64,000 bases of DNA. It comes from Prorocentrum cordatum. Lineage: Eukaryota > Sar > Dinophyceae > Prorocentrales > Prorocentraceae. The notes under the pieces are model-generated. The model saw only the letters and a list, made by a program, of their open reading frames with translations. It was not told the origin of the DNA and made no database searches. Each line of letters starts with the position of its first letter. Within the stretch, counting starts at the first letter, position 1. The position numbers and the translations under genes are program-made. Below are positions 1 through 64,000 of this stretch, piece after piece. The stretch covers positions 1 through 64,000 of the forward strand of contig CAUYUJ010005049.1 in assembly GCA_963575745.1 (NCBI GenBank), in the 5' to 3' direction.

Positions 1-58
1 GCAGCATCAGCATCAGCATCAGCATCAGCATCAGCATCAGCATCAGCATCAGCATCAG

Positions 59-96
<38 letters not shown>

Positions 97-136
97 GCAT
101 CAGCATCATCATCATCAGCATCAGCATCAGCATCAG

Positions 137-176
<40 letters not shown>

Positions 177-235
177 GTCGTCGTCGTCAGCAGCAGCAGC
201 AGCATCGGCAACATGTTCCTCCTTGTCTTCCTCCC
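1..235. repeat. CAT/CAG trinucleotide microsatellite
   Basis: Nearly pure CAT and CAG triplets with a short GTC stretch near 178-187. A short CTC tract (240-262) follows and abuts the spliced-leader relic of LINE-A. No gene here. Confidence 0.95.
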
Positions 236-265
236 GCGTTCTCCTCCTCCTCCTCCTTCTTCCTG

Positions 266-287
266 TCCGTAGCCATTTTGACTCAAG
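266..287 (+). other. Relic dinoflagellate spliced leader (LINE-A 5' end)
   Basis: The 22 bases read T-CCGTAGCCATTTTG-A-CTCAAG. They match the known dinoflagellate SL (DCCGTAGCC, ATTTTGGCTCAAG) except for one G-to-A change. The ORF1 ATG lies three bases downstream at 291. I infer that a trans-spliced element mRNA was reverse-transcribed with its leader and inserted. Confidence 0.85.
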
Positions 288-290
288 GTT

Positions 291-1585
291 ATGAATGCCC
301 CTGGGGAACAAGTGGATACCGCTATGGGTATCCAGATTACTCACGCAAAATGGTTTTGTTCTGGGTGCCCGATGACCAATGACGGCCCGAAACTATCGCG
401 ACACGCCCAGCGGCGTAGAGTGCAAGCAGAGGACTGGTGCTGCCGTCGCTGTGTCCACCCTGTCACTCAGGTGCCATGGCGCAACCGATCGACATTCGCT
501 TCATGCTCAAAGTGTGGGGTTGCCAAAGCCACGGCGTTCCTCAAGCCGCGCCCGCCGCCGTCGCCCAGTACCAAGGCAGCAGGGGGGAATGGGGGTGCCG
601 CACAAGGAGGAGGAGCCAAGCCTGGCTCAGGAGGGGCGCCGCCGTGGCACGCCTCTCGCCTGGCGCAGCTCGAGAAGCAGCTGGAGGAGGCCAACGCTCG
701 CCTTGCAGCGAGCCAGCCGCCACCAGATCAGGTGCAAGTTGATGAGGGTCTTTGCCTGCCAATGCTACCTCCACGCAGAAGCGGGCTAGACTGAAACAGG
801 TTGACAAGTCGTTGAGAGCCACTGAAGGGCTCAAGGCTGACGGCCTTGCCGCTGCTCGGACACCGTTGCAGTCCGAGCGCAGCCGCTTGCGCGCGGAGCT
901 GGAGGAGGCCAAGCCTATGCCAGCGAGGCTTCGCACCCTGGCTTTCCAGAGCAGCAAGCTGCAGCATCGCAGGGAGAAGCACTTGAAGGCTATGGAGGCG
1001 GCGCGTGAGGCGCGCGCCAAAGCCCAGGAGACTATCGAGGAAGAGGAGCGGAACATCGCAGACGTCGAGAAGTAGATGTTGGAGAACTCCGGGGAGCAGA
1101 CCCGTCTGGCCAGCCACATCCCGCGGCCGCATACGGCAGGCGACTCCGAGGATATGGTGTCATCCCTGGGCGTCACCATCAGCAAGTTGGGGGACATCCT
1201 CACGGCGCTGGGCGGCTCTGGTGCGATGCCGGACAAGCCCGGCTCAACGCTGGGGGAGGCTCGCACGTTCGAGCGCGACGAAAAGGCCAAGCGAGCTAAA
1301 GAGGCCGAGGAGCCTGCTCGGGCAGTTCCTGCATCCGAGGCAGCCGAGCCTCGGCCTGCTGCTGGAGGGACTGCGGCAGCTGCCGCCGTCGGTAGGAATT
1401 TCGATCTCCCCGCGCCTGATGGAGAGGACGAAGGCCTGGAATATCTTCGAGACTTCGGCAAGAACGCTGGAGTCAACGCCACCGAAGACGAGGCTGAGTT
1501 GCGTGGCCAGGTCCGCAAGCTCGTGGAAAGCATGCAAGGCTGGCGCACGGCCAAGCGTACCAAGACGGAGAACAAGGGCCAGTAG
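291..1585 (+). pseudogene. LINE-A ORF1 (zinc-finger, coiled-coil nucleic-acid binding protein), broken
   Basis: The ATG at 291 opens a frame with three Cys pairs (CSGC near residue 23, CRRC near 51, CSKC near 72), then Pro/Gly-rich and helical sequence. The frame must shift near 740-750 into the one running 752-1585, which has strong coiled-coil composition (LRAELEEAKP; ETIEEEERN) and one in-frame TAG at 1073-1075. After that it has an Ala/Glu-rich stretch and ends at TAG 1583-1585. Zinc motif followed by coiled coil is the same order as in intact LINE-C ORF1 (19530-20669). The known role of such ORF1 proteins is to coat element RNA as a ribonucleoprotein. One frameshift plus one stop means it is not functional. 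Confidence 0.7.
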
Positions 1586-2082
1586 CGGGACCAGCTGTGA
1601 GTCAACAGTGATCCGCTGGTTGCCGTGTTGGGCCTGCTGCCTCACCGTGCAGGCGGCTTCGCCCAGTGGCACGGTGGCTGGGGCGATTGACGCCAACCCC
1701 TTGTTCGCGCGACCTGTCGACAAGGGGCCCGCGGCGGCTCTTAACTCGCCTGGCTGCGGCTCTCGGAGCCCGTCAACAGTCGGGAGCCTCGTGCCCAATG
1801 TGGTGGTTCGCGGGGCCTCCGCGAAGACGGTGGTCGCAGCCCCCGCCGCGAGTTCGCCTGGCTGCGCCCTGGGCGCTGCAGTCGGGGGCGGCGCGAAGAC
1901 GCGCGCTGCTCGCAGGGCCTCCGCGAGGAGGATCGCGCACAGTCCCCCTGCTGCGACAAAGAGCCCTCCGCCAGGAGCGGAGGCGGCCACGCAGGCTACA
2001 GGGGGCAGGAGGCTCGAGCCGAAGGCAATCTGATGGCAGAACTAATGGACACTCTGACTGGAAGCAGCTGTTGACGCCTTGA
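1586..2082 (+). other. LINE-A ORF1-ORF2 junction, no clear product
   Basis: This is a GC-rich stretch between the ORF1 stop and the first endonuclease-like sequence. Two frames are open across much of it, but neither shows a domain I recognise. It may hold the decayed ORF2 N-terminus. Confidence 0.4.
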
Positions 2083-5000
2083 GCGAAAGCAGCAGGTGGT
2101 GCAGTGCTCCACTCTGTGAAAGCAGAGATGGGCACGATCGCCACCATCAACTGCTCGGACGAGAACCAGATGTGCGACTACTTGGGCACGTCAACACGCC
2201 TGGTCGTTGCAATTCAGGAAAACCATGTACCTGGGCATCGCCTCGCATACGTTCAGCATGCATTTCGCGACGTGGGCTGGATGGGGCATCTGGTCGGAGG
2301 CGCACTTGACGGGCCAGGGCGAAGGTACGCGCGCTGGCATGGCCATCCTCTCTCCCGGCCATGTCTCGATTACTCAGCCGCCTTGTTTTGCCTGCGCCAG
2401 CTTTCGCTTCTGTCAGAGCCCTAACTGCCCAGGTGCGCTGGGGCATGCCCGGGGGGTTCGCGTATATCAGCATGTGTGCTTGTCATCGAAGGATGGTCAG
2501 AGCGGAACGCTAGCATACTTGAAGAGCCATGTGCATACCTCTCGCGTTTGAATCACGCAAGCCACGATTGGGTGGCCGCCGGAAATTTCAATATGGAGGT
2601 GGGGGAGTTGTGGGGTTTGTCTTGGATTCACGGGAATGGGGGAGTTCTGACAGTCCCCGCCGCGACCACCTGTAGGCAGTCTCTCCCAGGACGGCGCATG
2701 GACTATTTCATAGCTGCACAAAACTTAGTGGCGCGGTCCTCTCCCTCACCTCCCTGTGCGCATGAGCGGGCGCGGTAAGGGTTTGCCTGGTTTGACGCGT
2801 GAACTGAGAAAGCCTAAGGCTGTCACGCGTCAGCCTCCGCCAGGATGCTCTCGGTCCCCGACGAACTGGACGGGGGTCACTAGTTTAATCAGCGAGGCAT
2901 GCGATGATGCATCACTTCAGCTTGCTTGGGATGCGGTTCTGTCCAACCTGGAGCTTGAGATGCTCAATCGATGCGATTTGGTAGGACCAGCGGCCCAGCT
3001 TCACCTCGGCCGAGCTGGCAAAGTAGACTTCGTCCTCATATCAATGCAAAACCAGCTCGTAGCCGTGAGCGCCCTGGCCCGCCGGAGCAGGCCTGGGCGG
3101 TCGCAGCTCGGCGGGCCAGGCACCTCCGTCGGAACCGAGATGCGCTCGTGCATGTAAGTACCTTTATGGCCACTGCGAACGTCAATGGTGATGGCACGAG
3201 GCAGCAGCATCGCAAGACTGCCTTCATGTTGTGAGGACTCACTCGCCCGTTTTTTTGAGACGGGACTCGAGGTGTTTGCCCGACCTGATTTCGAGGGTGC
3301 GGTTTCAATGATGAAGTGCGCGATGCTAACCATCTGCCTCGGACCTCAGCCCAACCTCACCTCCTCGCGGCTCGCTCGATGAGGGAGCGGGTGGGGATTT
3401 GGGATCACTATGGGGTGGATGCCCCAAGCCTGCCGCCCGACGCGGGTGAAAGGGGCGAGTTGCCCCCCACGTCGGTTCGTGATGTCCGAGCGGCGCTGCT
3501 CAAGTTCCCATGAGGGACACGAGTAGGCCAATTCGACTTCACCCCGCGCAGTTTGATGTTTTATGCGATCTTTGGATTCAGGCCCTGGCGGATTTGTGTC
3601 TATGCGCTGCGAGGCCCTATCCACTAGGCCCTCGCAACGTCTGCTCACGCAGCTCGTCCACCTCCCGAAACCAAAGGGGGGATGCAGGTTGATTGCGTTC
3701 ATGCAGACGCTTGCCCGAGTTTGGGGCGATCTCCGCCGCTCTCTTGCCGCGCCCTGGGAAGCCAGCCACCCCCTTGAAAGCGCATGGGGATCAGGGGCGG
3801 GCCGTTCCTCCTCGGATAGCGCCTTCTCGTTGAACCTGGGTGCCGAGATTGCCCGCGAACTGGAAGAGGACAGCCTCGCTCTTTTTGTAGGTATGATTAA
3901 ATGCTACTAAATGGTTATAGTAGCGCGAATGTTAGATGAGGCACGGGCGGTGAAGTTCCCGTTGCGCCTGGTTGGCGACGCAGTCCTACCTCCAAACCCG
4001 CCAACTTCGGCCGTTCTCGCGCCATTTCTTCTCTTACTCCCTAACCAAGGCGTTCTAGCTGGCTGATCGCTAGCTACTTCTATGCTACAGGTGCTGCTAT
4101 ACCGTAGCTTAATGCGAGCCCAGCAGATCTGTCCAAGTGTGAACCCTCGAGATTTGATCACGTTAGCTTTCACTTGTCTGGACGCCGGCTTGGTAAGGGA
4201 GCTGTTGGAAGAGACGGCTCTCAGGATCTGGCCTTGGCGGTGCGTACTTTTAGAAGAGGCGTTGGGCCGTTGGGGCTCATCATACAGCCGAGCAAACCAG
4301 GTTTTGTGGCTGATTGCGCGCGCAGTTGCAAGCGATTCACTCGACATGTTCGCGCCCACGGAATTGCTAAGAAAGTCGCGAAACTTAGTCTAGGCCATGA
4401 GATGCATGGTTCGAGGGTGGGACGTGCGCAAGAAACAACTGCACTCGTAATTTGCAGGCCAAGCGTAGAAAGGATTGGGGCTTAAGCGTGCGGCCGGAGA
4501 GGCCGCTCAGACCCCTGGAGAACGGGGCGCCTCCCAGCAGCTGGTCATGGGGCTGGTGTTTCTGGGATCTCGGACACGTTCGCGCGGGGTCTTGCTGGGG
4601 TCAAGCCTAAGTCGTGCCCAGCTTTGTATTTAGCCACACAGAAGGACGATCGAGCCGACCCGATATTTGATTCCTCCGTTCCGCTCGTTGGGCGATATGC
4701 CGCGGCGCCGTGGGAAGGCAGAGTCGATCATGCCCGCCTACACCGAGCATGGGCCCGGATCCGCGATCGGCTGGCCACTCGTGTCACGTGGGCTGGAGCT
4801 CGAGGCCCCATCCACTCCCACTCGGTCTGGCTTACCCTGGCGAGGGTCGGTTGGTCCATGGTGTCGCCCACTGCTTTGAAAACCGACCAAGGATATGTGA
4901 TTGACCATTTGTGTTTCTGCCCCTGGGATGTGCGCCGCCTCCTCGAGGATGGTATCCGTCGGTTTCAGTCGAGCCGCATCCTCATGCGCCTTCCTGATGG

Positions 5001-6620
5001 GGGTCAGGAGTCTTGCTGGCGTCGTGCCTTGCGAGTAGCTCTTCAAGGATGCTAGCGGGCAAGGCGCATCGCGGGCACTGTGCGCTGAAGGTGTGTGGAC
5101 GCCTGTTCGGTTGCACTCTATTGACCTTCGGTCCGCGCCCGATTGTTTCGCGCGCAGAAACTGTCCAGGCACGGAGGCCCACCCATGGTTTGGATGCCCC
5201 GAGGCTCTTAATGTTCCCGACGCAGAGCGGCCCCCAGATGAGGTCCTGGAGCACAGAGACGCCATGATTTCTAACCACGGTTCTGGGCCCCAGGGCCTCG
5301 GAACTAGCTATGTGCTGCCGCCCGAGCCGCCGCTGCCCGGCGATCCCTGCGCTGGGTATCCCGTCTCGGGATGGGGGGGCTGGCGGGGAGTTTTGGGGCG
5401 GAGGGTGCACGCGGACGGTTCTGGCTTCGCATCGCCGACGCCAGGGCTCACTCGCTGTGGCTGGCCAGTTATCGAGCTCGACGAGTCCGGCATAATGCTT
5501 AGAGCGGTTCACGGAGCGCCACCAGGGCCTATCCAGACGGTACCGCGTAGAGTATCATGCGGCGCGGATGGCTGCGCAGTTTGCAGGCAGTGATACTGAT
5601 CTAATCTCAGGCCACGTGTCGCTTGTCAAAGCTGGCCGCGCTTAGGGGCCCCATAATGTAAATGCCGAGTCTCGTAGCGCGTCCGTCTGGAGAGCTTTGC
5701 ACAGCAGGTGCAAGGACGATGTGCCGAGGTTTTCTTGGGTCCCGTCACACAGGCCTGTAGAAGATGTGCTGGCTGACCCATTGGCCTCGTATCTGGATTG
5801 CATTGGCAACGCATGCGCAGACCATTTTGCGAAACAAATGCACGCGCGCATATGGTAGCCCAGACCCTAGAACAACATCAACATATTCTTCTTGCTGCAT
5901 TCGTCAAGGATGCTCGTGCTGGTTTTGGATGACCAGGGCGGTGGCCAGAAGGGCTGATGGGCTCCAGCCGCGGGTCGACGTGCCCGAGCCTCGCCGAACT
6001 CCCCCTCCACTGGCCCCCGTTGTCCAAGAAAATCATGATTCGAGGGTGTGCGATCGATTGTCGGGATATCGTGGTCGATCGTGTAACCGCTGGGCCCGCA
6101 CCTCAAATCCCCTCCCGTGCTCTCCGACGGCAGCCCTGCCAACCATCTGGATTGTGCCGTGCTCTGCCGTCAGGTTTTCCAGCCTCACGCCTGAGGTATA
6201 CCGCCGTCAGACAGGTTCTGTCGCCGTGGCGCGTCGAGCAGCCCGTGACCTCGAGCCTGCTGCTGCAGGCCCCGAGGACGGGCCCGTGGACGGGGACGGC
6301 GGGGGGGTCGTCGCCGTCGCCGTCGAGGAGGACGGTGGGAGCATGATCGCGCAGGCACTCACAGCGCTGGGCCATCGTGCGGAACGGTTCGGCGCGCATG
6401 TGAATTGCTTGCCGTGCGGGGCGTGTACCATGTCGCAAGGCCGCAATCGTAAGCTAGAAGCTCGATGTGTCGGTCCGTCTTCTGTCGCTACGACCCGTTC
6501 GAACCAGGAGCAAGCCATCTCTCGTATAACGAGACGGCTCGACCCTCGCACAGGTACGTTGTCAATTGAGCGACCTTGCCTTTTCGCAAGCTCAGGGGCC
6601 TCCGACCTCATCGTGTAATA
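2083..6620 (+). pseudogene. LINE-A ORF2 (endonuclease, reverse transcriptase, RNase H), many frameshifts
   Basis: The APE-type endonuclease shows in pieces: a VVAIQEN motif near 2200, a WVAAGNFNME motif near 2570-2595 and RRMDYFIA near 2690-2715, with frame changes near 2290 and 2470. A linker with NRCDLVGPAAQLHLGRAG lies near 2965-3020. RT follows: LPKPKGGCRLIAFMQT near 3665-3710, a motif A region where the catalytic Asp appears lost (LFVGMIKCY near 3880-3908), and motif B (NQGVLAG, stop, SLATSMLQV) near 4040-4095. RNase H has VHADGSGF near 5410 and GNACADHFAK near 5805-5840. The C-terminal Cys motif is near 6395-6430 (NCLPCGAC). The known role is target nicking and target-primed reverse transcription. 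Many shifts and stops make it a pseudogene. Confidence 0.75.
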
Positions 6621-6640
6621 GGCTAGGTTGGGGGTGCAAG

Positions 6641-6796
6641 AGTGTGCATGAGCTGTGCCTGACAGCCGTCCTTTGTCGCTGCTCCACAGCTTTCGGTGCC
6701 CCCATCGCTCGGGACCTGAGTGTGCATGACCTGTGCCTGACAGCCATCCTTTGTCGCTGCTCCACAGCTTTCGGTGCCCCCATCGCTCGGGACCTC
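6641..6796. repeat. 78-bp tandem duplication, two near-identical copies
   Basis: The unit starting at 6641 repeats from 6719 with very few differences (for example GAGCTGTG against GACCTGTG). The high identity suggests a recent local duplication just past the LINE-A 3' end. Confidence 0.9.
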
Positions 6797-6951
6797 CTCC
6801 CTCTTTCTGCTCCTCCTCCTCCGCCTCCCCCCACGAACTTCTCCAGGACACCCCGGGCCCACCCCATCGTTTTCCGAACGACGCCCGCTCTGCGATGTTG
6901 GCGCCATGAGAAATGGGTAAACGAGGCCGAGGCCAGGGTAGCAGTATATGA

Positions 6952-7113
6952 CTTTGTGGGCCCCGGAAACGGCAGGGCCGTTTGTTCACCGTTTCAGAAA
7001 CAGTGCCCCTTGAACATGGAAAGGGCAACAACCACGGCGTCGGAGCCGGTAAGAGAACGGCAAAACGGAGCCGGTGACAAAAACGGCCCTGTCGTTTCCC
7101 AGGGCCCACCAAG
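6952..7113. mobile_element. M7 TIR element, copy 1, with 8-bp TSD
   Basis: The element is 162 bp. Its ends are inverted repeats of about 32 bp: the left begins CTTTGTGGGCCCCGG and the right, reversed, begins CTTGGTGGGCCCTGG; both continue to CAGGGCCGTTT. It is flanked by exact 8-bp duplications GTATATGA at 6944-6951 and 7114-7121. An 8-bp duplication is typical of hAT-type DNA transposons, so this is likely a hAT-like MITE. No transposase. A second copy is at 43181-43447. Confidence 0.9.
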
Positions 7114-7129
7114 GTATATGAGCACGTTA

Positions 7130-7277
7130 CCCTGACCTTCCAGAGAGTTATTTTTTAACACTGGAGATCTAAAAATCTAAAAAACTAAACGAAACAGCCT
7201 AAAACCAAGACGCAGAATAGCTCTGGGATAGGTTTTTAGGTCGGGCGCTATTTCTTTGCCCTCCTGGAAGGTCAGGG
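7130..7277. mobile_element. M2 TIR element, copy 1
   Basis: A 148-bp element that begins CCCTGACCTTCCAG and ends with its exact reverse complement. The interior is AT-rich (repeated CTAAAA motifs). TA flanks both ends, compatible with a TA target duplication. A second copy with nearly the same interior is at 55729-55874. Confidence 0.88.
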
Positions 7278-7538
7278 TAGTTCTCCCTCCTCTGAGCACC
7301 GGCGATGCGGCGCGACCGCTCTCACCCGCAGGGGGGCCGCTCGCTGCGCGGCGCCCCCCGAGTGGGAGGCCCAGGCTCCGTCTTCGGTCGGGCACCTGTT
7401 TCTCTGCAGGGGGTATGCTCAAAGACTGCATTAGAAGAGCGGTCCAGGGACGATTCGGCGATTTTCGTTCGACTCGTTCCGCGTACCTTTTTGTCCAAGA
7501 TCCAGCTGTGTGGGGGATACTGCCCGACCTAAGCTTTG
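7278..7538. other. GC-rich spacer, no gene seen
   Basis: Unique-looking GC-rich sequence with fragments resembling M1 ends (TCGGGC and CTGCAGG near 7390-7420). No coding signal recognised. Confidence 0.5.
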
Positions 7539-7693
7539 GTCGGGCGTGTCCCCCCTACAGGCGGGTGTGGGAGGACAAACTGAAGAATCGTCGAAGAGAT
7601 ACCCCCCAAAATATGAAAAACTTGAGAGAAACTCGCCCCCAGACTCATATCTGACTGTTTTTGAAGAATCCCCCTGCAGAGGGACAGACCCGG
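7539..7693. mobile_element. M1 TIR element, copy B, with 5-bp TSD
   Basis: The left end reads GTCGGGCGTGTCCC then CTACAGGCGG. The right end reads CCCCCTGCAGAGGGACAG then ACCCGG, the inverted counterpart. It is flanked by CTTTG at 7534-7538 and 7694-7698. M1 is the commonest family here; its interior usually contains AGTCCCC and GACTATTT motifs. No transposase. Confidence 0.82.
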
Positions 7694-7835
7694 CTTTGAC
7701 CCAAGCTCCGTCTCGCCCCCGGGGGCCCGCTCGCCGACAAGCCCCGAGCCTTGGGGCCCGCCGGTCTCGGGTGTCTCCCTCGGGGCCGGCGGCCCCTCCC
7801 AAGGAGCAGCGGGGTCCCCAAGTGATGCGCTGTAG

Positions 7836-7990
7836 GTCGGGCGTGCCCCCCTACAGGCGGACTGTGGGCGAACAGTGGAAAATAAAATAAATAAAACAAC
7901 TCCAAATGGTCAAACATAGTATAAAAATCGTCCCCAGACTATTGTTTTGACCAGTCTCAAATGTTCCTCCTGTAGGACGACAGGCCCGAC
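7836..7990. mobile_element. M1 TIR element, copy C
   Basis: A 155-bp copy from GTCGGGCGTGCCCCCCTACA to ACGACAGGCCCGAC. The interior includes GTCCCCAGACTATTGTTTTG. No matching target duplication was found, suggesting an older insertion than copy B. Confidence 0.82.
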
Positions 7991-8198
7991 TTCATGATGC
8001 GCGTTGCCCCCACCTCCGCCGAGGCTCCCAGAAGCCCACGGAAGTGGCGGGCGGTTACATCGGAAACAAGGGCACCTACGCGCGACCTCACGCGGGGAAC
8101 GTACGCGCCAAACGGGCGGAACCGAACCCGCTTTCTGCTGTCGCTCATTTGCGAACACTACTTGCCCATGCACTATGCAGGTTAGCTCTCGACTAAAC

Positions 8199-8375
8199 TC
8201 GGGGATGGACAGACCTCCCTTTAGTAAAACGTGGTTTAGTGAAACGACCTGAGGCCCAAACCTGGCGGGCGCAAGCCTGGAAAATAACGGCCGCGGCGCC
8301 CTCTCGAGAACCGAAAACGGACAATTCACTAATCGACGTGTCACTGTCGGGGGTTCTGGTTCTGTCCGCCCCCGA
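8199..8375. mobile_element. M3 TIR element, copy 1
   Basis: A 177-bp element from TCGGGGATGGACAGACC to GGTTCTGTCCGCCCCCGA, imperfect inverted repeats of about 17 bp. Flanks are TAAAC (8194-8198) and AAAAC (8376-8380), a 5-bp duplication with one mismatch. The interior is almost identical to copy 2. Confidence 0.88.
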
Positions 8376-8541
8376 AAAACTTGCTCGGGGTCAGAACTTA
8401 TAGGAGGCCTGCAGCCAAGTGAGCCCCGTCGCGGGCGTCCAAAGCCCCGGCGTCGATTGGACCCCTCACCCTGGCGCGCAGGGCGCGCCAGGGGCGGAGG
8501 CGCCGCCAATAAGAAGGGGGTCCGGCGCCGCCGACCTAAGA
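8376..8541. other. Spacer between two M3 copies
   Basis: GC-rich sequence with a short palindrome around GGCGCGCAGGGCGCGCC (near 8472-8489) and a CGGAGGCGCCGCC stretch also seen in the hairpins near 42.7 kb and 56.9 kb. No gene. Confidence 0.5.
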
Positions 8542-8713
8542 TCGGGGATGGACAGACCTCCCTTTAGTAAAACGTGGTTTAGCGAAAACGACCTGAGGCC
8601 CAAACCTGGCGGGCGCAAGCCTGGAAAATAGCGGCCGCGGCGCCCTCTCGAGAGCCGAAAACGGACAATTCACTAATCGACGTGTCACTGTTGGGGGTTC
8701 TGTCCGCCCCCGA
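8542..8713. mobile_element. M3 TIR element, copy 2, with exact 5-bp TSD
   Basis: A 172-bp element with the same ends as copy 1 and an almost identical interior. The exact target duplication TAAGA lies at 8537-8541 and 8714-8718. Two near-identical copies, each with its own flanking duplication, show separate insertions rather than a local tandem duplication. Confidence 0.92.
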
Positions 8714-9194
8714 TAAGAATGCCTCGCGACTATCCGAAAGCAGGGCTCGCAAAAGGGTCGCAGATTGTTATTTTTCGACGACGGCTGGGCGCCTCCGGCG
8801 CCGCCCCCGGCGCGCTTCGCGCCAGGAAGGGGGGCTTCCCAGCGGCGATCCAAGATCAGCGCGGGCCTCTGGACGTGTCTGCCTGTGCGAAGGCTCAGTT
8901 TCTTCGCGGCAGGATCGCGGGCGATAGGGGACAGAGCGGGTGGGGGGGGGGGCGAAGGGGCGACATAACGCAACGGGGGAGGGGCGAAGGGGCGATATGG
9001 GAAAGAGCGGGGGGGGGGGCGGAGGGGGGACACAACGCAACGCCCCTCGTCCACCGCTGTGACAGCATGCGACTCCGGACGCGGTCGCGGCAGTGCCAGA
9101 GGCGCACTGGAGGGGGGGGGGGGGCGCTACGTCACTGCGGGGGGGAGGGGGGGGGGGGCACACCGCGCGCGTTGTGGCCCAGTGCCAACATGAA
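8714..9194. repeat. GC-rich spacer with poly-G tracts
   Basis: Poly-G runs of 8 to 12 bases recur between 8940 and 9165, and a GGCGAAGGGGCGA motif repeats near 8950-9000. Open frames here are composition artefacts. Confidence 0.7.
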
Positions 9195-9353
9195 GGGGCC
9201 TAAGGACACACAAATAAATACATACAAATAACAGGATTCCCCATATTTTCCCATATTCTTTAGGTTTTTGTCTTCCCCCCCGCTGCCCATATCTTCCCAT
9301 ATTTTCTGGGGAATCGACGATTAATTGTGTCTGTGTGTTTTTTCCCCTCCTGA
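9195..9353. mobile_element. M5 repeat element, copy 1
   Basis: Runs from GGGGCCTAAGGACACACA to TTTCCCCTCCTGA. The interior has CCCATATTTTCCCATA motifs on both sides of a centre and a GGGGAATCGACGATT box. The arms are loosely inverted. TGAA occurs at both edges in this copy only. Other copies: 21170-21330 and 56203-56358. Confidence 0.75.
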
Positions 9354-9600
9354 AAAAAAGGCGGGTTCCGGAAACTCTGAACCCAAAAACGTGCTCATCT
9401 CTTGGGGGCGCATCTTTCACCTCCGCCGGCTGCCACCCTTCCGCCAGCTTCCGCCAGCAGAGGCGGCCTCGTTGTACTTCCGACGCCCTTCCGCCGCCCT
9501 TCCGCCCAGGAAGAGGTGCCCTCCCCCATCGATCCTCGAAGACGAAGCCCTCTCTGGAATGCCCCCCCCAAACAAAACGCTCTCGGTGTCGTCTCCATGG
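9354..9600. other. Spacer, no gene recognised
   Basis: Moderately GC-rich. Overlapping open frames on both strands show no domain. Confidence 0.5.
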
Positions 9601-9779
9601 GGTCCGAGTAGATGGGGTCGGAGGATGGCGCCGATGCATCGGCGATGCGGCTCGATGTGGAGCCCGACTTTCTCCACGCCGACGTCGCCGATGCATCGCA
9701 AACATCGACGATGCATCGACGATGCATGGGCGACGCATCGGCGATGCGGCGCGATCCTTCGACCCCCTCTACTTGGACC
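9601..9779. mobile_element. M9 TIR element rich in GATGCATCG motifs
   Basis: The left end GGTCCGAGTAGATGGGGTCG is mirrored at the right by ACCCCCTCTACTTGGACC, giving inverted repeats of about 30 bp. The centre is packed with CGATGCATCG and CGGCGATGCGG motifs, themselves palindromic. A partial relative is at about 61843-61995. Confidence 0.75.
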
Positions 9780-9879
9780 CGATCTGGGAGGCCTAGAGTC
9801 TTTCGGCTACACGCACGAGTGACCCTGGGTAAGAAAGACATCTGGTGCGCGGCTGGTTGGGGGCCGCAGGGAGCGCAGA

Positions 9880-11601
9880 AAACCAAAAAGTGTAAGTTTC
9901 AATTTATCCTGGACGAGTTAATCGAGCTCGACCAGATCAACGACGCAAGGAGACTACCAGCATGTTCTCCAGAAGTCGAATCTGGCGCGAAAGCGAGGCC
10001 AAATGATTTTGCCCAACTACTTGGAGGGGATCTTCAAGACCGGATGGACGTACTCATCTGGATCATCTTCTGCGTATCTGCAAGATATGTATATGTATAT
10101 ACATGTATTGGTCGGCTGCTCTACGAGGGTACGCACTCTCACTATGTGGGAGCTTCGACGTGCACTGAAATCGATGAAACTCTGGAGAGGTTAAGATGAG
10201 ATTGGGATCGTGGTGGAAATGGTCAAAGCATTTCTACTTGACTTTTCAATACAAGTTTAGTGAGGGCGCAATTGACCCGACCTGGATAGAGATAACGTTT
10301 TCGATGCTACCGAAGGCTGGTGACCTAAGCTTTCAGCAGAACTGGAGGCACGTCGAAATTTTGGGAATCTCATACAAACTCTTCGCGCGTCTACTGTACC
10401 ACCGCATTCGCGGCGAGTTGGACGCCCAACAATCAGACGACCAAATGGGATTTCGCTTTGAACGATCGGTGGATGAAGCTTTCATCGTATTCGAAACTGT
10501 GTGCGGCAAGTGCTTGTAATGGAATGTGCCTGTGGTGTTTGATCCTGGACATGAGCAAGGCCTTCGATCAAATTGAACTCCAACCGCTGCTAGACTCGTT
10601 CCAGAGCCAAGGCGTGGGAGAAAAATACATCGCAAAGTTACACGTTATCTATACAAACCAACGCGGGCGAGTTCGCGGTTCTCGTTGTTCTGAAATACAA
10701 AGGTGCGTCAATCAAAACGAGGCCCTGAGCCCATTGCTTTTTCAATGCGGGGTTCGAATCAGCACTTCGCAAATGTAAGGTCCGGGTAGATGAGAAAAAA
10801 ACGTTCTAATTGATAATGGGGGCGCCCAAAATAACAGATGCGCGGACGACACCATGATTGTCGCTGCATCACGTGCGGATCTCATCATAATGGCCACGGC
10901 GCTCAAAAAGGAACTTGCTAAACAAGGTCTCAGCCTGAACGCGGGAAATACACATGTATTTACGACAGTATGCGACATCAACGCGGGTTCGCTGGACGTT
11001 GGAGGCGAACCCGCGGACGTTCTGAACGGTGACATGGCCCACAAATATGTTGGAAGGAAGTTGTGCGGCAACCTACGTTCGAGGAGTACTTTTGAGGTTG
11101 GACATCGGGCTCAAAACAGCATGGATGGTATTCCATAAGCATCGCGACATCTTAATGGACAAACAACTAAGCATGTACTCCTGGATCAAGTTCCTCGGCA
11201 CAGTAATTACTCAGACGGTATTGTTTGGCCTCTCGTCTTCTGCAATGGCACGGTCGCAGTTGAGCTCACTGTGGTTCAACGGAGGATGTTCAAACAATCG
11301 TTGGTTGGATTCGCCTGGAAGACGAGCCGTAGGACAACACAATGCGGAGGATGAGGCTGAAAGTGTATGCTGCCCCAATACCATATCCCATGGAAGACTG
11401 GAGGGTCCCATTGCTACGACGACAGTACAGGCTGGCTCAGCGAGTAGGCACGATGGCAGACAGCTGGCCAAAAGCATTGCGTTGGCGCCCTCCTGCAACT
11501 TGCCCTGGGGCTGGACGATCGTGTGGACGACCCGGAGTGAGATAGGACGGCCACCCGACCGGACTGCCTGCTGCTGCCTGCTTCGGAGGGCCGAAACCTA
11601 G
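9880..11601 (+). pseudogene. LINE-B, reverse-transcriptase remnant of a different non-LTR lineage
   Basis: A series of plus-strand frames gives RT motifs in order: WELRRALKSMKL near 10147-10185, DEIGIVVEMVK near 10196-10230, an RT1/2 region (RHVEILGISYKLFARLLYHR) near 10345-10405, motif A ILDMSKAFDQIE near 10540-10575, motif B QNEALSPLLFQ near 10710-10740, motif C CADDTM near 10838-10856, then the thumb and tail (KHRDILMDKQLSMYSWIKF; VLFGLSSSAMARSQLSSL) to about 11270. A tail with MRRMRLKVYAAP and LLRRQYRLAQRV lies in another frame (11342-11470). The AFD motif A and DALSPLLF-like motif B differ from LINE-A and LINE-C. Several frameshifts; no endonuclease recognised. Confidence 0.75.
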
Positions 11602-12433
11602 ACGCGCAGGCCGCTGCCACCGCCTCGCGCTCAGCGATCGGGGAGGCCCCGATGAGCCCGCACCAAAGGTCACTCCAGCGAGGGGCCACTCTTGCGCGGC
11701 AGCAAATCTTCCTGTTTTTTTATTTGAGTTCCGCGCCCTGCCCGCCACGTTTAGCGAGGCACCCTACGGCAGAGGGGGGGCGCCAGCAGGCGGAACTCCT
11801 CGACGACGGCTGGGCGCCAAACCTTTTGCTCGCTCCCGCGCCAGCCAAGCCGCGCGCGACGGCGGAGCGCGGCGCTGCCGCGGGGGGGCCCGTCGCCGGC
11901 GGCCACCGCGGCGCTGCAGCGGCCCCGCGTGCTGGGGGCGCCCCTGCGGGAGCCGGCCCGCTGGCGCTGCTGCTGCTGCTGCTGCTGCTGCTCGTGGAGC
12001 GATCCACGGGGGGCAACGATGGGGGGGTGGCTGGCATTGGTTGGATTATAGAATCGGCTACAGAACTGACTTACCCCAAGATTTGTACTTCGCAGAGAAA
12101 GCCAAGAACAAATGCATAGAATGCTCCACAGATCTACATACGATTCTCCGCATTGTTGGTAGGTTCGACGGAAAGCCCAATTTTGGAGTAAATGAATTGT
12201 GTCGTCGATCCCATACTCGAATTGGGGGGGACGCGTGCGTCGCGATACATCACCGATGCATGTGCGACACGTCGCTGGCGAAATGTCGCCCCCTGGAATC
12301 GGAGATGCGTCGCCGACGCACTGGCGATGGGCCCCCAGGTAGTGAATCCCACGTTCCTGGGCAAGTTGAGGCCATCGGGCCCATATCGGCGATCAATGGG
12401 CGATTGGGGGTCGGTGAATCCGCCCCAATGCTC
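11602..12433. other. Non-coding spacer with short CTG repeat
   Basis: Contains a (CTG)n run near 11966-11993 and a CATCACCGATGCATG-type patch near 12245-12330 resembling the M9 interior. No gene recognised. Confidence 0.55.
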
Positions 12434-12593
12434 AAGTCGGGCATGTCCCCCGACAGGCGGATTTTGGACGACAAATCGAAAACACGCCAAACCATCTTCA
12501 ACACACAAAAAGAAAGATTCAAAACATGGCCCCCGGATATCTCATGTTCAAAAAATGTTGAAAATTCCTCCTGTAGAGGGACAGGCCCGACTT
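12434..12593. mobile_element. M1 TIR element, copy A
   Basis: Reads AAGTCGGGCATGTCCCCC then GACAGGCGGATTTT at the left, and the inverted counterpart AAAATTCCTCCTGTAGAGGG then ACAGGCCCGACTT at the right. The TIR is about 33 bp with a few mismatches. This is the best example of the family's ends. Confidence 0.88.
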
Positions 12594-12954
12594 ACCCCTA
12601 CACGTCGGTCGGAAGAACTAGGTAAAAACATGAAGTAGGAAGGCGGATTGAGTTGACTGGGTCCAGGCACCCCCTGAGAATAACAAAACACAGCAAAAGC
12701 GTGTCGATTCTTGAAGTAGGAAGGCGCTTGAAGTAGATAGGGATCTGAGAGTCCAAAAATACCTACTTTCAACGACCAGCGCGTATGCCTGTCTCCCCTT
12801 GCCGCTGCCCCAGATCAGCTCGGCCAGACGCGAGAGCGACCACAGGCAAGGAGTGACGTCTGGGGTGCGCGGCTCTCGGGGCCGCGGGAAGGCCGCATCG
12901 GAGCGCACAAGCCGCTGCTAGTGCATCGCATGCGGCCATCCAGGGTTGAGGTAA
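12594..12954. other. Spacer, no gene recognised
   Basis: Contains CTTGAAGTAG and a TACTTTCAACGACC motif that recurs in the arm of the foldback near 26950. No coding signal. Confidence 0.5.
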
Positions 12955-13300
12955 GTCGGGAGTGTCCCCCGACATGTCGAGCGAAGAGAACTGTGCTCAT
13001 GCACCGATCCTGGCAGGGCCCATCCTTGACCCAGGATCGGTGCATATGCCTTCCTGGCCAAGGTAGGAGGGCGTATGCACCGATCATGGGCTCAGGATGG
13101 GCCTGGCCAGAATCGGTGCATGTGCACAGTTTTGATTCTTCTACAGGGGGATTTTGGAGGATAAGTGAACAGTGAGTGAAAATATTCATACATAGTCAAC
13201 AATACTCAAAAATTCGCCCCATACCCAGACAATGTGCAAACATAGTCAATAAGACGCAACAAAAATGTCCCCCAGACTATTTTTTACTATTTTCCCCAGT
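12955..13300. mobile_element. M1 TIR element, copy F, split by a palindrome
   Basis: The left end GTCGGGAGTGTCCCCC (12955-12970) is cut. The expected continuation TACAGGGGGATTTTGG resumes at 13142, followed by M1-type interior (GTCCCCCAGACTATTTTTTA near 13267). The right TIR is missing or eroded. The intervening sequence is palindrome H1. Confidence 0.72.
12989..13131. repeat. Long palindrome H1 (foldback, about 70-bp arms)
   Basis: The left arm AACTGTGCTCATGCACCGAT returns inverted at the right as ATCGGTGCATGTGCACAGTT. The arms pair over about 70 bp with scattered mismatches and almost no loop (centre near 13060). As RNA it would fold into one long hairpin. Related to H2 (52303-52459) and H3 (27290-27705). 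Confidence 0.88.
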
Positions 13301-13464
13301 GGGCCCGCACCACAGGTTACCCCAGCAACAGGTCAACCTGACGTATAGCCACTCACATCGCAGGCCAGCGCGATGGCGCTGCTCCTGGAGCGATCAGCGC
13401 GGGGGACAGTGCGATGCAAGTCGAAGCCAAGACGAAGACAAAAACGGGTGATGATAAATCGATA

Positions 13465-13600
13465 CTCTCTGAGATCAGGCAACTCTGGCAGATGTCTCGG
13501 GCGCCGCGGCCTTCTCAGAGCGTTCCGGAAGGCCCCGAGAGCGTTCCAGAACGCTCTGGAACGGATTGATCCTCGTCCTAGCTCCGCCTGACGATGGCAG
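13465..13600. repeat. M13 dispersed repeat, copy 1
   Basis: Shares CTCGGGCGCCGCGGCCTTCT and following GTTCCGGAA/GCGTTCC motifs with about 24043-24140, and GATCCTCGTCCTAG-type sequence with 51139-51285. Inner GAACGCTC motifs are palindromic. Element ends not defined. Confidence 0.6.
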
Positions 13601-13756
13601 GCACGAGGCCCAGACCCCACCGAGTCATGACAAAAAACACGACGGAAGGTGCCTCCCCATTTTCAGTCTCCAGGGGCGCTTGCCGGGCCTCAGGGCCGTC
13701 AAGAAACGACTCCGCCCGAAACACGAGAGACTGGTCCCAGACGAAAAACCGATCAT

Positions 13757-14012
13757 CGGACCCTCGACCCCCGATCCCTCCGGACCCTCACCCGTCGGTC
13801 ATCGGACCCTCGATCCCCGATCCCTCCGGACCCTCGACGGTCATCGGCGGACCCTCGACCCCCGATCCCTCCGGACCCTCACCCGTCGGTCATCGGACCC
13901 TCGACCCCCGATCCCTCCGCACCCTCGACGGTCATCGGCGGACCCTCGACCCCCGATCCCTCCGGACCCTCGACGGTCATCGGCGGACCCTCGACCCCCG
14001 ATCCCCAGGAAG
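13757..14012. repeat. Minisatellite of about 45 bp built from a GACCCTCGACCCCCGATCCC block
   Basis: About five or six tandem units of CGGACCCTCGACCCCCGATC followed by CCTCCGGACCCTC and a GGTCATCGG spacer. Unit variants alternate ACCCGTCGGTCATC with GACGGTCATCGGC. Proline-rich frames across it are artefacts. Confidence 0.85.
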
Positions 14013-14057
14013 GCTGGCCGGTCGTCGGAGCCTCGAGCCCTCGGACCTCAGGATCAG

Positions 14058-14268
14058 GTCGGGCACGTCCCCCTACAGGCGGATTTTGGGCGAAAAATGC
14101 AAAATAGTCAAACCATACTTAATTTTCCCTGAAGAGCGAGAATACAGAATCGACAAAAACACAAACCCACACACAAAAAAACAAAAAACGACAACACATC
14201 CTCCCCTGACTATCCTTTGCGACTATTTGTGCATGTTCCCCCCTGTAGAGTGGAGGGACAGGCCCGAC
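14058..14268. mobile_element. M1 TIR element, copy D
   Basis: Runs from GTCGGGCACGTCCCCCTACA to GGGACAGGCCCGAC. The interior carries extra AC-rich sequence (near 14150-14200), making it longer (211 bp) than other copies. No target duplication found. Confidence 0.82.
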
Positions 14269-14383
14269 TGAAATCCAGGGATCCCTCGAACCCTCCGAAG
14301 GCCCTCGCCGAGCCCTCCCCGCTCCTCGCTTGAGGGGCTCGTTTTCCACCACCACCACCAAAAGTTGGAGACGGGGAGGGGGC

Positions 14384-14795
14384 CCTCCTCCTCTCCCCCT
14401 CCCCCTCCTCCTCCCCCTCGCCCCTCCTCCTCCTCCCCCCTCCCCCTCCCCCTCCCCCTCCTCCCTCCCCCTCCCCTCCCCCCCCTCCCCCTCCCCCTCC
14501 CCCTCCCCCCCCCTCCCCCTCCCCTCCCCCCTCCCCTCCCCCCCCCTCCCCCTCCCCTCCCCCTCCCCCTCCCCCTCCCCCTCCCCCTCCCCTCCCCCTC
14601 CCCTCCCCCTCCCCCTCCCTCCCCCTCCCCCTCCCCCTCCCCCTCCCCCTCCTCCCCCTCCTCCCCCTCTCCTCCTCCTCCTCCTCCTCCTCCTCCTCCC
14701 CTCCTCCTCCTCCTCCTCCTTCCTCCTCCTCCTCCTCCCTCCTCCTCCCCCTCCCCTCCCCCTCCCCCTCCCCCTCCCCCTCCCTTCCCCCTTTT
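14384..14795. repeat. CCCCCT/CTC polypyrimidine microsatellite at the LINE-C 3' end
   Basis: About 400 bp of CCCCCT and CTC units on the plus strand, so the LINE-C sense strand carries (GGGGGA)n. It lies directly beyond the LINE-C 3' end, where a retroposon tail would be expected. The many long open frames across it are repeat translations. Confidence 0.92.
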
Positions 14796-14862
14796 TACCG
14801 TTGGCGCTCTCACTGCTCCCTCGAACTGGGCTCGACAGGGCTGACTTGGGAAAAGAAGCAGA

Positions 14863-17800
14863 TTATACATGTTGGAGCCGCGACCACCATTCCCTTTCGG
14901 GAGACGGAGACTCTAGGGCCCACGGTTTTGAGACGTGCTTACCACGGGGCCACGGCAACTTCCCGCCAAGAAGCTGCGCCCTCTGTTGCCTGAAGATTTT
15001 GACGCACGGGGCCCCCAAGGCCCTGGCAGGGCCAGTGGTGTAGGCCCCGCACCGCAAACAGAAAACCACGGGCAAGCCTGACTCTATCACTTTGCAAACG
15101 TACAACTTGTGGGCGGGCTCAACCTCCAAATCTCTGATCTTTCTCAGAGCAGGCGTGAGGGCAGCGCACACACCCTTTGCTACTTTGGACCTGAATCCTT
15201 TCGCGCACCTGCTGCACCTCCACATGGGGCCGTTCCACAAAACGGCGCGAGAGCGCTTACTCGCAGCCCTGGGCGGGGCCCCCGAAAGCGCGACAGTGCG
15301 GTCCAGTTTCCCAAACAGCTCTTGGGCCTTTGGACATTCAACTAAGATGTTTGCTACTCCTAAGGCGACATCACTCCAGCCAGAGGACATGACTTCATAT
15401 CGGTGGATGTTCTCCAGCGTCATCGGATGGATCTTCGCCCCATCCTTGGCGAACTCATCAGCACGATCATTGCCTCTCTGGTGGCGAAGCGGGATCCCTG
15501 AAAGCTCCTCAGTGGTGTGGGCCTTGACTTTTTCCCAGCACCCATGTGGGATACGACTTCGCAAAAAAAGGGCCCGCCAAACTTCTGCAAGCGGAGTGTT
15601 GCCCGAGGTGGCCGAACATTTATCACTAGCAGACGCCAGGCTCTTGCGGCCCACATGAATCACAAAAGGGCGGTCAGGCTCCTCCCTCTCCGGGTCATCT
15701 CCAAGGTGGTTCAGAGCCTGAAGAAGCCCATAACACTCTCCGAAAACGGCGCTCTGAGGAAGGACACCAGGAACATTGCCATACACCGCAGAAACAAGTC
15801 CTCCTTCATCATTGACCGCCACCGCCGACCAACCTGCCCTGGCCACCTGCTCATACTTTCCTCCATAGCGCGACCCATCAGAATAGATGTGGACCGCCTT
15901 CGAGAAACGAAACTCGGAAATCGGGCCCTCAGGCCCAGCGTATCTGACTTCCCCACCCCAACTCGCGGGAACACCCCGTCTGGGCGAGGTAACCAAAGGT
16001 TCGTGAAGAAAGGATCCCCCTCCCCCGCTTCCAGTCCAGCCTCCACCCACTCTATCGGCATGTGCTCCTGCCTCAGCTCCTCAAAGTGCGGGCACTGGAA
16101 CACCCTGTGCCAGACGCTGTCTAGCGCCTGCGGGTTCCTGCAGAAAGGGCAAGTTGGCTCCACCTGGTATCTCCAGCGATGGAGATGCTGTGCCGTAACG
16201 AAGCTTCTAGTGAACGCCTGTTTGACGACACGCCTGAGGTGTTTCCCCTTGGAGCCATTCCAAAACGCGCGGGGCGGATCCGTCCAGAGACCTCCCTCCA
16301 GAATATCCTGTGCTCTAGGGTGTTCACTAGAGCTCAGGCACTTCTGCATAATCTCGGCCACAAGCTCCGTACCTAGATCCTTGAAGAGGTAGTTGGATAC
16401 CTGAACGTAGGGGATCTCCGTGAGCACAGATGGGGCCCCTGACCGCTTAGTAAACATACCTGGCCCACGAATGCTCCAAGACGCCTTGCCCATCCAGAGA
16501 AGCATGTCCCCCACAGGTCCCCACGATCTTGTGTCCCAAGAGGCCAGTTCACGCCGGTCCTGGTACTCTCGAACCACGTTGAGGATCCTATGGAGCTCCC
16601 CTATGGTGAGGCAATCTCCAGGTCTATGCATCAAATCAGAGGCCAGCCAAAACTCTTTCGCATAGCGTGTCATAGTCGCACAGGCGCGCTTCAAAGGGTC
16701 TCGTTGAGGTTCGAGCGCGAAGGCCAATTTGAGATCTGCTCCACAGCTCGAAAGTCCTAGTGCCTGCGGCCTGCGTCCGCAGGCGTCGAATCTCTCGGGG
16801 GTTCCAGCCCACCACCTCTTCGCCATAGGTAGTCGCAGGCTTTGCCCCGCAAAACCATATCTTAGCCCTGGAGCGTTTCTGATTTTATAAACTCATAATC
16901 TTATTGATCCTCCCCGATTGCTTCACCCGCCTCTCCCTCCTCTTCTGCTTCGCATGTTTGACACTCTTATGTTTGCCTGGGTTGAAATCCACGCCTAAAT
17001 TGACCAGCGATACATCATGCTGGCCTGCATACTGGGCGAGATTCAGCATGGCAATACGCACCAGATCCACGCTGGTGCCTGCGATACAGAACTTCTTCAT
17101 CGCGAAAGTCAGATTGAAGAGCTGAGAGAGGAGGTCTATCAGAAAAGCAAGGGCGGCAGCCAAGTTCCTGACGCACGTGACCATGTCTGCGCATCTTTCA
17201 TTTAGGCTGAAATCATCAACATGGACCGCCAACTCCGTCGAAAACCCCTGCTCCAGGAATATGTTTATCGTGGGAATGCAATAAACCTTCATTTCAAACG
17301 TAGCCGTACTGCTTCCAACGACAATCCCCTGATGTGGTAAAATCCCCTTGGGGCACCACTCCATCTAAATTGAGTATCCGCTCCCACGCATACGTGTGCA
17401 GTGCAAACCTTAAAGTGCACAACGGATACTGCCATTCTATCGCACTCTGCACAAGCTGGGGGTACTGCACGTGCTCGTGGCACTGAGTGAGGTCTGCAAG
17501 AAGGCTGAGCACGTGCTTGCGTTCTGCAGTCGCCAAGTCCCCTCGAACCTGCTGCCGCCACGCTGTGTCAACCGGCGACCTGCCTGCCCTCATGCTGAAC
17601 ACTCCCCAATCCTTCAACTTGTGCTCCCATCTCTCGCAATCTCTAGAATGCCACCTGGACACCAGCCTCACCGCGCTCTGGAAGAACCAAATCGGCCTCC
17701 TCCCCGAGACTGGCTTGCGAAAAAGGGCGAGGACCAGCTTCCTCATCCAGGTGGGCACCGCGCCCGCGACCGTCATAGCAGCCATAACCTGCTGGAAAAC

Positions 17801-19525
17801 ACCTAGCGCCTCGTCACAAAGCAGCATAAAGTGTCGAGGATGGAAACCATCCACAGCAATGGTGGCTCTGTTAAACGAACTGCTTAGGGCACGAATCTCC
17901 TCTATACTCGGGGGGTTCGGGATCACCATGTCTTTCGGCCAAATCACCTCCTTCTCCTCTATGGCATCCCCCCCCAAAGCTTTGCTCCACTTCACCTCCT
18001 CCTCCTCCAATTGACGAGTTAGACACGACGTGTGGTAGCCATCATCAGTGGGGTGGAGGTCCTGTTTACGATCGCTTGCCACCTTGGTGCACGCGCGCGC
18101 CCACTTGGCTCCACCTGCGAGGGCATCCGTGCACCAGTCGCTCCACTTGGCTGCCTTGTCCGACTTCTCTCGCGGCAGGCTCCGAGCGGCGACATGATCT
18201 GCGAACTGCTGCAGGGCTTTGAAAGTGTTCACAATCACATCTAGAAGCAGGATCTCGTAATGTACCCAAGAGCATCCAAGAGCCGCCTTCAGTAGGCCCA
18301 TCCAGGCCTCGCGTCCTCCAGGGTAGTGGTACCTGAAAATGCCTCCTGTCTCTGTAGCCCTATAGGTGGCCTTGAGGAGCTTTGTGAAGTAGTTAGCGTG
18401 AGTATAATATTTACCTGACTGCACCAAACTTGCGATTTCGTGGCATCTGCGTCCTAACCAGCGCAGCGCTCTATAAGGGCTTCTCGCGGGGCTCCTCCGA
18501 GCGCACAACAACTCCCCAAGAGGCACCTCCGAAGAATCATACGGCTGACCTCCTTTGAGACCTTCTGGAGTCTGTTGCAGAGTTCCCTCAAGTTCCCCCC
18601 GCGCTTTTGAACACCAGCTCCTATATACTTCGTCAAGTTCGCTCTGAAGTAGATTCACTTCCCCTCCCTGCGGTAGCCGGTATCCACCCTCAATCTTCAT
18701 GGGCCTCAGGAGGTGCTCAAGCCTGTCCTGCAGATCCTCATAGTCGGGCGCCTGCGGGGCGGGGCCTATGGGGAGGTCCACGGGCAGCTTCGCAAACTGA
18801 ATCATCCTCTGAACCCTGATGTCATCAACTCGAGTGTGAAACCGTACTGTTACAGGACGGTGAGGGAAAATGTCCGTGTTCGTGTCCGTGCTGGCATTCC
18901 GAATGGCATGTAGCATCGGCTTGCTGACAATAAAGAAATCATAGCATTTGCCTGGCGTTGTGTTGCAGCAGGTGACCATCGGATCTGGGATCAGAACCTG
19001 GCCATTCCACTTGCGCGGAGCGAAGGCTTCACGGACCAGGGACGGTTCCATGTTGAAGTCTGCGCCGATCACAAAAGGAAGAGAACGCTGCAAGATGTCA
19101 TGTCCAAGGATCTGCGCCATCTGCACATTCCTACGCGACAGACCCTCGCTGTCGTGGAAGTACGCACAGTACAGAGACATGATGCCAAGCTCTTTGCTGC
19201 GGAAGTATACGTGAATCAAGCGATGCGCTACAATATCATGTTGCTGCCGAGGGTCGCTCCAGGCATCGAGATGCGCACGAACAAAAATGGCTACTCCTGC
19301 CGAGCGCCCCATGGCTGTCGTGACCTCGCACTGAGTAAAGAATGTCTTCCAACCCAGCCTGCGCATCGCTTCCCTCGCCTCAAGAAGGCGTCGACCATGA
19401 AGCTTATGTTCTTGAACCAGTACTATGTGAGCCTCACTGAGCTTGATGAGGTTGGCTGCAGTCGTCCAGCAATTGCCGTTGACGGTGAGCACCTGCAGCC
19501 CCTCGGCGGCGGCAGCCGCCGGCAA
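14863..19525 (-). pseudogene. LINE-C ORF2 (endonuclease, reverse transcriptase, RNase H)
   Basis: The first long frame (19525-17294) holds an APE-type endonuclease: TVNGNCW, VLVQEHKL, IGADFNMEPS, YDFFIVS and FPHRPV. RT motifs follow (IAVDGFHPRHF; motif A LLADLTQCHEHV). A frameshift near 17345 leads to 17364-16885 with motif B (GIVVGSSTATFEMKVY) and intact motif C VHVDDF near 17217. Further shifts near 16885 and 16780 lead to 16826-15711 with a CPFC/H/C knuckle. Another, near 15960, leads to RNase H (YSDGSR, FGECYGL, GNDRADEFAK) and a C-terminal CLRC motif. The third RNase H Asp is replaced (HVGRKSL near 15648). No in-frame ATG precedes the endonuclease; the frame is open from 19597, overlapping ORF1. 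Confidence 0.85.
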
Positions 19526-19529
19526 GGTG

Positions 19530-20669
19530 TTACCCTCGCGATGGGCCTGCGGCCTGAGCCGCAGCCTCCGCAGCCGCTGCCTGATCGCCCTCGCTCTTCA
19601 GCTTCTTGTCCGCCTGGCTCGCCAGCGCCTCGTCTGCGACCCGTCGGCCCGCCAACGCCGCCGCGGCCATGGGGACATCAGCATCAGCGCGATGCTCCGC
19701 CGCCGCCGCCTCCTCGCGTGCTGCCGCCACGGGCTGCCCAGCTTCCGCGGTCTGCGGCGCGGCGCTGGTGGCGGCGGCCGCAGGTGGCGTCGTCCCACCG
19801 CGGGCGCGGATCTCCGCGGCGAAGCTCTCCATGGGTTGCCAGAGCTCCTGCATGAGACTCGGGGCAAGCCCCGTGCTGAGGAAGTTCATACCGTTGAGGA
19901 AGGCCTGCGCGTCCATCTGTCCGTTGGCGACCCCGAACTGGCTGAGCGCACCCACGGCCTGTCCTTTCCCCGCTGGCATCGGGTCGGGGAGCCCTGGAAG
20001 CGTCGTGTAGAGATCATACACCGCCTCTTGCGGCAGCCTGAGAGCCGCCACTTTATCTTCCAACTCCGCCTGCGTGGCCTTGGCTGCTTGAACCTCGGCC
20101 TGCAAAAGCGCCTTCTTGACCCCTAGGTCCTGAAACGCCTGCATCTGCTCCTGAACATAACGCGTCTGGGCCTCCAGCTGCTTCTGGGTTCTGTTCAGCT
20201 TGGCGAGCTGTGCCTGCTGCCGCTGGGACACTGTCTTCTCGCTGTCGCGCTCCTCACGCAACTTCTCCAGGACCGCCGCGATGGCCTCAGACGCTTCCAT
20301 CGTGGACTCCTCGTCCGCGCCAGTCTGCTTCGCCGCCAGCGCCTTCAATGAGTCCAGCGTGCCCTGCAGCTTCTGAATATGCTGTTTGTTTGACGTGTTG
20401 GGCTCCCTCGCCGCGCCTGAAGGCTGCTGTGCCTTACGCTGCGGTGTGGAGACCCCGCTGCCCGACGATGTCACCTCAGCTACCCAGTGAACGCCGCATC
20501 TCCAGCACCATTGGTCTTGTAAGCTGACTAGGGCGTGGCACCCTGGGCATGTCCACGAAAAAAATGACGGCGCCTGCGACATGGACTGAGCCTGGGGGGG
20601 GCGAGTCCTGCCCTTCCCCTGGCCCTGGCTCTTCTTGGCCTTGTCCTTGCCGCTGCCACCCTTGCCCAT
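19530..20669 (-). CDS. LINE-C ORF1 protein (zinc motif plus coiled coil), intact
   Basis: I place the start at the ATG at 20669 (GCAGCGATGGGC context), giving 379 aa; the frame is open further upstream but only through microsatellite. The N-terminus is basic and Gln-rich. A double CxxC (CPGC near residue 37, CWRC near 53) could bind zinc. A long Gln/Glu/Leu/Lys-rich stretch (about 95-205) should form a coiled coil. The tail is Ala-rich and ends in GPSRG. The layout matches retrotransposon ORF1 proteins that trimerise on element RNA, inferred from architecture alone. The stop TAA (19532-19530) lies inside the open ORF2 frame, which is +1 relative to ORF1. Confidence 0.8.
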   Translation of the reverse strand: MGKGGSGKDKAKKSQGQGKGRTRPPQAQSMSQAPSFFSWTCPGCHALVSLQDQWCWRCGVHWVAEVTSSGSGVSTPQRKAQQPSGAAREPNTSNKQHIQKLQGTLDSLKALAAKQTGADEESTMEASEAIAAVLEKLREERDSEKTVSQRQQAQLAKLNRTQKQLEAQTRYVQEQMQAFQDLGVKKALLQAEVQAAKATQAELEDKVAALRLPQEAVYDLYTTLPGLPDPMPAGKGQAVGALSQFGVANGQMDAQAFLNGMNFLSTGLAPSLMQELWQPMESFAAEIRARGGTTPPAAAATSAAPQTAEAGQPVAAAREEAAAAEHRADADVPMAAAALAGRRVADEALASQADKKLKSEGDQAAAAEAAAQAAGPSRG

Positions 20670-20742
20670 CGCTGCAGACGGTTCGGTGTGCTGGCAGCTC
20701 TGACCGTCGGGGCGGTGCTCCGAGCTGCGAAACAACCTGGCG

Positions 20743-20757
20743 CTGCGCCACCTCGAG
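20743..20757 (-). promoter_or_regulatory. Conserved 5'-leader box shared by LINE-C and LINE-D
   Basis: The 15 bases CTCGAGGTGGCGCAG (minus strand) occur identically in LINE-D at 39756-39770. In both, the box lies shortly after the SL relic and before ORF1. The proteins of the two elements are otherwise very different, so the shared box may be functional or a recombination trace. Confidence 0.6.
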
Positions 20758-20787
20758 CCCTTACCCCTCCAAATGGGAGGGGAATGG

Positions 20788-20807
20788 CTTGAGCCAGGGG
20801 CTACGGA
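20788..20807 (-). other. Degraded spliced-leader relic (LINE-C 5' end)
   Basis: The minus strand reads CCGTAGCC-CC-TGGCTCAAG. This is the dinoflagellate SL with its central ATTT replaced by CC. It sits between the microsatellite and the leader box, as in LINE-A and LINE-D. Weaker than the other two, but position supports it. Confidence 0.65.
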
Positions 20808-20808
20808 T

Positions 20809-20940
20809 CTCCCCCTCCCCCTCCCCCTCCCCCTCCTCCTCCTCCCTCCCTCCCTCCCTCCCTCCCTCCCTCCCTCCCTCCCTCCCTCCCTCCCTCTCCT
20901 CTTCGTCCTCCTCCTCCTCCTCGCCCGCCCTCCTCCCTCC
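20809..20940. repeat. CCCCCT/CCCT microsatellite at the LINE-C 5' end
   Basis: Polypyrimidine on the plus strand, the same strand sense as the tract at the LINE-C 3' end (14384-14795). The Glu/Arg-rich N-terminal extension of the ORF1 frame is read through it and is not real protein. Confidence 0.9.
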
Positions 20941-21123
20941 GACTTCTGCTGGTGGCGGTGGAAAAGCGGCCCCTCCTCGACGGTTCCCTCTCCGAGGCCT
21001 CCCCGACGCCTCGCCCCCCCCCGGTCGGCCCCCGGAGAGCCCCCCCCTCGAGCGAGCGGGCTCCCGGGCGAGAGGCCCCCTCCCGGGGGGGGGGGGGGGG
21101 AGCTCCCCCGCGCGTTCTTCGGA

Positions 21124-21129
21124 GGTGCT

Positions 21130-21166
<37 letters not shown>
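21124..21166. repeat. (CT)n dinucleotide repeat
   Basis: About 15 to 18 CT units between poly-G-rich sequence and an M5 copy. Confidence 0.95.
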
Positions 21167-21169
21167 GGA

Positions 21170-21330
21170 GGGGCCCCAGGACACACGAGTAGATGCACAC
21201 AACTACCAGGATTCCCAATCTGTTCCTGTATCCTCTGGGCTTTTTCCTTCCCCCCCCCACTTCCCATAGTTTCCCATATCTTCCTGGGGATCGGCGATGA
21301 CCTTGTGTTTGTGTGTGTTTCCCCTCCTGA
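21170..21330. mobile_element. M5 repeat element, copy 2
   Basis: From GGGGCCCCAGGACACACGAG to TTTCCCCTCCTGA, with the CCCATATCTTCCTGGGGATCG box. More diverged than the copies at 9195 and 56203. Confidence 0.72.
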
Positions 21331-21836
21331 TCTCTCTCGGGGGCGCGCGAAGACATGGCTTCTGGCGATCCCTTCGGCGGTGGACAGGCCTCCCTTTCGT
21401 AAGGCTCCCTTTGCAGTCGGACTTGATTGGAGAGGACGCGCGAGAGGACACAAGACCCTTCCGAGGGCCACGTTGCCACAGAAATGCAGGAGGCATGGGT
21501 CGCAAGACACAGGACACGAGGGTACCCTTGATCTGGGAGGGTCGCCCTACTAATCGGGGCCGACTGTATCGTATACCGCGTGCCTCGGGCGGACCTCCGA
21601 GTTTTTACGTGTATGTCCTTATTCTCTCCCCGATATAGCCCGCGCTGCAAGAACAGGAACGCACGTCAAGAAGCGGTCGTCAGCTCCTGCTGGGTCTTGT
21701 GGCGCGAAGCCTTCCTACCTGCATCGCTCTTCTGATTTGTCTTGCTCATGCTTATGCCATTCTTCGTCCCCCTAGCGTATCACTCGTGCCTCGGGCGGCC
21801 GCGGGGCACGAGCTGGGCCCGAAGAAGCTGCCTCTC
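21331..21836. other. Spacer with an M3-like fragment
   Basis: Near 21384-21420 the sequence GGCGGTGGACAGGCCTCCCT resembles the M3 left end at 61448, but no right end was found. CTCGGGCGG occurs twice (near 21587 and 21790). No gene. Confidence 0.45.
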
Positions 21837-22031
21837 TCGGGTCGGGCGAAAGGGGGGGATAGCAAAGGGGGGGTCTGAGACTCAGCTCACGTGGCTGATT
21901 TTCCTGGCGCCTCCCGGCGCCGGAGGCGGCCATGTATCGAGGAATGGGCCCCTCGGTGAGGCCGAAACCAGCTGCGTGCAGCAAATTTCGTAGGCCCCCC
22001 TTTCCCAGTCCCCCCCTTTCGCCTGGCCCGA
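21837..22031. mobile_element. M10 TIR element, copy 1, with 5-bp TSD
   Basis: A 195-bp element with left end TCGGGTCGGGCGAAAGGGGG and inverted right end CCCCCTTTCGCCTGGCCCGA. Flanked by CTCTC at 21832-21836 and 22032-22036, though the right side lies in a CT run. The interior includes TCAGCTCACGT and ATGGGCCCCTCGGTGAGGCC, shared with copy 2 (50455-50657). Confidence 0.85.
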
Positions 22032-22146
22032 CTCTCTCTCCCTCGCAGTCGGCGGGGCGCTGGCTTCCCGATGAGCCGCGGCGCGAGGCCTCGACAGGGG
22101 TCCAGGATGGGGGGCGAAAGAGCTCTCGGGGGGCCGCGCTCCTCGA

Positions 22147-22550
22147 AGGTCCGCTCCTCCCCTCCACTCCCTCCCTCCCCTTCACTCCCTCCCTCCCTCC
22201 CTCCCCTCCACTGAACCCCCTCCCTCCCTCCCTCCCCTCCCCCCTCCACTCCCTCCCTCCCCTCCACTGCCTCCACTCCCTCCCTCCCCTCCACTCCTCC
22301 CTCCCTCCTTCCCTCCCCTCTCCCCACTCCCTCCCCTCCCCTCACCTCCACTCCTCCCTCCCCTCCTCCCCTCCCTCCCCTCACTCCACTCCTTCCCTCC
22401 CTCCTCCCTCCCTCCACTCCCTCCTCCCTCCCTCCCTCCTCCCTCCCTCCCTCCCCTCCCCTCCCTTCCTCCCGTCACTCCCTCCCTCCCCCCCTCCACT
22501 CCCTCCACTCCCTCCACCCCACACCCCCCCCCGCTCCCTCCTCTCTCCCC
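22147..22550. repeat. CCCT/CCTCCACT polypyrimidine array
   Basis: About 400 bp of CTCCCTCC units with ACT interruptions. Confidence 0.93.
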
Positions 22551-22985
22551 GCCTGGAGCTCCACCCCTCCGCTCCTGCGGGCGAATCCAGCCACGGCGAC
22601 GCGAGGCCCACCCAGAAGACCGGAGGAGGGCGAAGAGCTGCAGTGAGGGCCGCCGCCCTCGAAGTTCGGCCCTCCCCCCCTCCTCTCCCTCCGCTCCCCC
22701 CCCTGGAGGTGCGCCTGTAGCCCAAGCATGCGAATCCTTTCCCTGCAGGTGAGGGTCCGACTGCACCAGAGAAGCTTGTAGATCGGTGGATGGCTTGGCA
22801 TGGGATCGATGAAGAAATCGATAAAGAGATCGACTGGAAACCCGGGAACCCAACGGAATCGGCCCGGAACCAATATCAACAAGAACCCAAGAACCCGGCA
22901 CCGGGAACCCCAGAACCCCGCCGGCCACCATCATCGGCGGGACACGTTCGCCAAATTTTTCACTTTCCGCGAGGACCCCCTCCCA
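22551..22985. other. Spacer, no gene recognised
   Basis: Contains repeated GGAACCC and AACCC motifs near 22840-22925 and a GATCGATGAAGAAATCGATA-like patch near 22803-22830. No domain in any frame. Confidence 0.5.
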
Positions 22986-23100
22986 GACCCCCGACGACAT
23001 GATTTTTTCATGACGTCGACCCCCAGAGATCTCGACCCACTCTGCGGCACTGGTGTTTCATCCTGCATCGTTTTTGTGGACGGCCCCGAGGCCCGACAAG
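22986..23100 (+). repeat. M11 dispersed repeat, copy 1
   Basis: Starts with a hairpin-like ACCCCCGACGACATGA, T-run, TCATGACGTCGACC segment, then CCCCAGAGATCTCGACCC, TTTCATCCTG and CCCGAGGCCC. The same order appears at 54584-54700 and 55884-55970, and inverted at 55066-55174. Confidence 0.78.
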
Positions 23101-23189
23101 GACCCCTCGGAGGCCGAAAATTACGAAAAAACGCCCGTCGTGACTCTGTTCACTACCCGAGGGGGTCTGGGTTCAGTGCAAGCGCTGAT

Positions 23190-23321
23190 CTCGCCATCGC
23201 TCGGACGTCCATTCCCTCTGCTTTTTGCCGGTTCCGTGCGTGGCTTTTCCGCCAAAGGATCCAGGACGCTCCTCGATGGCCCTCGCCGAAGGAAACATGC
23301 ACACGTCCGAGCGATGCCAAG
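23190..23321. mobile_element. M4 TIR element, copy 1, with 4-bp TSD
   Basis: A 132-bp element. The left end is CTCGCCATCGCTCGGACGT; the right end ACGTCCGAGCGATGCCAAG is its inverse with two mismatches. TGAT flanks both sides (23186-23189 and 23322-23325). The interior CTCGATGGCCCTCGCCGAAG is nearly the same in all copies. Confidence 0.9.
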
Positions 23322-23334
23322 TGATTGGGGACAG

Positions 23335-23530
23335 CTCTGCTCGCGCGCTCGCGCGCACGCGGGCGCGCGCAGGGGCCGCCCCCCGGGCGCCTCGGCGCAG
23401 AGAGCCCCGCGCGAGAGGGGCGCGAGCCGCCCCCCCGCCGCAGGCGGCGCTACCCCTGCGGCGTCCGCCACCCCTGCGGCGGCACCGCCGCCGCCATGCC
23501 GGCGACGGCGACGCCGTCGACGCCGGCGGC
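23335..23530. other. Very GC-rich spacer (GCGC-rich)
   Basis: CGCGCG and GGGCGC motifs dominate. Frames are Arg/Ala-rich artefacts. Confidence 0.5.
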
Positions 23531-23534
23531 GACG

Positions 23535-23832
23535 ATGTCCTCCTCCCCCTCCTCCTCCTCCTCCTCCTCCTCCTCCTCCTCCTCCTCCTCCTCCTCCTCC
23601 TCCTCCTCCTCCTCCTCCTCCTCCATCCTCCTCCTCCTCCTCCTCCTCCTCCTCCTCCTCCTCCTCCTCCTGCCTCCTCCTCCTCCTCCTCCTTCTTCCT
23701 CCTCCTCCTCCTCCTCGTCCTACCCTTCTCCCCCATCCTCCGCCTCCTTCTCCTCCTCCGCCTCCTCCTCCTCCTCCTCCTTCTTCTCCTCCTCCCCGCC
23801 TTTCCCTCCTCCTCCTCCTCCTCCTCCTCCCC
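23535..23832. repeat. (CTC)n microsatellite
   Basis: Long near-pure CTC array. Poly-Ser, poly-Leu, poly-Pro and poly-Glu frames arise from it. Confidence 0.96.
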
Positions 23833-23837
23833 GCCCC

Positions 23838-23965
23838 TGGATGGCGACGACGCAAACGGCGACGACGTCGTCGACGGTGACGCCGCCACCAACGACGACG
23901 ACGTCGCCGACGGCGGTGGCGACGGCGGCGACGACGGCGATGCGGACGGCGACGCCGTCGCCAAG
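23838..23965. repeat. GACGGCGACG-rich repeat
   Basis: Irregular GAC/GCC trinucleotide array with palindromic GACGTCGTC motifs. Confidence 0.8.
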
Positions 23966-24042
23966 CCTTCCAGCCTCGGGGTGCTCTCCTGCAGCTGCAG
24001 AATCGAAATCGGACCTCTAGAAATTGGAAATCTCAGAGGATC

Positions 24043-24140
24043 GGCGGGTCTGGAAAATGCCTCGGGCGCCGCGGCCTTCTCAGCGTTCTGGATCGCTCTG
24101 AGAACGTTCCGGAACGCTCCCGAACATACTCATCTCGATT
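24043..24140. repeat. M13 dispersed repeat, copy 2
   Basis: Shares CTCGGGCGCCGCGGCCTTCT and a string of GAACG/CGTTC palindromic motifs with 13465-13600. Confidence 0.6.
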
Positions 24141-24664
24141 CTAGGCCGTCTGGCCTCCCCCGTGGGAACCAAAACGGTACCGATACTGCTACTCTCCAGA
24201 CCTCTGAAAGGTTGCACTCTGACCAGAATCTGGAGGCGAATCCGGCGGTGGCGACGAGGGCCTCCCGGGAGGCCCAGAAGAGGGAAAACGGGCGAAGGTG
24301 TGGGTATCTGTTCCACCTCTGACCCCGTTCGCTGACCTCCTCGTCTGCTCACTGGACGTCTCCCGGCCTCGGAGTGCTCTCCCGCACCTGCGCTGGGCGT
24401 CGCTTCATGGAGGGGGGCGAGAAATGCGGGGGGGGGGACCGGGGCACCTCTCGGGCCCCCAAGGCCCCCTTTGGGGCCCCCGAGGGCCCCCGCTGGGCGC
24501 CCCGCGGGGTCCCGGTTCTGCAGCCCCCGCTGCCCCCCCCCCCCCCCATGTCTCGCCCCGAGGGCGACCCAGGAAGGCCAGTGCCAGCATGCAGGACCAG
24601 CAAGTGCACTTGCATACTTTGTTATCCTGCCGCCGATTGGGCCCTCCAACGCGCTCAACCTGAC

Positions 24665-24895
24665 ACTCTTCCTCTCCTCCTCCTCCTCCTCCTCCTCCTC
24701 CTCCTCCTCCTCCTCCTCCCCCTCCCCCTCCCCCTCCTCCTCCTCTCTCTCCTCTCCTCCTCCTCCTCCTCCTCTCCTCCACTCCTCCTCCTCGTCCTCC
24801 TCCTCCTCCTCCTCCTCCTCCTCCTCCTCCTCCACCTCACCCTCCGCCTCGTCCTCCTCCTCCTCCTCCTCCTCCTCCTCTTCCCCCCCTCTCCC
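24665..24895. repeat. (CTC)n microsatellite, interrupted
   Basis: CTC array with CCCCT and CTCGTC interruptions. Confidence 0.95.
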
Positions 24896-25655
24896 TCGTC
24901 CTCATCCTGACCCGCCCCCAACACGCGAGGCCCAAAGGCGGTGCAGGCGCACCCGGCCGGGACAGACCCGAACGCGCCGCCCGGCCCCGCGAAGGAGGCC
25001 TACGCGGGGCCGCCGACGGGGTCCCCGAGGGCGGGCGCGAGCGCGAGCAGCGGCGGAGCTCCACGCGGCCCCTCGAGACGGGAGCCCAGCTCGGAGGAGC
25101 GTGCCGCCCGCCCGGCCGCGCGCCCAGTGGCGGCCAGCTGGGCCGGCCCAGCAGTGGCCGAGGACAGCAGCGCGAGAGGACCACAGCCACTGGCCCCGGG
25201 GAGCGCCTCGCAGGTGCGGTGGAAGCGGGCAAGCCGGCCAAGACGTGTGAGGAGCAGCTGTGCTGACACTTCCATGGCAACTACTCCACGGCAGTGCCGC
25301 CCCCTGTCACGCGACGCGCCACACGGCGCCTTGCCGAGGGCACTCCCGGGGGTGTGCCGGGTCATCCGGAGCGGCGGCGTGAGGCGCGCGCTGTGACAGC
25401 AGGGCCTTTAAGCCAGGCCTCCTCGCGCCGTGCAAACGTCGCTACAAGATTGGCCCCCCTCCCCAGAGGAGGGGTCAACGGGCGGGGAGCGAGGGGGCGA
25501 AGTGAGGGGGGAAGGCCTTCTCAGAAGCCCTCCAGCCTCCTGAGGAGTTGCCGGTGTCTCCGGGGGAAGGCTTAGACAACTTCTCACCAGACCTGGGGAC
25601 TTCCAAGCCTTCTGAGAACGACTTCTCCTTCTCACTTCCTCTTGGTCTTGCCGCC
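24896..25655. other. GC-rich stretch, no gene recognised
   Basis: All six frames have long open stretches because of high GC, but none shows a domain or consistent composition. Ends with AGCCTTCT/GAAGGC repeats near 25510-25620. Confidence 0.5.
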
Positions 25656-25656
25656 G

Positions 25657-25750
25657 AGTCAAAAAAGTTTGGGGCAGCGGCGGCAGCGGCGGCGGCGGCG
25701 CGATGGCGACGCCGCCGTCGACGGTGGCGCCGCGCCGCCAAAGACAATGT
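25657..25750. repeat. (GGC/GCC)n repeat
   Basis: GGCGGCAGCGGCGGCG then GCCGCCGTCGACGG. Also palindromic around GCCGTCGACGGTGGC. Confidence 0.8.
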
Positions 25751-25819
25751 CGACGACGGCAGCAACGGATCAAGTAGATCGGGTTCGGGAAGGACCAGAG
25801 AATGACGACACACATCAAA

Positions 25820-26960
25820 ACAACCCCGCTTCTGGAAGCAGGAAGGCGACAGGAACATATTGGGATCTGGGGATCCGAGAGAGCGTGATCCACCGCCGCT
25901 TTACTGTGGAAAATTGCCGCACTTTTCCTTCAGGAAACCGGGGGTCCCCCCCCCCCCGCCGAAAATCCCCCCCCCGCTGGAACCCTCCCCCCCCCCTCCT
26001 CCCCGGCAAAACCCCCCTCCCCCCCCCCCCCCCCCTCCCCCTCGAAAACCGGGGGGGTCACTACCGGTCCGACCCCCCCCCCCCTTCGAAAACCAGAGGG
26101 GGGATCACTACCGGTTCGATACCCTCCCCACCCCCCCCCACTCACCGCCAGCAAACGACTCCCGGTCCCTACCACCGTCTGCACCACATCCCCCACTGTT
26201 GTTCCCAGCACCACTGTCCTCACCACCACTGTCCCCACTGGCTCCACCACCGTCCCTACTCTCCCCACCAGTGCCCCCCACCACTGTCGCACTGTCCCCA
26301 CTGTCCCCACCACTGTTCCCACCAGGGTTCCACTCTCCCCACTTTCTCCACGGCCCCAACCACTGCCCGACTATCCCCACTGTCCCCACTGTCCCACTGA
26401 CTCCTCCGCTGTCCCACTAAGCTGTCCCACTGTTCCCACCACTGTCCCCACTGTCCGCACCACTGTCCCCACTGTACCTCTGTCCCATTGTCCCACCGCC
26501 GTCCTCGCCACCGCCTTCACCACTGTCCCCACCACTGTACCCTCCACTGTCCCACTGTTTCCACCTCATTCCCACTGTCCCCACACCACTGTCCCCACCA
26601 CCACCGTCCCCACCACTGTCCACTGTCCCTACTGTTCCCACATTGTCCTCACCACTGTCCCCACCACTACCGTCCCCACCACTGTCCCACTGTCCCCACC
26701 ACTGTCCCGCTGTCCCCTCACCACTGTCCCCATCACCACCGTCCCCACCACTGTCCGCACCCCCCCCTCGGTTTTCGAGGGGGGGGGGGTTCGAACCGGT
26801 AGTGACCCCTCCCGGTTTTCGAGGGGGAGGGGGGGGGGGGGTTCGAACCGGTAGTGACCCCCCCCCCTTTTCATGATGAAGGGGGACCCCCCCCGGTTTT
26901 CCGCCAGCAGCGGTAGAACACGCTCTTTCGGGGATCCAGAACTCCACACTTTCAACGACC
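25820..26960. mobile_element. Foldback structure with a CCACTGTCC minisatellite core
   Basis: The left arm (about 25820-26140) includes GGATCTGGGGATCCGAGAG, poly-C runs, CGAAAACCGGGGGGGTCA and TCACTACCGGTTCGA. The right arm (about 26765-26960) carries the inverse: TCGAACCGGTAGTGACCCC twice, poly-C, GGTTTTCCG and CTTTCGGGGATCC. The core (26150-26765) is about 9-bp CCACTGTCC/CCCACTGTC repeats. No protein coded. Arm limits are approximate because of the homopolymers. Confidence 0.7.
26150..26765. repeat. CCACTGTCCC minisatellite
   Basis: Dozens of copies of a 9- to 12-bp unit built from CACTGTCCC and CACC. Confidence 0.92.
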
Positions 26961-26981
26961 GGCGCCTAATCGTGCTAAACC

Positions 26982-26984
<3 letters not shown>

Positions 26985-27012
<28 letters not shown>

Positions 27013-27240
27013 TCCGAGGCGCCAGCCCAGTCCAGCACGGGCGAGTCCTGCACGTACCCGCCCGCCGCGCGAGCGAGGTCCTGCGCGGCGAAGCGAGAGG
27101 AGGAGGAGGAGGAGGAGGAGGAGGAGGAGGAGGAGGAGGAGGAGGAGGAGGAGGAGGAGGAGGAGGAGGGGGAGGCGGAGGAGGAGGAGGAGGCGGAGGA
27201 GGAGGAGGAGGAGGAGGAGGCGGAGGAGGAGGAGGGGGAG
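26985..27240. repeat. (CCG)n then (GGA)n microsatellites
   Basis: A CCG run at 26988-27012 and a long GGA array at 27096-27240 with GGCGGA interruptions. Confidence 0.93.
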
Positions 27241-27289
27241 GCCGCTCAGGGGAGCGGCGGGAGCGTCGTCTCCACAGGGCAGGGCGGGG

Positions 27290-27705
27290 CGCCGAGATCT
27301 GTGCACCTTCCCCTGCTCCCCGGCGCCAGGCCCATCCTGCTCCCGGCGGCGGTGGGCCCGCCGCGCCCTCCCGGCACGGCCGGGGGGGGGGGGCGCTGAC
27401 GCAGCTCCTGGGTCGGGGACATTCTGACCCGGGTCAATCCAGACCCGGGTCAGTCAAGCCTTGCAGAATCCTACAAGATCCTGCAAGATCCTGCACCCAA
27501 ACCCGGGTCAATGCGAGGGGTCCTGCAAGATCCTGCAGGATCCTCCACCCAAACCCGGGTCAATGCGACCCTGGCCCTGCAGGATCCTGCAAGATCTGGC
27601 GCCCTGGCTGACCCCCGTTTGTATTGACCCCCGTCTCAAGGCTCCCGACTGGGTTCAGGATGGGCCTGGCCGGGGAGCAGCGGATGTGTGTAGGTCTCGG
27701 CGCCC
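27290..27705. mobile_element. Palindrome H3, split by an M8 insertion
   Basis: The left-arm fragment CGAGATCTGTGCACC then CCAGGCCCATCCTG (27292-27338) and the right-arm fragment GGATGGGCCTGGCC then GGAGCAGCGGATGTG (27657-27703) match the two arms of H2 (52303-52459). An M8 element with exact 5-bp duplications sits in the right arm. Confidence 0.72.
27413..27648. mobile_element. M8 TIR element, copy 1, with exact 5-bp TSD
   Basis: A 236-bp element from TCGGGGACATTCTGACCCGG to GTCTCAAGGCTCCCGA. Flanked by CTGGG at 27408-27412 and 27649-27653. The interior has GACCCGGGTC palindromes and ATCCTGCAGGATCCTG-type repeats. Other copies at 51629, 52092 and 53608. Confidence 0.9.
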
Positions 27706-27867
27706 TGCCCGGCACTACTGGAGACCGAGCGGTTCCAAGCAACAGGTCGACATTAGAACCTCGAACCTCGAATCTGGAATCTAGAACCTCGCCCCCGCCC
27801 TCCCCTCCTCCTCGCCAAAGAACAAGCACCCGCATGAGCGCTTGTCGCGCGTAAGAAAAGTACCGCC

Positions 27868-27870
27868 CTC

Positions 27871-27931
<61 letters not shown>

Positions 27932-28157
27932 CTGGTGATAACGATTATGGTGATTATGATGACGATGACGGTGAGGAGGAGGATAAGTATGGTGGTGCTG
28001 ATGATGATGCTGGAGATGGTCATGGTGATGTGATGATGGTGATGATGGTGACGATGATGATGCTGCTGCTGATGATGATGATGCGGATGATGGTGAATAT
28101 GATGATGACGATGGTGGTAGTCACGATGATGATGCTGATGATGCTTATGATGATGAT

Positions 28158-28188
<31 letters not shown>

Positions 28189-28456
28189 ATGATGCAGATG
28201 ACGATGATGATGGTGGTGATGATGATGGAAGATGATGGATGGTGATGGTACTGATGGTGCTATTGATAATGATGATGATGACGACGATGATGACGATGAT
28301 GGTGATGATGATGATGATGATGATGATGAGTACGATGATGATGCTGATACTGATGCTGATACCTCTGCTGATACTGCTGATGATGATGGCGATGTTGATT
28401 GTGGTGATGATGCTGATGATGATGACGATGCTGATGCAGATGCTGATGATGATGAT

Positions 28457-28541
<85 letters not shown>

Positions 28542-28560
28542 CTGCTGACGAAAATGACTA
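27868..28560. repeat. (GAT)n microsatellite, about 690 bp
   Basis: GAT array with GGT, GCT and GAC interruptions. It yields Asp-rich, Met-rich and His-rich frames, all artefacts. Confidence 0.96.
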
Positions 28561-28799
28561 TGATATGACCATGATGGTTCCTCTCGCAACGCTGGGCAAG
28601 CCGGAAGCTGTGGCCCGCAAAGGAGTTTGAGGAATCCCTGTCTGGCCTCAACCGCTGAGCGCTCTCGAACCACATGACGCGCCTAAGGAGGGCACCACCC
28701 TCCGCCCTGTCCTGCAAGCGCGCCCACGCGTCCCAGAGCGCCTCCGCGGCCCACGACGCGGCGTCCGCGCCGCCCCGCGCCGCGCCGGTGCTGCCGGCA
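28561..28799. other. Spacer between arrays, no gene recognised
   Basis: Contains ordinary-complexity sequence (28561-28680) then GC-rich sequence. No domain found. Confidence 0.45.
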
Positions 28800-29060
28800 G
28801 CAGCCTGCCGGCCGTCGTCGTCGGTCGTCGTCGGTCGTCGGTGGCCGCGGTCGGTCGTCGTCGGTCGTCGCCGTCGTCGAAGGGTCGTCGCCCGTCGCCC
28901 GTCGTCGAGGGGCCGTCGTCGATCGTCGGTCGTCGGTCGTCGTCGGCCGTCGGTGTCGCCGTCGGTCGTCGGTCGACCGTCGCCTCCGTCGGGCGTCGCC
29001 GTCGTCCTCGCTCGCCGTCGCCAGAGGACGCCGTCGGCCGGCGCCCGCCGCCCGCTCTCC
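28800..29060. repeat. CGTCGT/GTCGTCGG repeat
   Basis: Irregular CGTCGTCGGTC units. The GC-rich, low-complexity stretch continues to about 29450 (CGCGCG-rich). Confidence 0.88.
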
Positions 29061-29522
29061 GCCGCCGCCCCCGCCGCCGCGCGGCGCCGACGACGGTGGC
29101 GGCGCCGCTGTCGCCGACGAGGCCCCCCTGGCGGCGACGGGGGCGGCGCCAGCGGCGCTCGGCAGGCGCGCGCTCGGCGGGCGCGCGCGGGCGGGCGGGC
29201 GGCTCGCCTGGGGCGCGCGCGGCCCGGGCGCTCGGCGCGCTGCTGCTGGAGCATGCGGTCCTCGCCCGCGCGCGCGAGGGGGCGCGCGCGCGCGGCGCGG
29301 CGCGGGCGCGCCGCGCGGGCTGCAGCGCCGCGCGCGCACGGCACGGCGCGCCGCGGCGTGGCGAGGGGGCGGTGGCGCCCGCAGCGCGGGGCGGGCCCAG
29401 TGCGGGCGGCGGAGCGGGAGGGTCGGCCGGGGAGTTTGCGGGAGAGTCGGGCTGCGGGGGCTCGGGTTTGGTGGGCTCGTGTGCCACCGCCCCCACCACA
29501 AGCAGGTGTGGGGGGGTCCGCC

Positions 29523-29635
29523 TCCTTTTCCTCCTCCTCCTCCTCCTCCTGGTCCTCCTCCTGGTCCTCCTCCTCCTCCTCCTCCTCCTCCTCCTCCTCC
29601 TCCTCCTCCTCCTCCTCATGGTCCTCCACCTTCCT
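29523..29635. repeat. (CTC)n microsatellite
   Basis: CTC array with CTGGTC interruptions. Confidence 0.95.
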
Positions 29636-30720
29636 CCCCCCTCCAACTTATGGTGGTGGTATCGCCGAATGGCCAAACGATCGATGCGCCAATATGCGCA
29701 AACCATTTGTCACCAGCTCGTGCCAACTAAGGAGCACGAATAATAGAGTGGAGGCGCCACGCGCGCAGATATTCCGACGCCAACGTATCATGTCTCGCAG
29801 ATGCTTGTGAAAGAAAGCCATCAACTACATGTTGCGCGACCTGCTTGATACGAGCGGCATTGGAATAGTAAATTCGCATCGTTGTGCTGGGACACCTGTC
29901 TTGCATGGTGGGTTTGTCATGATTGTGTTTCGCGGCACGTTTTCACACACATCGGTTACAACACATGCTAACGAATGTCACGTGCACGATGCATACGCGT
30001 TCTACACGAACTCTTGGTTGCGCGGCCAAAGATTATTCACACATGATGAAGGAGTGTGAACGCTGACGTTAGAACCTTTGCAAGTCAGGCATGCGTGCGC
30101 AACAAGCGTCGGGCCCGTGGAATACATTGCCTGTTCAAATCACGACCCGGCTTTGATTCGCAACCACCAGCCCACTCGGCATTGTGTTGTACGTGAGCGT
30201 CCCAACTTTCCGTCCACATGCCAAACGTACATTGGCTGACTCGAGATGTATGGGGAAATCTCAGATACAACGCCAATCAATGGGTGACCCTTCAAAGCGT
30301 CGTTGGTTCGATGTGCTGGTACGGGCCATGCGGCAAGCGACCGTCGAGAACGATCAAATCCTAATCCAAGCATGCTCCCCCGAAGCGTTGTTGGACTCCT
30401 TGATGGGTAATCGGGCACTGTCCAGTCTGCGTCTGGACAACGTCCAATTAACGTACACTTATCGCGAACCATCAATTCCCGAGTCGCGTGTCCTTTTTTC
30501 AGTGACGGACGTTTAAGCGCAAGTATTCCGCTAGTGACATCGTTGCGCGCATCTCTTTCGAGAAAATCACGATACCAAGATGTCTCATTGGAATCCGCTC
30601 GCGCCGCTGAATAAATTCCGCTGTGGTTGGTATACCCATGGCAAACCGGATATATTGATTATGGTTGTCCCTGCATCTTGGTTTCCCCGAAGCAAAGCAA
30701 AACCAATACCGTTCATGCCT
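29636..30720. other. Low-repeat, lower-GC island; possible endonuclease scrap
   Basis: The longest stretch here without obvious repeats, and distinctly lower in GC. Around 30135-30235 the plus strand reads SNHDPALIRNHQPTRHCVV, which could be the SDH end of a LINE endonuclease, and frames at 29829-30059 and 30184-30516 are open. None gives a convincing domain. A decayed LINE fragment is my best guess. Confidence 0.3.
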
Positions 30721-31435
30721 CTCTTGGTCAGGGGTGGGCACAGAAAAATGTGTTCCCCCTTCCAAAAATGGGGTTCTCGTTTTCTTTGGACACCCCGCGC
30801 AGGAACACACAGGAACACATAGGAACACCCCCTTTTCTTCCTACTCGCTCACTCACCACATACACACCCGCTCACACACGCACACGCTCACATCATCATC
30901 GTCGTCATCATCATCACCATTCGCATCATCACTTACACACCCGGTCACTCGCTCGCACACTCAGCATCATCACTCCTTTACCCACATACAATCACTCACA
31001 ACCGACCACCCTCTTTCTCACACGCAGCATCGTCAGCATCATCATCATCGTTTTTCCCCACATCGTAAACGGGGATTGTGTTCCCTACATCCTAAATGAG
31101 GTTCTTGTTCCCCACATCCTAAGTGGGGTTCTCTTTTTCTCTGCACGCCCCCCGCGCAGGAGCACACCCTCCCCTCTTTTCTGATCGCACACTCATTCGC
31201 TCAACCACCCACATACATCAATACTAACACTCACACACTCACCTACTCACACACTCACTCAAACACTCATCATCATCACTCACTCACGTACTCACCCACT
31301 CACTCACCCACCTACCCGCCCATTCGTTCACGCACCCACTCACTCACACACCCACTCACACACCCACACACCCATCATCATCAACATCAGCATCATCCTC
31401 ACTTACGCACTGACTCACCCCCCCCCCACACTTGA
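30721..31435. repeat. GGGGTTCTC-motif repeats and CACTCA/CATCAT low complexity
   Basis: CCACATCCTAAGTGGGG and related units repeat near 31055-31135, with a relative at 30750-30810 (AAAATGGGGTTCTCG; CCCCGCGCAGGA). Between and after are CACTCA, CACACA and ATCATC runs. Confidence 0.75.
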
Positions 31436-31440
31436 GGAGG

Positions 31441-31690
31441 TATCAGGCAGGAACCTCGTCCGTGAGTGAATTGCTGGGAAGTCTCAGGCGGGACCCCCCT
31501 CCCTATGGGGCCCGCAGCTCACGTCTTTAATCCCAGGCGGGCCACCGGAATCTTACAACTATCATCACTTCTGGGCTCCTGAAGCCTGAATGGAAAAAAA
31601 CGTATCAGGCGAGAGCCTCGTCTATGAATGAATTGCCAGAAACTTCCGGCGGGAACCCCATCCTTATGGGGCCCGCGATTCATATTCGTT
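31441..31690. repeat. TATCAGGCGAGAGCCTCGTC repeat, copies 1-2
   Basis: Two units about 162 bp apart (31441 and 31603). Each has TATCAGGC, CCTCGTC, GTGAATGAATTGC, a TCAGGCGGGA-type box and ATGGGGCCCGC. Copies 3-4 lie at 34233 and 34408, 175 bp apart. Confidence 0.82.
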
Positions 31691-31742
31691 CCCAACCATC
31701 CTGTGGTGTTGGGTGTTCGTTTTGACGAGACGGTCCCGGCGT

Positions 31743-31803
31743 CTTCTCCTCCTCCTCCTCCTCCTCCTCTTCCTCCTCCTCCTCCTCCTCCTCCTCGTCC
31801 CCC
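31743..31803. repeat. (CTC)n microsatellite
   Basis: Short CTC array with one CTTC interruption. Confidence 0.93.
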
Positions 31804-31825
31804 TCTTCCCTCCGAACTGCGCTTC

Positions 31826-32840
31826 GCCAGCCCAGTACAACGCTTCGCAACCCCATAGGGAACTGCACGTAAGGCCCATGGGGAGGGGTACCACATGCGT
31901 CTGCCACACCCAGTACGGCGCTTCGTGGCCCCATGGGGAGCTCCACTTAAGGCTTACGGGGGGGGGGGGCATCACACGCGTCCACCACACCCAATACGGC
32001 GTTTCGTGGCCCCATAAGGAGCTCCACCTAAGGCCTCAGTGGGGGGTACCACATGCGTCTGCCACATCCAGTACGGCGTTTCGTGGCCCCATAACGAGCT
32101 CCACCTAAGGCCCCTGTGGGGGGTGGCCACACGCGTCCGCCACACCCAGTACAGCGTTTCGTGGCCCCATACGGAACTCCACGTAAGACCTGTGGGGGTG
32201 GCCACATTCGTCCGCCCCACCCAATACAGCGTTTCGTGGCCAGTGGGGCCGTCCGCAATCGTCCCGCAAACCCAATTTGGCATCTTCACCCACCCAGTTC
32301 AACGCTTCGTGGCCCCATAAGTCCACCGATGCCCCCAGTGGGACCGCCCGCATGCGTCCTGCACACGCAATTTGATATTTTCACCCACCCAATGCAGCGC
32401 TTCGTGGTCCCAATAGGGAGCTCCACCGAAGCCCCCAGTTCCGCCCAGATGCGTCCCACGCACCCAATTTGGCAGTTTCACCAATTCAGTAAAGCGCTCC
32501 GTGGCCCCATAAGAAGCTCCACCGAAGACCCAAGTTGGACCGTCCGCATGCGCGTCAGAAACCCAATTTGGCACGTACACCCACCCCGAAACCCTCAGTG
32601 GGACCGCCCGCGTGCGCCCCACACACCCAGTTCTTGGATTTTACATCCACCCACTACGACGCTTCGTGGCCTCATCAGGAGCTCACGGAAACCCCCAGTG
32701 GGACCGTCCGCGTGCGCGTCGGAAGCCCAATGTGGCACTCACGCCCACCCAGTGCAGCGCTTCGTGGCCCCGTAAGGAGCTCCACCGAAGCCCCCAGTGG
32801 GACCGTCCGCATGCGTCCCACACACCCAATCCCACCAGCC
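31826..32840. repeat. S1 satellite block (about 60-65 bp unit)
   Basis: Repeats of CGTTTCGTGGCCCCATA, AGCTCCACC and AAGGCCCC-like segments separated by CCACACCCAGTACGGC or CACCCAATTTGGC. At least 14 units, diverging towards 32800. The same satellite recurs at 33965-34110 and, inverted, at 41690-42440. Confidence 0.88.
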
Positions 32841-33237
32841 CTGCGGGCGTGAGTGGTTTAGCGAGCTCTCTCTGTTCTCAACCCCCCATATTCCCCTTCG
32901 GGGAAGGGTTTACCCCTCCCCCTACCCCGCCCCCTGGACCTGGACAGGGAGCCCGGGGCGTAGTCAGGGTGGTCTTTTTTGAATCCTGGGAGGGCCAAAA
33001 AAACGACGACCCTCACGAGGATTCTGGCCCCGTCGGGGGGATACAGTTTGGCCCCTTCTGCTCTCATGTGAAGCCCAAATCGTTGATTTTACTACGGTTT
33101 TGGCCCCATTTTGGCGTCCTGAGGGGGCCGCGCTCATCTTCCTTCATAGCAAACTCCTTGTTTTTACGAAGGTTTTGGGCTCATTTTGTTCTTTTCAGGG
33201 GGCAGTTCTCACTTGCGCTTCTGAGGAAGTGGCAAGA
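32841..33237. other. Spacer, no gene recognised
   Basis: Non-repetitive until about 33230. Contains two related segments with GTTTTTACGAAGGTTTTGG and GATTTTACTACGGTTTTGG (near 33082-33180), hinting at an old tandem unit. Confidence 0.5.
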
Positions 33238-33468
33238 GGCCCCAAGATGGCCCCAAGAGGCTCCCAGGAGGCTCCCAAGAGGCCTCCAATAGGCCCCCCA
33301 GAGGCCCCCCAGCGGTCCCAAGAGGCCCCCAAGAGGCCCCCAAGATGCTCCCAAGAGGCCCCAAGAGTCCCCAAGAGGCCCCCCAGAGGCCCCCCAGAGG
33401 CCCCCCAGAGGCCCCCAAGAGGCCCCAAAAGGCTCCAAGAGGCCCCCAAGAGGCCCCACGAGGAACCC
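33238..33468. repeat. AGGCCCCCAAG minisatellite
   Basis: Tandem 10- to 12-bp units of AGGCCCCC with AAG or AG spacers. Confidence 0.93.
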
Positions 33469-33855
33469 GAACGACTCACACCAGGCCGAGGGGCCCGAAC
33501 GACTCACACCACGATTGGCACGAACGACTCACACCACAAGGAGGGGCCCGAACGACTCACACCAGGACGAGGCGCCCGAACGACTCACACCACGAGGAAC
33601 CCGAACGACTCACACCAGGACGAGGGCCCCGAACGACTCACACCACGAGGAGCCCCAACGACTCATACCAGGAGGAGGAGCCCGAACGACTCACACCAGG
33701 ACGAAGGGCCCGAACAACTCACACCACGAGAAGCCCGAACGACTCACGCCAGGACGAAGAGCCCGAACGACTCAAACCACGACGAAGAGCTCGAACGACT
33801 CACACCAGGAAAAAGGGCCCGAACGACTCACACCAGGACGAGAGGCCCGGAGATA
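33469..33855. repeat. CGAACGACTCACACCA minisatellite (about 27 bp)
   Basis: About 14 units of CCCGAACGACTCACACCA plus a variable GGACGAGGG/CGAGGAA spacer. Confidence 0.94.
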
Positions 33856-33964
33856 TGCGGGGGCAGGCGGAAACACGCCTGAAAAACACGACGGTCGGCA
33901 TGCTTCGCAAGAGTTGCTGTTTTGAGATGGGCTGGTGGGGATACGCGAAGTGTGAGTAATTTTG

Positions 33965-34110
33965 CATTTTCACCCACCCAGCACAGCGTTTCGTGGCCCC
34001 ATAGGGGGCTCCACCGACGGCCCCAGTGTTACCGCCCGCGCGCGTTCCCCCCAGCCCCCAACCAGTGCAGCATTTCGTGGCCACGTTGGGAGCTTCACCG
34101 AAGAATGTAC
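33965..34110. repeat. S1 satellite, small block
   Basis: Two units with CAGCGTTTCGTGGCCCCATA and AGCATTTCGTGGCCACGTT, in the same orientation as the main S1 block. Confidence 0.8.
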
Positions 34111-34232
34111 TTACACTTGCGGTACCCACAACTGCGTACGTTTGGGTCCTTCCCCTGGATAACTAATCCGACGCAGGCCACCAGAATCCTGCCACTGTCT
34201 TTTGGGCTCCTGAGGCCTGCATACGAAGGAAA

Positions 34233-34500
34233 TATCATGCGAGAGCAACGTCTGCTGATGAATTAAAAGGAAGTCTCAGGAAGGAGCTTCCTCCCTAGGG
34301 GGCCCGCAGCTCATGTTTTCTCTTATTTTTTCATAATCCGAGGCGGGCCATCGCAATCCCGCAACTGTCGTTACTTCTGGGTTCCTGAAGCCTGAATATG
34401 GAGGACTTATCAGGCGAGAGCCTCGTCTGTGAGTGAATTGCGAGGAAGTCTCAGGCAGGAACCCCCTCCCTATTGGGCCCGCGCCTCACGTGTTTCCTCC
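34233..34500. repeat. TATCAGGCGAGAGCCTCGTC repeat, copies 3-4
   Basis: Units beginning at 34233 and 34408 with the same boxes as 31441-31690. Confidence 0.8.
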
Positions 34501-34597
34501 GGGTCGTCCTCCGGCACGCGCTTCCTCTGGGTCGTCCTCCAGCGCGCATCCGCTGGGACGCACGTTATGCACTTGCTCTGGGCCGTGTTCCGCGCGA

Positions 34598-34982
34598 GAA
34601 GGAGGAGGAGGAGGAAGGAGGAGGGAGGAGGAGGAAGGACGAGAAAGAGGAGGAGAAGAAGGAGGAAGACGAGGAGGAGGAGGAGGAGGCAGAGGGCGAG
34701 AAGGACGAGGAGGACACAGAGGAAGAGGAGTGCCCTAGGAGGCCCCAGGATGTCCCGGGAGACCCAGAAGGCTCCAGGAGGCCCCAAGAGGCCCAAAGAG
34801 TCCCCAGGAGGAGGCAGAAGGCCTAAGGAGGAGGCAGGAGGAGGGGGTGGCATAGGAGGAGAGGGAGGAAGATGGAGACGAGGAGGAGGAGGAGGCGGAG
34901 GAGGGGGGGGGGGGGGGGGGAGGAAGATGGAGAGGGGGGGAGGAGGAGGAGGAGGAGGAGGAGGAGGAGGAGGAGGAGGAGC
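34598..34982. repeat. (GGA)n microsatellite at the LINE-D 3' end
   Basis: GGA array with a poly-G run near 34905-34920. Same strand sense as the tract at the LINE-D 5' end (39818-40115). Confidence 0.94.
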
Positions 34983-34999
34983 CCCACCCTGCTGTGTCC

Positions 35000-37900
35000 T
35001 GCTGGTCCACGGCCAAGCGGAGCAGGCCCTGCAACTTAGGCGAGCGCCTGACAGACACTCGGAGCCTGCCTTGGATAACCTGCTGAGCGAAGAGCTGAAA
35101 GACGGGGGGGGAGGCGCGCAAAGCTTGAAAGGACGAGTGGACGGCGTCTAAAGCAAGGAGATAACTAGGCAGAGCATCGGGGCCCGAGATGTGAAAAAGG
35201 TGGGGGGGGGGGGGGAGGAACTCAGGGGATCTTCGCCAAAGTCATCAGGAAGAGCAGGGAGGAGGTGCTGAAGGACGGGACGGCATACACCACAATTCAA
35301 ATAGTGAAGGACATCATCACCTCCGACACATGAGCAGCCGAGACACATCGGCCTGGACCTTGTCTGTAGCGCCTTGTTGTGTACCAGCTGTTGAATATTG
35401 TTTTTAGGAGCCCAGCGAATATATACCCAGGAACCACTTGAGCACTCCGAAGCACACGAATAAAACACAAATCCATTTCGGCCTTGGAGACCCTGGGAGC
35501 CCATGTTTGCACCCTCTGGTACAGGAGGCAGGACGCGGGGTTTGGATACGCGTCAGCTGAAATCATTTTCGCCAACCTTTTCTGGACCTGCTTGGGCAAG
35601 CACCGGTCAGGCAACCTGGGAATGTAGATGGACGACTCATAGTCCTCCATCAACTGCACAAAAAGCGAGCGCTGATACTGAATAGAAAACTTATGCGTGA
35701 GGAGGAACTCGTCTGTCTCAAGGGGCTCGTGGAGCTTATCTCGCAAGATCGGGAAGAGGGAGGAGTTGTGGGCGACCCTGAGCCTAGCAGCACGACTCTG
35801 CACCTCCAGGGAGTTGGCTTGCACACTCAAGCCGAGGTCCTGAAAGCGATGGAAGAGGCCTGGAGGGAACGAATGACGCGGACTGCAAGTATACAGCTGA
35901 TGAGCTTCTCTCTCCATTCTTAAGACATACGTATTGGGCCTATAGCCCTGACCGACATATGAGGCAACTGGAAGGGCGTACCTGTTGTGGGCCACGAGGC
36001 TGGTGATGAGACCTTCCCCCAAACTTTTGACCAAGTGGGCCCGAGCCAGAAGTTTGGCCCCGACAGGCTTCCAGGAACGGTCCTGACCATCAACACCAAG
36101 GAGGAACCCAAGGTACTTCCCGTACAGCTGGATCTTAAATTGGTGCACTTTTATCCCGGCCTCCTTAAACTTTGCGACGGCGCTCTCCATCTTGCCAGGG
36201 TCAGTGAGGATTATCACACACTTGGCAATGTTCAACAGCAAGCCCGAGGAGAAGCCAAACTGAACGATTGCTCTGGCCACAGGGCCGAGTGCACTAAAAA
36301 TGTCCGCCGCGACCAGGCCGAGGTCGTCAGCGAACGCAGAGACTTGCTTCGGCAAGTCGGTGGGAATCAGGCCGATATAGCGTAACAATGGATCAAGACA
36401 TAGAACGAATAGAACTCCAGAAAATGGGCAACCTTGTTTAACTCCTCGGAGGGCCGTGAAGGAGACCTTGGGAGAGCCTTTGAATTCAATCCAACAGTGC
36501 ATGTTCTGATATAGGGTCAGAACCGCTACGATGATAAACTCAGGGAACCGATAGGCACGCATAACCTTCCAGATCCACTCATGCAGTCCTGACGGAAAGG
36601 CAGCGCGAAAGTCATAGAGACATGCACCGCAGTCTCTATGCCCAAGAACAGACCTCCAGTGCATCATGTGAAAGTCTACCTCTAGCACGTTGTCCATGAT
36701 ATTCCTACCTTTGATGAATCCCCTCTGCGACGAATGGCCCCGATCAGCGAGAACCTGGGAAATCGGCGAAGCGATCAGCGACGAGACGAGCTTGTTATCG
36801 GTGTTGGATAAAGCGATCGGTCGAGTTTCGTCGTCCCCCTTCAGAACGTTCTCGGGATCATCAATCTCACCCTTCGCCAGGACAGCTAGCTCGGCAGCGT
36901 TGAACTGGCTGCTCACGCGGCCGCCGTCGAGCACGTGCTCGTAGAGCTCGAACAGCGCCTCCTGGGCAACGGGACCAGCAGCTCTCCAAGCGCTGTAGCA
37001 CAAGCCGTCGGGTCCTGGGGCAGAATCCTTTTTCCTGCGCAGGAGGCCCAGGAACTGATCAAACGTTTTTTTTTTCCAGGGAAATCTCTGGTGGGTCGAG
37101 TTCGTGCATTGGTACTCGTCGGGGTCCATGGGGGGAACCAGCTCCGGATATTGGCCTCCAGGATCCGCGGAACCCGCCCAAGCGCCAAAGACAGAGCCCC
37201 AATGAAAGCAGAGCAGCTGCGCGCACACCGAGGGCTCAGTATGGGCGAATCCGTTCTGGTCAACAATTCCTCTGAGACAAATTGCACGCTTTTTTTATTT
37301 TTTTCTTTTTTTCCATGCTTTGGCCAACCTCCTAATCCTCATCAAGAAATCTGCGTTGCGCGGGGGGGTGCCCTCAGGGTCCCTGAGGTTCTCCTCTAGC
37401 GCCGCCAACTCCTGATTCATGAGGGAGGTGAGGTGAGAGTGAAATTCATGCCAATCATTCCAAATCATGTTGTCATGGTCGAAGAAGGAGGAGAGGATAG
37501 GGTAAGCACGAACGGCATCGGCTGCTGCCTTGCAAAGCCCAGACCTGCGGGCGCGGGCAAGCCTGAGACAACACGCCAACTTCTCGGCCAACGTGTTGGC
37601 AGAGGTCTTAAACATATCGGCCTTGGCGCGGTTGCCAGCAGCGGTGATCAGCAGCTTGATTTCCTCGAGCTTCTCGGCTGGATCAGAACTGAACTCTCGT
37701 CCTTCTGCAAGGTCTTCAAAGTACTTTGCAAACGCGTGCCGCCTGAACACCCACGGAGGAAGAGACAACTCTCGGCGCGGCTGCCACGGCTGCAACGAGA
37801 GGCACACGGGGACGTGGTCGGAGGGGAAGGTGAGATCTGTGATATTCCAAATAGTATTACACGTGGGACATAGGTCTAGGAGATCAGGAGTAGAGATGCT

Positions 37901-38710
37901 GCTATAAATTCTGTCCAACCTTCCAAAGGAAACTGATTCACGAGGATGAGTAACGACTCGACGATGCGCATACTGCGGTTGCCCAAGCTCAGCGTGTTGA
38001 GGAAAGAGAGAGCGAAACAGAGCGGCACGCCTGGCGGGAACGAAGCGATCGGTCCCTTGAGTAGCATTGAACCTACCTTCCCCAGACTCGTGACAATTGA
38101 AGTCCCCAAGGATAAAAGACGCAGTATCCAGGGCGGGCCACAGGATGGATTTTACAGCCTGGAGTTGTCGACGGACCGCGGGGTCAGGAAGTTCGGGATC
38201 AATGTGTAATTTGACGATTTGCAACTCACCCTTGGGACCTCTCAGATTCAAAACCGCAACCCGGCCTGGCACTGGCTCGCGGAACTCGGAGAAGGGGAAA
38301 TCTCTCAGCAACTCGGTGGCGACAAAAATGAGAAGACCACCAGCACTAGCACGTGAGCAGAAGGAGCCAAAGACGGAGTGATACCTGAATTCTCGCTCAA
38401 GATGAGGCAGATCCCCTGGGGCACCATGAGTTTCCTGAAGACACACGATCTGGTTTCGCTGTAAGATGGCTTGTAGCTTATGAAACTTATGCTGAACACG
38501 AATGTGACCGGCGTACATAGACCCTATAAGGGCCTGGGAGTTCCACGTCGTTATCCGAAACGAAGCGTCAGGTAGGTAATAACAACATGTGGAGGAGGGG
38601 GGCGGAAAAACCGATGCTTCTGCTCTACTACTGGCTGGAGGCTGAGGGGGGCTAGAGGGAGCACTAGACTGGGCACAGCAAACCCCGCGCACTGCCAAGC
38701 CTGGGCTCAA
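35000..38710 (-). pseudogene. LINE-D ORF2 (endonuclease and reverse transcriptase), frameshifted
   Basis: The frame 38710-37295 is a full APE-type endonuclease: TTWNSQALIG, IVCLQETHG, FILGDFNCH near 38085, GRLDRIY and SDHVPV. It ends at a TAA in an A-rich run (KAWKKRKK, stop at 37297-37295), a likely slippage site. RT resumes in 37228-35297: APGPDG, RPIALSNTDNKLVSS, GFIKGRNIMDNV, motif A YDFRAAFPSG, motif B GVKQGCPFSGVLF and motif C FADD near 36334, all catalytically plausible. A shift near 35430 leads into 35504-35148, which has a C/C/H/C knuckle (CLGC, then DDVLHYLNCGVC). C-terminal-like sequence continues to about 35000. No ATG precedes the endonuclease; the frame opens at 38746. Confidence 0.87.
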
Positions 38711-38750
38711 AAAAGCTTCAGAATCGAGGTGCCCTTCAGCCGCCGTTCAT

Positions 38751-39629
38751 TCAAAGAGCGGCGATCAGGGAGTCGATCTGGTCCTTCGTGATATCGAAGA
38801 GCAGCAAGCTCTGGTAGATGGGCTCCAGCTTGAAGGTGTCCTCTCCCTGCGGCACGGCCTGCACTAGCTCGTAGACGTGGTCATCCGTGATCACTTGCAA
38901 CACTCCTTTGTGCCCGTTGACACCGAGCTTCGAGCCACCTGTCCACTTCGGGCTGGCCTGGAGCTTAGTGAGCACGTCGCAAAAGAGCCCAGAGAAGGCC
39001 CTCTTCTTCTGGCGGGCATGGAGCGGCAAGTCGCCCCTGACCCTGAGCGGGTACTTCTTCCCGTCGCAGAAGTCCACCCACTCCATGTTCACATCGTTCA
39101 TCTTGGTCTGGAAGCTCTTCGCGTCGTCGTCGTTCTCGAACTTCAGCTTGTATACCTGGCTTACTCCGTGGAAGATGGCAGTCACGCGCTTCTCGTCCTT
39201 CAGTTCGGGGAAGTGGTCCTGCATTTGTTCCCAGTGAGCCTGGCGAGTCTTCATCAAGAATGGCCTCGGAAATGTCCCCACGAAGCGGATGCAGGGATCG
39301 CTCTCGAGGTCGATGACTGGTGAAACCTTCCTGGCCTTGTCACCGTTGAACTGGCGGATGGGCGGGCCACCCAAGAGAGACGACTGAAAGCTGCCTGTAG
39401 ACCGCGAACTGCCTGCAACACTGCCACCAGCCTCCAAAGCGGCAAGCCGTTGTCCTTGGGCTTGTAGATCAGCACGAAGGGCCTTCAGCTCGGCGCCCTG
39501 AGTGGAGATCTGCCCCTGCTGACCTGTCACCGCCGTCTGAACCTCCTGCTGCACCACTTTTCGAATGCTAGTCTTCTGCTTCTCGAACATGGCCTCAAGG
39601 GAAGCCTGCAGCGCGGGGTCAATCGCCAT
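38751..39629 (-). CDS. LINE-D ORF1 protein (coiled coil plus C-terminal domain), intact
   Basis: The start is the ATG at 39629 (GCAGCCATGGCG, a strong context), giving 292 aa from MAIDPALQASLEAMFEKQ. The longer upstream frame runs through the SL relic and microsatellite and is not credible protein. A helical, Gln-rich coiled coil covers about 8-75 (VVQQEVQTAVTGQQGQI). A compact, mixed alpha/beta-looking domain fills about 100-285 (RFVGTFPRPFLMKTRQAHW; VYKLKFENDDDAKSFQ; WVDFCDGKKYPLRVRG). Size and layout resemble LINE ORF1 RNA-binding proteins, and the domain could be RRM-like; that is inference. The stop TGA is followed at once by ATG (38750), which opens only a five-codon frame. Confidence 0.82.
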   Translation of the reverse strand: MAIDPALQASLEAMFEKQKTSIRKVVQQEVQTAVTGQQGQISTQGAELKALRADLQAQGQRLAALEAGGSVAGSSRSTGSFQSSLLGGPPIRQFNGDKARKVSPVIDLESDPCIRFVGTFPRPFLMKTRQAHWEQMQDHFPELKDEKRVTAIFHGVSQVYKLKFENDDDAKSFQTKMNDVNMEWVDFCDGKKYPLRVRGDLPLHARQKKRAFSGLFCDVLTKLQASPKWTGGSKLGVNGHKGVLQVITDDHVYELVQAVPQGEDTFKLEPIYQSLLLFDITKDQIDSLIAAL

Positions 39630-39755
39630 GGCTGCTGATGTACGGAGCAGGAGAAAAAAAACAGTAGCCGAATGTGAGACTGTAAATGTAAAGGGTACGA
39701 CTCCCAGGTGCTGTCCTGGGTGCGGACTCCTGTGCGCCTCGAGTTGGCAAGGCCC

Positions 39756-39770
39756 CTGCGCCACCTCGAG
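39756..39770 (-). promoter_or_regulatory. Conserved 5'-leader box, LINE-D copy
   Basis: Identical CTCGAGGTGGCGCAG to LINE-C 20743-20757, in the same place relative to the SL relic. Confidence 0.6.
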
Positions 39771-39780
39771 AGATGTTTTA

Positions 39781-39817
39781 CTTGAGCCAAAACGGCTTGA
39801 GCCAAAATGGCTACGGT
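39781..39817 (-). other. Tandem spliced-leader relics (LINE-D 5' end)
   Basis: On the minus strand, 39817-39796 is a perfect 22-base dinoflagellate SL (A-CCGTAGCCATTTTGG-CTCAAG). It is followed directly by CCGTTTTGGCTCAAG (39795-39781), the 15-base truncated relic CCATTTTGGCTCAAG with one change. A full SL followed by a 15-base relic is the pattern described for recycled dinoflagellate mRNAs, where a new SL is trans-spliced at the AG inside an older one. Confidence 0.92.
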
Positions 39818-40115
39818 GGGAGGAGGAGGAGGAGGAGGAGGAGGAGGAGGAGGAGGAGGAGGAGGAGGAGGAGGAGGAGGAGGAGGAGGAGGGGGAGGAG
39901 GAGGAGGAGGAGGGATAGGGATAGGGAAAGCAGAAGGAGGAGGACGCAGGATGCAGAGGAGGAGCAGGGGGAATGGGGGGAGGAGGCATAACGAGGAGGA
40001 GAAAAAGGAGGAGAAGGAGGTGGTGGAGGCAAGAGGAGGAGGCAGGGGTTGAGGCAGGAGGAGGAGGCAGGAGGAAAAGGAGGAGGCAGGAGTAGGTGGG
40101 AGAAGGGAGGGGGCA
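39818..40115. repeat. (GGA)n microsatellite at the LINE-D 5' end
   Basis: GGA array grading into AGGAGGCAGG repeats. Directly joined to the SL relic. Confidence 0.94.
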
Positions 40116-40895
40116 GGAGGAGATCCCTAGGCAAGCTAAACCTATTCTCATGTGGGGCCCGACCGTCGGAGGAATTGAGACAGCTCGATCACCATACGCT
40201 CAAGTTCGACATCGTGCCACTATGCTACAAAACTCGCACTTCGAAAATTAATCGCCCTGCTCCGTGCGCTGTGGATTAGACTCGGCTGCTGGGCCATGTG
40301 AATATGAGAGCTAAAATTTGCTTGCGATGCTCCACAAGCTGACGCCGCACACCATGCAATGAGGTATCCAGGTCATGGTCACTACAAATGTTTGGTCACT
40401 CATCGACTGGGCTGTGGACTAGACTGGCCCTTGACAAAAACGATTGCTTGAACCAAAAACGATGTCGCACACCCTGTTGATACATTATTGGATGGTACGG
40501 CCGTCTTGATGCGAACCGTCAGGTCGCAGTGCCCTCACTGTTGTTGCGTTGATGGGCGAAATCGAATGTAGTATAGGGGCCCGACCACAAGAAACCATCC
40601 ACAAGAAACCCAACCCTGAGACCCCAGGACGTCCACCGATTCTTGGTGTGGGAACGTCACGCTGTCCATAGCAAAACCATCGAAACCCAAGAAATTCAGG
40701 GCACCCTGGAGGCAAGCAGGGTGTCTCTTGGCATGGGCCTCCACTGTAGAACTGGCCTGCCCCCCCCCCCCCCTGTAAGCCTCCAACTGGGCCCTACCAA
40801 GGCGCCCTTCGCCCTCACCCCTGCGGGAGACGTTTGGTCTGATGGAGACGCTTGGTCCGGAGAGGGGAGAGGGGCAAGCTGGGCCCGCTCGCGCT
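40116..40895. other. Spacer; possible degenerate SL-like tandem near 40430-40470
   Basis: No gene recognised. On the minus strand near 40470-40430 two copies of ATCGTTTTTG followed by GTTCAAG or TCAAG resemble eroded SL relics, but the match is weak. A poly-C run lies near 40760. Confidence 0.35.
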
Positions 40896-41078
40896 AATAT
40901 TCCAAATCCCTCATTCATCGTCCCCCGGGTCCGGTTTTATGAGGCGCCTCTTTGGGAACTGGGTGGGGTCCGGTTTGTTAGGGCGCTGTCTCTGGATTGG
41001 AGCTTAGGGGGTCCGGTTTATTAAGGCGCCCAGTCGAAGAGGGAGGTCCGGAATGTTAGGTCGCAATTGGAGGGGGGG

Positions 41079-41689
41079 ATTAATAAAGGATTTCGTCTAT
41101 CTGACACCCTACGTAAACTTCCTTCCCACACATCCCTTCACATTGCTCTGATTTATGTTGTGTGCAGCGACTGGGGTGTCCGAGAGGACCTTGATCCTCA
41201 GCATGAGCCGCCACGTGTGGTGCCCAAACAGAAGGGGGAAGGGCTTGGCACATCAGAGGAGGTGGCGGGTAAGCAGGAGGATGAGCAGGAGGAAGGGGAG
41301 GAGGATGAGAAAGGAGGGGTAGGAGGTTCAGCAGCAAGCGGGAGCAGGAGCAGCAGGGGAAGGCGGAGGAGGGGAAGAGATGGGAAGGGCAACAACGAGG
41401 AAGGAACCGAATACAGAGATGTGCCCCGCGCTGGGAGAGCGCCATGCCGAGCGACGGCAGCACAGCGCCGATCCTCATGTATGGCCAACACTGCAGCGGC
41501 AGGCGATGCGAAGCGAAGCGAAGCAAAGGTGCTGGAGTCGGGCACACAAATGTGCCCGTGCCCATGTGGGCAGGGCGATGAGGCCGTGGCCTCAGATCGT
41601 GTGCGAAGATAAAAACCAAGAGCAACTGAAGGACCGAGAACACTGCGATACATAAATCATCCATGCGAAAGGCCCAACCATATGCAATT
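41079..41689. other. Interior of the foldback element, no gene recognised
   Basis: A frame at 41067-41612 is open but Glu/Gly-rich from GGA-like sequence (41260-41380). No domain. Confidence 0.5.
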
Positions 41690-42440
41690 GTGAATATCGC
41701 CGTTGTGGTCATCGCCGTCGGTGGATTTGCTGAAGGGGCCGCGAAGCGGATAAATGGTGTGCCGGAATGGGGCGGGGACACATGCGAACCCTGCTACTGG
41801 GGCCTTCGGTGGCGCTCCACATGGGGCCATGAAGCGTGTGATGGTTGTGCCGAACTGGAGCGGGGCCGCCATGCGAACGTTGCCACTGGGGCCTTCGGTA
41901 GAGCTCCCTATGGGCCCACGAAACGCTGTACTGGGTGAAGGAGACGCATGCGAACACCGCCACTGGGGCCTTCGGTGTAACTCCCAATGGGACCACGGAG
42001 CGCTGTGCTAGGCGAAGGAAACGCATTCGGGCACCGCCACTAGAGCATTCGGTGGAGCTTCCAATGGGGCCACGAAACGTCGTACTGGGCGGGGGAGACG
42101 CAGGCGGACACCGCCACTGGGGCCTTCGGTGGGCCTTCGGTGCGGCCACGAAGCGCTGTATTGGGTTGGGGGAACGCATGCGGACATCGCCACTTGGGCT
42201 TTCGGGGGGCGGCATGTGAACGCAGCCACTGGGGCATTCGGTGGAGTTTCCAATGGGGCCACGAAACGTGCGTGTGAGGGGCGTGCCAAAGTGGAGGGGG
42301 GGCGGCATGTGAACGCAGCCAATGTGGCCTTGGGTGGAGCTCCCCATAGGGCCGCGAAGCGTGGGAGGGGCGTGCCAAAGTAGGGGGAGGGGCGGCATGT
42401 GAACGCAACCACTGGGGCGTTGGGTCGCAAACGTCGTCCA
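41690..42440. repeat. S1 satellite, inverted block inside the foldback element
   Basis: About eleven units in the opposite orientation to 31826-32840: GGGGCCACGAAACG, TGTACTGGG, CGCCACTGGGGCCTTCGGT and GGAGCTCC. Later units gain a GGGGCGGCATGTGAACGC segment. Confidence 0.87.
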
Positions 42441-42648
42441 TCGCGCGACGCTTCGAAACTTAGCGCGCTTCCATTCATCCGCCACCGTGCCAGCGGCACA
42501 TTGAAGCGTGTAAGAGCTCTACCCTGTTGCATGGTAGGGTTTCTGCAATTTCTACGGCCGACCTCCCTCTGTTGCTCACCGACGCCCAAACGCGGGTGGC
42601 TCTTCTTCCAGTGCAGTTCGGAATCATTAGAAGACGAACAACCGCCAT

Positions 42649-42815
42649 AAACATAAGCTTTTGGTGCTCCGCGCGGATTTCTCGGATCTGCGCTGGACCC
42701 CCCTCCCTGGCGCGCGGAGCGCGCCAGGGGCGGCGCCGGAGGCGCCGCTGGAGGGACCCAGCGCGGATCCAGGAAATCCGCGCGCAGCGCCAAAAGTTTA
42801 TGTTCATGGCGTTTT
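42649..42815. mobile_element. GC-rich inverted-repeat element with about 52-bp arms
   Basis: The left arm ATAAACATAAGCTTTTGG, CGCGCGGATTTC, GGATCTGCGCTGGACCC is mirrored by the right arm ending CCAAAAGTTTATGTTCAT. The loop region contains GGCGCGCGGAGCGCGCC. A relative with shorter arms is at 56838-56985, and loop-like sequence occurs near 8470. Confidence 0.8.
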
Positions 42816-43095
42816 TTCTTCCTCGCAAGAAGCCTCCAAGACACCCACATATACACTCCAAATTCTTATTAATCGACCTGCCCTAAAAAACTAGACCCCC
42901 CCAAATGCGACCTCATATTCCGGACCCCCTCTTCGACGGGGCGCCGTCGAACCCCTGAGCTCCAATCCAAAGAGAGCGCCCTAATAAACCGGATCCCCCC
43001 CCCAGTTCCAGAAAAAGCGCCTTGGAGGATGAATAAGGGATTTGGAGTATTCTCAAAGAGCGCACCCATCCGGCCCCAAGACACGGCCTCGGATG

Positions 43096-43463
43096 CCCCC
43101 AGATGGCCAAAAAGCATTCAAAAAATAGTCCCCGGACTATTTGTCACTATTTTTGAACGTTCCTCCTGTAGAGGGAAAGGCTTTTTGTGGGCCCCAGAAA
43201 CGGAGAAACAGCAGGGCCGTTTTTTCACCGTTTCCGAAAAAATGTCCCTTGAAAATGGGAACGGCAAAAAAACGGCGACCGGAAACGGCAAAAAAAACTG
43301 CTCCAAGATTGGAACGGCAAAAAAACTGCAAAAAAATAGTCAAACAACGGCGACGGAACCGGTAAAAAAACGGCGTCGGAACCAGCAAAAAAACGGCAAA
43401 ACGGAACCGGTAAGAAAAAACGGCCCTGTCGTTTCCAGGGCCCACTAAGGACAGGCCCGACTT
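43096..43463. mobile_element. M1 TIR element, copy E, carrying a nested M7
   Basis: M1 interior (AATAGTCCCCGGACTATTTG near 43126) leads to TTCCTCCTGTAGAGGGA, is interrupted, and resumes as ACAGGCCCGACTT at 43451-43463. The left TIR is missing. A roughly 40-bp AGAGCGCACCCATCC segment lies on both sides (43056 and 43476). Confidence 0.82.
43181..43447. mobile_element. M7 TIR element, copy 2, inserted in M1
   Basis: Same ends as copy 1 (CTTTTTGTGGGCCCCAG to GGGCCCACTA). Flanks GGGAAAGG (43173-43180) and AGGACAGG (43448-43455) agree at 6 of 8 bases with each other; the M1 consensus GGGACAGG is the likely original target. Internal expansion of AAAACGGC motifs makes it about 105 bp longer than copy 1. 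Confidence 0.85.
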
Positions 43464-43608
43464 AAATAGACTCTCAAAGAGCGCACCCATCCTACCCCAA
43501 GACGGCCTCGGCTGTCCCCGCGGCGGCCCCGGAGGGCCCAGAAAAGAGCGCCCCAGCCTCGCTCGGACGCCCCTCCGGCCGCGCCCGAGGCCCCCAAAGA
43601 GCCTCCAG

Positions 43609-43741
43609 CTCGCCATCGCTCGGACGTCCGTTCCCTGTTTTTTTTGTTCGGTTTCGTGCGTGGATTTTTCGCCAAATGATCAGGGATGCTCCTCGATGGC
43701 CCTCGCCGAAGGAAAAATGCACACGTCCGAGCGATGCCAAG
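43609..43741. mobile_element. M4 TIR element, copy 2, with exact 4-bp TSD
   Basis: A 133-bp copy, CTCGCCATCGCTCGGACGT to ACGTCCGAGCGATGCCAAG. Flanked by CCAG on both sides (43605-43608 and 43742-43745). Confidence 0.92.
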
Positions 43742-44411
43742 CCAGCGGATCCCGAAGAGGCTTCCAAGGGAGCCCAAGAGGCCCCCAGGAAGCTGACAAG
43801 ATGCCTGCAGAACAGGACGAGGAATCATGGACAAAAAAGGGAGAACGAGGCGGTGGCAAGGAGGGGGGGTTGAGAGACCCGCGCCAGTTCACAAATACGA
43901 GGGAGCTGGAGTGGGTCGTAGACCCGACCTCCTTCCTGCTGCGAAACTGCGCCGGTACGTTGGCGAAGTTGACCGCAGGCAGCTCGATGAGTACTCCTAT
44001 GCCCCATGGCCACGCTCGTCAAGGGGTGTATTTGAGGGGAGGCATCGGCTAGATGCTGCGCTAGCTCGAGGCCAACTGAGAAAACACAGCGAGCATGCGC
44101 CACGGCTCACAGTCGGGCCCAGGCCAGAAACACACACCCCTCACGAACACGAGACCCTCCGAGCGCGAAGACGCACAGAACATGCAAGGGTACCCTCCCC
44201 CGGATGCACGCAAACAGCCAACGGACACGAAGAACATGGGGGTACCCTCCCCGCACTGACCATCCCGGTCCGTCCGTACGCGGGCCTCTAGCGTGGCACA
44301 CTGCGAGGAAATGCGAGCGCTCACTCGCGACCTTGCGCGCGAGAAGCGTGTGCGCGAATGTCCACGCAATCGGCCCCGTTTCCTTCCGTCGCTCAACTGG
44401 CCAAAGGTCAA
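43742..44411. other. Spacer, no gene recognised
   Basis: A frame at 43827-44291 is open but shows no domain. GGGTACCCTCCC occurs twice (near 44190 and 44241) with nearby CACGAA/GAACATG motifs, an imperfect tandem. Confidence 0.5.
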
Positions 44412-44523
44412 CTTGCCATCGCTCGGACATGATTTCCTCGTGCATATTTCGATGCCGTGCGTTAGGCAAGATGCCCCAACATGCTCCTCTATGGTCCTAT
44501 GCACACGTCCGAGCGATGCCAAG
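44412..44523. mobile_element. M4 TIR element, copy 3, diverged
   Basis: The left end CTTGCCATCGCTCGGACAT and right end ACGTCCGAGCGATGCCAAG are conserved; the interior is shortened and changed. Flanks TCAA and ACAA match at 3 of 4 bases. Confidence 0.8.
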
Positions 44524-44696
44524 ACAAACAATGAACAAGCGCAAGTGATTCAATCAATCCCAAGCCGAATGTCGGCGCGGGTCCCTGCCGAAGGTGACCT
44601 CGAAGGACGTCTGCATCAGGGCCATCTTCAGCAGCTCTGGCGCCTATGGAGGAGAGCCGCGCAGCCGTCGTGGGCGGATAGAGGGTTCTAGACTAT

Positions 44697-44838
44697 CTCT
44701 CTCTCTCTCTCTCTGTCTCTTTTTCTCCTCTCTCTCGCTCTCTCTTTCTGTCGTTCCATCTCTCTTTTTTTTTTTGTTTTTCTCTCTCTCTCTCTCTCTT
44801 CCTCCATTCTCTCTGTCTCTCTGTCTCTCTGTCTCTCG
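44697..44838. repeat. (CT)n repeat
   Basis: CT and CTGT runs with a T10 tract near 44768. Confidence 0.95.
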
Positions 44839-44965
44839 CCTCTCTCTGCCACCGTAGGGACTTTTCGTGGCCCCCCCCGGCGCTCTGGCCCCTCTTTCAG
44901 CCCGCAGACGTCCCTGGAAGCCTCCGTAAGCCTCCGAGCACCTCTGCATGCATCTGGACGTATCC

Positions 44966-45035
44966 TCCTCCTCGTCCTCCTCCTCCTCCTCCTCTTTCTC
45001 CTCCTCCTCCTCCTCCTCCTCCTCCTCCTCCTCCT
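44966..45035. repeat. (CTC)n microsatellite
   Basis: CTC array with CTTTCTC interruption. Confidence 0.94.
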
Positions 45036-45400
45036 CACCATCATCATCACTCCTCCTCGGAGGACCTAAACGCGGAAACGTCGGTGACGACCTGTCATCG
45101 CCCGTCTTGGTCCTCGTCAAGTCGTGGATCATCTTCGCGAACCGGCGACGGTCAGCATGGACCAAGATCGGCGTCGACAAGACCCCGCGACATCTTGGAT
45201 ACCTCTGGAGGTGTCACCCTTCTCCTCCTCCTGGGACATCTGGCGGCTCGAACCAAAACTGAATTCCCGGGGAAGGGGTCGACGGGTCCAAAACGGACGT
45301 CTCTAAAGAACAGCATCCGATTCAAAGTGTGTTCGGGGGCGTCTGGGCCAAAGGGCGCCTCACTTCGCGCTCTGCGCTGCGCGAAGCGCGAATAACTTCG
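45036..45400. other. Spacer, no gene recognised
   Basis: Ordinary complexity; no domain in any frame. Confidence 0.45.
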
Positions 45401-45403
45401 TGA

Positions 45404-45540
45404 TCAGAGGAGGAGGGGGAGGGGGACGAGGAGGGGGACGAGGAGGGGGACGAGGAGGGGGAAGGGGGGACGAGGAGGAGAACTTCGTGGTCAGAGGGGG
45501 ACGAGGAGGGGGAAGGGGGGAAGAGGACGAGGAGGAGAAA
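45404..45540. repeat. GGGGGACGAGGA repeat
   Basis: Twelve-base units GGGGGACGAGGA/GAGGGGGACGAG, with a duplicated AACTTCGTGGTCAGAGG-like segment. Confidence 0.9.
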
Positions 45541-45830
45541 CGGGGGTCGGCCACGCCGCCCCTGACCCGCGGCGCGGCGGCCTCCGCAGCCCTCGGTGGC
45601 CCGCGGACCCCCCTCGCCCGGGCGCTCTCGGCGTCGCGAGTGCAGGCCACGGAGGGTGCTGCGCTGGCTGGCCGCCCTCGCCGACAACCTGGGCGTTCTC
45701 CGGCCTGGCCGAGGGGTTCTCCACGGGAGCCCGGAACCCGGAGGGGCCAGATCCCTTCAAGCCGAGGCTGGTGCGAAGCAGCGGTGCCCCGTGCGACTAG
45801 TCGTCGGAGTTCCCGGGGAAGACGCGGAGA

Positions 45831-45834
<4 letters not shown>

Positions 45835-45880
<46 letters not shown>

Positions 45881-45935
45881 CACACACACACATATACATA
45901 TGTGTATATATATATAGAGAGAGAGAGAGAGAGAC
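45835..45935. repeat. (CA)n-(TA)n-(GA)n compound dinucleotide repeat
   Basis: CA to about 45891, then TATATG/TATATA, then GA from about 45915. Confidence 0.96.
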
Positions 45936-46255
45936 CTCGAGAGGGAGGAAGAGAGAGGAACAAAAAAGAGCAGGGGCGACTGGAGAGGCAAGCCCACCGC
46001 CTGTTTCAGACGGCCAGATCGCTCCGAACGGCCGCGGGTGACTGGAATTTCGTTGTTCAATTGGTAAACCGTGTCCAGCGTCGCCGAGGGCGTTCAGGGG
46101 ATGCCCAGCCAGGGCCCTGTGTAAACTTGGCTGCGTCCTTGCCTGCTCAGCGATTTCGAACAAAAAGCGCTAGGCGAAATCGAAAAATGCCTTGCCTGCC
46201 TTCCGTCCCTGTGGCGCTGATGCCGAACAGTCCTCGCGGTGCCCACTCAACCTGA

Positions 46256-46465
46256 CTAGGTGGTGAAACTGCTCGGACCTGAGCAGGTCCCTACGCTGCT
46301 CCGACCTGAGCAGGTCGTAAAACTGCTCCGACCAGAGCAGGTCGCAGAACTGCCCCGACCTGAGCAGGACGTGACACCGCTCCGGCCTGAGCAGGACGTG
46401 AAACTGCTCCGATCTGCGTCTGGCCTGCGCAGGTCGCGAAAAACTGCTCCGACCTGAGGCGACGC
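46256..46465. repeat. CTGCTCCGACCTGAGCAGG minisatellite
   Basis: About eight units of 26 to 27 bp. Each unit is locally palindromic (CTGCTC with GAGCAG). Confidence 0.92.
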
Positions 46466-46979
46466 CCACACCGCCCCGCACGGCCGCCAGAGGCCCATCG
46501 TCGTCGCCGGCACCCGGCGGCGACGGCGGGGCTCTGGGGGTGTCGGGGCCGCCTCGGGGCGACCTTGCGCCGCGTAAGGCCCCTCCGGAGGCCGGCTTGG
46601 GGGCCTCTGGGAGCCGCCCTGGGGCTCTCTTGGGCCCCCTTGCGCCGTCTCGGGGGCCTCTTCGACCGTCGCCCTGGGGGTCCTCTTCCTAGACGCGCGG
46701 CGCCTGGACTTTTTCAGGGCGCGGTCCCGGAAGCACCGACCTCTCCCCGGGACCGGCTTCTCGGCCTGAGCCGTGTTCTGACTGCCCCCTGGGCCAGGTG
46801 AGGGCCCCCTCCCGAGGCCGAAAGCAGCCGAAAACGTCCCCGGCCCTCTCTTTGGTTCGCGACGCGAGCGCGCCTGGTCTGCACCGTCTTTGCCATGGGC
46901 GGTCGGGCGGTGCCCAGGTCACCCCGGGCGGCCGCTGGAGACCCGCCGCCGCCTCCGCAGCATTCGCCGCCGCCGCCGC
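46466..46979. other. GC-rich spacer with GGGGGCCTC-type motifs
   Basis: Repeated GGGGCCT/GGGCCTC motifs near 46550-46690. No gene. Confidence 0.5.
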
Positions 46980-46989
46980 AGTCGTCGTA

Positions 46990-47060
<71 letters not shown>
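46980..47060. repeat. (GTC)n microsatellite
   Basis: About 25 GTC units, then GC-rich CGGCGGC sequence to about 47160. Confidence 0.96.
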
Positions 47061-47579
47061 GGCCGCCGCGCCGCCCGGCGGCCGCGTCGGCCGAGGCGGC
47101 TCGGCGGCGGCCCGCGGCGGCGGCGTCGCCGGCGGCGGGCGGCGCCCGACCGCGCGGGCGGGGCCGCGCGGCCTGCAGCAGCTGCGCGTCGTCCGGCAGC
47201 GCGTCGTCGGGCAGCGCCGAGTGGGGCTCGCGGGAAGCCAGGGCGCAGGTCCTGCGCGTCGGCGGGGGTCAGCGGCGCGCCTTCCAGGAAACAGCGTCCT
47301 TCGAAGAAGCCTTCCCCCCTCCCCCCCTACCCACCTGTGCGCGCCGCACAGAGGGCCGCACAGAGGGGTAAGAGAGAAACGAAAACCCCCTCCTTCACCC
47401 TCCTTTTCTTACAAGTCCTCCTCGTCCTCCTCCTCCATGCCCCTCCCCCCTCGCTCTACACAGCGGGCGGAGTTTGGAGTAGAGAGCCGATTTGGCGAGG
47501 AAGAAAATCAGCGGCGTCCCTTCTGCGCGTCGCGCATGCGCTTCGACGGAGGGGGACCTCGGGGCTTGTTTGACGCGAA

Positions 47580-47753
47580 TTCGTGTCGTGTCGACCCCGG
47601 CGTTGGTTCCTGGCACCGCGGGGATCGTTCAACCTTGAACGATCGGCCGATTCCGAAACGTCAGACCGTTCATCATCGACCGATCCTGGGCCGCCGCCGG
47701 CGTTAAACTTTGAACGCCAGCAACGAGATCGCCGCCGGTCGACACGACGTGAA
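47580..47753. mobile_element. M12 TIR element, copy 1
   Basis: The left end TTCGTGTCGTGTCGAC is mirrored by GTCGACACGACGTGAA. Inner inverted motifs GATCGTTCAACC/TTGAACGATC and GGCGTT/AACGCC suggest multiple stems. Second copy at 56983-57156. Confidence 0.82.
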
Positions 47754-48012
47754 CTTACAGTAGTTCTTTCCAACGGAAAAGCCCCTTGGCCTGGCGCCTA
47801 CCCTGCAAAATCGGCAGCTCAAAGTCGGGGCTCACGATCGGCCCCCTGGACCTCTCCTCGGGTGCAAACGCACCAATTTTTCGAGCTGCGTCCAGCCTAG
47901 CGACGAGGGGGCCCCCCGAAGGCCAACTACCGTTGACTCAACTCGTACTCCTGAGATCGTCGTCGTCGCCGCCGTCGTGGCCGCCAGGTTCAGGTTCATA
48001 ACTCGGCTCTCT

Positions 48013-48160
48013 GGCGGCCGTTCGGGACGATCCGGGCACCCCCGGAACGCTCCCGGCGAGGCGCAGCTGACGGAAGACATCCCAAGGCTAGGAAGCAGCC
48101 GAGAACCCACGAAAACGCTTGAAGACTGGAACCTCGACTTGGAGAACCTCGAACCTCGAC
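48013..48160. repeat. M14 dispersed repeat, copy 1
   Basis: Shares, in order, GGCCG, CGGGACGA, ACCCCCGGAACGCTC, CGGCGAGGCGC, CAGCCGAGAACC, GACTGGAAC and AACCTCGAACCTCGA with 62325-62460. Confidence 0.65.
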
Positions 48161-48369
48161 CGTCTGACTGGAGTCCGCCCCTGCGCAGGCTCCCCTTGGC
48201 CTGGCGCAGGCCGCGACGACGAGCAGGGTGACCGCGCGCCCTGGGCGCGAGGGCGCGGCGAGCATGCGGGCCATGGCGGCGGGGGATGTGTCGTCGCGCC
48301 GGCCCGGACGGCGCGGGGCCATGAGCGGGGGCACAACCCGCTTCGGTGGCAGCTCATGGCCTGCTGGCT

Positions 48370-48460
48370 CTTGCGAATCGACGCTACTCGACGCTACTCG
48401 ACGCTAGTCGACGCTAGTCGACGCTCATCGATGCGAGTCGACGCTGAGTCGACGCCAGCC
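48370..48460. repeat. CGACGCTAGT 10-bp tandem repeat
   Basis: Units of TCGACGCTAC/TCGACGCTAG, degenerating downstream. Confidence 0.93.
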
Positions 48461-48529
48461 GATGCCACATAGGCGCTTTCAGCACGATGACCAGACGCGC
48501 GCGCACTCGAAAGACGAAATTGCGAGGAC

Positions 48530-49210
48530 ATGCGAGGCCCCTATGATCTGCGACCGAAGCTCACCACACCGACGTCGCCCTGGGCATCTGCCGCCTGGCC
48601 GAGACCTCCTCGCATCGTGACCAAGGTCTGGGAGGAACACTGTGAGATCCTGGCGCCGCTGTTTTGTGACAGCGGTCGATCGCCCACTGCTCTAATCGGG
48701 CTCGAAACATGCAACAGCAACATGGGGATCACCCAGACATACGATGTCCTGATTCTTTCAATACAAGGTCCGAGGAAGTCCCGACCCTTTCCCCATCCCG
48801 TCCTGATTTGTTCACGACGGGGGCCCGTCTGGGTAGTACTTCCGTCGCAAACTGTCGCGCTGCTGCAACTTCCCCACAATGTCGGATCCCAAGGAACTTT
48901 CGGTCCCAGAGGCCCCTTAGGTCGGGATGCCCGAAGCAAGGCAGGTCGCCCGCCTCGAACTACATCGGCGCCAGGATCTCCGGCCGGTGCCTGCGGGCAA
49001 GGGGTGCGCCCCGCTCTGGGCCGGCCCGCGATTCAGTATCTACGAGTAGACCGTAAGCAGCGGGGGCCCGGCAGCGGGCTGGCGAGCCGAGGCGCGCGGC
49101 GGGCGAAGAGGGATGGCGCCTGGCGACGGAGGGCGCGGGGACCTTGGGAGCGAGGCTGGGGTAGGCAACCACGTGCAGACCTGGGTATCGGTCTGAAACG
49201 ATACCGATAG
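48530..49210 (+). other. Open frame of 226 codons, unrecognised; probably not a gene
   Basis: An ATG-started frame across ordinary-complexity sequence (48480-48930), then GC-rich sequence. The first part (SPTALIGLETCNSNMG; QTYDVLILSIQG) has normal composition; the rest is Gly/Arg/Pro-rich. I see no domain, signal or membrane segment and recognise no family. It could be a fragment of an unknown repeat or chance. Confidence 0.15.
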
Positions 49211-49708
49211 TTAAGCAGTTGGTTTCAACGCTATCAATCGCCGATCTACCCCCCTAGATGGGGACATAGGTCGTTCCCTTCGGGGTTCGAGGGGTGTATC
49301 CCCAACTGGGGTGGTACCACACTTTTTTTTCGTCACGACGCGGCAGGAGCAATCCGCTCGCGCGCCCTAGAAGCCGGGGCGAAGCATAACGCCGTGCTCC
49401 CGAGAATAACTCTCTGGGGATGTCTGGCGGGGATAATCAACGGTTTTCCCGGCGAAGGTGATGATGCGGATGATGATGATGATGATGATCCTGGGCGCTC
49501 GTGTAGACTGACCTTTGTAGATCTTGGCACAAGACTGACTCGAGAGATCTCGAGTCTTGTGGCTACAACTTGCCTGCGCAAGAGAGGTCCTTGGCGCTCC
49601 TGGCCGAGAAACCTCTCTTGCGCACGACCTCGTTCGCCGCACGTTCATGACTTGGGAAATCTGAAATGGTGAGAATCCCAGAGCCCTGCCACACGCTCGT
49701 GATTGCGG
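49211..49708. other. Spacer, no gene recognised
   Basis: Contains a short GATGAT run (49462-49487) and an imperfect palindrome of CGAGAGATCTCGAG (49538-49552). Confidence 0.5.
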
Positions 49709-50208
49709 AACCTTCGAAATGAGGGTAGATCTTAACCGTGAGTGGAAATTCACTTAACCGTGAGTGATCGAATGCACTCACAGCGTGGGTTTCAACACAG
49801 CGTGCACTGACAGCGTGGGCTCACAGCGTGGGCTCACAGCGTACACTCAACACAGCGTGCACTCACAGCGTGGGCTCACCACAGCGAGCACTTACAGCGT
49901 GGGCACACAGCGTGGGGTCACAGCGTGGGCTCACAGCGTGGGCTCACAGCGTGGGCTCACAGCGTGGGTTCACAGAGTGGGCTCACAGCGTGGGCTCACA
50001 GCGTGGGCTCAACTCAGCGTGGGCTCAACACAGCGTGGGCTCACAGCGTGGGCTCACAGCGTGGGCTCACAGCGTGGGCTCACAGCGTGGGTTCACCGCG
50101 TGCACTCACAGCGTGCACTCACAGCGTGCACTCAATCACTCACGGTTAAGCGAATTTCCACTCACGGTTAAGCGAATTGTCACTCATGGTTTGGATTCAC
50201 CTTCGAAA
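49709..50208. mobile_element. Inverted-repeat element with a 13-bp minisatellite core
   Basis: The left arm carries CTTAACCGTGAGTGGAAATT, CACTTAACCGTGAGTGAT and TGCACTCACAGCG. The right arm carries the inverse: CACTCAATCACTCACGG, TTAAGCGAATTTCCACTCAC and GGTTAAGCG. Between them are about 25 units of GCTCACAGCGTGG. CCTTCGAAATG occurs at both outer edges (49715 and 50197) and could be a long target duplication or part of the ends. Frames across the core (STAWAHSVGSQRGL) are artefacts. Confidence 0.78.
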
Positions 50209-50454
50209 TGGTGAAACCGCTATTGCCATGCTCAGCGTTTTTGATGCTGTTGCCAGTCAACATGAGATGATAGCAACTGTGATGCACAACTCCCCCCGGT
50301 GATTATCAAACTCGACCTCCGCGCCCCTCTCCACAACTGAATCCGATGGACACGGGAAAAAAAGCCAGATTCAGGGGCGAAGGGGGGGGTACATTATTAT
50401 CCGGGGCACAGGGTGACCCATTGTCCAGTAGCACGAGAGGGGGAGGCAGGACAG
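50209..50454. other. Spacer, no gene recognised
   Basis: Ordinary complexity, lower GC. Nothing recognised. Confidence 0.5.
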
Positions 50455-50657
50455 TCGGGTCGGGCGAAAGGGGGGGATCGCAAACGGGGGGGGGGTGAGA
50501 ATCAGCTCACGTAGCTGCTTTTCCCATCGCCGCCCGGCGCTGGAGGGAGCTGTGCATCGAGGCATGGGCCCCTCGGTGAGGCCAAAGCCAGCTGCATGCC
50601 GCAAATGTCGTAACCCCCCCCTTTGCCCATTCGCCCCCCTTTCGTCGTCCGGCCCGA
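50455..50657. mobile_element. M10 TIR element, copy 2
   Basis: A 203-bp element from TCGGGTCGGGCGAAAGGGGG to CCCCCTTTCGTCGTCCGGCC then CGA. Flanks GACAG and GACCA agree at 3 of 5 bases. The interior closely matches 21837-22031. Confidence 0.85.
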
Positions 50658-51138
50658 GACCAGAGGGCGGCGGCGGAGCGAGGGCCAAGGCGGTGACAGC
50701 ACCCGACGTGCGCTGTGCCCTGCTGCTCCCACCACGTCCCCGAGCCGGCCGACGTAATGGAATAAGAGAAGAGGCGCCACGGAAATCGGGGGAAATATCA
50801 CGGCCCCCGCCATGACATCCACCCCCCCCTAGTCATCACCCCCCTCTTTGCCGCTCCCGATCTCTGGCGGCCCCCCAGGAACCCCCCAAGCGCGACGCGC
50901 AAGCCTCCCCCGACGGCACCCGCCGTGCGCTGCCCATCTGCTGCTCCCGCCACGCAGCCCCCCTCGACCGGCCGACGCCCCCTCTCCCCGGGGACCCGCC
51001 TCTCCTCCCGAGCCGCTCGGCTCTCCGGCGGCCCCCCCCGGAAAAAACCCCAAGCGGCGCGAGACCCTTCTCTCGCAGGGGACGGGGCCCGGGCGCGGGT
51101 CACCATCGGGCAGAGGCGCGTGGAGCAGCATCTCGGAG
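50658..51138. other. GC-rich spacer with a diverged internal duplication
   Basis: CACCCGACGTGCGCTGTGCC (near 50700) and CACCCGCCGTGCGCTGCCC (near 50920) mark two copies of a roughly 220-bp segment, both followed by CTGCTCCC-CCACG and CGGCCGACG. No gene. Confidence 0.55.
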
Positions 51139-51285
51139 GTCCGGCGGCTCTGGCGAGGAAGTCTTGGGCACCGCGGCGCCTTCGCAGAGCGCTCCCCGGA
51201 GCGCTCCCCGGAAGCGTTCGGGAGCGCTCCATGAACGTATAGCTATCCTCGTCCTGGCCCCGTCCGACGATATGTCTTGCTGCTT
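51139..51285. repeat. M13 dispersed repeat, copy 3
   Basis: CTTGGGCACCGCGGCGCCTTC, repeated GCGCTCCCCGGA, then TATCCTCGTCCTGGCCCCGT, matching the end of 13465-13600. Confidence 0.6.
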
Positions 51286-51628
51286 TCCAAGGCGCGGTCC
51301 CCGGGGAACGGCTCCTCCTCCCGAGCCGACTTTGTCTCTGACGGGGCGCCCCAGCAGCGCCACGCTTACCAGCCTGGAACATATCCCTATCCCTCTACTG
51401 GGCATCTCCTCATCACGATGCCAATCTTAGTGATTCCCTTAATTTTTTAAGGCGCATACCTGAGATTGTCATCGCTTTTTGGTATGTCAATCTTAGGGAT
51501 AGGGATATGTTCGAGGCTGGTAACACGCGGTGGAGGAAGCAAGAACAAAAAACTTCTGCCCTGGCCTCTGTGCCACTGCGCGAGCATGCTCGGGGATGGG
51601 GGCGGCGCGCTGCCGCGGACCACCCAGG

Positions 51629-51814
51629 TCGGGGATCTCCGGACCGGGGTCCCTCCGGAATCCTGCGAGATCCTGCGCCCAGACCCCTGTCAGTGCGAAG
51701 GATCCTGCAGGATCCTGCGCCCACGCCTGGGTCGGTGCACCCCTGGCCCTGCAGGATCCTGCTGGGCGCCCTGGCTGACCCCCGATTGCATTGACGCCCG
51801 TCTGCTGAGCCCGA
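51629..51814. mobile_element. M8 TIR element, copy 2
   Basis: From TCGGGGATCTCCGGACCGGG to GTCTGCTGAGCCCGA, with ATCCTGCAGGATCCTG interior. Flanks CCAGG and CCATT agree at 3 of 5 bases. An M6 copy starts four bases beyond its right end. Confidence 0.8.
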
Positions 51815-51817
51815 CCA

Positions 51818-52054
51818 TTGAGCAGGGACCGACCGTCCCGGCACTCCTATACCCTGCCCCGAAAAGTTCTTAGAACCCAAGAATGTTCCAAACACAAGAA
51901 CAAGGTTCTTAGAACATAAGCCCGATGTGTTAAAACAAGACTGTCCCAGCCAGAAATGCTCTCATAGCATGTCGTGCACACCACAAAAAAAGGCTCTTAG
52001 CACAGTGCTTGGTAGGCCTATATTGGCACGCCAAGACGCTTCACCACTGTTTGG
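51818..52054. mobile_element. M6 TIR element, copy 1, with exact 5-bp TSD
   Basis: A 237-bp element. The left end TTGAGCAGGGACCGACCGTC pairs with the inverted right end GACGCTTCACCACTGTTTGG. Flanked by GACCA at 51813-51817 and 52055-52059. The interior has GTTCTTAGAAC palindromes and AAGCCCGATGTG. Inserted at the right edge of an M8 copy, so younger than that copy. Confidence 0.9.
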
Positions 52055-52091
52055 GACCAGGATCAGTCAGCATCCAACCGGCACAAAGGGC

Positions 52092-52501
52092 TCGGGGATC
52101 TTCTGACCCGGGTCAATCCAGACCCGGGTCAGCAGGAAACCAACAACTGCAATGCAAGAAGCAAAAACTGCAACGCAGGTCTTCGCAAACCCGGGTCAGC
52201 CAATGGGCGCGGCGGCCTCGCGGCCACGAGCGCCTCGCTATCCCGGGTCGGCCAGAGGGGGTCTTCGCAGGATCCTGCAGGATCCGGTGCCGTGGCTTAG
52301 GGCGACGAGATCTATACATATCCACTGCTCCTGGCCAGGCCCATCCTGGGCCCAGGAGCTGTGTATATGCCTCCCTGGCCAGGCCAGGAGGGCGTATACA
52401 CCGCTCCTGGGCCCAGGATGGGCCTGGCCAGGAGCAGTGGATATGCATAGATCTCGTCGGCTGACCCCCGTCTGCACTGACCCCCGTCTCGAGGCTCCCG
52501 A
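52092..52501. mobile_element. M8 TIR element, copy 3, carrying nested palindrome H2
   Basis: From TCGGGGATCTTCTGACCCGG to GTCTCGAGGCTCCCGA. Flanks AGGGC and AGGGT match at 4 of 5 bases. It is 410 bp because H2 (52303-52459) is inserted. Confidence 0.87.
52303..52459. repeat. Long palindrome H2 (78-bp arms, about 96% paired)
   Basis: The left arm CGACGAGATCTATACATATC runs through CACTGCTCCTGGCCAGGCCC and ATCCTGGGCCCAGGAGC to CCTGGCC, and the right arm is its inverse with only about three mismatches and essentially no loop. As RNA it would form a hairpin of more than 70 bp. Confidence 0.95.
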
Positions 52502-53334
52502 AGGGTCTCGGATCGGGACGCGCCGGCACGGCCTCGACATCGGACCGCCGGCTCGGCGGACGCACGGCAGCGCCGCGCAGCCGCCGTCGCGCCGCACCGG
52601 CTCGCAAGAGCACCGGCATCGCATCGGCTCGAGGGGGGCCATAGCTGGCGGCCCGCACGAGGGTAGTCAGGCCACACGCGAGCCCCACCCCTGCCCCCAA
52701 TAGTCCCAGAATGTTCAAAAGTAGTCCAAAAATCTGACAGCATCGTCCCCTGCCCGTGTGTTGACGATCTTTGGATGTTTCCCCTGCAGGGGGACCTGCC
52801 CCACGGAACTCGAAAGGGGCCCGGGAGCTCCCCGCGGCGCCCGAGCTCTCCGCGCCGCGGCGCACCGCTACAGCACCACGACGGCTGAGGTCTGGGGCTG
52901 CAGCCTCGACCTGCAGCGGGCCCTCGCGGGGCCCCCGGGACGGTGCAAGGAAACGAGAAGAGCCGGATCGACCCCATCTTTGGACGCCCGAAATCACTTC
53001 GCGAATCACGTCGCGCCCTCGCGCCGCCCCCCAGGGGAGAAGGGGAGGACGAGGAGGAGTCGGAGCCGAACCGCGAAGCGCGAAGCGCGAGCAGCTTCGC
53101 GCCCTCGGGGGCGCCCTTGACTTCGATCCGAGGGCAGGCTCCAACGGTCCCTGGGGCCCAGCACGGACCCCCGAAGGGGTTCGACACTTTGGACGCCCGA
53201 AATGGGCACGGAGAGAATGGGCACAATGCCCAACGGCAAGTGTTGTCCCGAACCATCAGCGGCCGCTGCTGGGTGGGCAGGCGGCCCTCTGTCTCAAATG
53301 TGCACGGGCCCGCGGCGACACCGACAGCGAGTCG
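52502..53334. other. GC-rich spacer with dispersed short repeats
   Basis: GAGAAGAGCCGGATCGACCC occurs at about 52958 and 53587, and TTTGGACGCCCGAAAT at about 52979 and 53193. No gene recognised. Confidence 0.5.
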
Positions 53335-53570
53335 GTACCCATTGGGCATTGTACCCATTCTTTCCGTTGGTTCGAATTGGGCATTGTACCCATTGGGCAT
53401 CGTACCCATTGGGCATCGTACCCATTGGGCATTGTACCCATTGGGCATTGTACCCATTCCGTTGGTTTGTACCCATTGGGCAGTGTACCCATTGGGCATT
53501 GTACCCATTGGGCATTGTACCCGAATGAACAGGTTCTGCTGTTGGGCATTGTACCCATTCTTTCCGCACC
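53335..53570. repeat. TACCCATTGGGCATTG 16-bp minisatellite
   Basis: About 13 units of GTACCCATTGGGCATT or -ATC, interrupted by TTTCCG/GAATTGGG patches. The upstream 53205-53240 segment contains inverted ATGGGCACAATGCCC pieces. Confidence 0.93.
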
Positions 53571-53607
53571 CGTGTCGGTCGACCCGAGAAGAGCCGGATC
53601 GACCCCA

Positions 53608-53817
53608 TCGGGGATCTGCTGACACGGGTCCATCCGGACCCATGTCAGTCAGGCGCTGCGGAACCTTGCAAGATGCTGCGCACAAACCCGGGTCCACGCG
53701 AAGGGTCCTACAGGATCCTGCAGGATCATGCGCCCAAGCCCGGGTCCATGCGACCCTGGCCCTGCAGGATCCTGCAAGCTTGGGCGTTTGCATGGACCCC
53801 CGCCTCAAGGCTCCCGA
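53608..53817. mobile_element. M8 TIR element, copy 4, with exact 5-bp TSD
   Basis: A 210-bp element from TCGGGGATCTGCTGACACGG to GCCTCAAGGCTCCCGA. Flanked by CCCCA at 53603-53607 and 53818-53822. Confidence 0.92.
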
Positions 53818-54583
53818 CCCCAAGGGGAGCCGAGCCCGAATCCGTCACCGAACATTCCTGCTCGCGGATGACCTGGGGACCTGTTCCCTGGGGTTGGCTT
53901 TTCATCCGGTCCTGGGACCCGCCGAGGGCCTTGTAAAAGCTGGAAACCGTCAAATGACTCCCGTGGTGGTTTTCTCATGACGCCAGCACGTCTGGGATTT
54001 CATCCCAAACCGCGACGCGAGGATGCTGGGGGCTCTCTTGCTCCTATCGTACTTAAGGACCACATCCCAGAAATGATCTCGAGCACCCAGAAGAGAAGGG
54101 TCGAAAGACTGTCGAAATAGTGTCGAAACAGTGTCGGGCGAGTGTCTCCCAGGGCCCGACACATGAAAACCTCAGAGTTTGGGTATTTTTTGGGGCGCTC
54201 GAAATTCTTTCTGATGGTCAAGGCTAAAGTAGCTTGGGCCATCATAAGCCGAGGGGAGAGGAGGCGGAACGGGAGCAGCCGCGAGGGCAGCGAAGCAGGT
54301 GGGGAGCACATGCGCCGCGGGAAGCACATGCCCAGGATCGAGGGGGCCTCGGGGCCACGGCGGCGACGCCGCCGGCGGCGAGGCCCTGTTTCCCACGGTC
54401 GCCCTCACCGCCTGTCGCGCCGACCCCCTGGTCGGCGGGCAAGACGTCAGGAGGCCACTGCCGGGAGGTCGTCGTCGCCACTCGGGAGGATTATAGGCCC
54501 CATTGGGGGGGGCTGCTGCGCCGGATCCAGCCCCCGGCGGCCAAAGCAAAGCGGCACTCGGCGCTGGATGCTCCGGGATCCCA
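53818..54583. other. Spacer, no gene recognised
   Basis: Contains short GTGTCGAAA repeats near 54095-54135. Frames on both strands lack domains. Confidence 0.5.
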
Positions 54584-54700
54584 GACCCCCGACGTGTAAT
54601 GTTCTTTTCAGTACGTCGACCCCCAGAGATCTCGACCCATTCCCCGGGACCGGCGTTGCATCCTGAGGCGTTTTTTGACGCTCCCGAGGCCCGGCGAGAG
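54584..54700 (+). repeat. M11 dispersed repeat, copy 2
   Basis: GACCCCCGACGT, ACGTCGACCCCCAGAGATCT, CCGGGACC, CATCCTGAGG, GTTTTTTGACG and CCCGAGGCCC in order. Confidence 0.8.
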
Positions 54701-55065
54701 GGCCCCAGAGGCCGACACTCGCGAAACACCTCCGTCTGGATTCTTTCCATACGTTGGCTCTCTGGGGATGGGGCGCGATCGCGCTAGATTGCGGACCAGC
54801 GCAGAGCCAGACTCTGACCTCCCAGCGAGTGGCCTCCGGAACGCGGGGGCGCCTCCGCCCCAGCGGGCGGCGCCCCCTCCCGCGCGGCGCGGAGAGCGGC
54901 CGAGCCGCCGGCCTGCAGAGGGGAGAGCGGCGCCCACGAACGGGCGGCGCGAGGGGGCCGGCCTGCCAGAGGCCGTGGTCTCTCACCCCAAACCCCCCCT
55001 CGAATAATGGAAAAAATCCGGACGGGAGGTTTTTCCTGATTTTCGGCCTTTGGAGGCCCTAACCG
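54701..55065. other. GC-rich spacer, no gene recognised
   Basis: Several CGGCGC-rich patches, and CCGGCCTGCCAGAGGCCGT at 54956, repeated at 55198. Confidence 0.5.
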
Positions 55066-55174
55066 GCCCTCGGGACTGTCGAAACACGACTCAGGATGAA
55101 AAACTGGTCCCAGGGAACGGGTCGAGATCGCTGGGGGCCGACGTCATGAAAAAATCATGACGTCGGGGGTCTGG
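55066..55174 (-). repeat. M11 dispersed repeat, copy 3, inverted, ending in a perfect palindrome
   Basis: Minus-strand copy with the same ordered boxes. It ends (55138-55165, plus strand) in CCGACGTCATGA, AAAA, TCATGACGTCGG, a perfect 12-bp inverted repeat. Confidence 0.83.
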
Positions 55175-55293
55175 AACGAGGGGGCGCCGCGAGGGGGCCG
55201 GCCTGCCAGAGGCCGTTGACTCTCATTCGCGATAGCGCCTGTGACAGCGGCCCCGACCCGCACCGCCCCCTCCTCCCCCGCCCTCGAGCAGGG

Positions 55294-55587
55294 GCCGACC
55301 GTCCCGGCATTCCCACAGGCGAAGCACGGCATGTTCTTATCGGGCGTTGGTAGAACTGGGTTTAGTGGAACCTGGTTTACGGATCTGTAACGGGAGCGCC
55401 CCCCGCGTCCCATTTCCACTACCCGGAACTGCCGCTACCCGAAAAACCACAAGCTATGGCAGACCTGGTTTGGTGATTCTGGCCCATTGAAAAGCTCCAG
55501 GGCCCTACCACTAACTGGGTCCCCTTCCCCGGGGTCCTGGCCATACCCGATCTTAGAGGCAAGCTGGGACGCTTCGCCACTGCTCGA
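55294..55587. mobile_element. M6 TIR element, copy 2, with diverged core
   Basis: Ends TCGAGCAGGGGCCGACCGTC and GACGCTTCGCCACTGCTCGA. Flanks CGCCC and CCCCC match at 4 of 5 bases. The core differs from the other M6 copies and includes TTTAGTGGAACCTGGTTTAC. Confidence 0.78.
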
Positions 55588-55728
55588 CCCCCCCCCCCTG
55601 GTGCACGTGGCGACTCGGGCCGGCACCGTCTGGGGATGAGCCACTCTCTGGCATTCCCGGCCGGCGCTGGCGCGGATCGGTCCGTGGCTGGGCCCCCTCC
55701 AACCCGTCTCCGTCCCCAAACCCCCAGC
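55588..55728. other. Short spacer, no gene recognised
   Basis: GC-rich, with a poly-C run at its left edge. Confidence 0.4.
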
Positions 55729-55874
55729 CCCTGACCTTCCAGAGAGCTATTTTGAGCACTGGAGATCTAAAAACCTAAAAAACTAAACGAAACAGCCTAA
55801 AACCAAGACGTAGAATAGCTCTGGGATAGGTTTTTAGGTCGGGTGCTATTTTTTAGCCCTCCTGAAGGTCAGGG
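55729..55874. mobile_element. M2 TIR element, copy 2
   Basis: CCCTGACCTTCCAGAGAG to CTCCTGAAGGTCAGGG, with an interior almost identical to 7130-7277 (about 135 of 146 bases by eye). Confidence 0.9.
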
Positions 55875-55883
55875 GCGTCAGGA

Positions 55884-55970
55884 TCGTTTCACGACGTCGA
55901 CCCCCAGAGATCTCGACCCGTTCCCTGGGACCAGTTCGTCATCCTGAGTCGTTTCTTGACGGTCCTCCGA
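55884..55970 (+). repeat. M11 dispersed repeat, copy 4
   Basis: TTTCACGACGTCGACCCCCA, GAGATCTCGACCCGTTCCC, TGGGACCAGTTCGTCATCC, GAGTCGTTTCTTGACGG. Confidence 0.8.
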
Positions 55971-56202
55971 GCTTCTATGTTTGTGCAACTTCTTGCTCCC
56001 CTGCCGGAGGCCTCCAGCAGCAGGGCCTCGCGGGAAGCCTGGGCGGGCTTCCGAGAGGCCCCCCCCCCGCTGCACTCCCGGAGGGCCCGCAGCCCTCGGA
56101 GAAGCCGACCCCCCCCCCCCGCTCGCGCCCCCAGGGCTGAACTCCAACGGTGGTTTGCGTGCTCGTTCCGCTGTCGTTGTCCCTCGCTTCTTGTCTCAAG
56201 GG

Positions 56203-56358
56203 GGGGCCCAAAGACACACAAATGAATACACACGAATAACAGAATCCCCCATATTTTCCCATATGTTCTGGGTTTTTGTCTTCCCCACCTCCCATATGTT
56301 CCCATATTTTCTGGGGAATCGACGATTCATTGTGTCTGTGTGTTTCTGTTCCTCCTGA
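56203..56358. mobile_element. M5 repeat element, copy 3
   Basis: GGGGCCCAAAGACACACAAA to GTTCCTCCTGA; the interior is very close to 9195-9353. Confidence 0.8.
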
Positions 56359-56578
56359 TTGTCTCGAGTCCGCCGATCTGCCGTGAAACCAAGACGACGT
56401 CGGAACGAGAGCGGCCCACGAGCTCGCCAAAGACACCGTCTGTAGGTCCAGCGCTGCGCGCCCCCCCCCCACCCCACCCCTCGTGGGCGCCGATCGAGCA
56501 GCTGGGGGAGGCTGCGTGGCCCTGCCTCGGGGCGGCCGGCAGAGAGGGGGGGGGGGGCACAGCCAGAGGGGCGCCTCT

Positions 56579-56715
56579 CTCGCCATCGCTCGGACGTCCA
56601 TTCCCTGTGTTTTTTGTTTCGGTTTCGTGTGTGGCTTTTTCGCCAAATGATCCAGGATGCTCCCCGATGGCCCTCGCCGAAGGAAAAATGCACCACACGT
56701 CCGAGCGATGCCAAG
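56579..56715. mobile_element. M4 TIR element, copy 4
   Basis: CTCGCCATCGCTCGGACGT to ACACGTCCGAGCGATGCCAAG-type end. Flanks CTCT and ATCT match at 3 of 4 bases. Interior almost identical to copy 2. Confidence 0.88.
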
Positions 56716-56837
56716 ATCTGGGGAGCCACGCGGCGACAAAACCTGCGGGCCTCCGTCAACAAATGGTGCACCCAGGGAGTCGTTCCATACACCGTGCGTG
56801 CTCGCCACCAGCATCCACAAATGCGCAATATAAGCTG

Positions 56838-56985
56838 TCAGAACTCCGCGCGGATTTCTTGGGTCTGCGCGGGACCCCCCCCCCGCCGATACGCAGGGCC
56901 GCCATGTGCGGCGCCGGAGGCGCCGCCAAGGGGAACCCGAGAAATCCGCGAGGACCTCCGCGAGTTTGCGCTTGCGGCAAGTTCG
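56838..56985. mobile_element. GC-rich inverted-repeat element, relative of 42649-42815
   Basis: ACTCCGCGCGGATTTCTTGG on the left and CCCGAGAAATCCGCGAGGA on the right, around GCGGCGCCGGAGGCGCCGCC. Less regular than the copy in the foldback element. Confidence 0.68.
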
Positions 56986-57156
56986 TGTCGTGTCGACTCG
57001 GGCGCCGGTTCCTGACGCCGCGGGGATCGTTCGACCTCGTCCGATCGGCCGTTTCCGAAACGTCCAAATCGTTCCACATCGAACGATTCTGGGTCGCCCG
57101 CGGCGTTCAGAGTTGAACGCCGCTGGCGGGGTCGCCGCCGGTCGACGCGACACGAC
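56983..57156. mobile_element. M12 TIR element, copy 2
   Basis: TTCGTGTCGTGTCGACTC to GGTCGACGCGACACGA. The same inner stems (GATCGTTCGACC; TCGAACGATTC) as 47580-47753. Confidence 0.82.
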
Positions 57157-57215
57157 CCTAGCGTACGCAGTGTTGACTTCTTCGACGGTCGCCACCAACA
57201 TCCCACCAATGTTTG

Positions 57216-57444
57216 TTGAGCAGGGACCGACCGTCCCGGCATTCCTATAGTCCTACCACGACATGTTCTTAGCACCCAAGGATATTCTAAGAACAAAAAC
57301 AATGTTCTTAGAACCTAAGCCCGATGTGATAAAACAAGACAGGCTCCGCCAGACATGTAGATCATCCCGTGGAAACCACAGAGGGTTCTCAGAACATGGT
57401 TTGGTAGGGCTATAGGCGAGCCAGGACGCTTCGTCACTGCTCGA
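57216..57444. mobile_element. M6 TIR element, copy 3, with exact 5-bp TSD
   Basis: A 229-bp element from TTGAGCAGGGACCGACCGTC to GACGCTTCGTCACTGCTCGA. Flanked by GTTTG at 57211-57215 and 57445-57449. The interior closely follows 51818-52054. Confidence 0.92.
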
Positions 57445-57654
57445 GTTTGGCTATCTCTCGATGAGGGGTGCCGAAGCCGAGGCGCCCACCTAGAGGGGGG
57501 GGGGGGGGGGAATGGCCACCGAGCGCCCCCAGCTGCGGCCCGCCTGCCGCTCCTCTCTGGCGACTTCTGCGGGGGCTGCGCCCAGAGGGGCAGGCGCGGG
57601 CGGGCGGCCTCCCACGAATTCGTGCACCGGCAGGGCCCAGCAGTGGAGCGCCGC

Positions 57655-57975
57655 CACCTCCCCCTCCTCCCTCGTCCTCCTCCCCCCCCCAACCCCTCCC
57701 TCCCTTCCTCGTCTCCCTCCCTCCCTCCCGCCTCCCCCCCCTACCTCCTCCTCCTCCTCCTCCCTCCTCCTCCTCCTCCTCCTCCTCCTCCTCTCCTCCT
57801 CCTCCTCCTCCTCCTCCTCCTCCTCCTCCTCCTCCTCTCCTGCCCCTCCTCCCCCTCCTCCTCCTCCTCCTCCTCCTCCTCCTCCTCCTCCTCCTCCTCC
57901 TCCTCCTCCTCCTCCCTCCCCCTCCTCCCCCTCCCCCTCCCCCTCCTCCCCCTCCTCCCCCTCCTCCTTCGCCTC
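57655..57975. repeat. (CTC)n microsatellite
   Basis: CTC array with CCCCT and TCCCT interruptions. Confidence 0.96.
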
Positions 57976-58600
57976 CTCACATGGGCGCTGTGACAAAACA
58001 CGACGGGCGGGCGTCCCTTGCGCCGTCCCTGGACCAAGGATGCTCGCGGCTCGGCCCTGCTCGACAAGCCCCGCGTGAAGAGCGGGTGAAACTCACGTCG
58101 TGATGCTTGGAAGCGTCGAGGTGTTCGTGGCGTCGTATGTCTGGGCCAGGGACACTGGGGCATCCGAGCCCCCAGATGTCTCAGATACACGTCGGTCAGA
58201 AACAGGTATGGATAATCGTGAAGCTTTGAAGTAGCTTGGGTTGTTGACCGCCTCGCCCCCTGAACCAAAGACCTGACACAAGGAAGATCACTTGATCATT
58301 AGGACAGGATGCCGCTCAGAACATGTTCCGATCTGGCCTTGTGATTTGTTCAAGCATCCGACCTTGTGGTTTGTTCAGTGTTGCGGCCCCTGGGGCTCTC
58401 GACCGCTTCCCGGGCACTGGTGCTTCAGCTGTGCTTGTTCACGGATGATCCTGGGGCCCGAAAGCAACCTCCAGAGAACAACGACTGCGAACAGACTCCG
58501 CGTTGGCATTTTCGGGGGACCGGAGGTCCGAGTTCCAAGGATGCTCACCTGCTTCGGCGACCGACGAGAGCCGCCTGTCCCTCCCCTCCGACACCACAAT
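57976..58600. other. Spacer, no gene recognised
   Basis: Ordinary complexity. CCTTGTGATTTGTTCAAGCATCCG and CCTTGTGGTTTGTTCAGTG-like segments near 58335-58380 form a small tandem. Confidence 0.5.
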
Positions 58601-58740
58601 TATTTCGTGACGTGGGCCCCAAACTGGTCCCGTTCCGCGGGGCCAGCATTTCACCCCTCAGACGGTGGTTGACTGTGCAGTGGCCGGGCAACGGCCGGCA
58701 GAATCCGAAAATGAAGACGTCACGAAATGTTTGACGACGC
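58601..58740. repeat. Diverged M11-like segment
   Basis: TTTCGTGACGTGGGCCCC, ACTGGTCCCGTTCC and CATTTCACCCC echo M11 boxes. CGTCACGAAATGTTTGACG follows inverted at about 58717-58737. Confidence 0.45.
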
Positions 58741-58779
58741 ACGGATCTCAGGGTTTGGATCCTCTTCCTTCTACTCCGC

Positions 58780-58889
58780 CTCCTCCTCACCACCACCACC
58801 ACCACAATCATCATCATCACCACCATCATCACCATCATCATCGTCATCATCATCAGCATCATCATCATCATTACCATTACGATCAGCAG

Positions 58890-58928
<39 letters not shown>

Positions 58929-59035
58929 TATCATCATCACAACCATCATCACAATCGTCACTATCACCATCATCATCATCAAAAGCATCATCATCACAAT
59001 TACTATCACCAAAAACAATCGTCGGCATCATTATT

Positions 59036-59070
<35 letters not shown>

Positions 59071-59098
59071 ACGAATCAGCATCATCACCACCACCACT

Positions 59099-59149
<51 letters not shown>

Positions 59150-59604
59150 GGCAGCAGCATCACCATCGTCATCATCGACTGCATCACCACCATCAGCAAC
59201 ATCATCTTCAGCATTATCACGACAACCGCCACCACTATCACCAGTACCATCGTCATCATCATCACCATCAGCAGCATCAGCCTCATCGTAATCCTCCTCA
59301 TCGTCCTGATAATCGCCATCATCATCATCATCGTCGTCGCCATCGTTATCATCACCCTCACAAACATCATCACCAGCATCATCATCATCCTCATCATAAT
59401 CATCATCACCACCATCATCACAACCAGAACCACAATATGCATCATCATCAGCATTATCATCATGAGCATCATCATTATCAGCATCAGCGTCAGCATCAGC
59501 ATCATCATTATCATCATCATCATCAGCATTTGCATCATCATCATCGCTCATCATCATCATCAACAGCATCATCATCATCATCATCATCATCGTCATCGTC
59601 ATCG

Positions 59605-59644
<40 letters not shown>

Positions 59645-59941
59645 ACGAATCAGCATCATCATCACCACCACCACTATCATCATCATCAGCAGCAGCAGCA
59701 TCACCATCGTCATCATTGACTGCATCACCACCACCAGCAACATCATCTTCAGCATCATCACGACAACCGCCGCCACTATCACCAGTACCATCGTCATCAT
59801 CATCACCATCAGCAGCATCAGCCTCATCGTAATCCTCCTCATCATCCTGATAATCGCCATCATCATCATCATCATCGTCGTCGTCGTCGTCGCCATCGTT
59901 ATCATCACCCTCACAAACACCATCACCAGCATCAGCATCAG

Positions 59942-59977
<36 letters not shown>

Positions 59978-60121
59978 AATCATCATCACCATCATCATCA
60001 CAACCAGAACCACAATATGCATCATCATCAGCATTATCATCATGAGCATCATCATTATCAGCATCAGCGTCAGCATCAGCATCATCATTATCATCATCAG
60101 CATTTGCATCATCATCATCGC

Positions 60122-60155
<34 letters not shown>

Positions 60156-60187
60156 GATCATGATCATGATCATGATCATCATCATTC

Positions 60188-60218
<31 letters not shown>

Positions 60219-60415
60219 TATCATCATCATCATCATCATCATACGAATCAGCATCATCATCACAAACCACCACCATCATCAGCATCACCATCACCATCAC
60301 CATCGCCATCATCAGCATTGTCATCCTCATTATCAGCAGCACCACCACCACCACCACCACAATCATCATAATCATCACCAGCAGCAGCATCAGCATCATC
60401 ATCATCATCGCCACC
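58780..60415. repeat. (ATC)n array of about 1.6 kb with an internal segmental duplication
   Basis: An ATC/CATCAT array with distinctive interruptions. The ordered markers CGACTGCATCACCACC/TGACTGCATCACCACC, ACGACAACCGCC, CAGTACCATCGTC, CTCATCGTAATCCTCC, CTGATAATCGCC, CCCTCACAAACA and CAACCAGAACCACAATATGC occur once in about 59160-59440 and again in about 59701-60020, offset by 540-580 bp. So this is not a simple slippage array. Confidence 0.92.
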
Positions 60416-60900
60416 CTCCTCCTCCTCCTCCTCCTCCTCCTCCTCCTCCTCCTCCTCCTCCTCCTCCTCCCTTGTGCTTCTGCCTCTGCTCCACCTCATC
60501 CTCCTCCCTTGCGCCCCAGTCTCATCCACCTGCATTCTGCCTCTGCTCCACCCCATCCTCCTCCTGATCCCCCTCAACCGACCAGCCTCCAGCCCATCCT
60601 GCTGCTCTTACTCCTCCATCTCCTCCTCCTCCTCCTCCTCCTCCTCCTCCTCCTCCTCCTCCTCCTCGTGCCCCTCTCCCTCGTCCTCCTATGCACTCCA
60701 GCCGCCCCTCCTCCTCCTCCTCCTCCTCCTCCTCCTCCTCCTGTTCCTCAACCTGCTTCCTCAACCTCCTCGTTCATGCTTACCCTCGTTCATGTTGATC
60801 CTCCTCCTCCTCCACCTCCTCCTCCTCCTCGCTCATGCATATCATCCTCGTCCCTGCTGTTCCTCATCCTCCTCCTCCACCTCCTCCTCCTAATCCTACT
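60412..60900. repeat. (CTC)n microsatellites with interruptions
   Basis: CTC runs at 60415-60470, 60615-60668, 60707-60740 and 60800-60900, separated by variants of CTGCCTCTGCTCCACC and TGCTTACCCTCGTTCATG. Confidence 0.93.
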
Positions 60901-61447
60901 CATTTATGCTGCTACTCCTCCTACGTGGGGGATTAAATCGTCCCCCCTCATCTGAAGCTGCCTGACGGGGAGGGACGGAGGCGACAGAGGACGAGCAGCA
61001 CCAGCAGGAGCCGCGGGAGCCACGAGGGAGAGGAAGGGCGACTTCTGGCCGGTCCTGAGGGCAAGCGTTCCGGGGGGGGGGGGACCACAGCTCGGGAGGG
61101 GACGCGCCGAGCCCCCTCATCGCCCGGGGACCGCAGACGCGGGCCCTGCGGCCCACCCCGCCCAGGAGCGCGAAGACTCGCTCGTGTGGGCTCCATCGCC
61201 GATCCATCGGCGAGGTATCGCCGATCCCCGACGTTCCGCCCCCCCCCCCCCCCCCCCACGGGCTGTGCCCGTCCCCCCCTGACGCTGCCCCTCCTCGCCG
61301 GCCCGTGGCACGGAGGAGGCGACAAGTCCTGTGGAAGGCGGGCCCCGGGCCCCAGGAGAGCCTTCGCCCAGGGACCAGCTCCGCATCCCGAGGGGTGTTC
61401 TGACGCTCCAGGGGCCCAGGGGAGGCGAGAACAGAGAAACCTCTATG
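60901..61447. other. Spacer, no gene recognised
   Basis: GC-rich, with a poly-C run near 61240 and an M11-like GGGACCAGCTCCGCATCC patch near 61370. Confidence 0.5.
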
Positions 61448-61625
61448 TCGGCGGTGGACAAGCCTCCCTTGATTAGGACACCTCCCCATTTAATGAAAAC
61501 GGCCTGTAGGACCGAAACCGCCGCGCCTGGACCCGCAAAAGTGACGGGCGCGACGCCCTCTCGCGAACCGAACACGGCCAATGCCTTACTCGACGTGTCA
61601 GGGTAGGAGGCCGATCCACCTCCGA
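61448..61625. mobile_element. M3 TIR element, copy 3, diverged
   Basis: TCGGCGGTGGACAAGCC at the left and GGCCGATCCACCTCCGA at the right. Interior boxes GCGACGCCCTCTCGCGAACC and CTCGACGTGTCA match copies 1-2. No clear target duplication. Confidence 0.8.
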
Positions 61626-61842
61626 GTTCTGACGCTCCAGGGGCCCAGGCCCCCCGGGGAGCCCGAGCACGGAGGAGGAAACCTCTGCGAGCCGAGCACT
61701 CACAGGGCCCGGCTCCCTCCACACGAGACCGCTCCAGGACGGCTCCGCGTGGCCACGCACCTTCCAGAGGTACCCACGAGATGCCCAAAAACCACTCAGT
61801 GCTCTTTGGACTATTGCCTTCCTGGAGGCCTCCCAACCATTC

Positions 61843-61995
61843 TCCGAGTAGATTGGGTCAGAGCATCGCGCCACATCGTCCATGCATCGCCGGTGCATCG
61901 GCTGCGCATCGACGACGTCGCCGATGCGTCGGCGACCTCAGCGTGGACAGCATCGGGCTGCACATGGAGCCGCATCGGCTAAGAATTTGTTTGTT
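61843..61995. repeat. Partial M9-like element
   Basis: CGAGTAGATTGGGTCAGAGC then ATCGCGCCACATCG, followed by GATGCATCG-type motifs. The right inverted end is not recognisable. Confidence 0.6.
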
Positions 61996-62324
61996 TGATC
62001 TGCGGGGCGAGAGCGAACCTCTTCCGCTAAAAGCTGGGCGGGCTACGCACAGCTTGAATTAGGGAGACAGGGCACAGGCATCGGCTAAGAACAGGCGATC
62101 GGGGGCAACGCCAGGGGGGAGGGCTCAGGATCAGGGGAGGGACATCGACCTGGAGTCGGCGATACGTCGCCAACAGGTCGGCAGCAGGCCCGCAGTAGCG
62201 AAACCGCACGTTCCTGGGCGGGGTGGGTCACTGAGCCCGCAGCGGCGATCCGTGGGCGAGTAGGGGTCGATGCATCCCACCTTGGGCTTATCCGCTAATG
62301 GTTTTCGGGTCATAGCTCGAGCCC
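61996..62324. other. Spacer, no gene recognised
   Basis: GCATCGGCTAAGAA occurs at about 61973 and 62078. Nothing else recognised. Confidence 0.45.
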
Positions 62325-62460
62325 CACACGGCCGCTCGGGATGAGCCGGCCACACCCGGAACGCCCTCGGCGATGCGCTGCTGCTGGAAGGCTTCCCGAG
62401 ACTGGAACACAGCCGAGAACCTCCAAAAACTCCCGACGACCTCGAACCTCGAGACTTCGT
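62325..62460. repeat. M14 dispersed repeat, copy 2
   Basis: Same ordered boxes as 48013-48160: GGCCGCTCGGGATGA, CACCCGGAACGCCCTC, GGCGATGCGC, CAGCCGAGAACC and CTCGAACCTCGA. Confidence 0.65.
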
Positions 62461-62679
62461 GCTCCCCCACCCCTATCGTGCCCCCTACTGCTGCCCATGA
62501 GGAGGCCTGCATGTCTGGGGGGGGCGCCCTCCAAGAAGAGAAGCTCGATCTCGAAACGCTCGGGGGCGTGCGCAAGCTCGAACCTTGTACTCTGCAGCTT
62601 CCTGCCAGCGCACATATGAAGGACGTACTTCCAGACTCTCTTCAGCTTCCTCCCCACTGCTGCCTGCCTTCCCTCTGCC

Positions 62680-63475
62680 TACACCTCCTCTTCCTCCTCC
62701 TCCTTCTCCCCTCCACGCTCTCCACACTTCCTCCTCCTCCTCCTCGTCGTCTACGCTCCACTCCACGCTCTCCTCCCTTTCCTCCTCCCTTTCCTCCTCC
62801 TCCTCCTCCTCCTCCTCCTCCTCATGCTCCTCCTGCTCCTGCTCCTGCTCTTGCTCCTCCTGCTCCTCCCGCTCCTCCTGCTCTTCCTGCTCCTCCTGCT
62901 CCTCCTGCTGCTCCTCCTCCTCCTCCTCCTCCTCCTCCCTGTCCTCCCCCTCCTCCTCTCCTCCTCCTCCTCCTCCTCCCTCCTCATTTACCCTTCGGCG
63001 GCCGACGCGTGGCGACCGCGCGCGGGAGGCGCGCCGTCCGCCTCCTCAGCCCGCCGCCTGCGGGGGCCCCCGCGGGCGCGGCCACTCCATCCTCGGCCAT
63101 CCTCCCCCCTGCTGCTCCTGCTGCACCCGCTGCTCCTGCTGCTCCTGCTGCTCCTCCTCCGCCTCCTCCTCCTCCTCCTCCTCCTCCTCCTCTTCCCCTC
63201 TCTTCCTCCTCCCTCCCTCCTCCTCCCTCCTCTCACTCCTCTCCTCCTCCTCCCTCCTTCCTCTCCTCCTCCTCCTCCTCCTCCTGCCTTCCCAACCCCC
63301 CCTCCTGCCTCTCCCCCTTACCTTACTCCCCTCCTCCTCCTCCGCCCCTCTCCCTCCTCCCTCCCTCCCCCCTCCCTTCGTCGCTCCCTCCCTCCTCCCT
63401 CCCTCCCTCCCTCCCTGCCCGCCCTCCCTCCCTCCCTCCCTACCCCCCTCCCCCGCCAGTACCCACTATATCCCC
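62680..63475. repeat. CTC/CTGCTC/CCCT polypyrimidine arrays
   Basis: CTC and CTGCTC arrays (62680-62990), then a GC-rich patch (62990-63110), then CTC and CCCT arrays (63110-63470). Confidence 0.93.
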
Positions 63476-64000
63476 CCTCCTCCAACCCAATCCCGCTTTT
63501 TTCCCGCCGCGTCGCCCTGCGCTTCGGCCTCTCTTCACTCCTGCCCGTCCCTACCTCCCTCCCTCCACCCTCCCTCTCTCCTTAATCCTCCCTCCTCCAT
63601 ACAACCTCCTCCCTCTTCCATCCTCCCCCCTCCTCGCCATGGAGCACGAGCCCGCCCAAAGCCCTCGTTCGACGACGGCCTCCTCCCCTCTCGCCTGTGC
63701 CTGCAGCCCCACCAGAACGAGTCGGGGCACATTATCGAAGCACGCCTGTTCCACTGCAGCATTGGTGTGCCCCCGCGTATGCTGTTCGTTTTCCCCGCCG
63801 AATCTATGGAACATGCGTAGAAAAAGGTCCGTAGATCTGTTGTGCACTCTATGATTATGGGGTGAATCGGTTGTGTAGCCGACCCCCTCCTCGACTCACA
63901 CCTCTCTCAGACGCGTCGTCCGACGTCATGCCCGCCGAGCGCGGGAGAAAGCTCTTCTTCGCAGTCCGGTGCGGAGCGCGGCGGTGCGGCCCGCCGGTGC
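63476..64000. other. Window end, no gene recognised
   Basis: Polypyrimidine-rich to about 63640, then ordinary-complexity sequence. No domain seen. An element could continue past the window edge. Confidence 0.5.

Follow-up and report, generated by a model that had tools for sequence, protein, structure and literature searches.

Dinoflagellate spliced leaders at the 5′ ends of LINE retrotransposons in Prorocentrum cordatum

Structure of LINE E3

Three LINEs, E1 to E3, are recognized in the window, that is, the whole stretch of 64,000 nucleotides from Prorocentrum cordatum analysed here. E3 is located on the minus strand and comprises ORF1 (38754–39629), an open reading frame with protein relatives, and an ORF2 with an endonuclease part (37295–38746; PF03372, 4e-13) and a reverse transcriptase (RT) part (35297–37294; PF00078, 8.9e-21). 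An RT domain with an APE-type endonuclease upstream of it is characteristic of LINEs, as is the occurrence of 5′-truncated copies (L047, probably L048) alongside full-length ones. The best solved-structure matches of the RT are R2 proteins, and L1 ORF2p is matched too. Three protein relatives of ORF1 were found, all from P. cordatum (75, 76 and 47% identity), and its predicted structure is too poor for use (mean pLDDT 46.9). CCT microsatellites (minus strand) border the element on the 5′ side (39818–40122) and on the 3′ side (34826–34982).

Dinoflagellate cells add a short spliced leader (DinoSL, hereafter SL) to their mRNAs by trans-splicing. At the 5′ end of E3, a complete 22-nt SL with A as its first base, ACCGTAGCCATTTTGGCTCAAG, reads from 39817 to 39796 on the minus strand, as found by pattern match and Smith-Waterman scan. 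It abuts, without a gap, a truncated relic identified by direct reading, CCGTTTTGGCTCAAG (39795 to 39781, minus strand), which corresponds to the last 15 nt of the SL with a single A-to-G change; TAAAACATC... lies directly 3′ of this relic. Further into the 5′ UTR, sequence comparison reveals a 15-mer, CTCGAGGTGGCGCAG (39756–39770, minus strand), that is identical in E2. A 21-mer SL pattern (three mismatches or fewer) occurs twice in the window but never in 100 dinucleotide-shuffled versions of it. Furthermore, in a Smith-Waterman scan with the SL plus one relic, the three top matches in the window are the 5′ ends of the three LINEs, scoring 67 for E3 (39.8 kb, minus strand), 37 for E1 (267, plus strand) and 32 for E2 (20.8 kb, minus strand), compared with a top score of 28 in any of 40 block-shuffled windows. 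The reading and the shuffles confirm what the first-pass annotation had described on the minus strand, namely a perfect 22-base SL followed without a gap by a 15-base truncated SL with one substitution; its placement of this tandem at the 5′ end of a LINE also stands, with ORF1 and the ORFs matching PF03372 and PF00078 downstream. SL-tagged retrocopies are recognized by just such an SL, complete or truncated, where a cDNA-like insert begins. Upstream of E3 (40425–40461, minus strand), two imperfect tandem SL-relic-like stretches score 26, inside the shuffle range.

The other LINEs in the window

E1 (288–6795, plus strand; 3′ boundary approximate) is decayed and was delimited by its similarity to pieces of E2, with four collinear pieces resembling the endonuclease (two), RT and RNase H regions of E2 (E 2e-3 to 8e-5). 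Its SL (266–287, plus strand; pattern match and Smith-Waterman scan) has one mismatch and follows a CTC tract. At the 3′ end of E1 (6640–6795), a 78-nt unit is present in two tandem copies (97%).

E2 spans 20806 to about 14800 on the minus strand and starts with a decayed SL, CCGTAGCCCCTGGCTCAAG (20788–20806, minus strand; Smith-Waterman scan), after a GGGA/GGA tract. The 28 nt behind this leader (20760–20787, minus strand) are possibly two decayed relics: aligned end-to-end to the relic dimer, they are equalled in score by 4 of 2000 shuffles, and in local alignment by 172 of 2000, which is not significant. E2 ORF1 (19533–20669, minus strand; ORF and domain search) contains zinc-finger-like and coiled-coil stretches with weak matches, and ORF2 (17297–19597, minus strand) extends from the endonuclease (PF03372, 2.2e-6) on towards the RT. 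The 3′ part (14863–16080, minus strand) has a weak RNase H match (0.0035, below Pfam's cut-off) and is followed by a GGAGGG array (14383–14792); a weak zf-RVT match is found in E2 too. At E 0.01, E2 and E3 are not similar at the protein level, and searching proteins with E2 ORF1 found no relatives. Both elements contain the exact 15-mer CTCGAGGTGGCGCAG right behind the leader, and E1 is without it. This 15-mer is part of a 5′ module (TAAMACATYTCTCGAGG...) that stands behind the leader of further loci found with the module in the query, and it is present in 9 of 13 further E2-type loci. Its interpretation as a tRNA A-box was dropped because no B-box was seen by eye; a tRNA scan found none, and the LINE 5′ end gave no Rfam match to an HDV-like ribozyme. 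The window also holds an RT fragment of another LINE type (10178–11135, plus strand) with no visible 5′ end.

Occurrence of the leader in the genome

The genome searched comprises 4,128,499,153 bases in 21,875 contigs. An SL-containing query (551 nt) gave 61 matches, with the best 40 of 578 candidates scored. From these, 15 ORF1-bearing loci (L012–L026) were fetched, together with 20 of the 24 loci matching at the 5′ end only (L027–L046; C18764, C18184, C15442 and C319 were left out). The SL is present in all 35 fetched loci, L012–L046 (scores 32–42 of 42), of which L027–L046, found through the SL and its module, are biased for SL frequency. A query of ORF1 alone (876 nt, no SL) gave 41 matches at 40 loci, all 40 candidates being scored, and lower-ranking copies may exist. 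The 16 best-scoring loci, whose matches start no later than nucleotide 18 of ORF1, comprise the window and L012–L026; every one of these 16 loci reaching the ORF1 start, on 16 different contigs, carries the SL at its 5′ end.

Of the remaining 24 ORF1-found loci, 20 were fetched (C7903, C20450, C16177 and C21304 were left out), and an SL was called clear at a score of 27 or more, the best antisense score being 17. A clear SL is found in 13 of these 20, and a decayed one behind a pyrimidine-rich tract in 3, with scores of 23, 17 and 15, the last two within noise; L057 has a decayed SL recognizable by eye only. L047 and probably L048 are 5′-truncated in CCT-rich sequence and have no SL, and L054 is too decayed to judge. 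Altogether, the 36 ORF1-found loci divide into 29 with a clear SL, 4 with a decayed SL, 2 apparently 5′-truncated without an SL, and 1 not assignable. L048 (C17467) lacks the SL despite an ORF1 match of 602 nt; thus, a long ORF1 match alone is no guarantee of an SL, whereas reaching the ORF1 start is, in the set examined. Because the SL-less copies look truncated within CCT-rich DNA, the SL appears to be brought in by the 5′ end of the RNA, the insertion site not being its source. The first-pass annotation had named full-length copies without an SL as the observation that would speak against its reading; none occurs among the 16 loci that reach the ORF1 start, and the SL-less loci look 5′-truncated or are too decayed.

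An SL at this position might instead derive from a gene neighbouring the LINE, either an unrelated retrogene or one for SL RNA, and SL-tagged retrogenes are common in dinoflagellates according to the accessible literature. For the E3 family, such an origin is refuted by the same arrangement at 16 of 16 loci on as many contigs, and overall we give it almost no chance. Assignment of the SL to the LINE itself is also supported by diverged relatives and by a second LINE clade.

Seven of the module-found loci (L035, L038, L041, L042, L043, L045 and L046) were tested for LINE domains. L041, without LINE-domain support, and L042 and L045, with weak RT matches only, are not counted as proven LINEs. 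L038 starts with an SL and shows an unusual domain order: a long ORF with an RNase H match (4e-5, which narrowly misses Pfam's cut-off) precedes a weak RT match. L043 and L044 are two contigs with the same element start and flank, representing an assembly haplotig or a segmental duplication.

Leaders in the E2 clade

An E2 query consisting of ORF1 and part of ORF2, without the leader, gave 51 matches, with the best 40 of 91 candidates scored. Besides the window, the 13 loci with matches at or close to the start of ORF1 were fetched; these matches begin at query position 1 (nine loci), 7, 10, 10 and 94. Twelve of the 13 have an SL-derived leader behind a purine-rich, mostly GGA-type tract. Leader scores are 20–37 in 11 loci and 18 in L074, with antisense scores of 10–14; the leaders of L074 and L075 were read by eye. 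L076, whose match starts at 94, has no SL-derived leader. An SL at the element's own 5′ end is a real, family-wide trait of at least two LINE clades. In the E2 clade (L067–L079), the ATTTT part of the outer leader frequently departs from the canonical sequence, and leaders differ even among copies with 92–97% identity. Unlike in E3, the outer SL is more variable than the element body, which counts against the model preferred below. The outer leader in this clade may be partly inherited; variant SL RNAs, selection or partial inheritance are possible sources of the variation.

Relic numbers and renewal of the leader

Relics, defined by three edits or fewer, were counted in 38 sequences (L012–L046 and E1–E3). 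The edit distance of the SL is 0 in 25 of them, 1 in 11, 2 in 1 and 4 in 1 (E2). No relic is present in 15, one relic in 20 and two relics in 3, where E2 counts as 0 by the rule and the relic of L016, with 3 edits, may be a deletion product. Within the E3 subfamily, the numbers form a ladder, with no relic in L013, one in the window and two in L012, all before the same TAAMACATCTC and with ORF1 95% identical.

The E3 leader forms a period-15 tandem of 2.1 copies, as a 15-bp slippage duplication inside the SL would also do in place of a second splicing round. We consider such slippage very improbable, since the same 15-nt unit recurs once or twice in different families (L012, L024, L033, L037 and L064), a result that random registers would not give.

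Near-invariance of the outer SL is evident in 12 copies of the TTCGAAACG type, where the SL differs by 2.4% pairwise and is perfect in 10, while the 120 nt of adjoining UTR in the same copies differ by 23.8% pairwise and by up to 46%; ORF1 differs by 15.7% over 16 copies. Relatives with proteins 24–43% identical to E3 have an SL that is perfect or one edit off, and the first base of the outer SL varies among copies (A/G/T). The junction between leader and body is situated at the same base in most copies of a family, though the flanking DNA differs; exceptions are L016 and L064. In L064, the junction consists of CCAAG followed directly by GGGCGGGG, and its AG is internal to the body of the relatives L061 and L063, as splicing at a downstream acceptor would give.

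Given the ladder of relic numbers and an outer SL that hardly varies although the UTR next to it has diverged, trans-splicing probably recurs in the cycle of these elements, and the leader seems to be renewed, not merely inherited; selection on the SL could mimic this signal. A rival account invokes an ancestral uptake of the SL by retroposition, after which it became fixed and was kept by selection, for example as a promoter or translation signal, with no new trans-splicing. Most families found via the 5′ module do keep exactly one relic (17 of the 20 loci L027–L046), the pattern expected of a fixed sequence, and this counts against recurring trans-splicing. The non-canonical leaders frequent among E2 copies fit passive inheritance as well, and a promoter motif TTT(G) inside the SL is proposed in the accessible text of PMC6050394. 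Nevertheless, we judge passive inheritance unlikely, given that close copies show 0, 1 or 2 relics, each step being the 15 nt that remain after splicing at the internal AG, that the SL stays intact in distant relatives as its adjoining UTR diverges, and that copies differ in the first base.

The first-pass annotation had proposed that this LINE lineage was repeatedly trans-spliced and that each round extends the 5′ end. Recurrence agrees with the ladder and with the SL invariance, but extension in every round is not supported: use of the internal AG in each round would make relics pile up, and between 0 and 2 are observed, so that in many rounds the leader must have been exchanged with no gain in length.

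The base before CCGTAG is T in 32, A in 5, G in 1 and C in none of the 38 sequences, whose flanks are 48% C, and T in 14 and C in 2 of 16 further loci. SL RNA reads D-CCGUAG. As evidence of an SL RNA origin, this count is weakened, since TCC arrays supply T anyway and two of the 16 further loci have C.

Microsatellite flanks

Tracts were defined as pure purine or pure pyrimidine over 18 nt or more, and nearness as lying within 15 nt. Such tracts cover 4.9% of the window, and 7.3% of its positions are within 15 nt of one; near them lie three of three LINE 5′ ends and two of three 3′ ends in the window, the 3′ end of E1 failing the strict rule. Among the 38 sequences, the 5′ flank is at least 90% pyrimidine in 26 and at least 90% purine in 5. 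The other flanks include L018 (N), L039 (a CAT repeat), L019, L040 and L041 (no such repeat), and L043 and L044 (83% purine). In the E3 subfamily, 14 of 16 loci have a 5′ flank of at least 90% pyrimidine (L018 has N there and L019 fails), as do 15 of the 16 loci with a placed leader in the ORF1-found set. On the 3′ side, 14 of 15 copies enter a CCT-type tract at roughly the same position; the tract is short in L026, and L019 is the exception. Members of the E3 subfamily are thus found in TCC arrays, in one orientation, and most copies have the same repeat on both sides, as is characteristic of microsatellite-targeting LINEs. E2 and its close copies lie in GGA-type tracts on the sense strand, and the distant relatives E1 and L035 in CTC-type tracts.

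Spliced leaders in other sequence collections

An RT search of viral contigs found none, and the tandem-relic pattern has 0 occurrences in them. In L001 (1800–2920; IMGVR_UViG_3300045993_001077), an AT-rich contig of a viral collection that is giant-virus-like by eye, a GC-richer gene lies directly behind a perfect SL, with a second perfect SL 147 bp upstream of the first; the arrangement resembles what viral capture of an SL-tagged host cDNA would leave. L003 (4334–4354, minus strand), from a contig assigned to a Dehalococcoidia MAG, has an SL followed by GTACGC that may be an SL RNA gene; it lies in a spacer next to what, by eye, are eukaryotic rRNA genes. In L002 (1–60), a TCA repeat, an SL and a short frame are joined to apparently bacterial genes on a Dehalococcoidia MAG contig that is probably chimeric, and the SL is again right behind a triplet repeat.

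Proposed replication cycle

It is highly probable, in our assessment, that E1–E3 represent LINE clades whose replication includes SL trans-splicing by the host. The DNA sequence strongly supports a passage through this reaction in their cycle, and host splicing appears to be an integral part of their copying. In such a cycle, a LINE copy would be transcribed, and the spliceosome would attach a new, capped SL to the transcript at an AG. This acceptor is most likely part of the SL-derived sequence already present in the copy, because the flanks differ yet the leader–body junction is at the same base in most copies. Use of the AG that ends the outer SL would replace the leader with its length unchanged; use of the AG inside the SL, between CCGTAG and CC, would add one 15-nt relic; and use of the AG that ends the inner relic would lose a relic. 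An AG in the body may be used occasionally, as in L064. The RT of the element would then copy the mRNA as far as its cap, with a TCC (or GGA) microsatellite as the target. A portable splice acceptor would thus be provided by the inherited SL, and in the E3 subfamily the TCC target would also place a pyrimidine tract before the SL. Trans-splicing in each round, the choice of acceptor and the role of the TCC tract are all three what we infer from these patterns. The stricter proposal that a TCC tract is needed for splicing was not kept, since copies in GGA-type tracts carry relics too.

A wider version of the model is more tentative, and we rate it at somewhat below an even chance. These LINEs might have lost a promoter-defined 5′ end and ride host read-through transcripts, from which they would be cut out and capped by trans-splicing at the AGs of the inherited SL, with the TCC target as pyrimidine tract and the acceptor rebuilt at each landing; the same machinery might lie behind the host SL-tagged retrogenes.

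Comparison with known systems

Slamovits and Keeling reportedly described SL-tagged retrogenes and tandem SL relics in 2008. LINEs that target SL genes include CRE/SLACS. NeSL is likewise a LINE linked to spliced-leader sequence, but it inserts into SL genes, whereas the SL here is proposed to be acquired through RNA.

In the accessible portions of PMC12014239, PMC6050394, PMC7245778, PMC3229502 and PMC3942190, SL relics on dinoflagellate retrogenes are described and the enzyme is left open; earlier work on such retrogenes with tandem relics is cited in PMC3229502, PMC12014239 and PMC6050394. As to candidates, LTR elements of the Ty1/copia type are favoured in the available text of PMC6050394 and suggested in that of PMC3942190, and LINE-mediated retroposition in Symbiodinium is suggested in that of PMC10235124. 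Those retrogenes resemble the present elements in having a full SL and 15-nt relics that end at the internal AG, a pattern interpreted as successive cycles of splicing and retroposition. They differ in that it is host genes that bear the tag there, whereas the unit here encodes its own endonuclease and RT and carries the SL as a family trait.

The trypanosomatid L1Tc/ingi elements with Pr77, as far as PMC8190864 was accessible, are likewise LINEs of a host that trans-splices, and their short 5′ module, common to several element types, may have its counterpart here. Pr77, however, is described there as an internal promoter plus HDV-like ribozyme with unspliced transcripts, whereas the host leader forms the 5′ end here and has no Rfam ribozyme match. 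Insertion into simple repeats is likewise known from Togen, in (TG)n, and some HERO families (accessible part of PMC4640811); these belong to restriction-like-endonuclease groups, whereas E3 is APE-type, sits in TCC repeats and has an SL. APE-type target-specific LINEs are known from the Tx1 and R1 clades in the same source. SymbioLINE-Dnmt comprises dinoflagellate LINEs with two ORFs as well, but with DNMT in ORF1, and the accessible text of PMC5890265 makes no mention of an SL at the 5′ end. No description of LINEs with the SL at their own 5′ ends was found in the accessible text of the open-access literature searched.

Implications

With these elements, SL relics, a known oddity of retrogenes, would become a property of retrotransposons themselves. 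The LINEs would be concrete candidates for the reverse transcriptase behind dinoflagellate retrogenes, an open question in the accessible text of PMC6050394, and mRNAs in which an SL is joined to a LINE are predicted. Relic counts would provide a record of rounds that is readable genome-wide. In addition, a LINE arranged in this manner could retain its whole 5′ end and dispense with a promoter of its own, by means of a borrowed host RNA-processing signal that is renewed with each copy.
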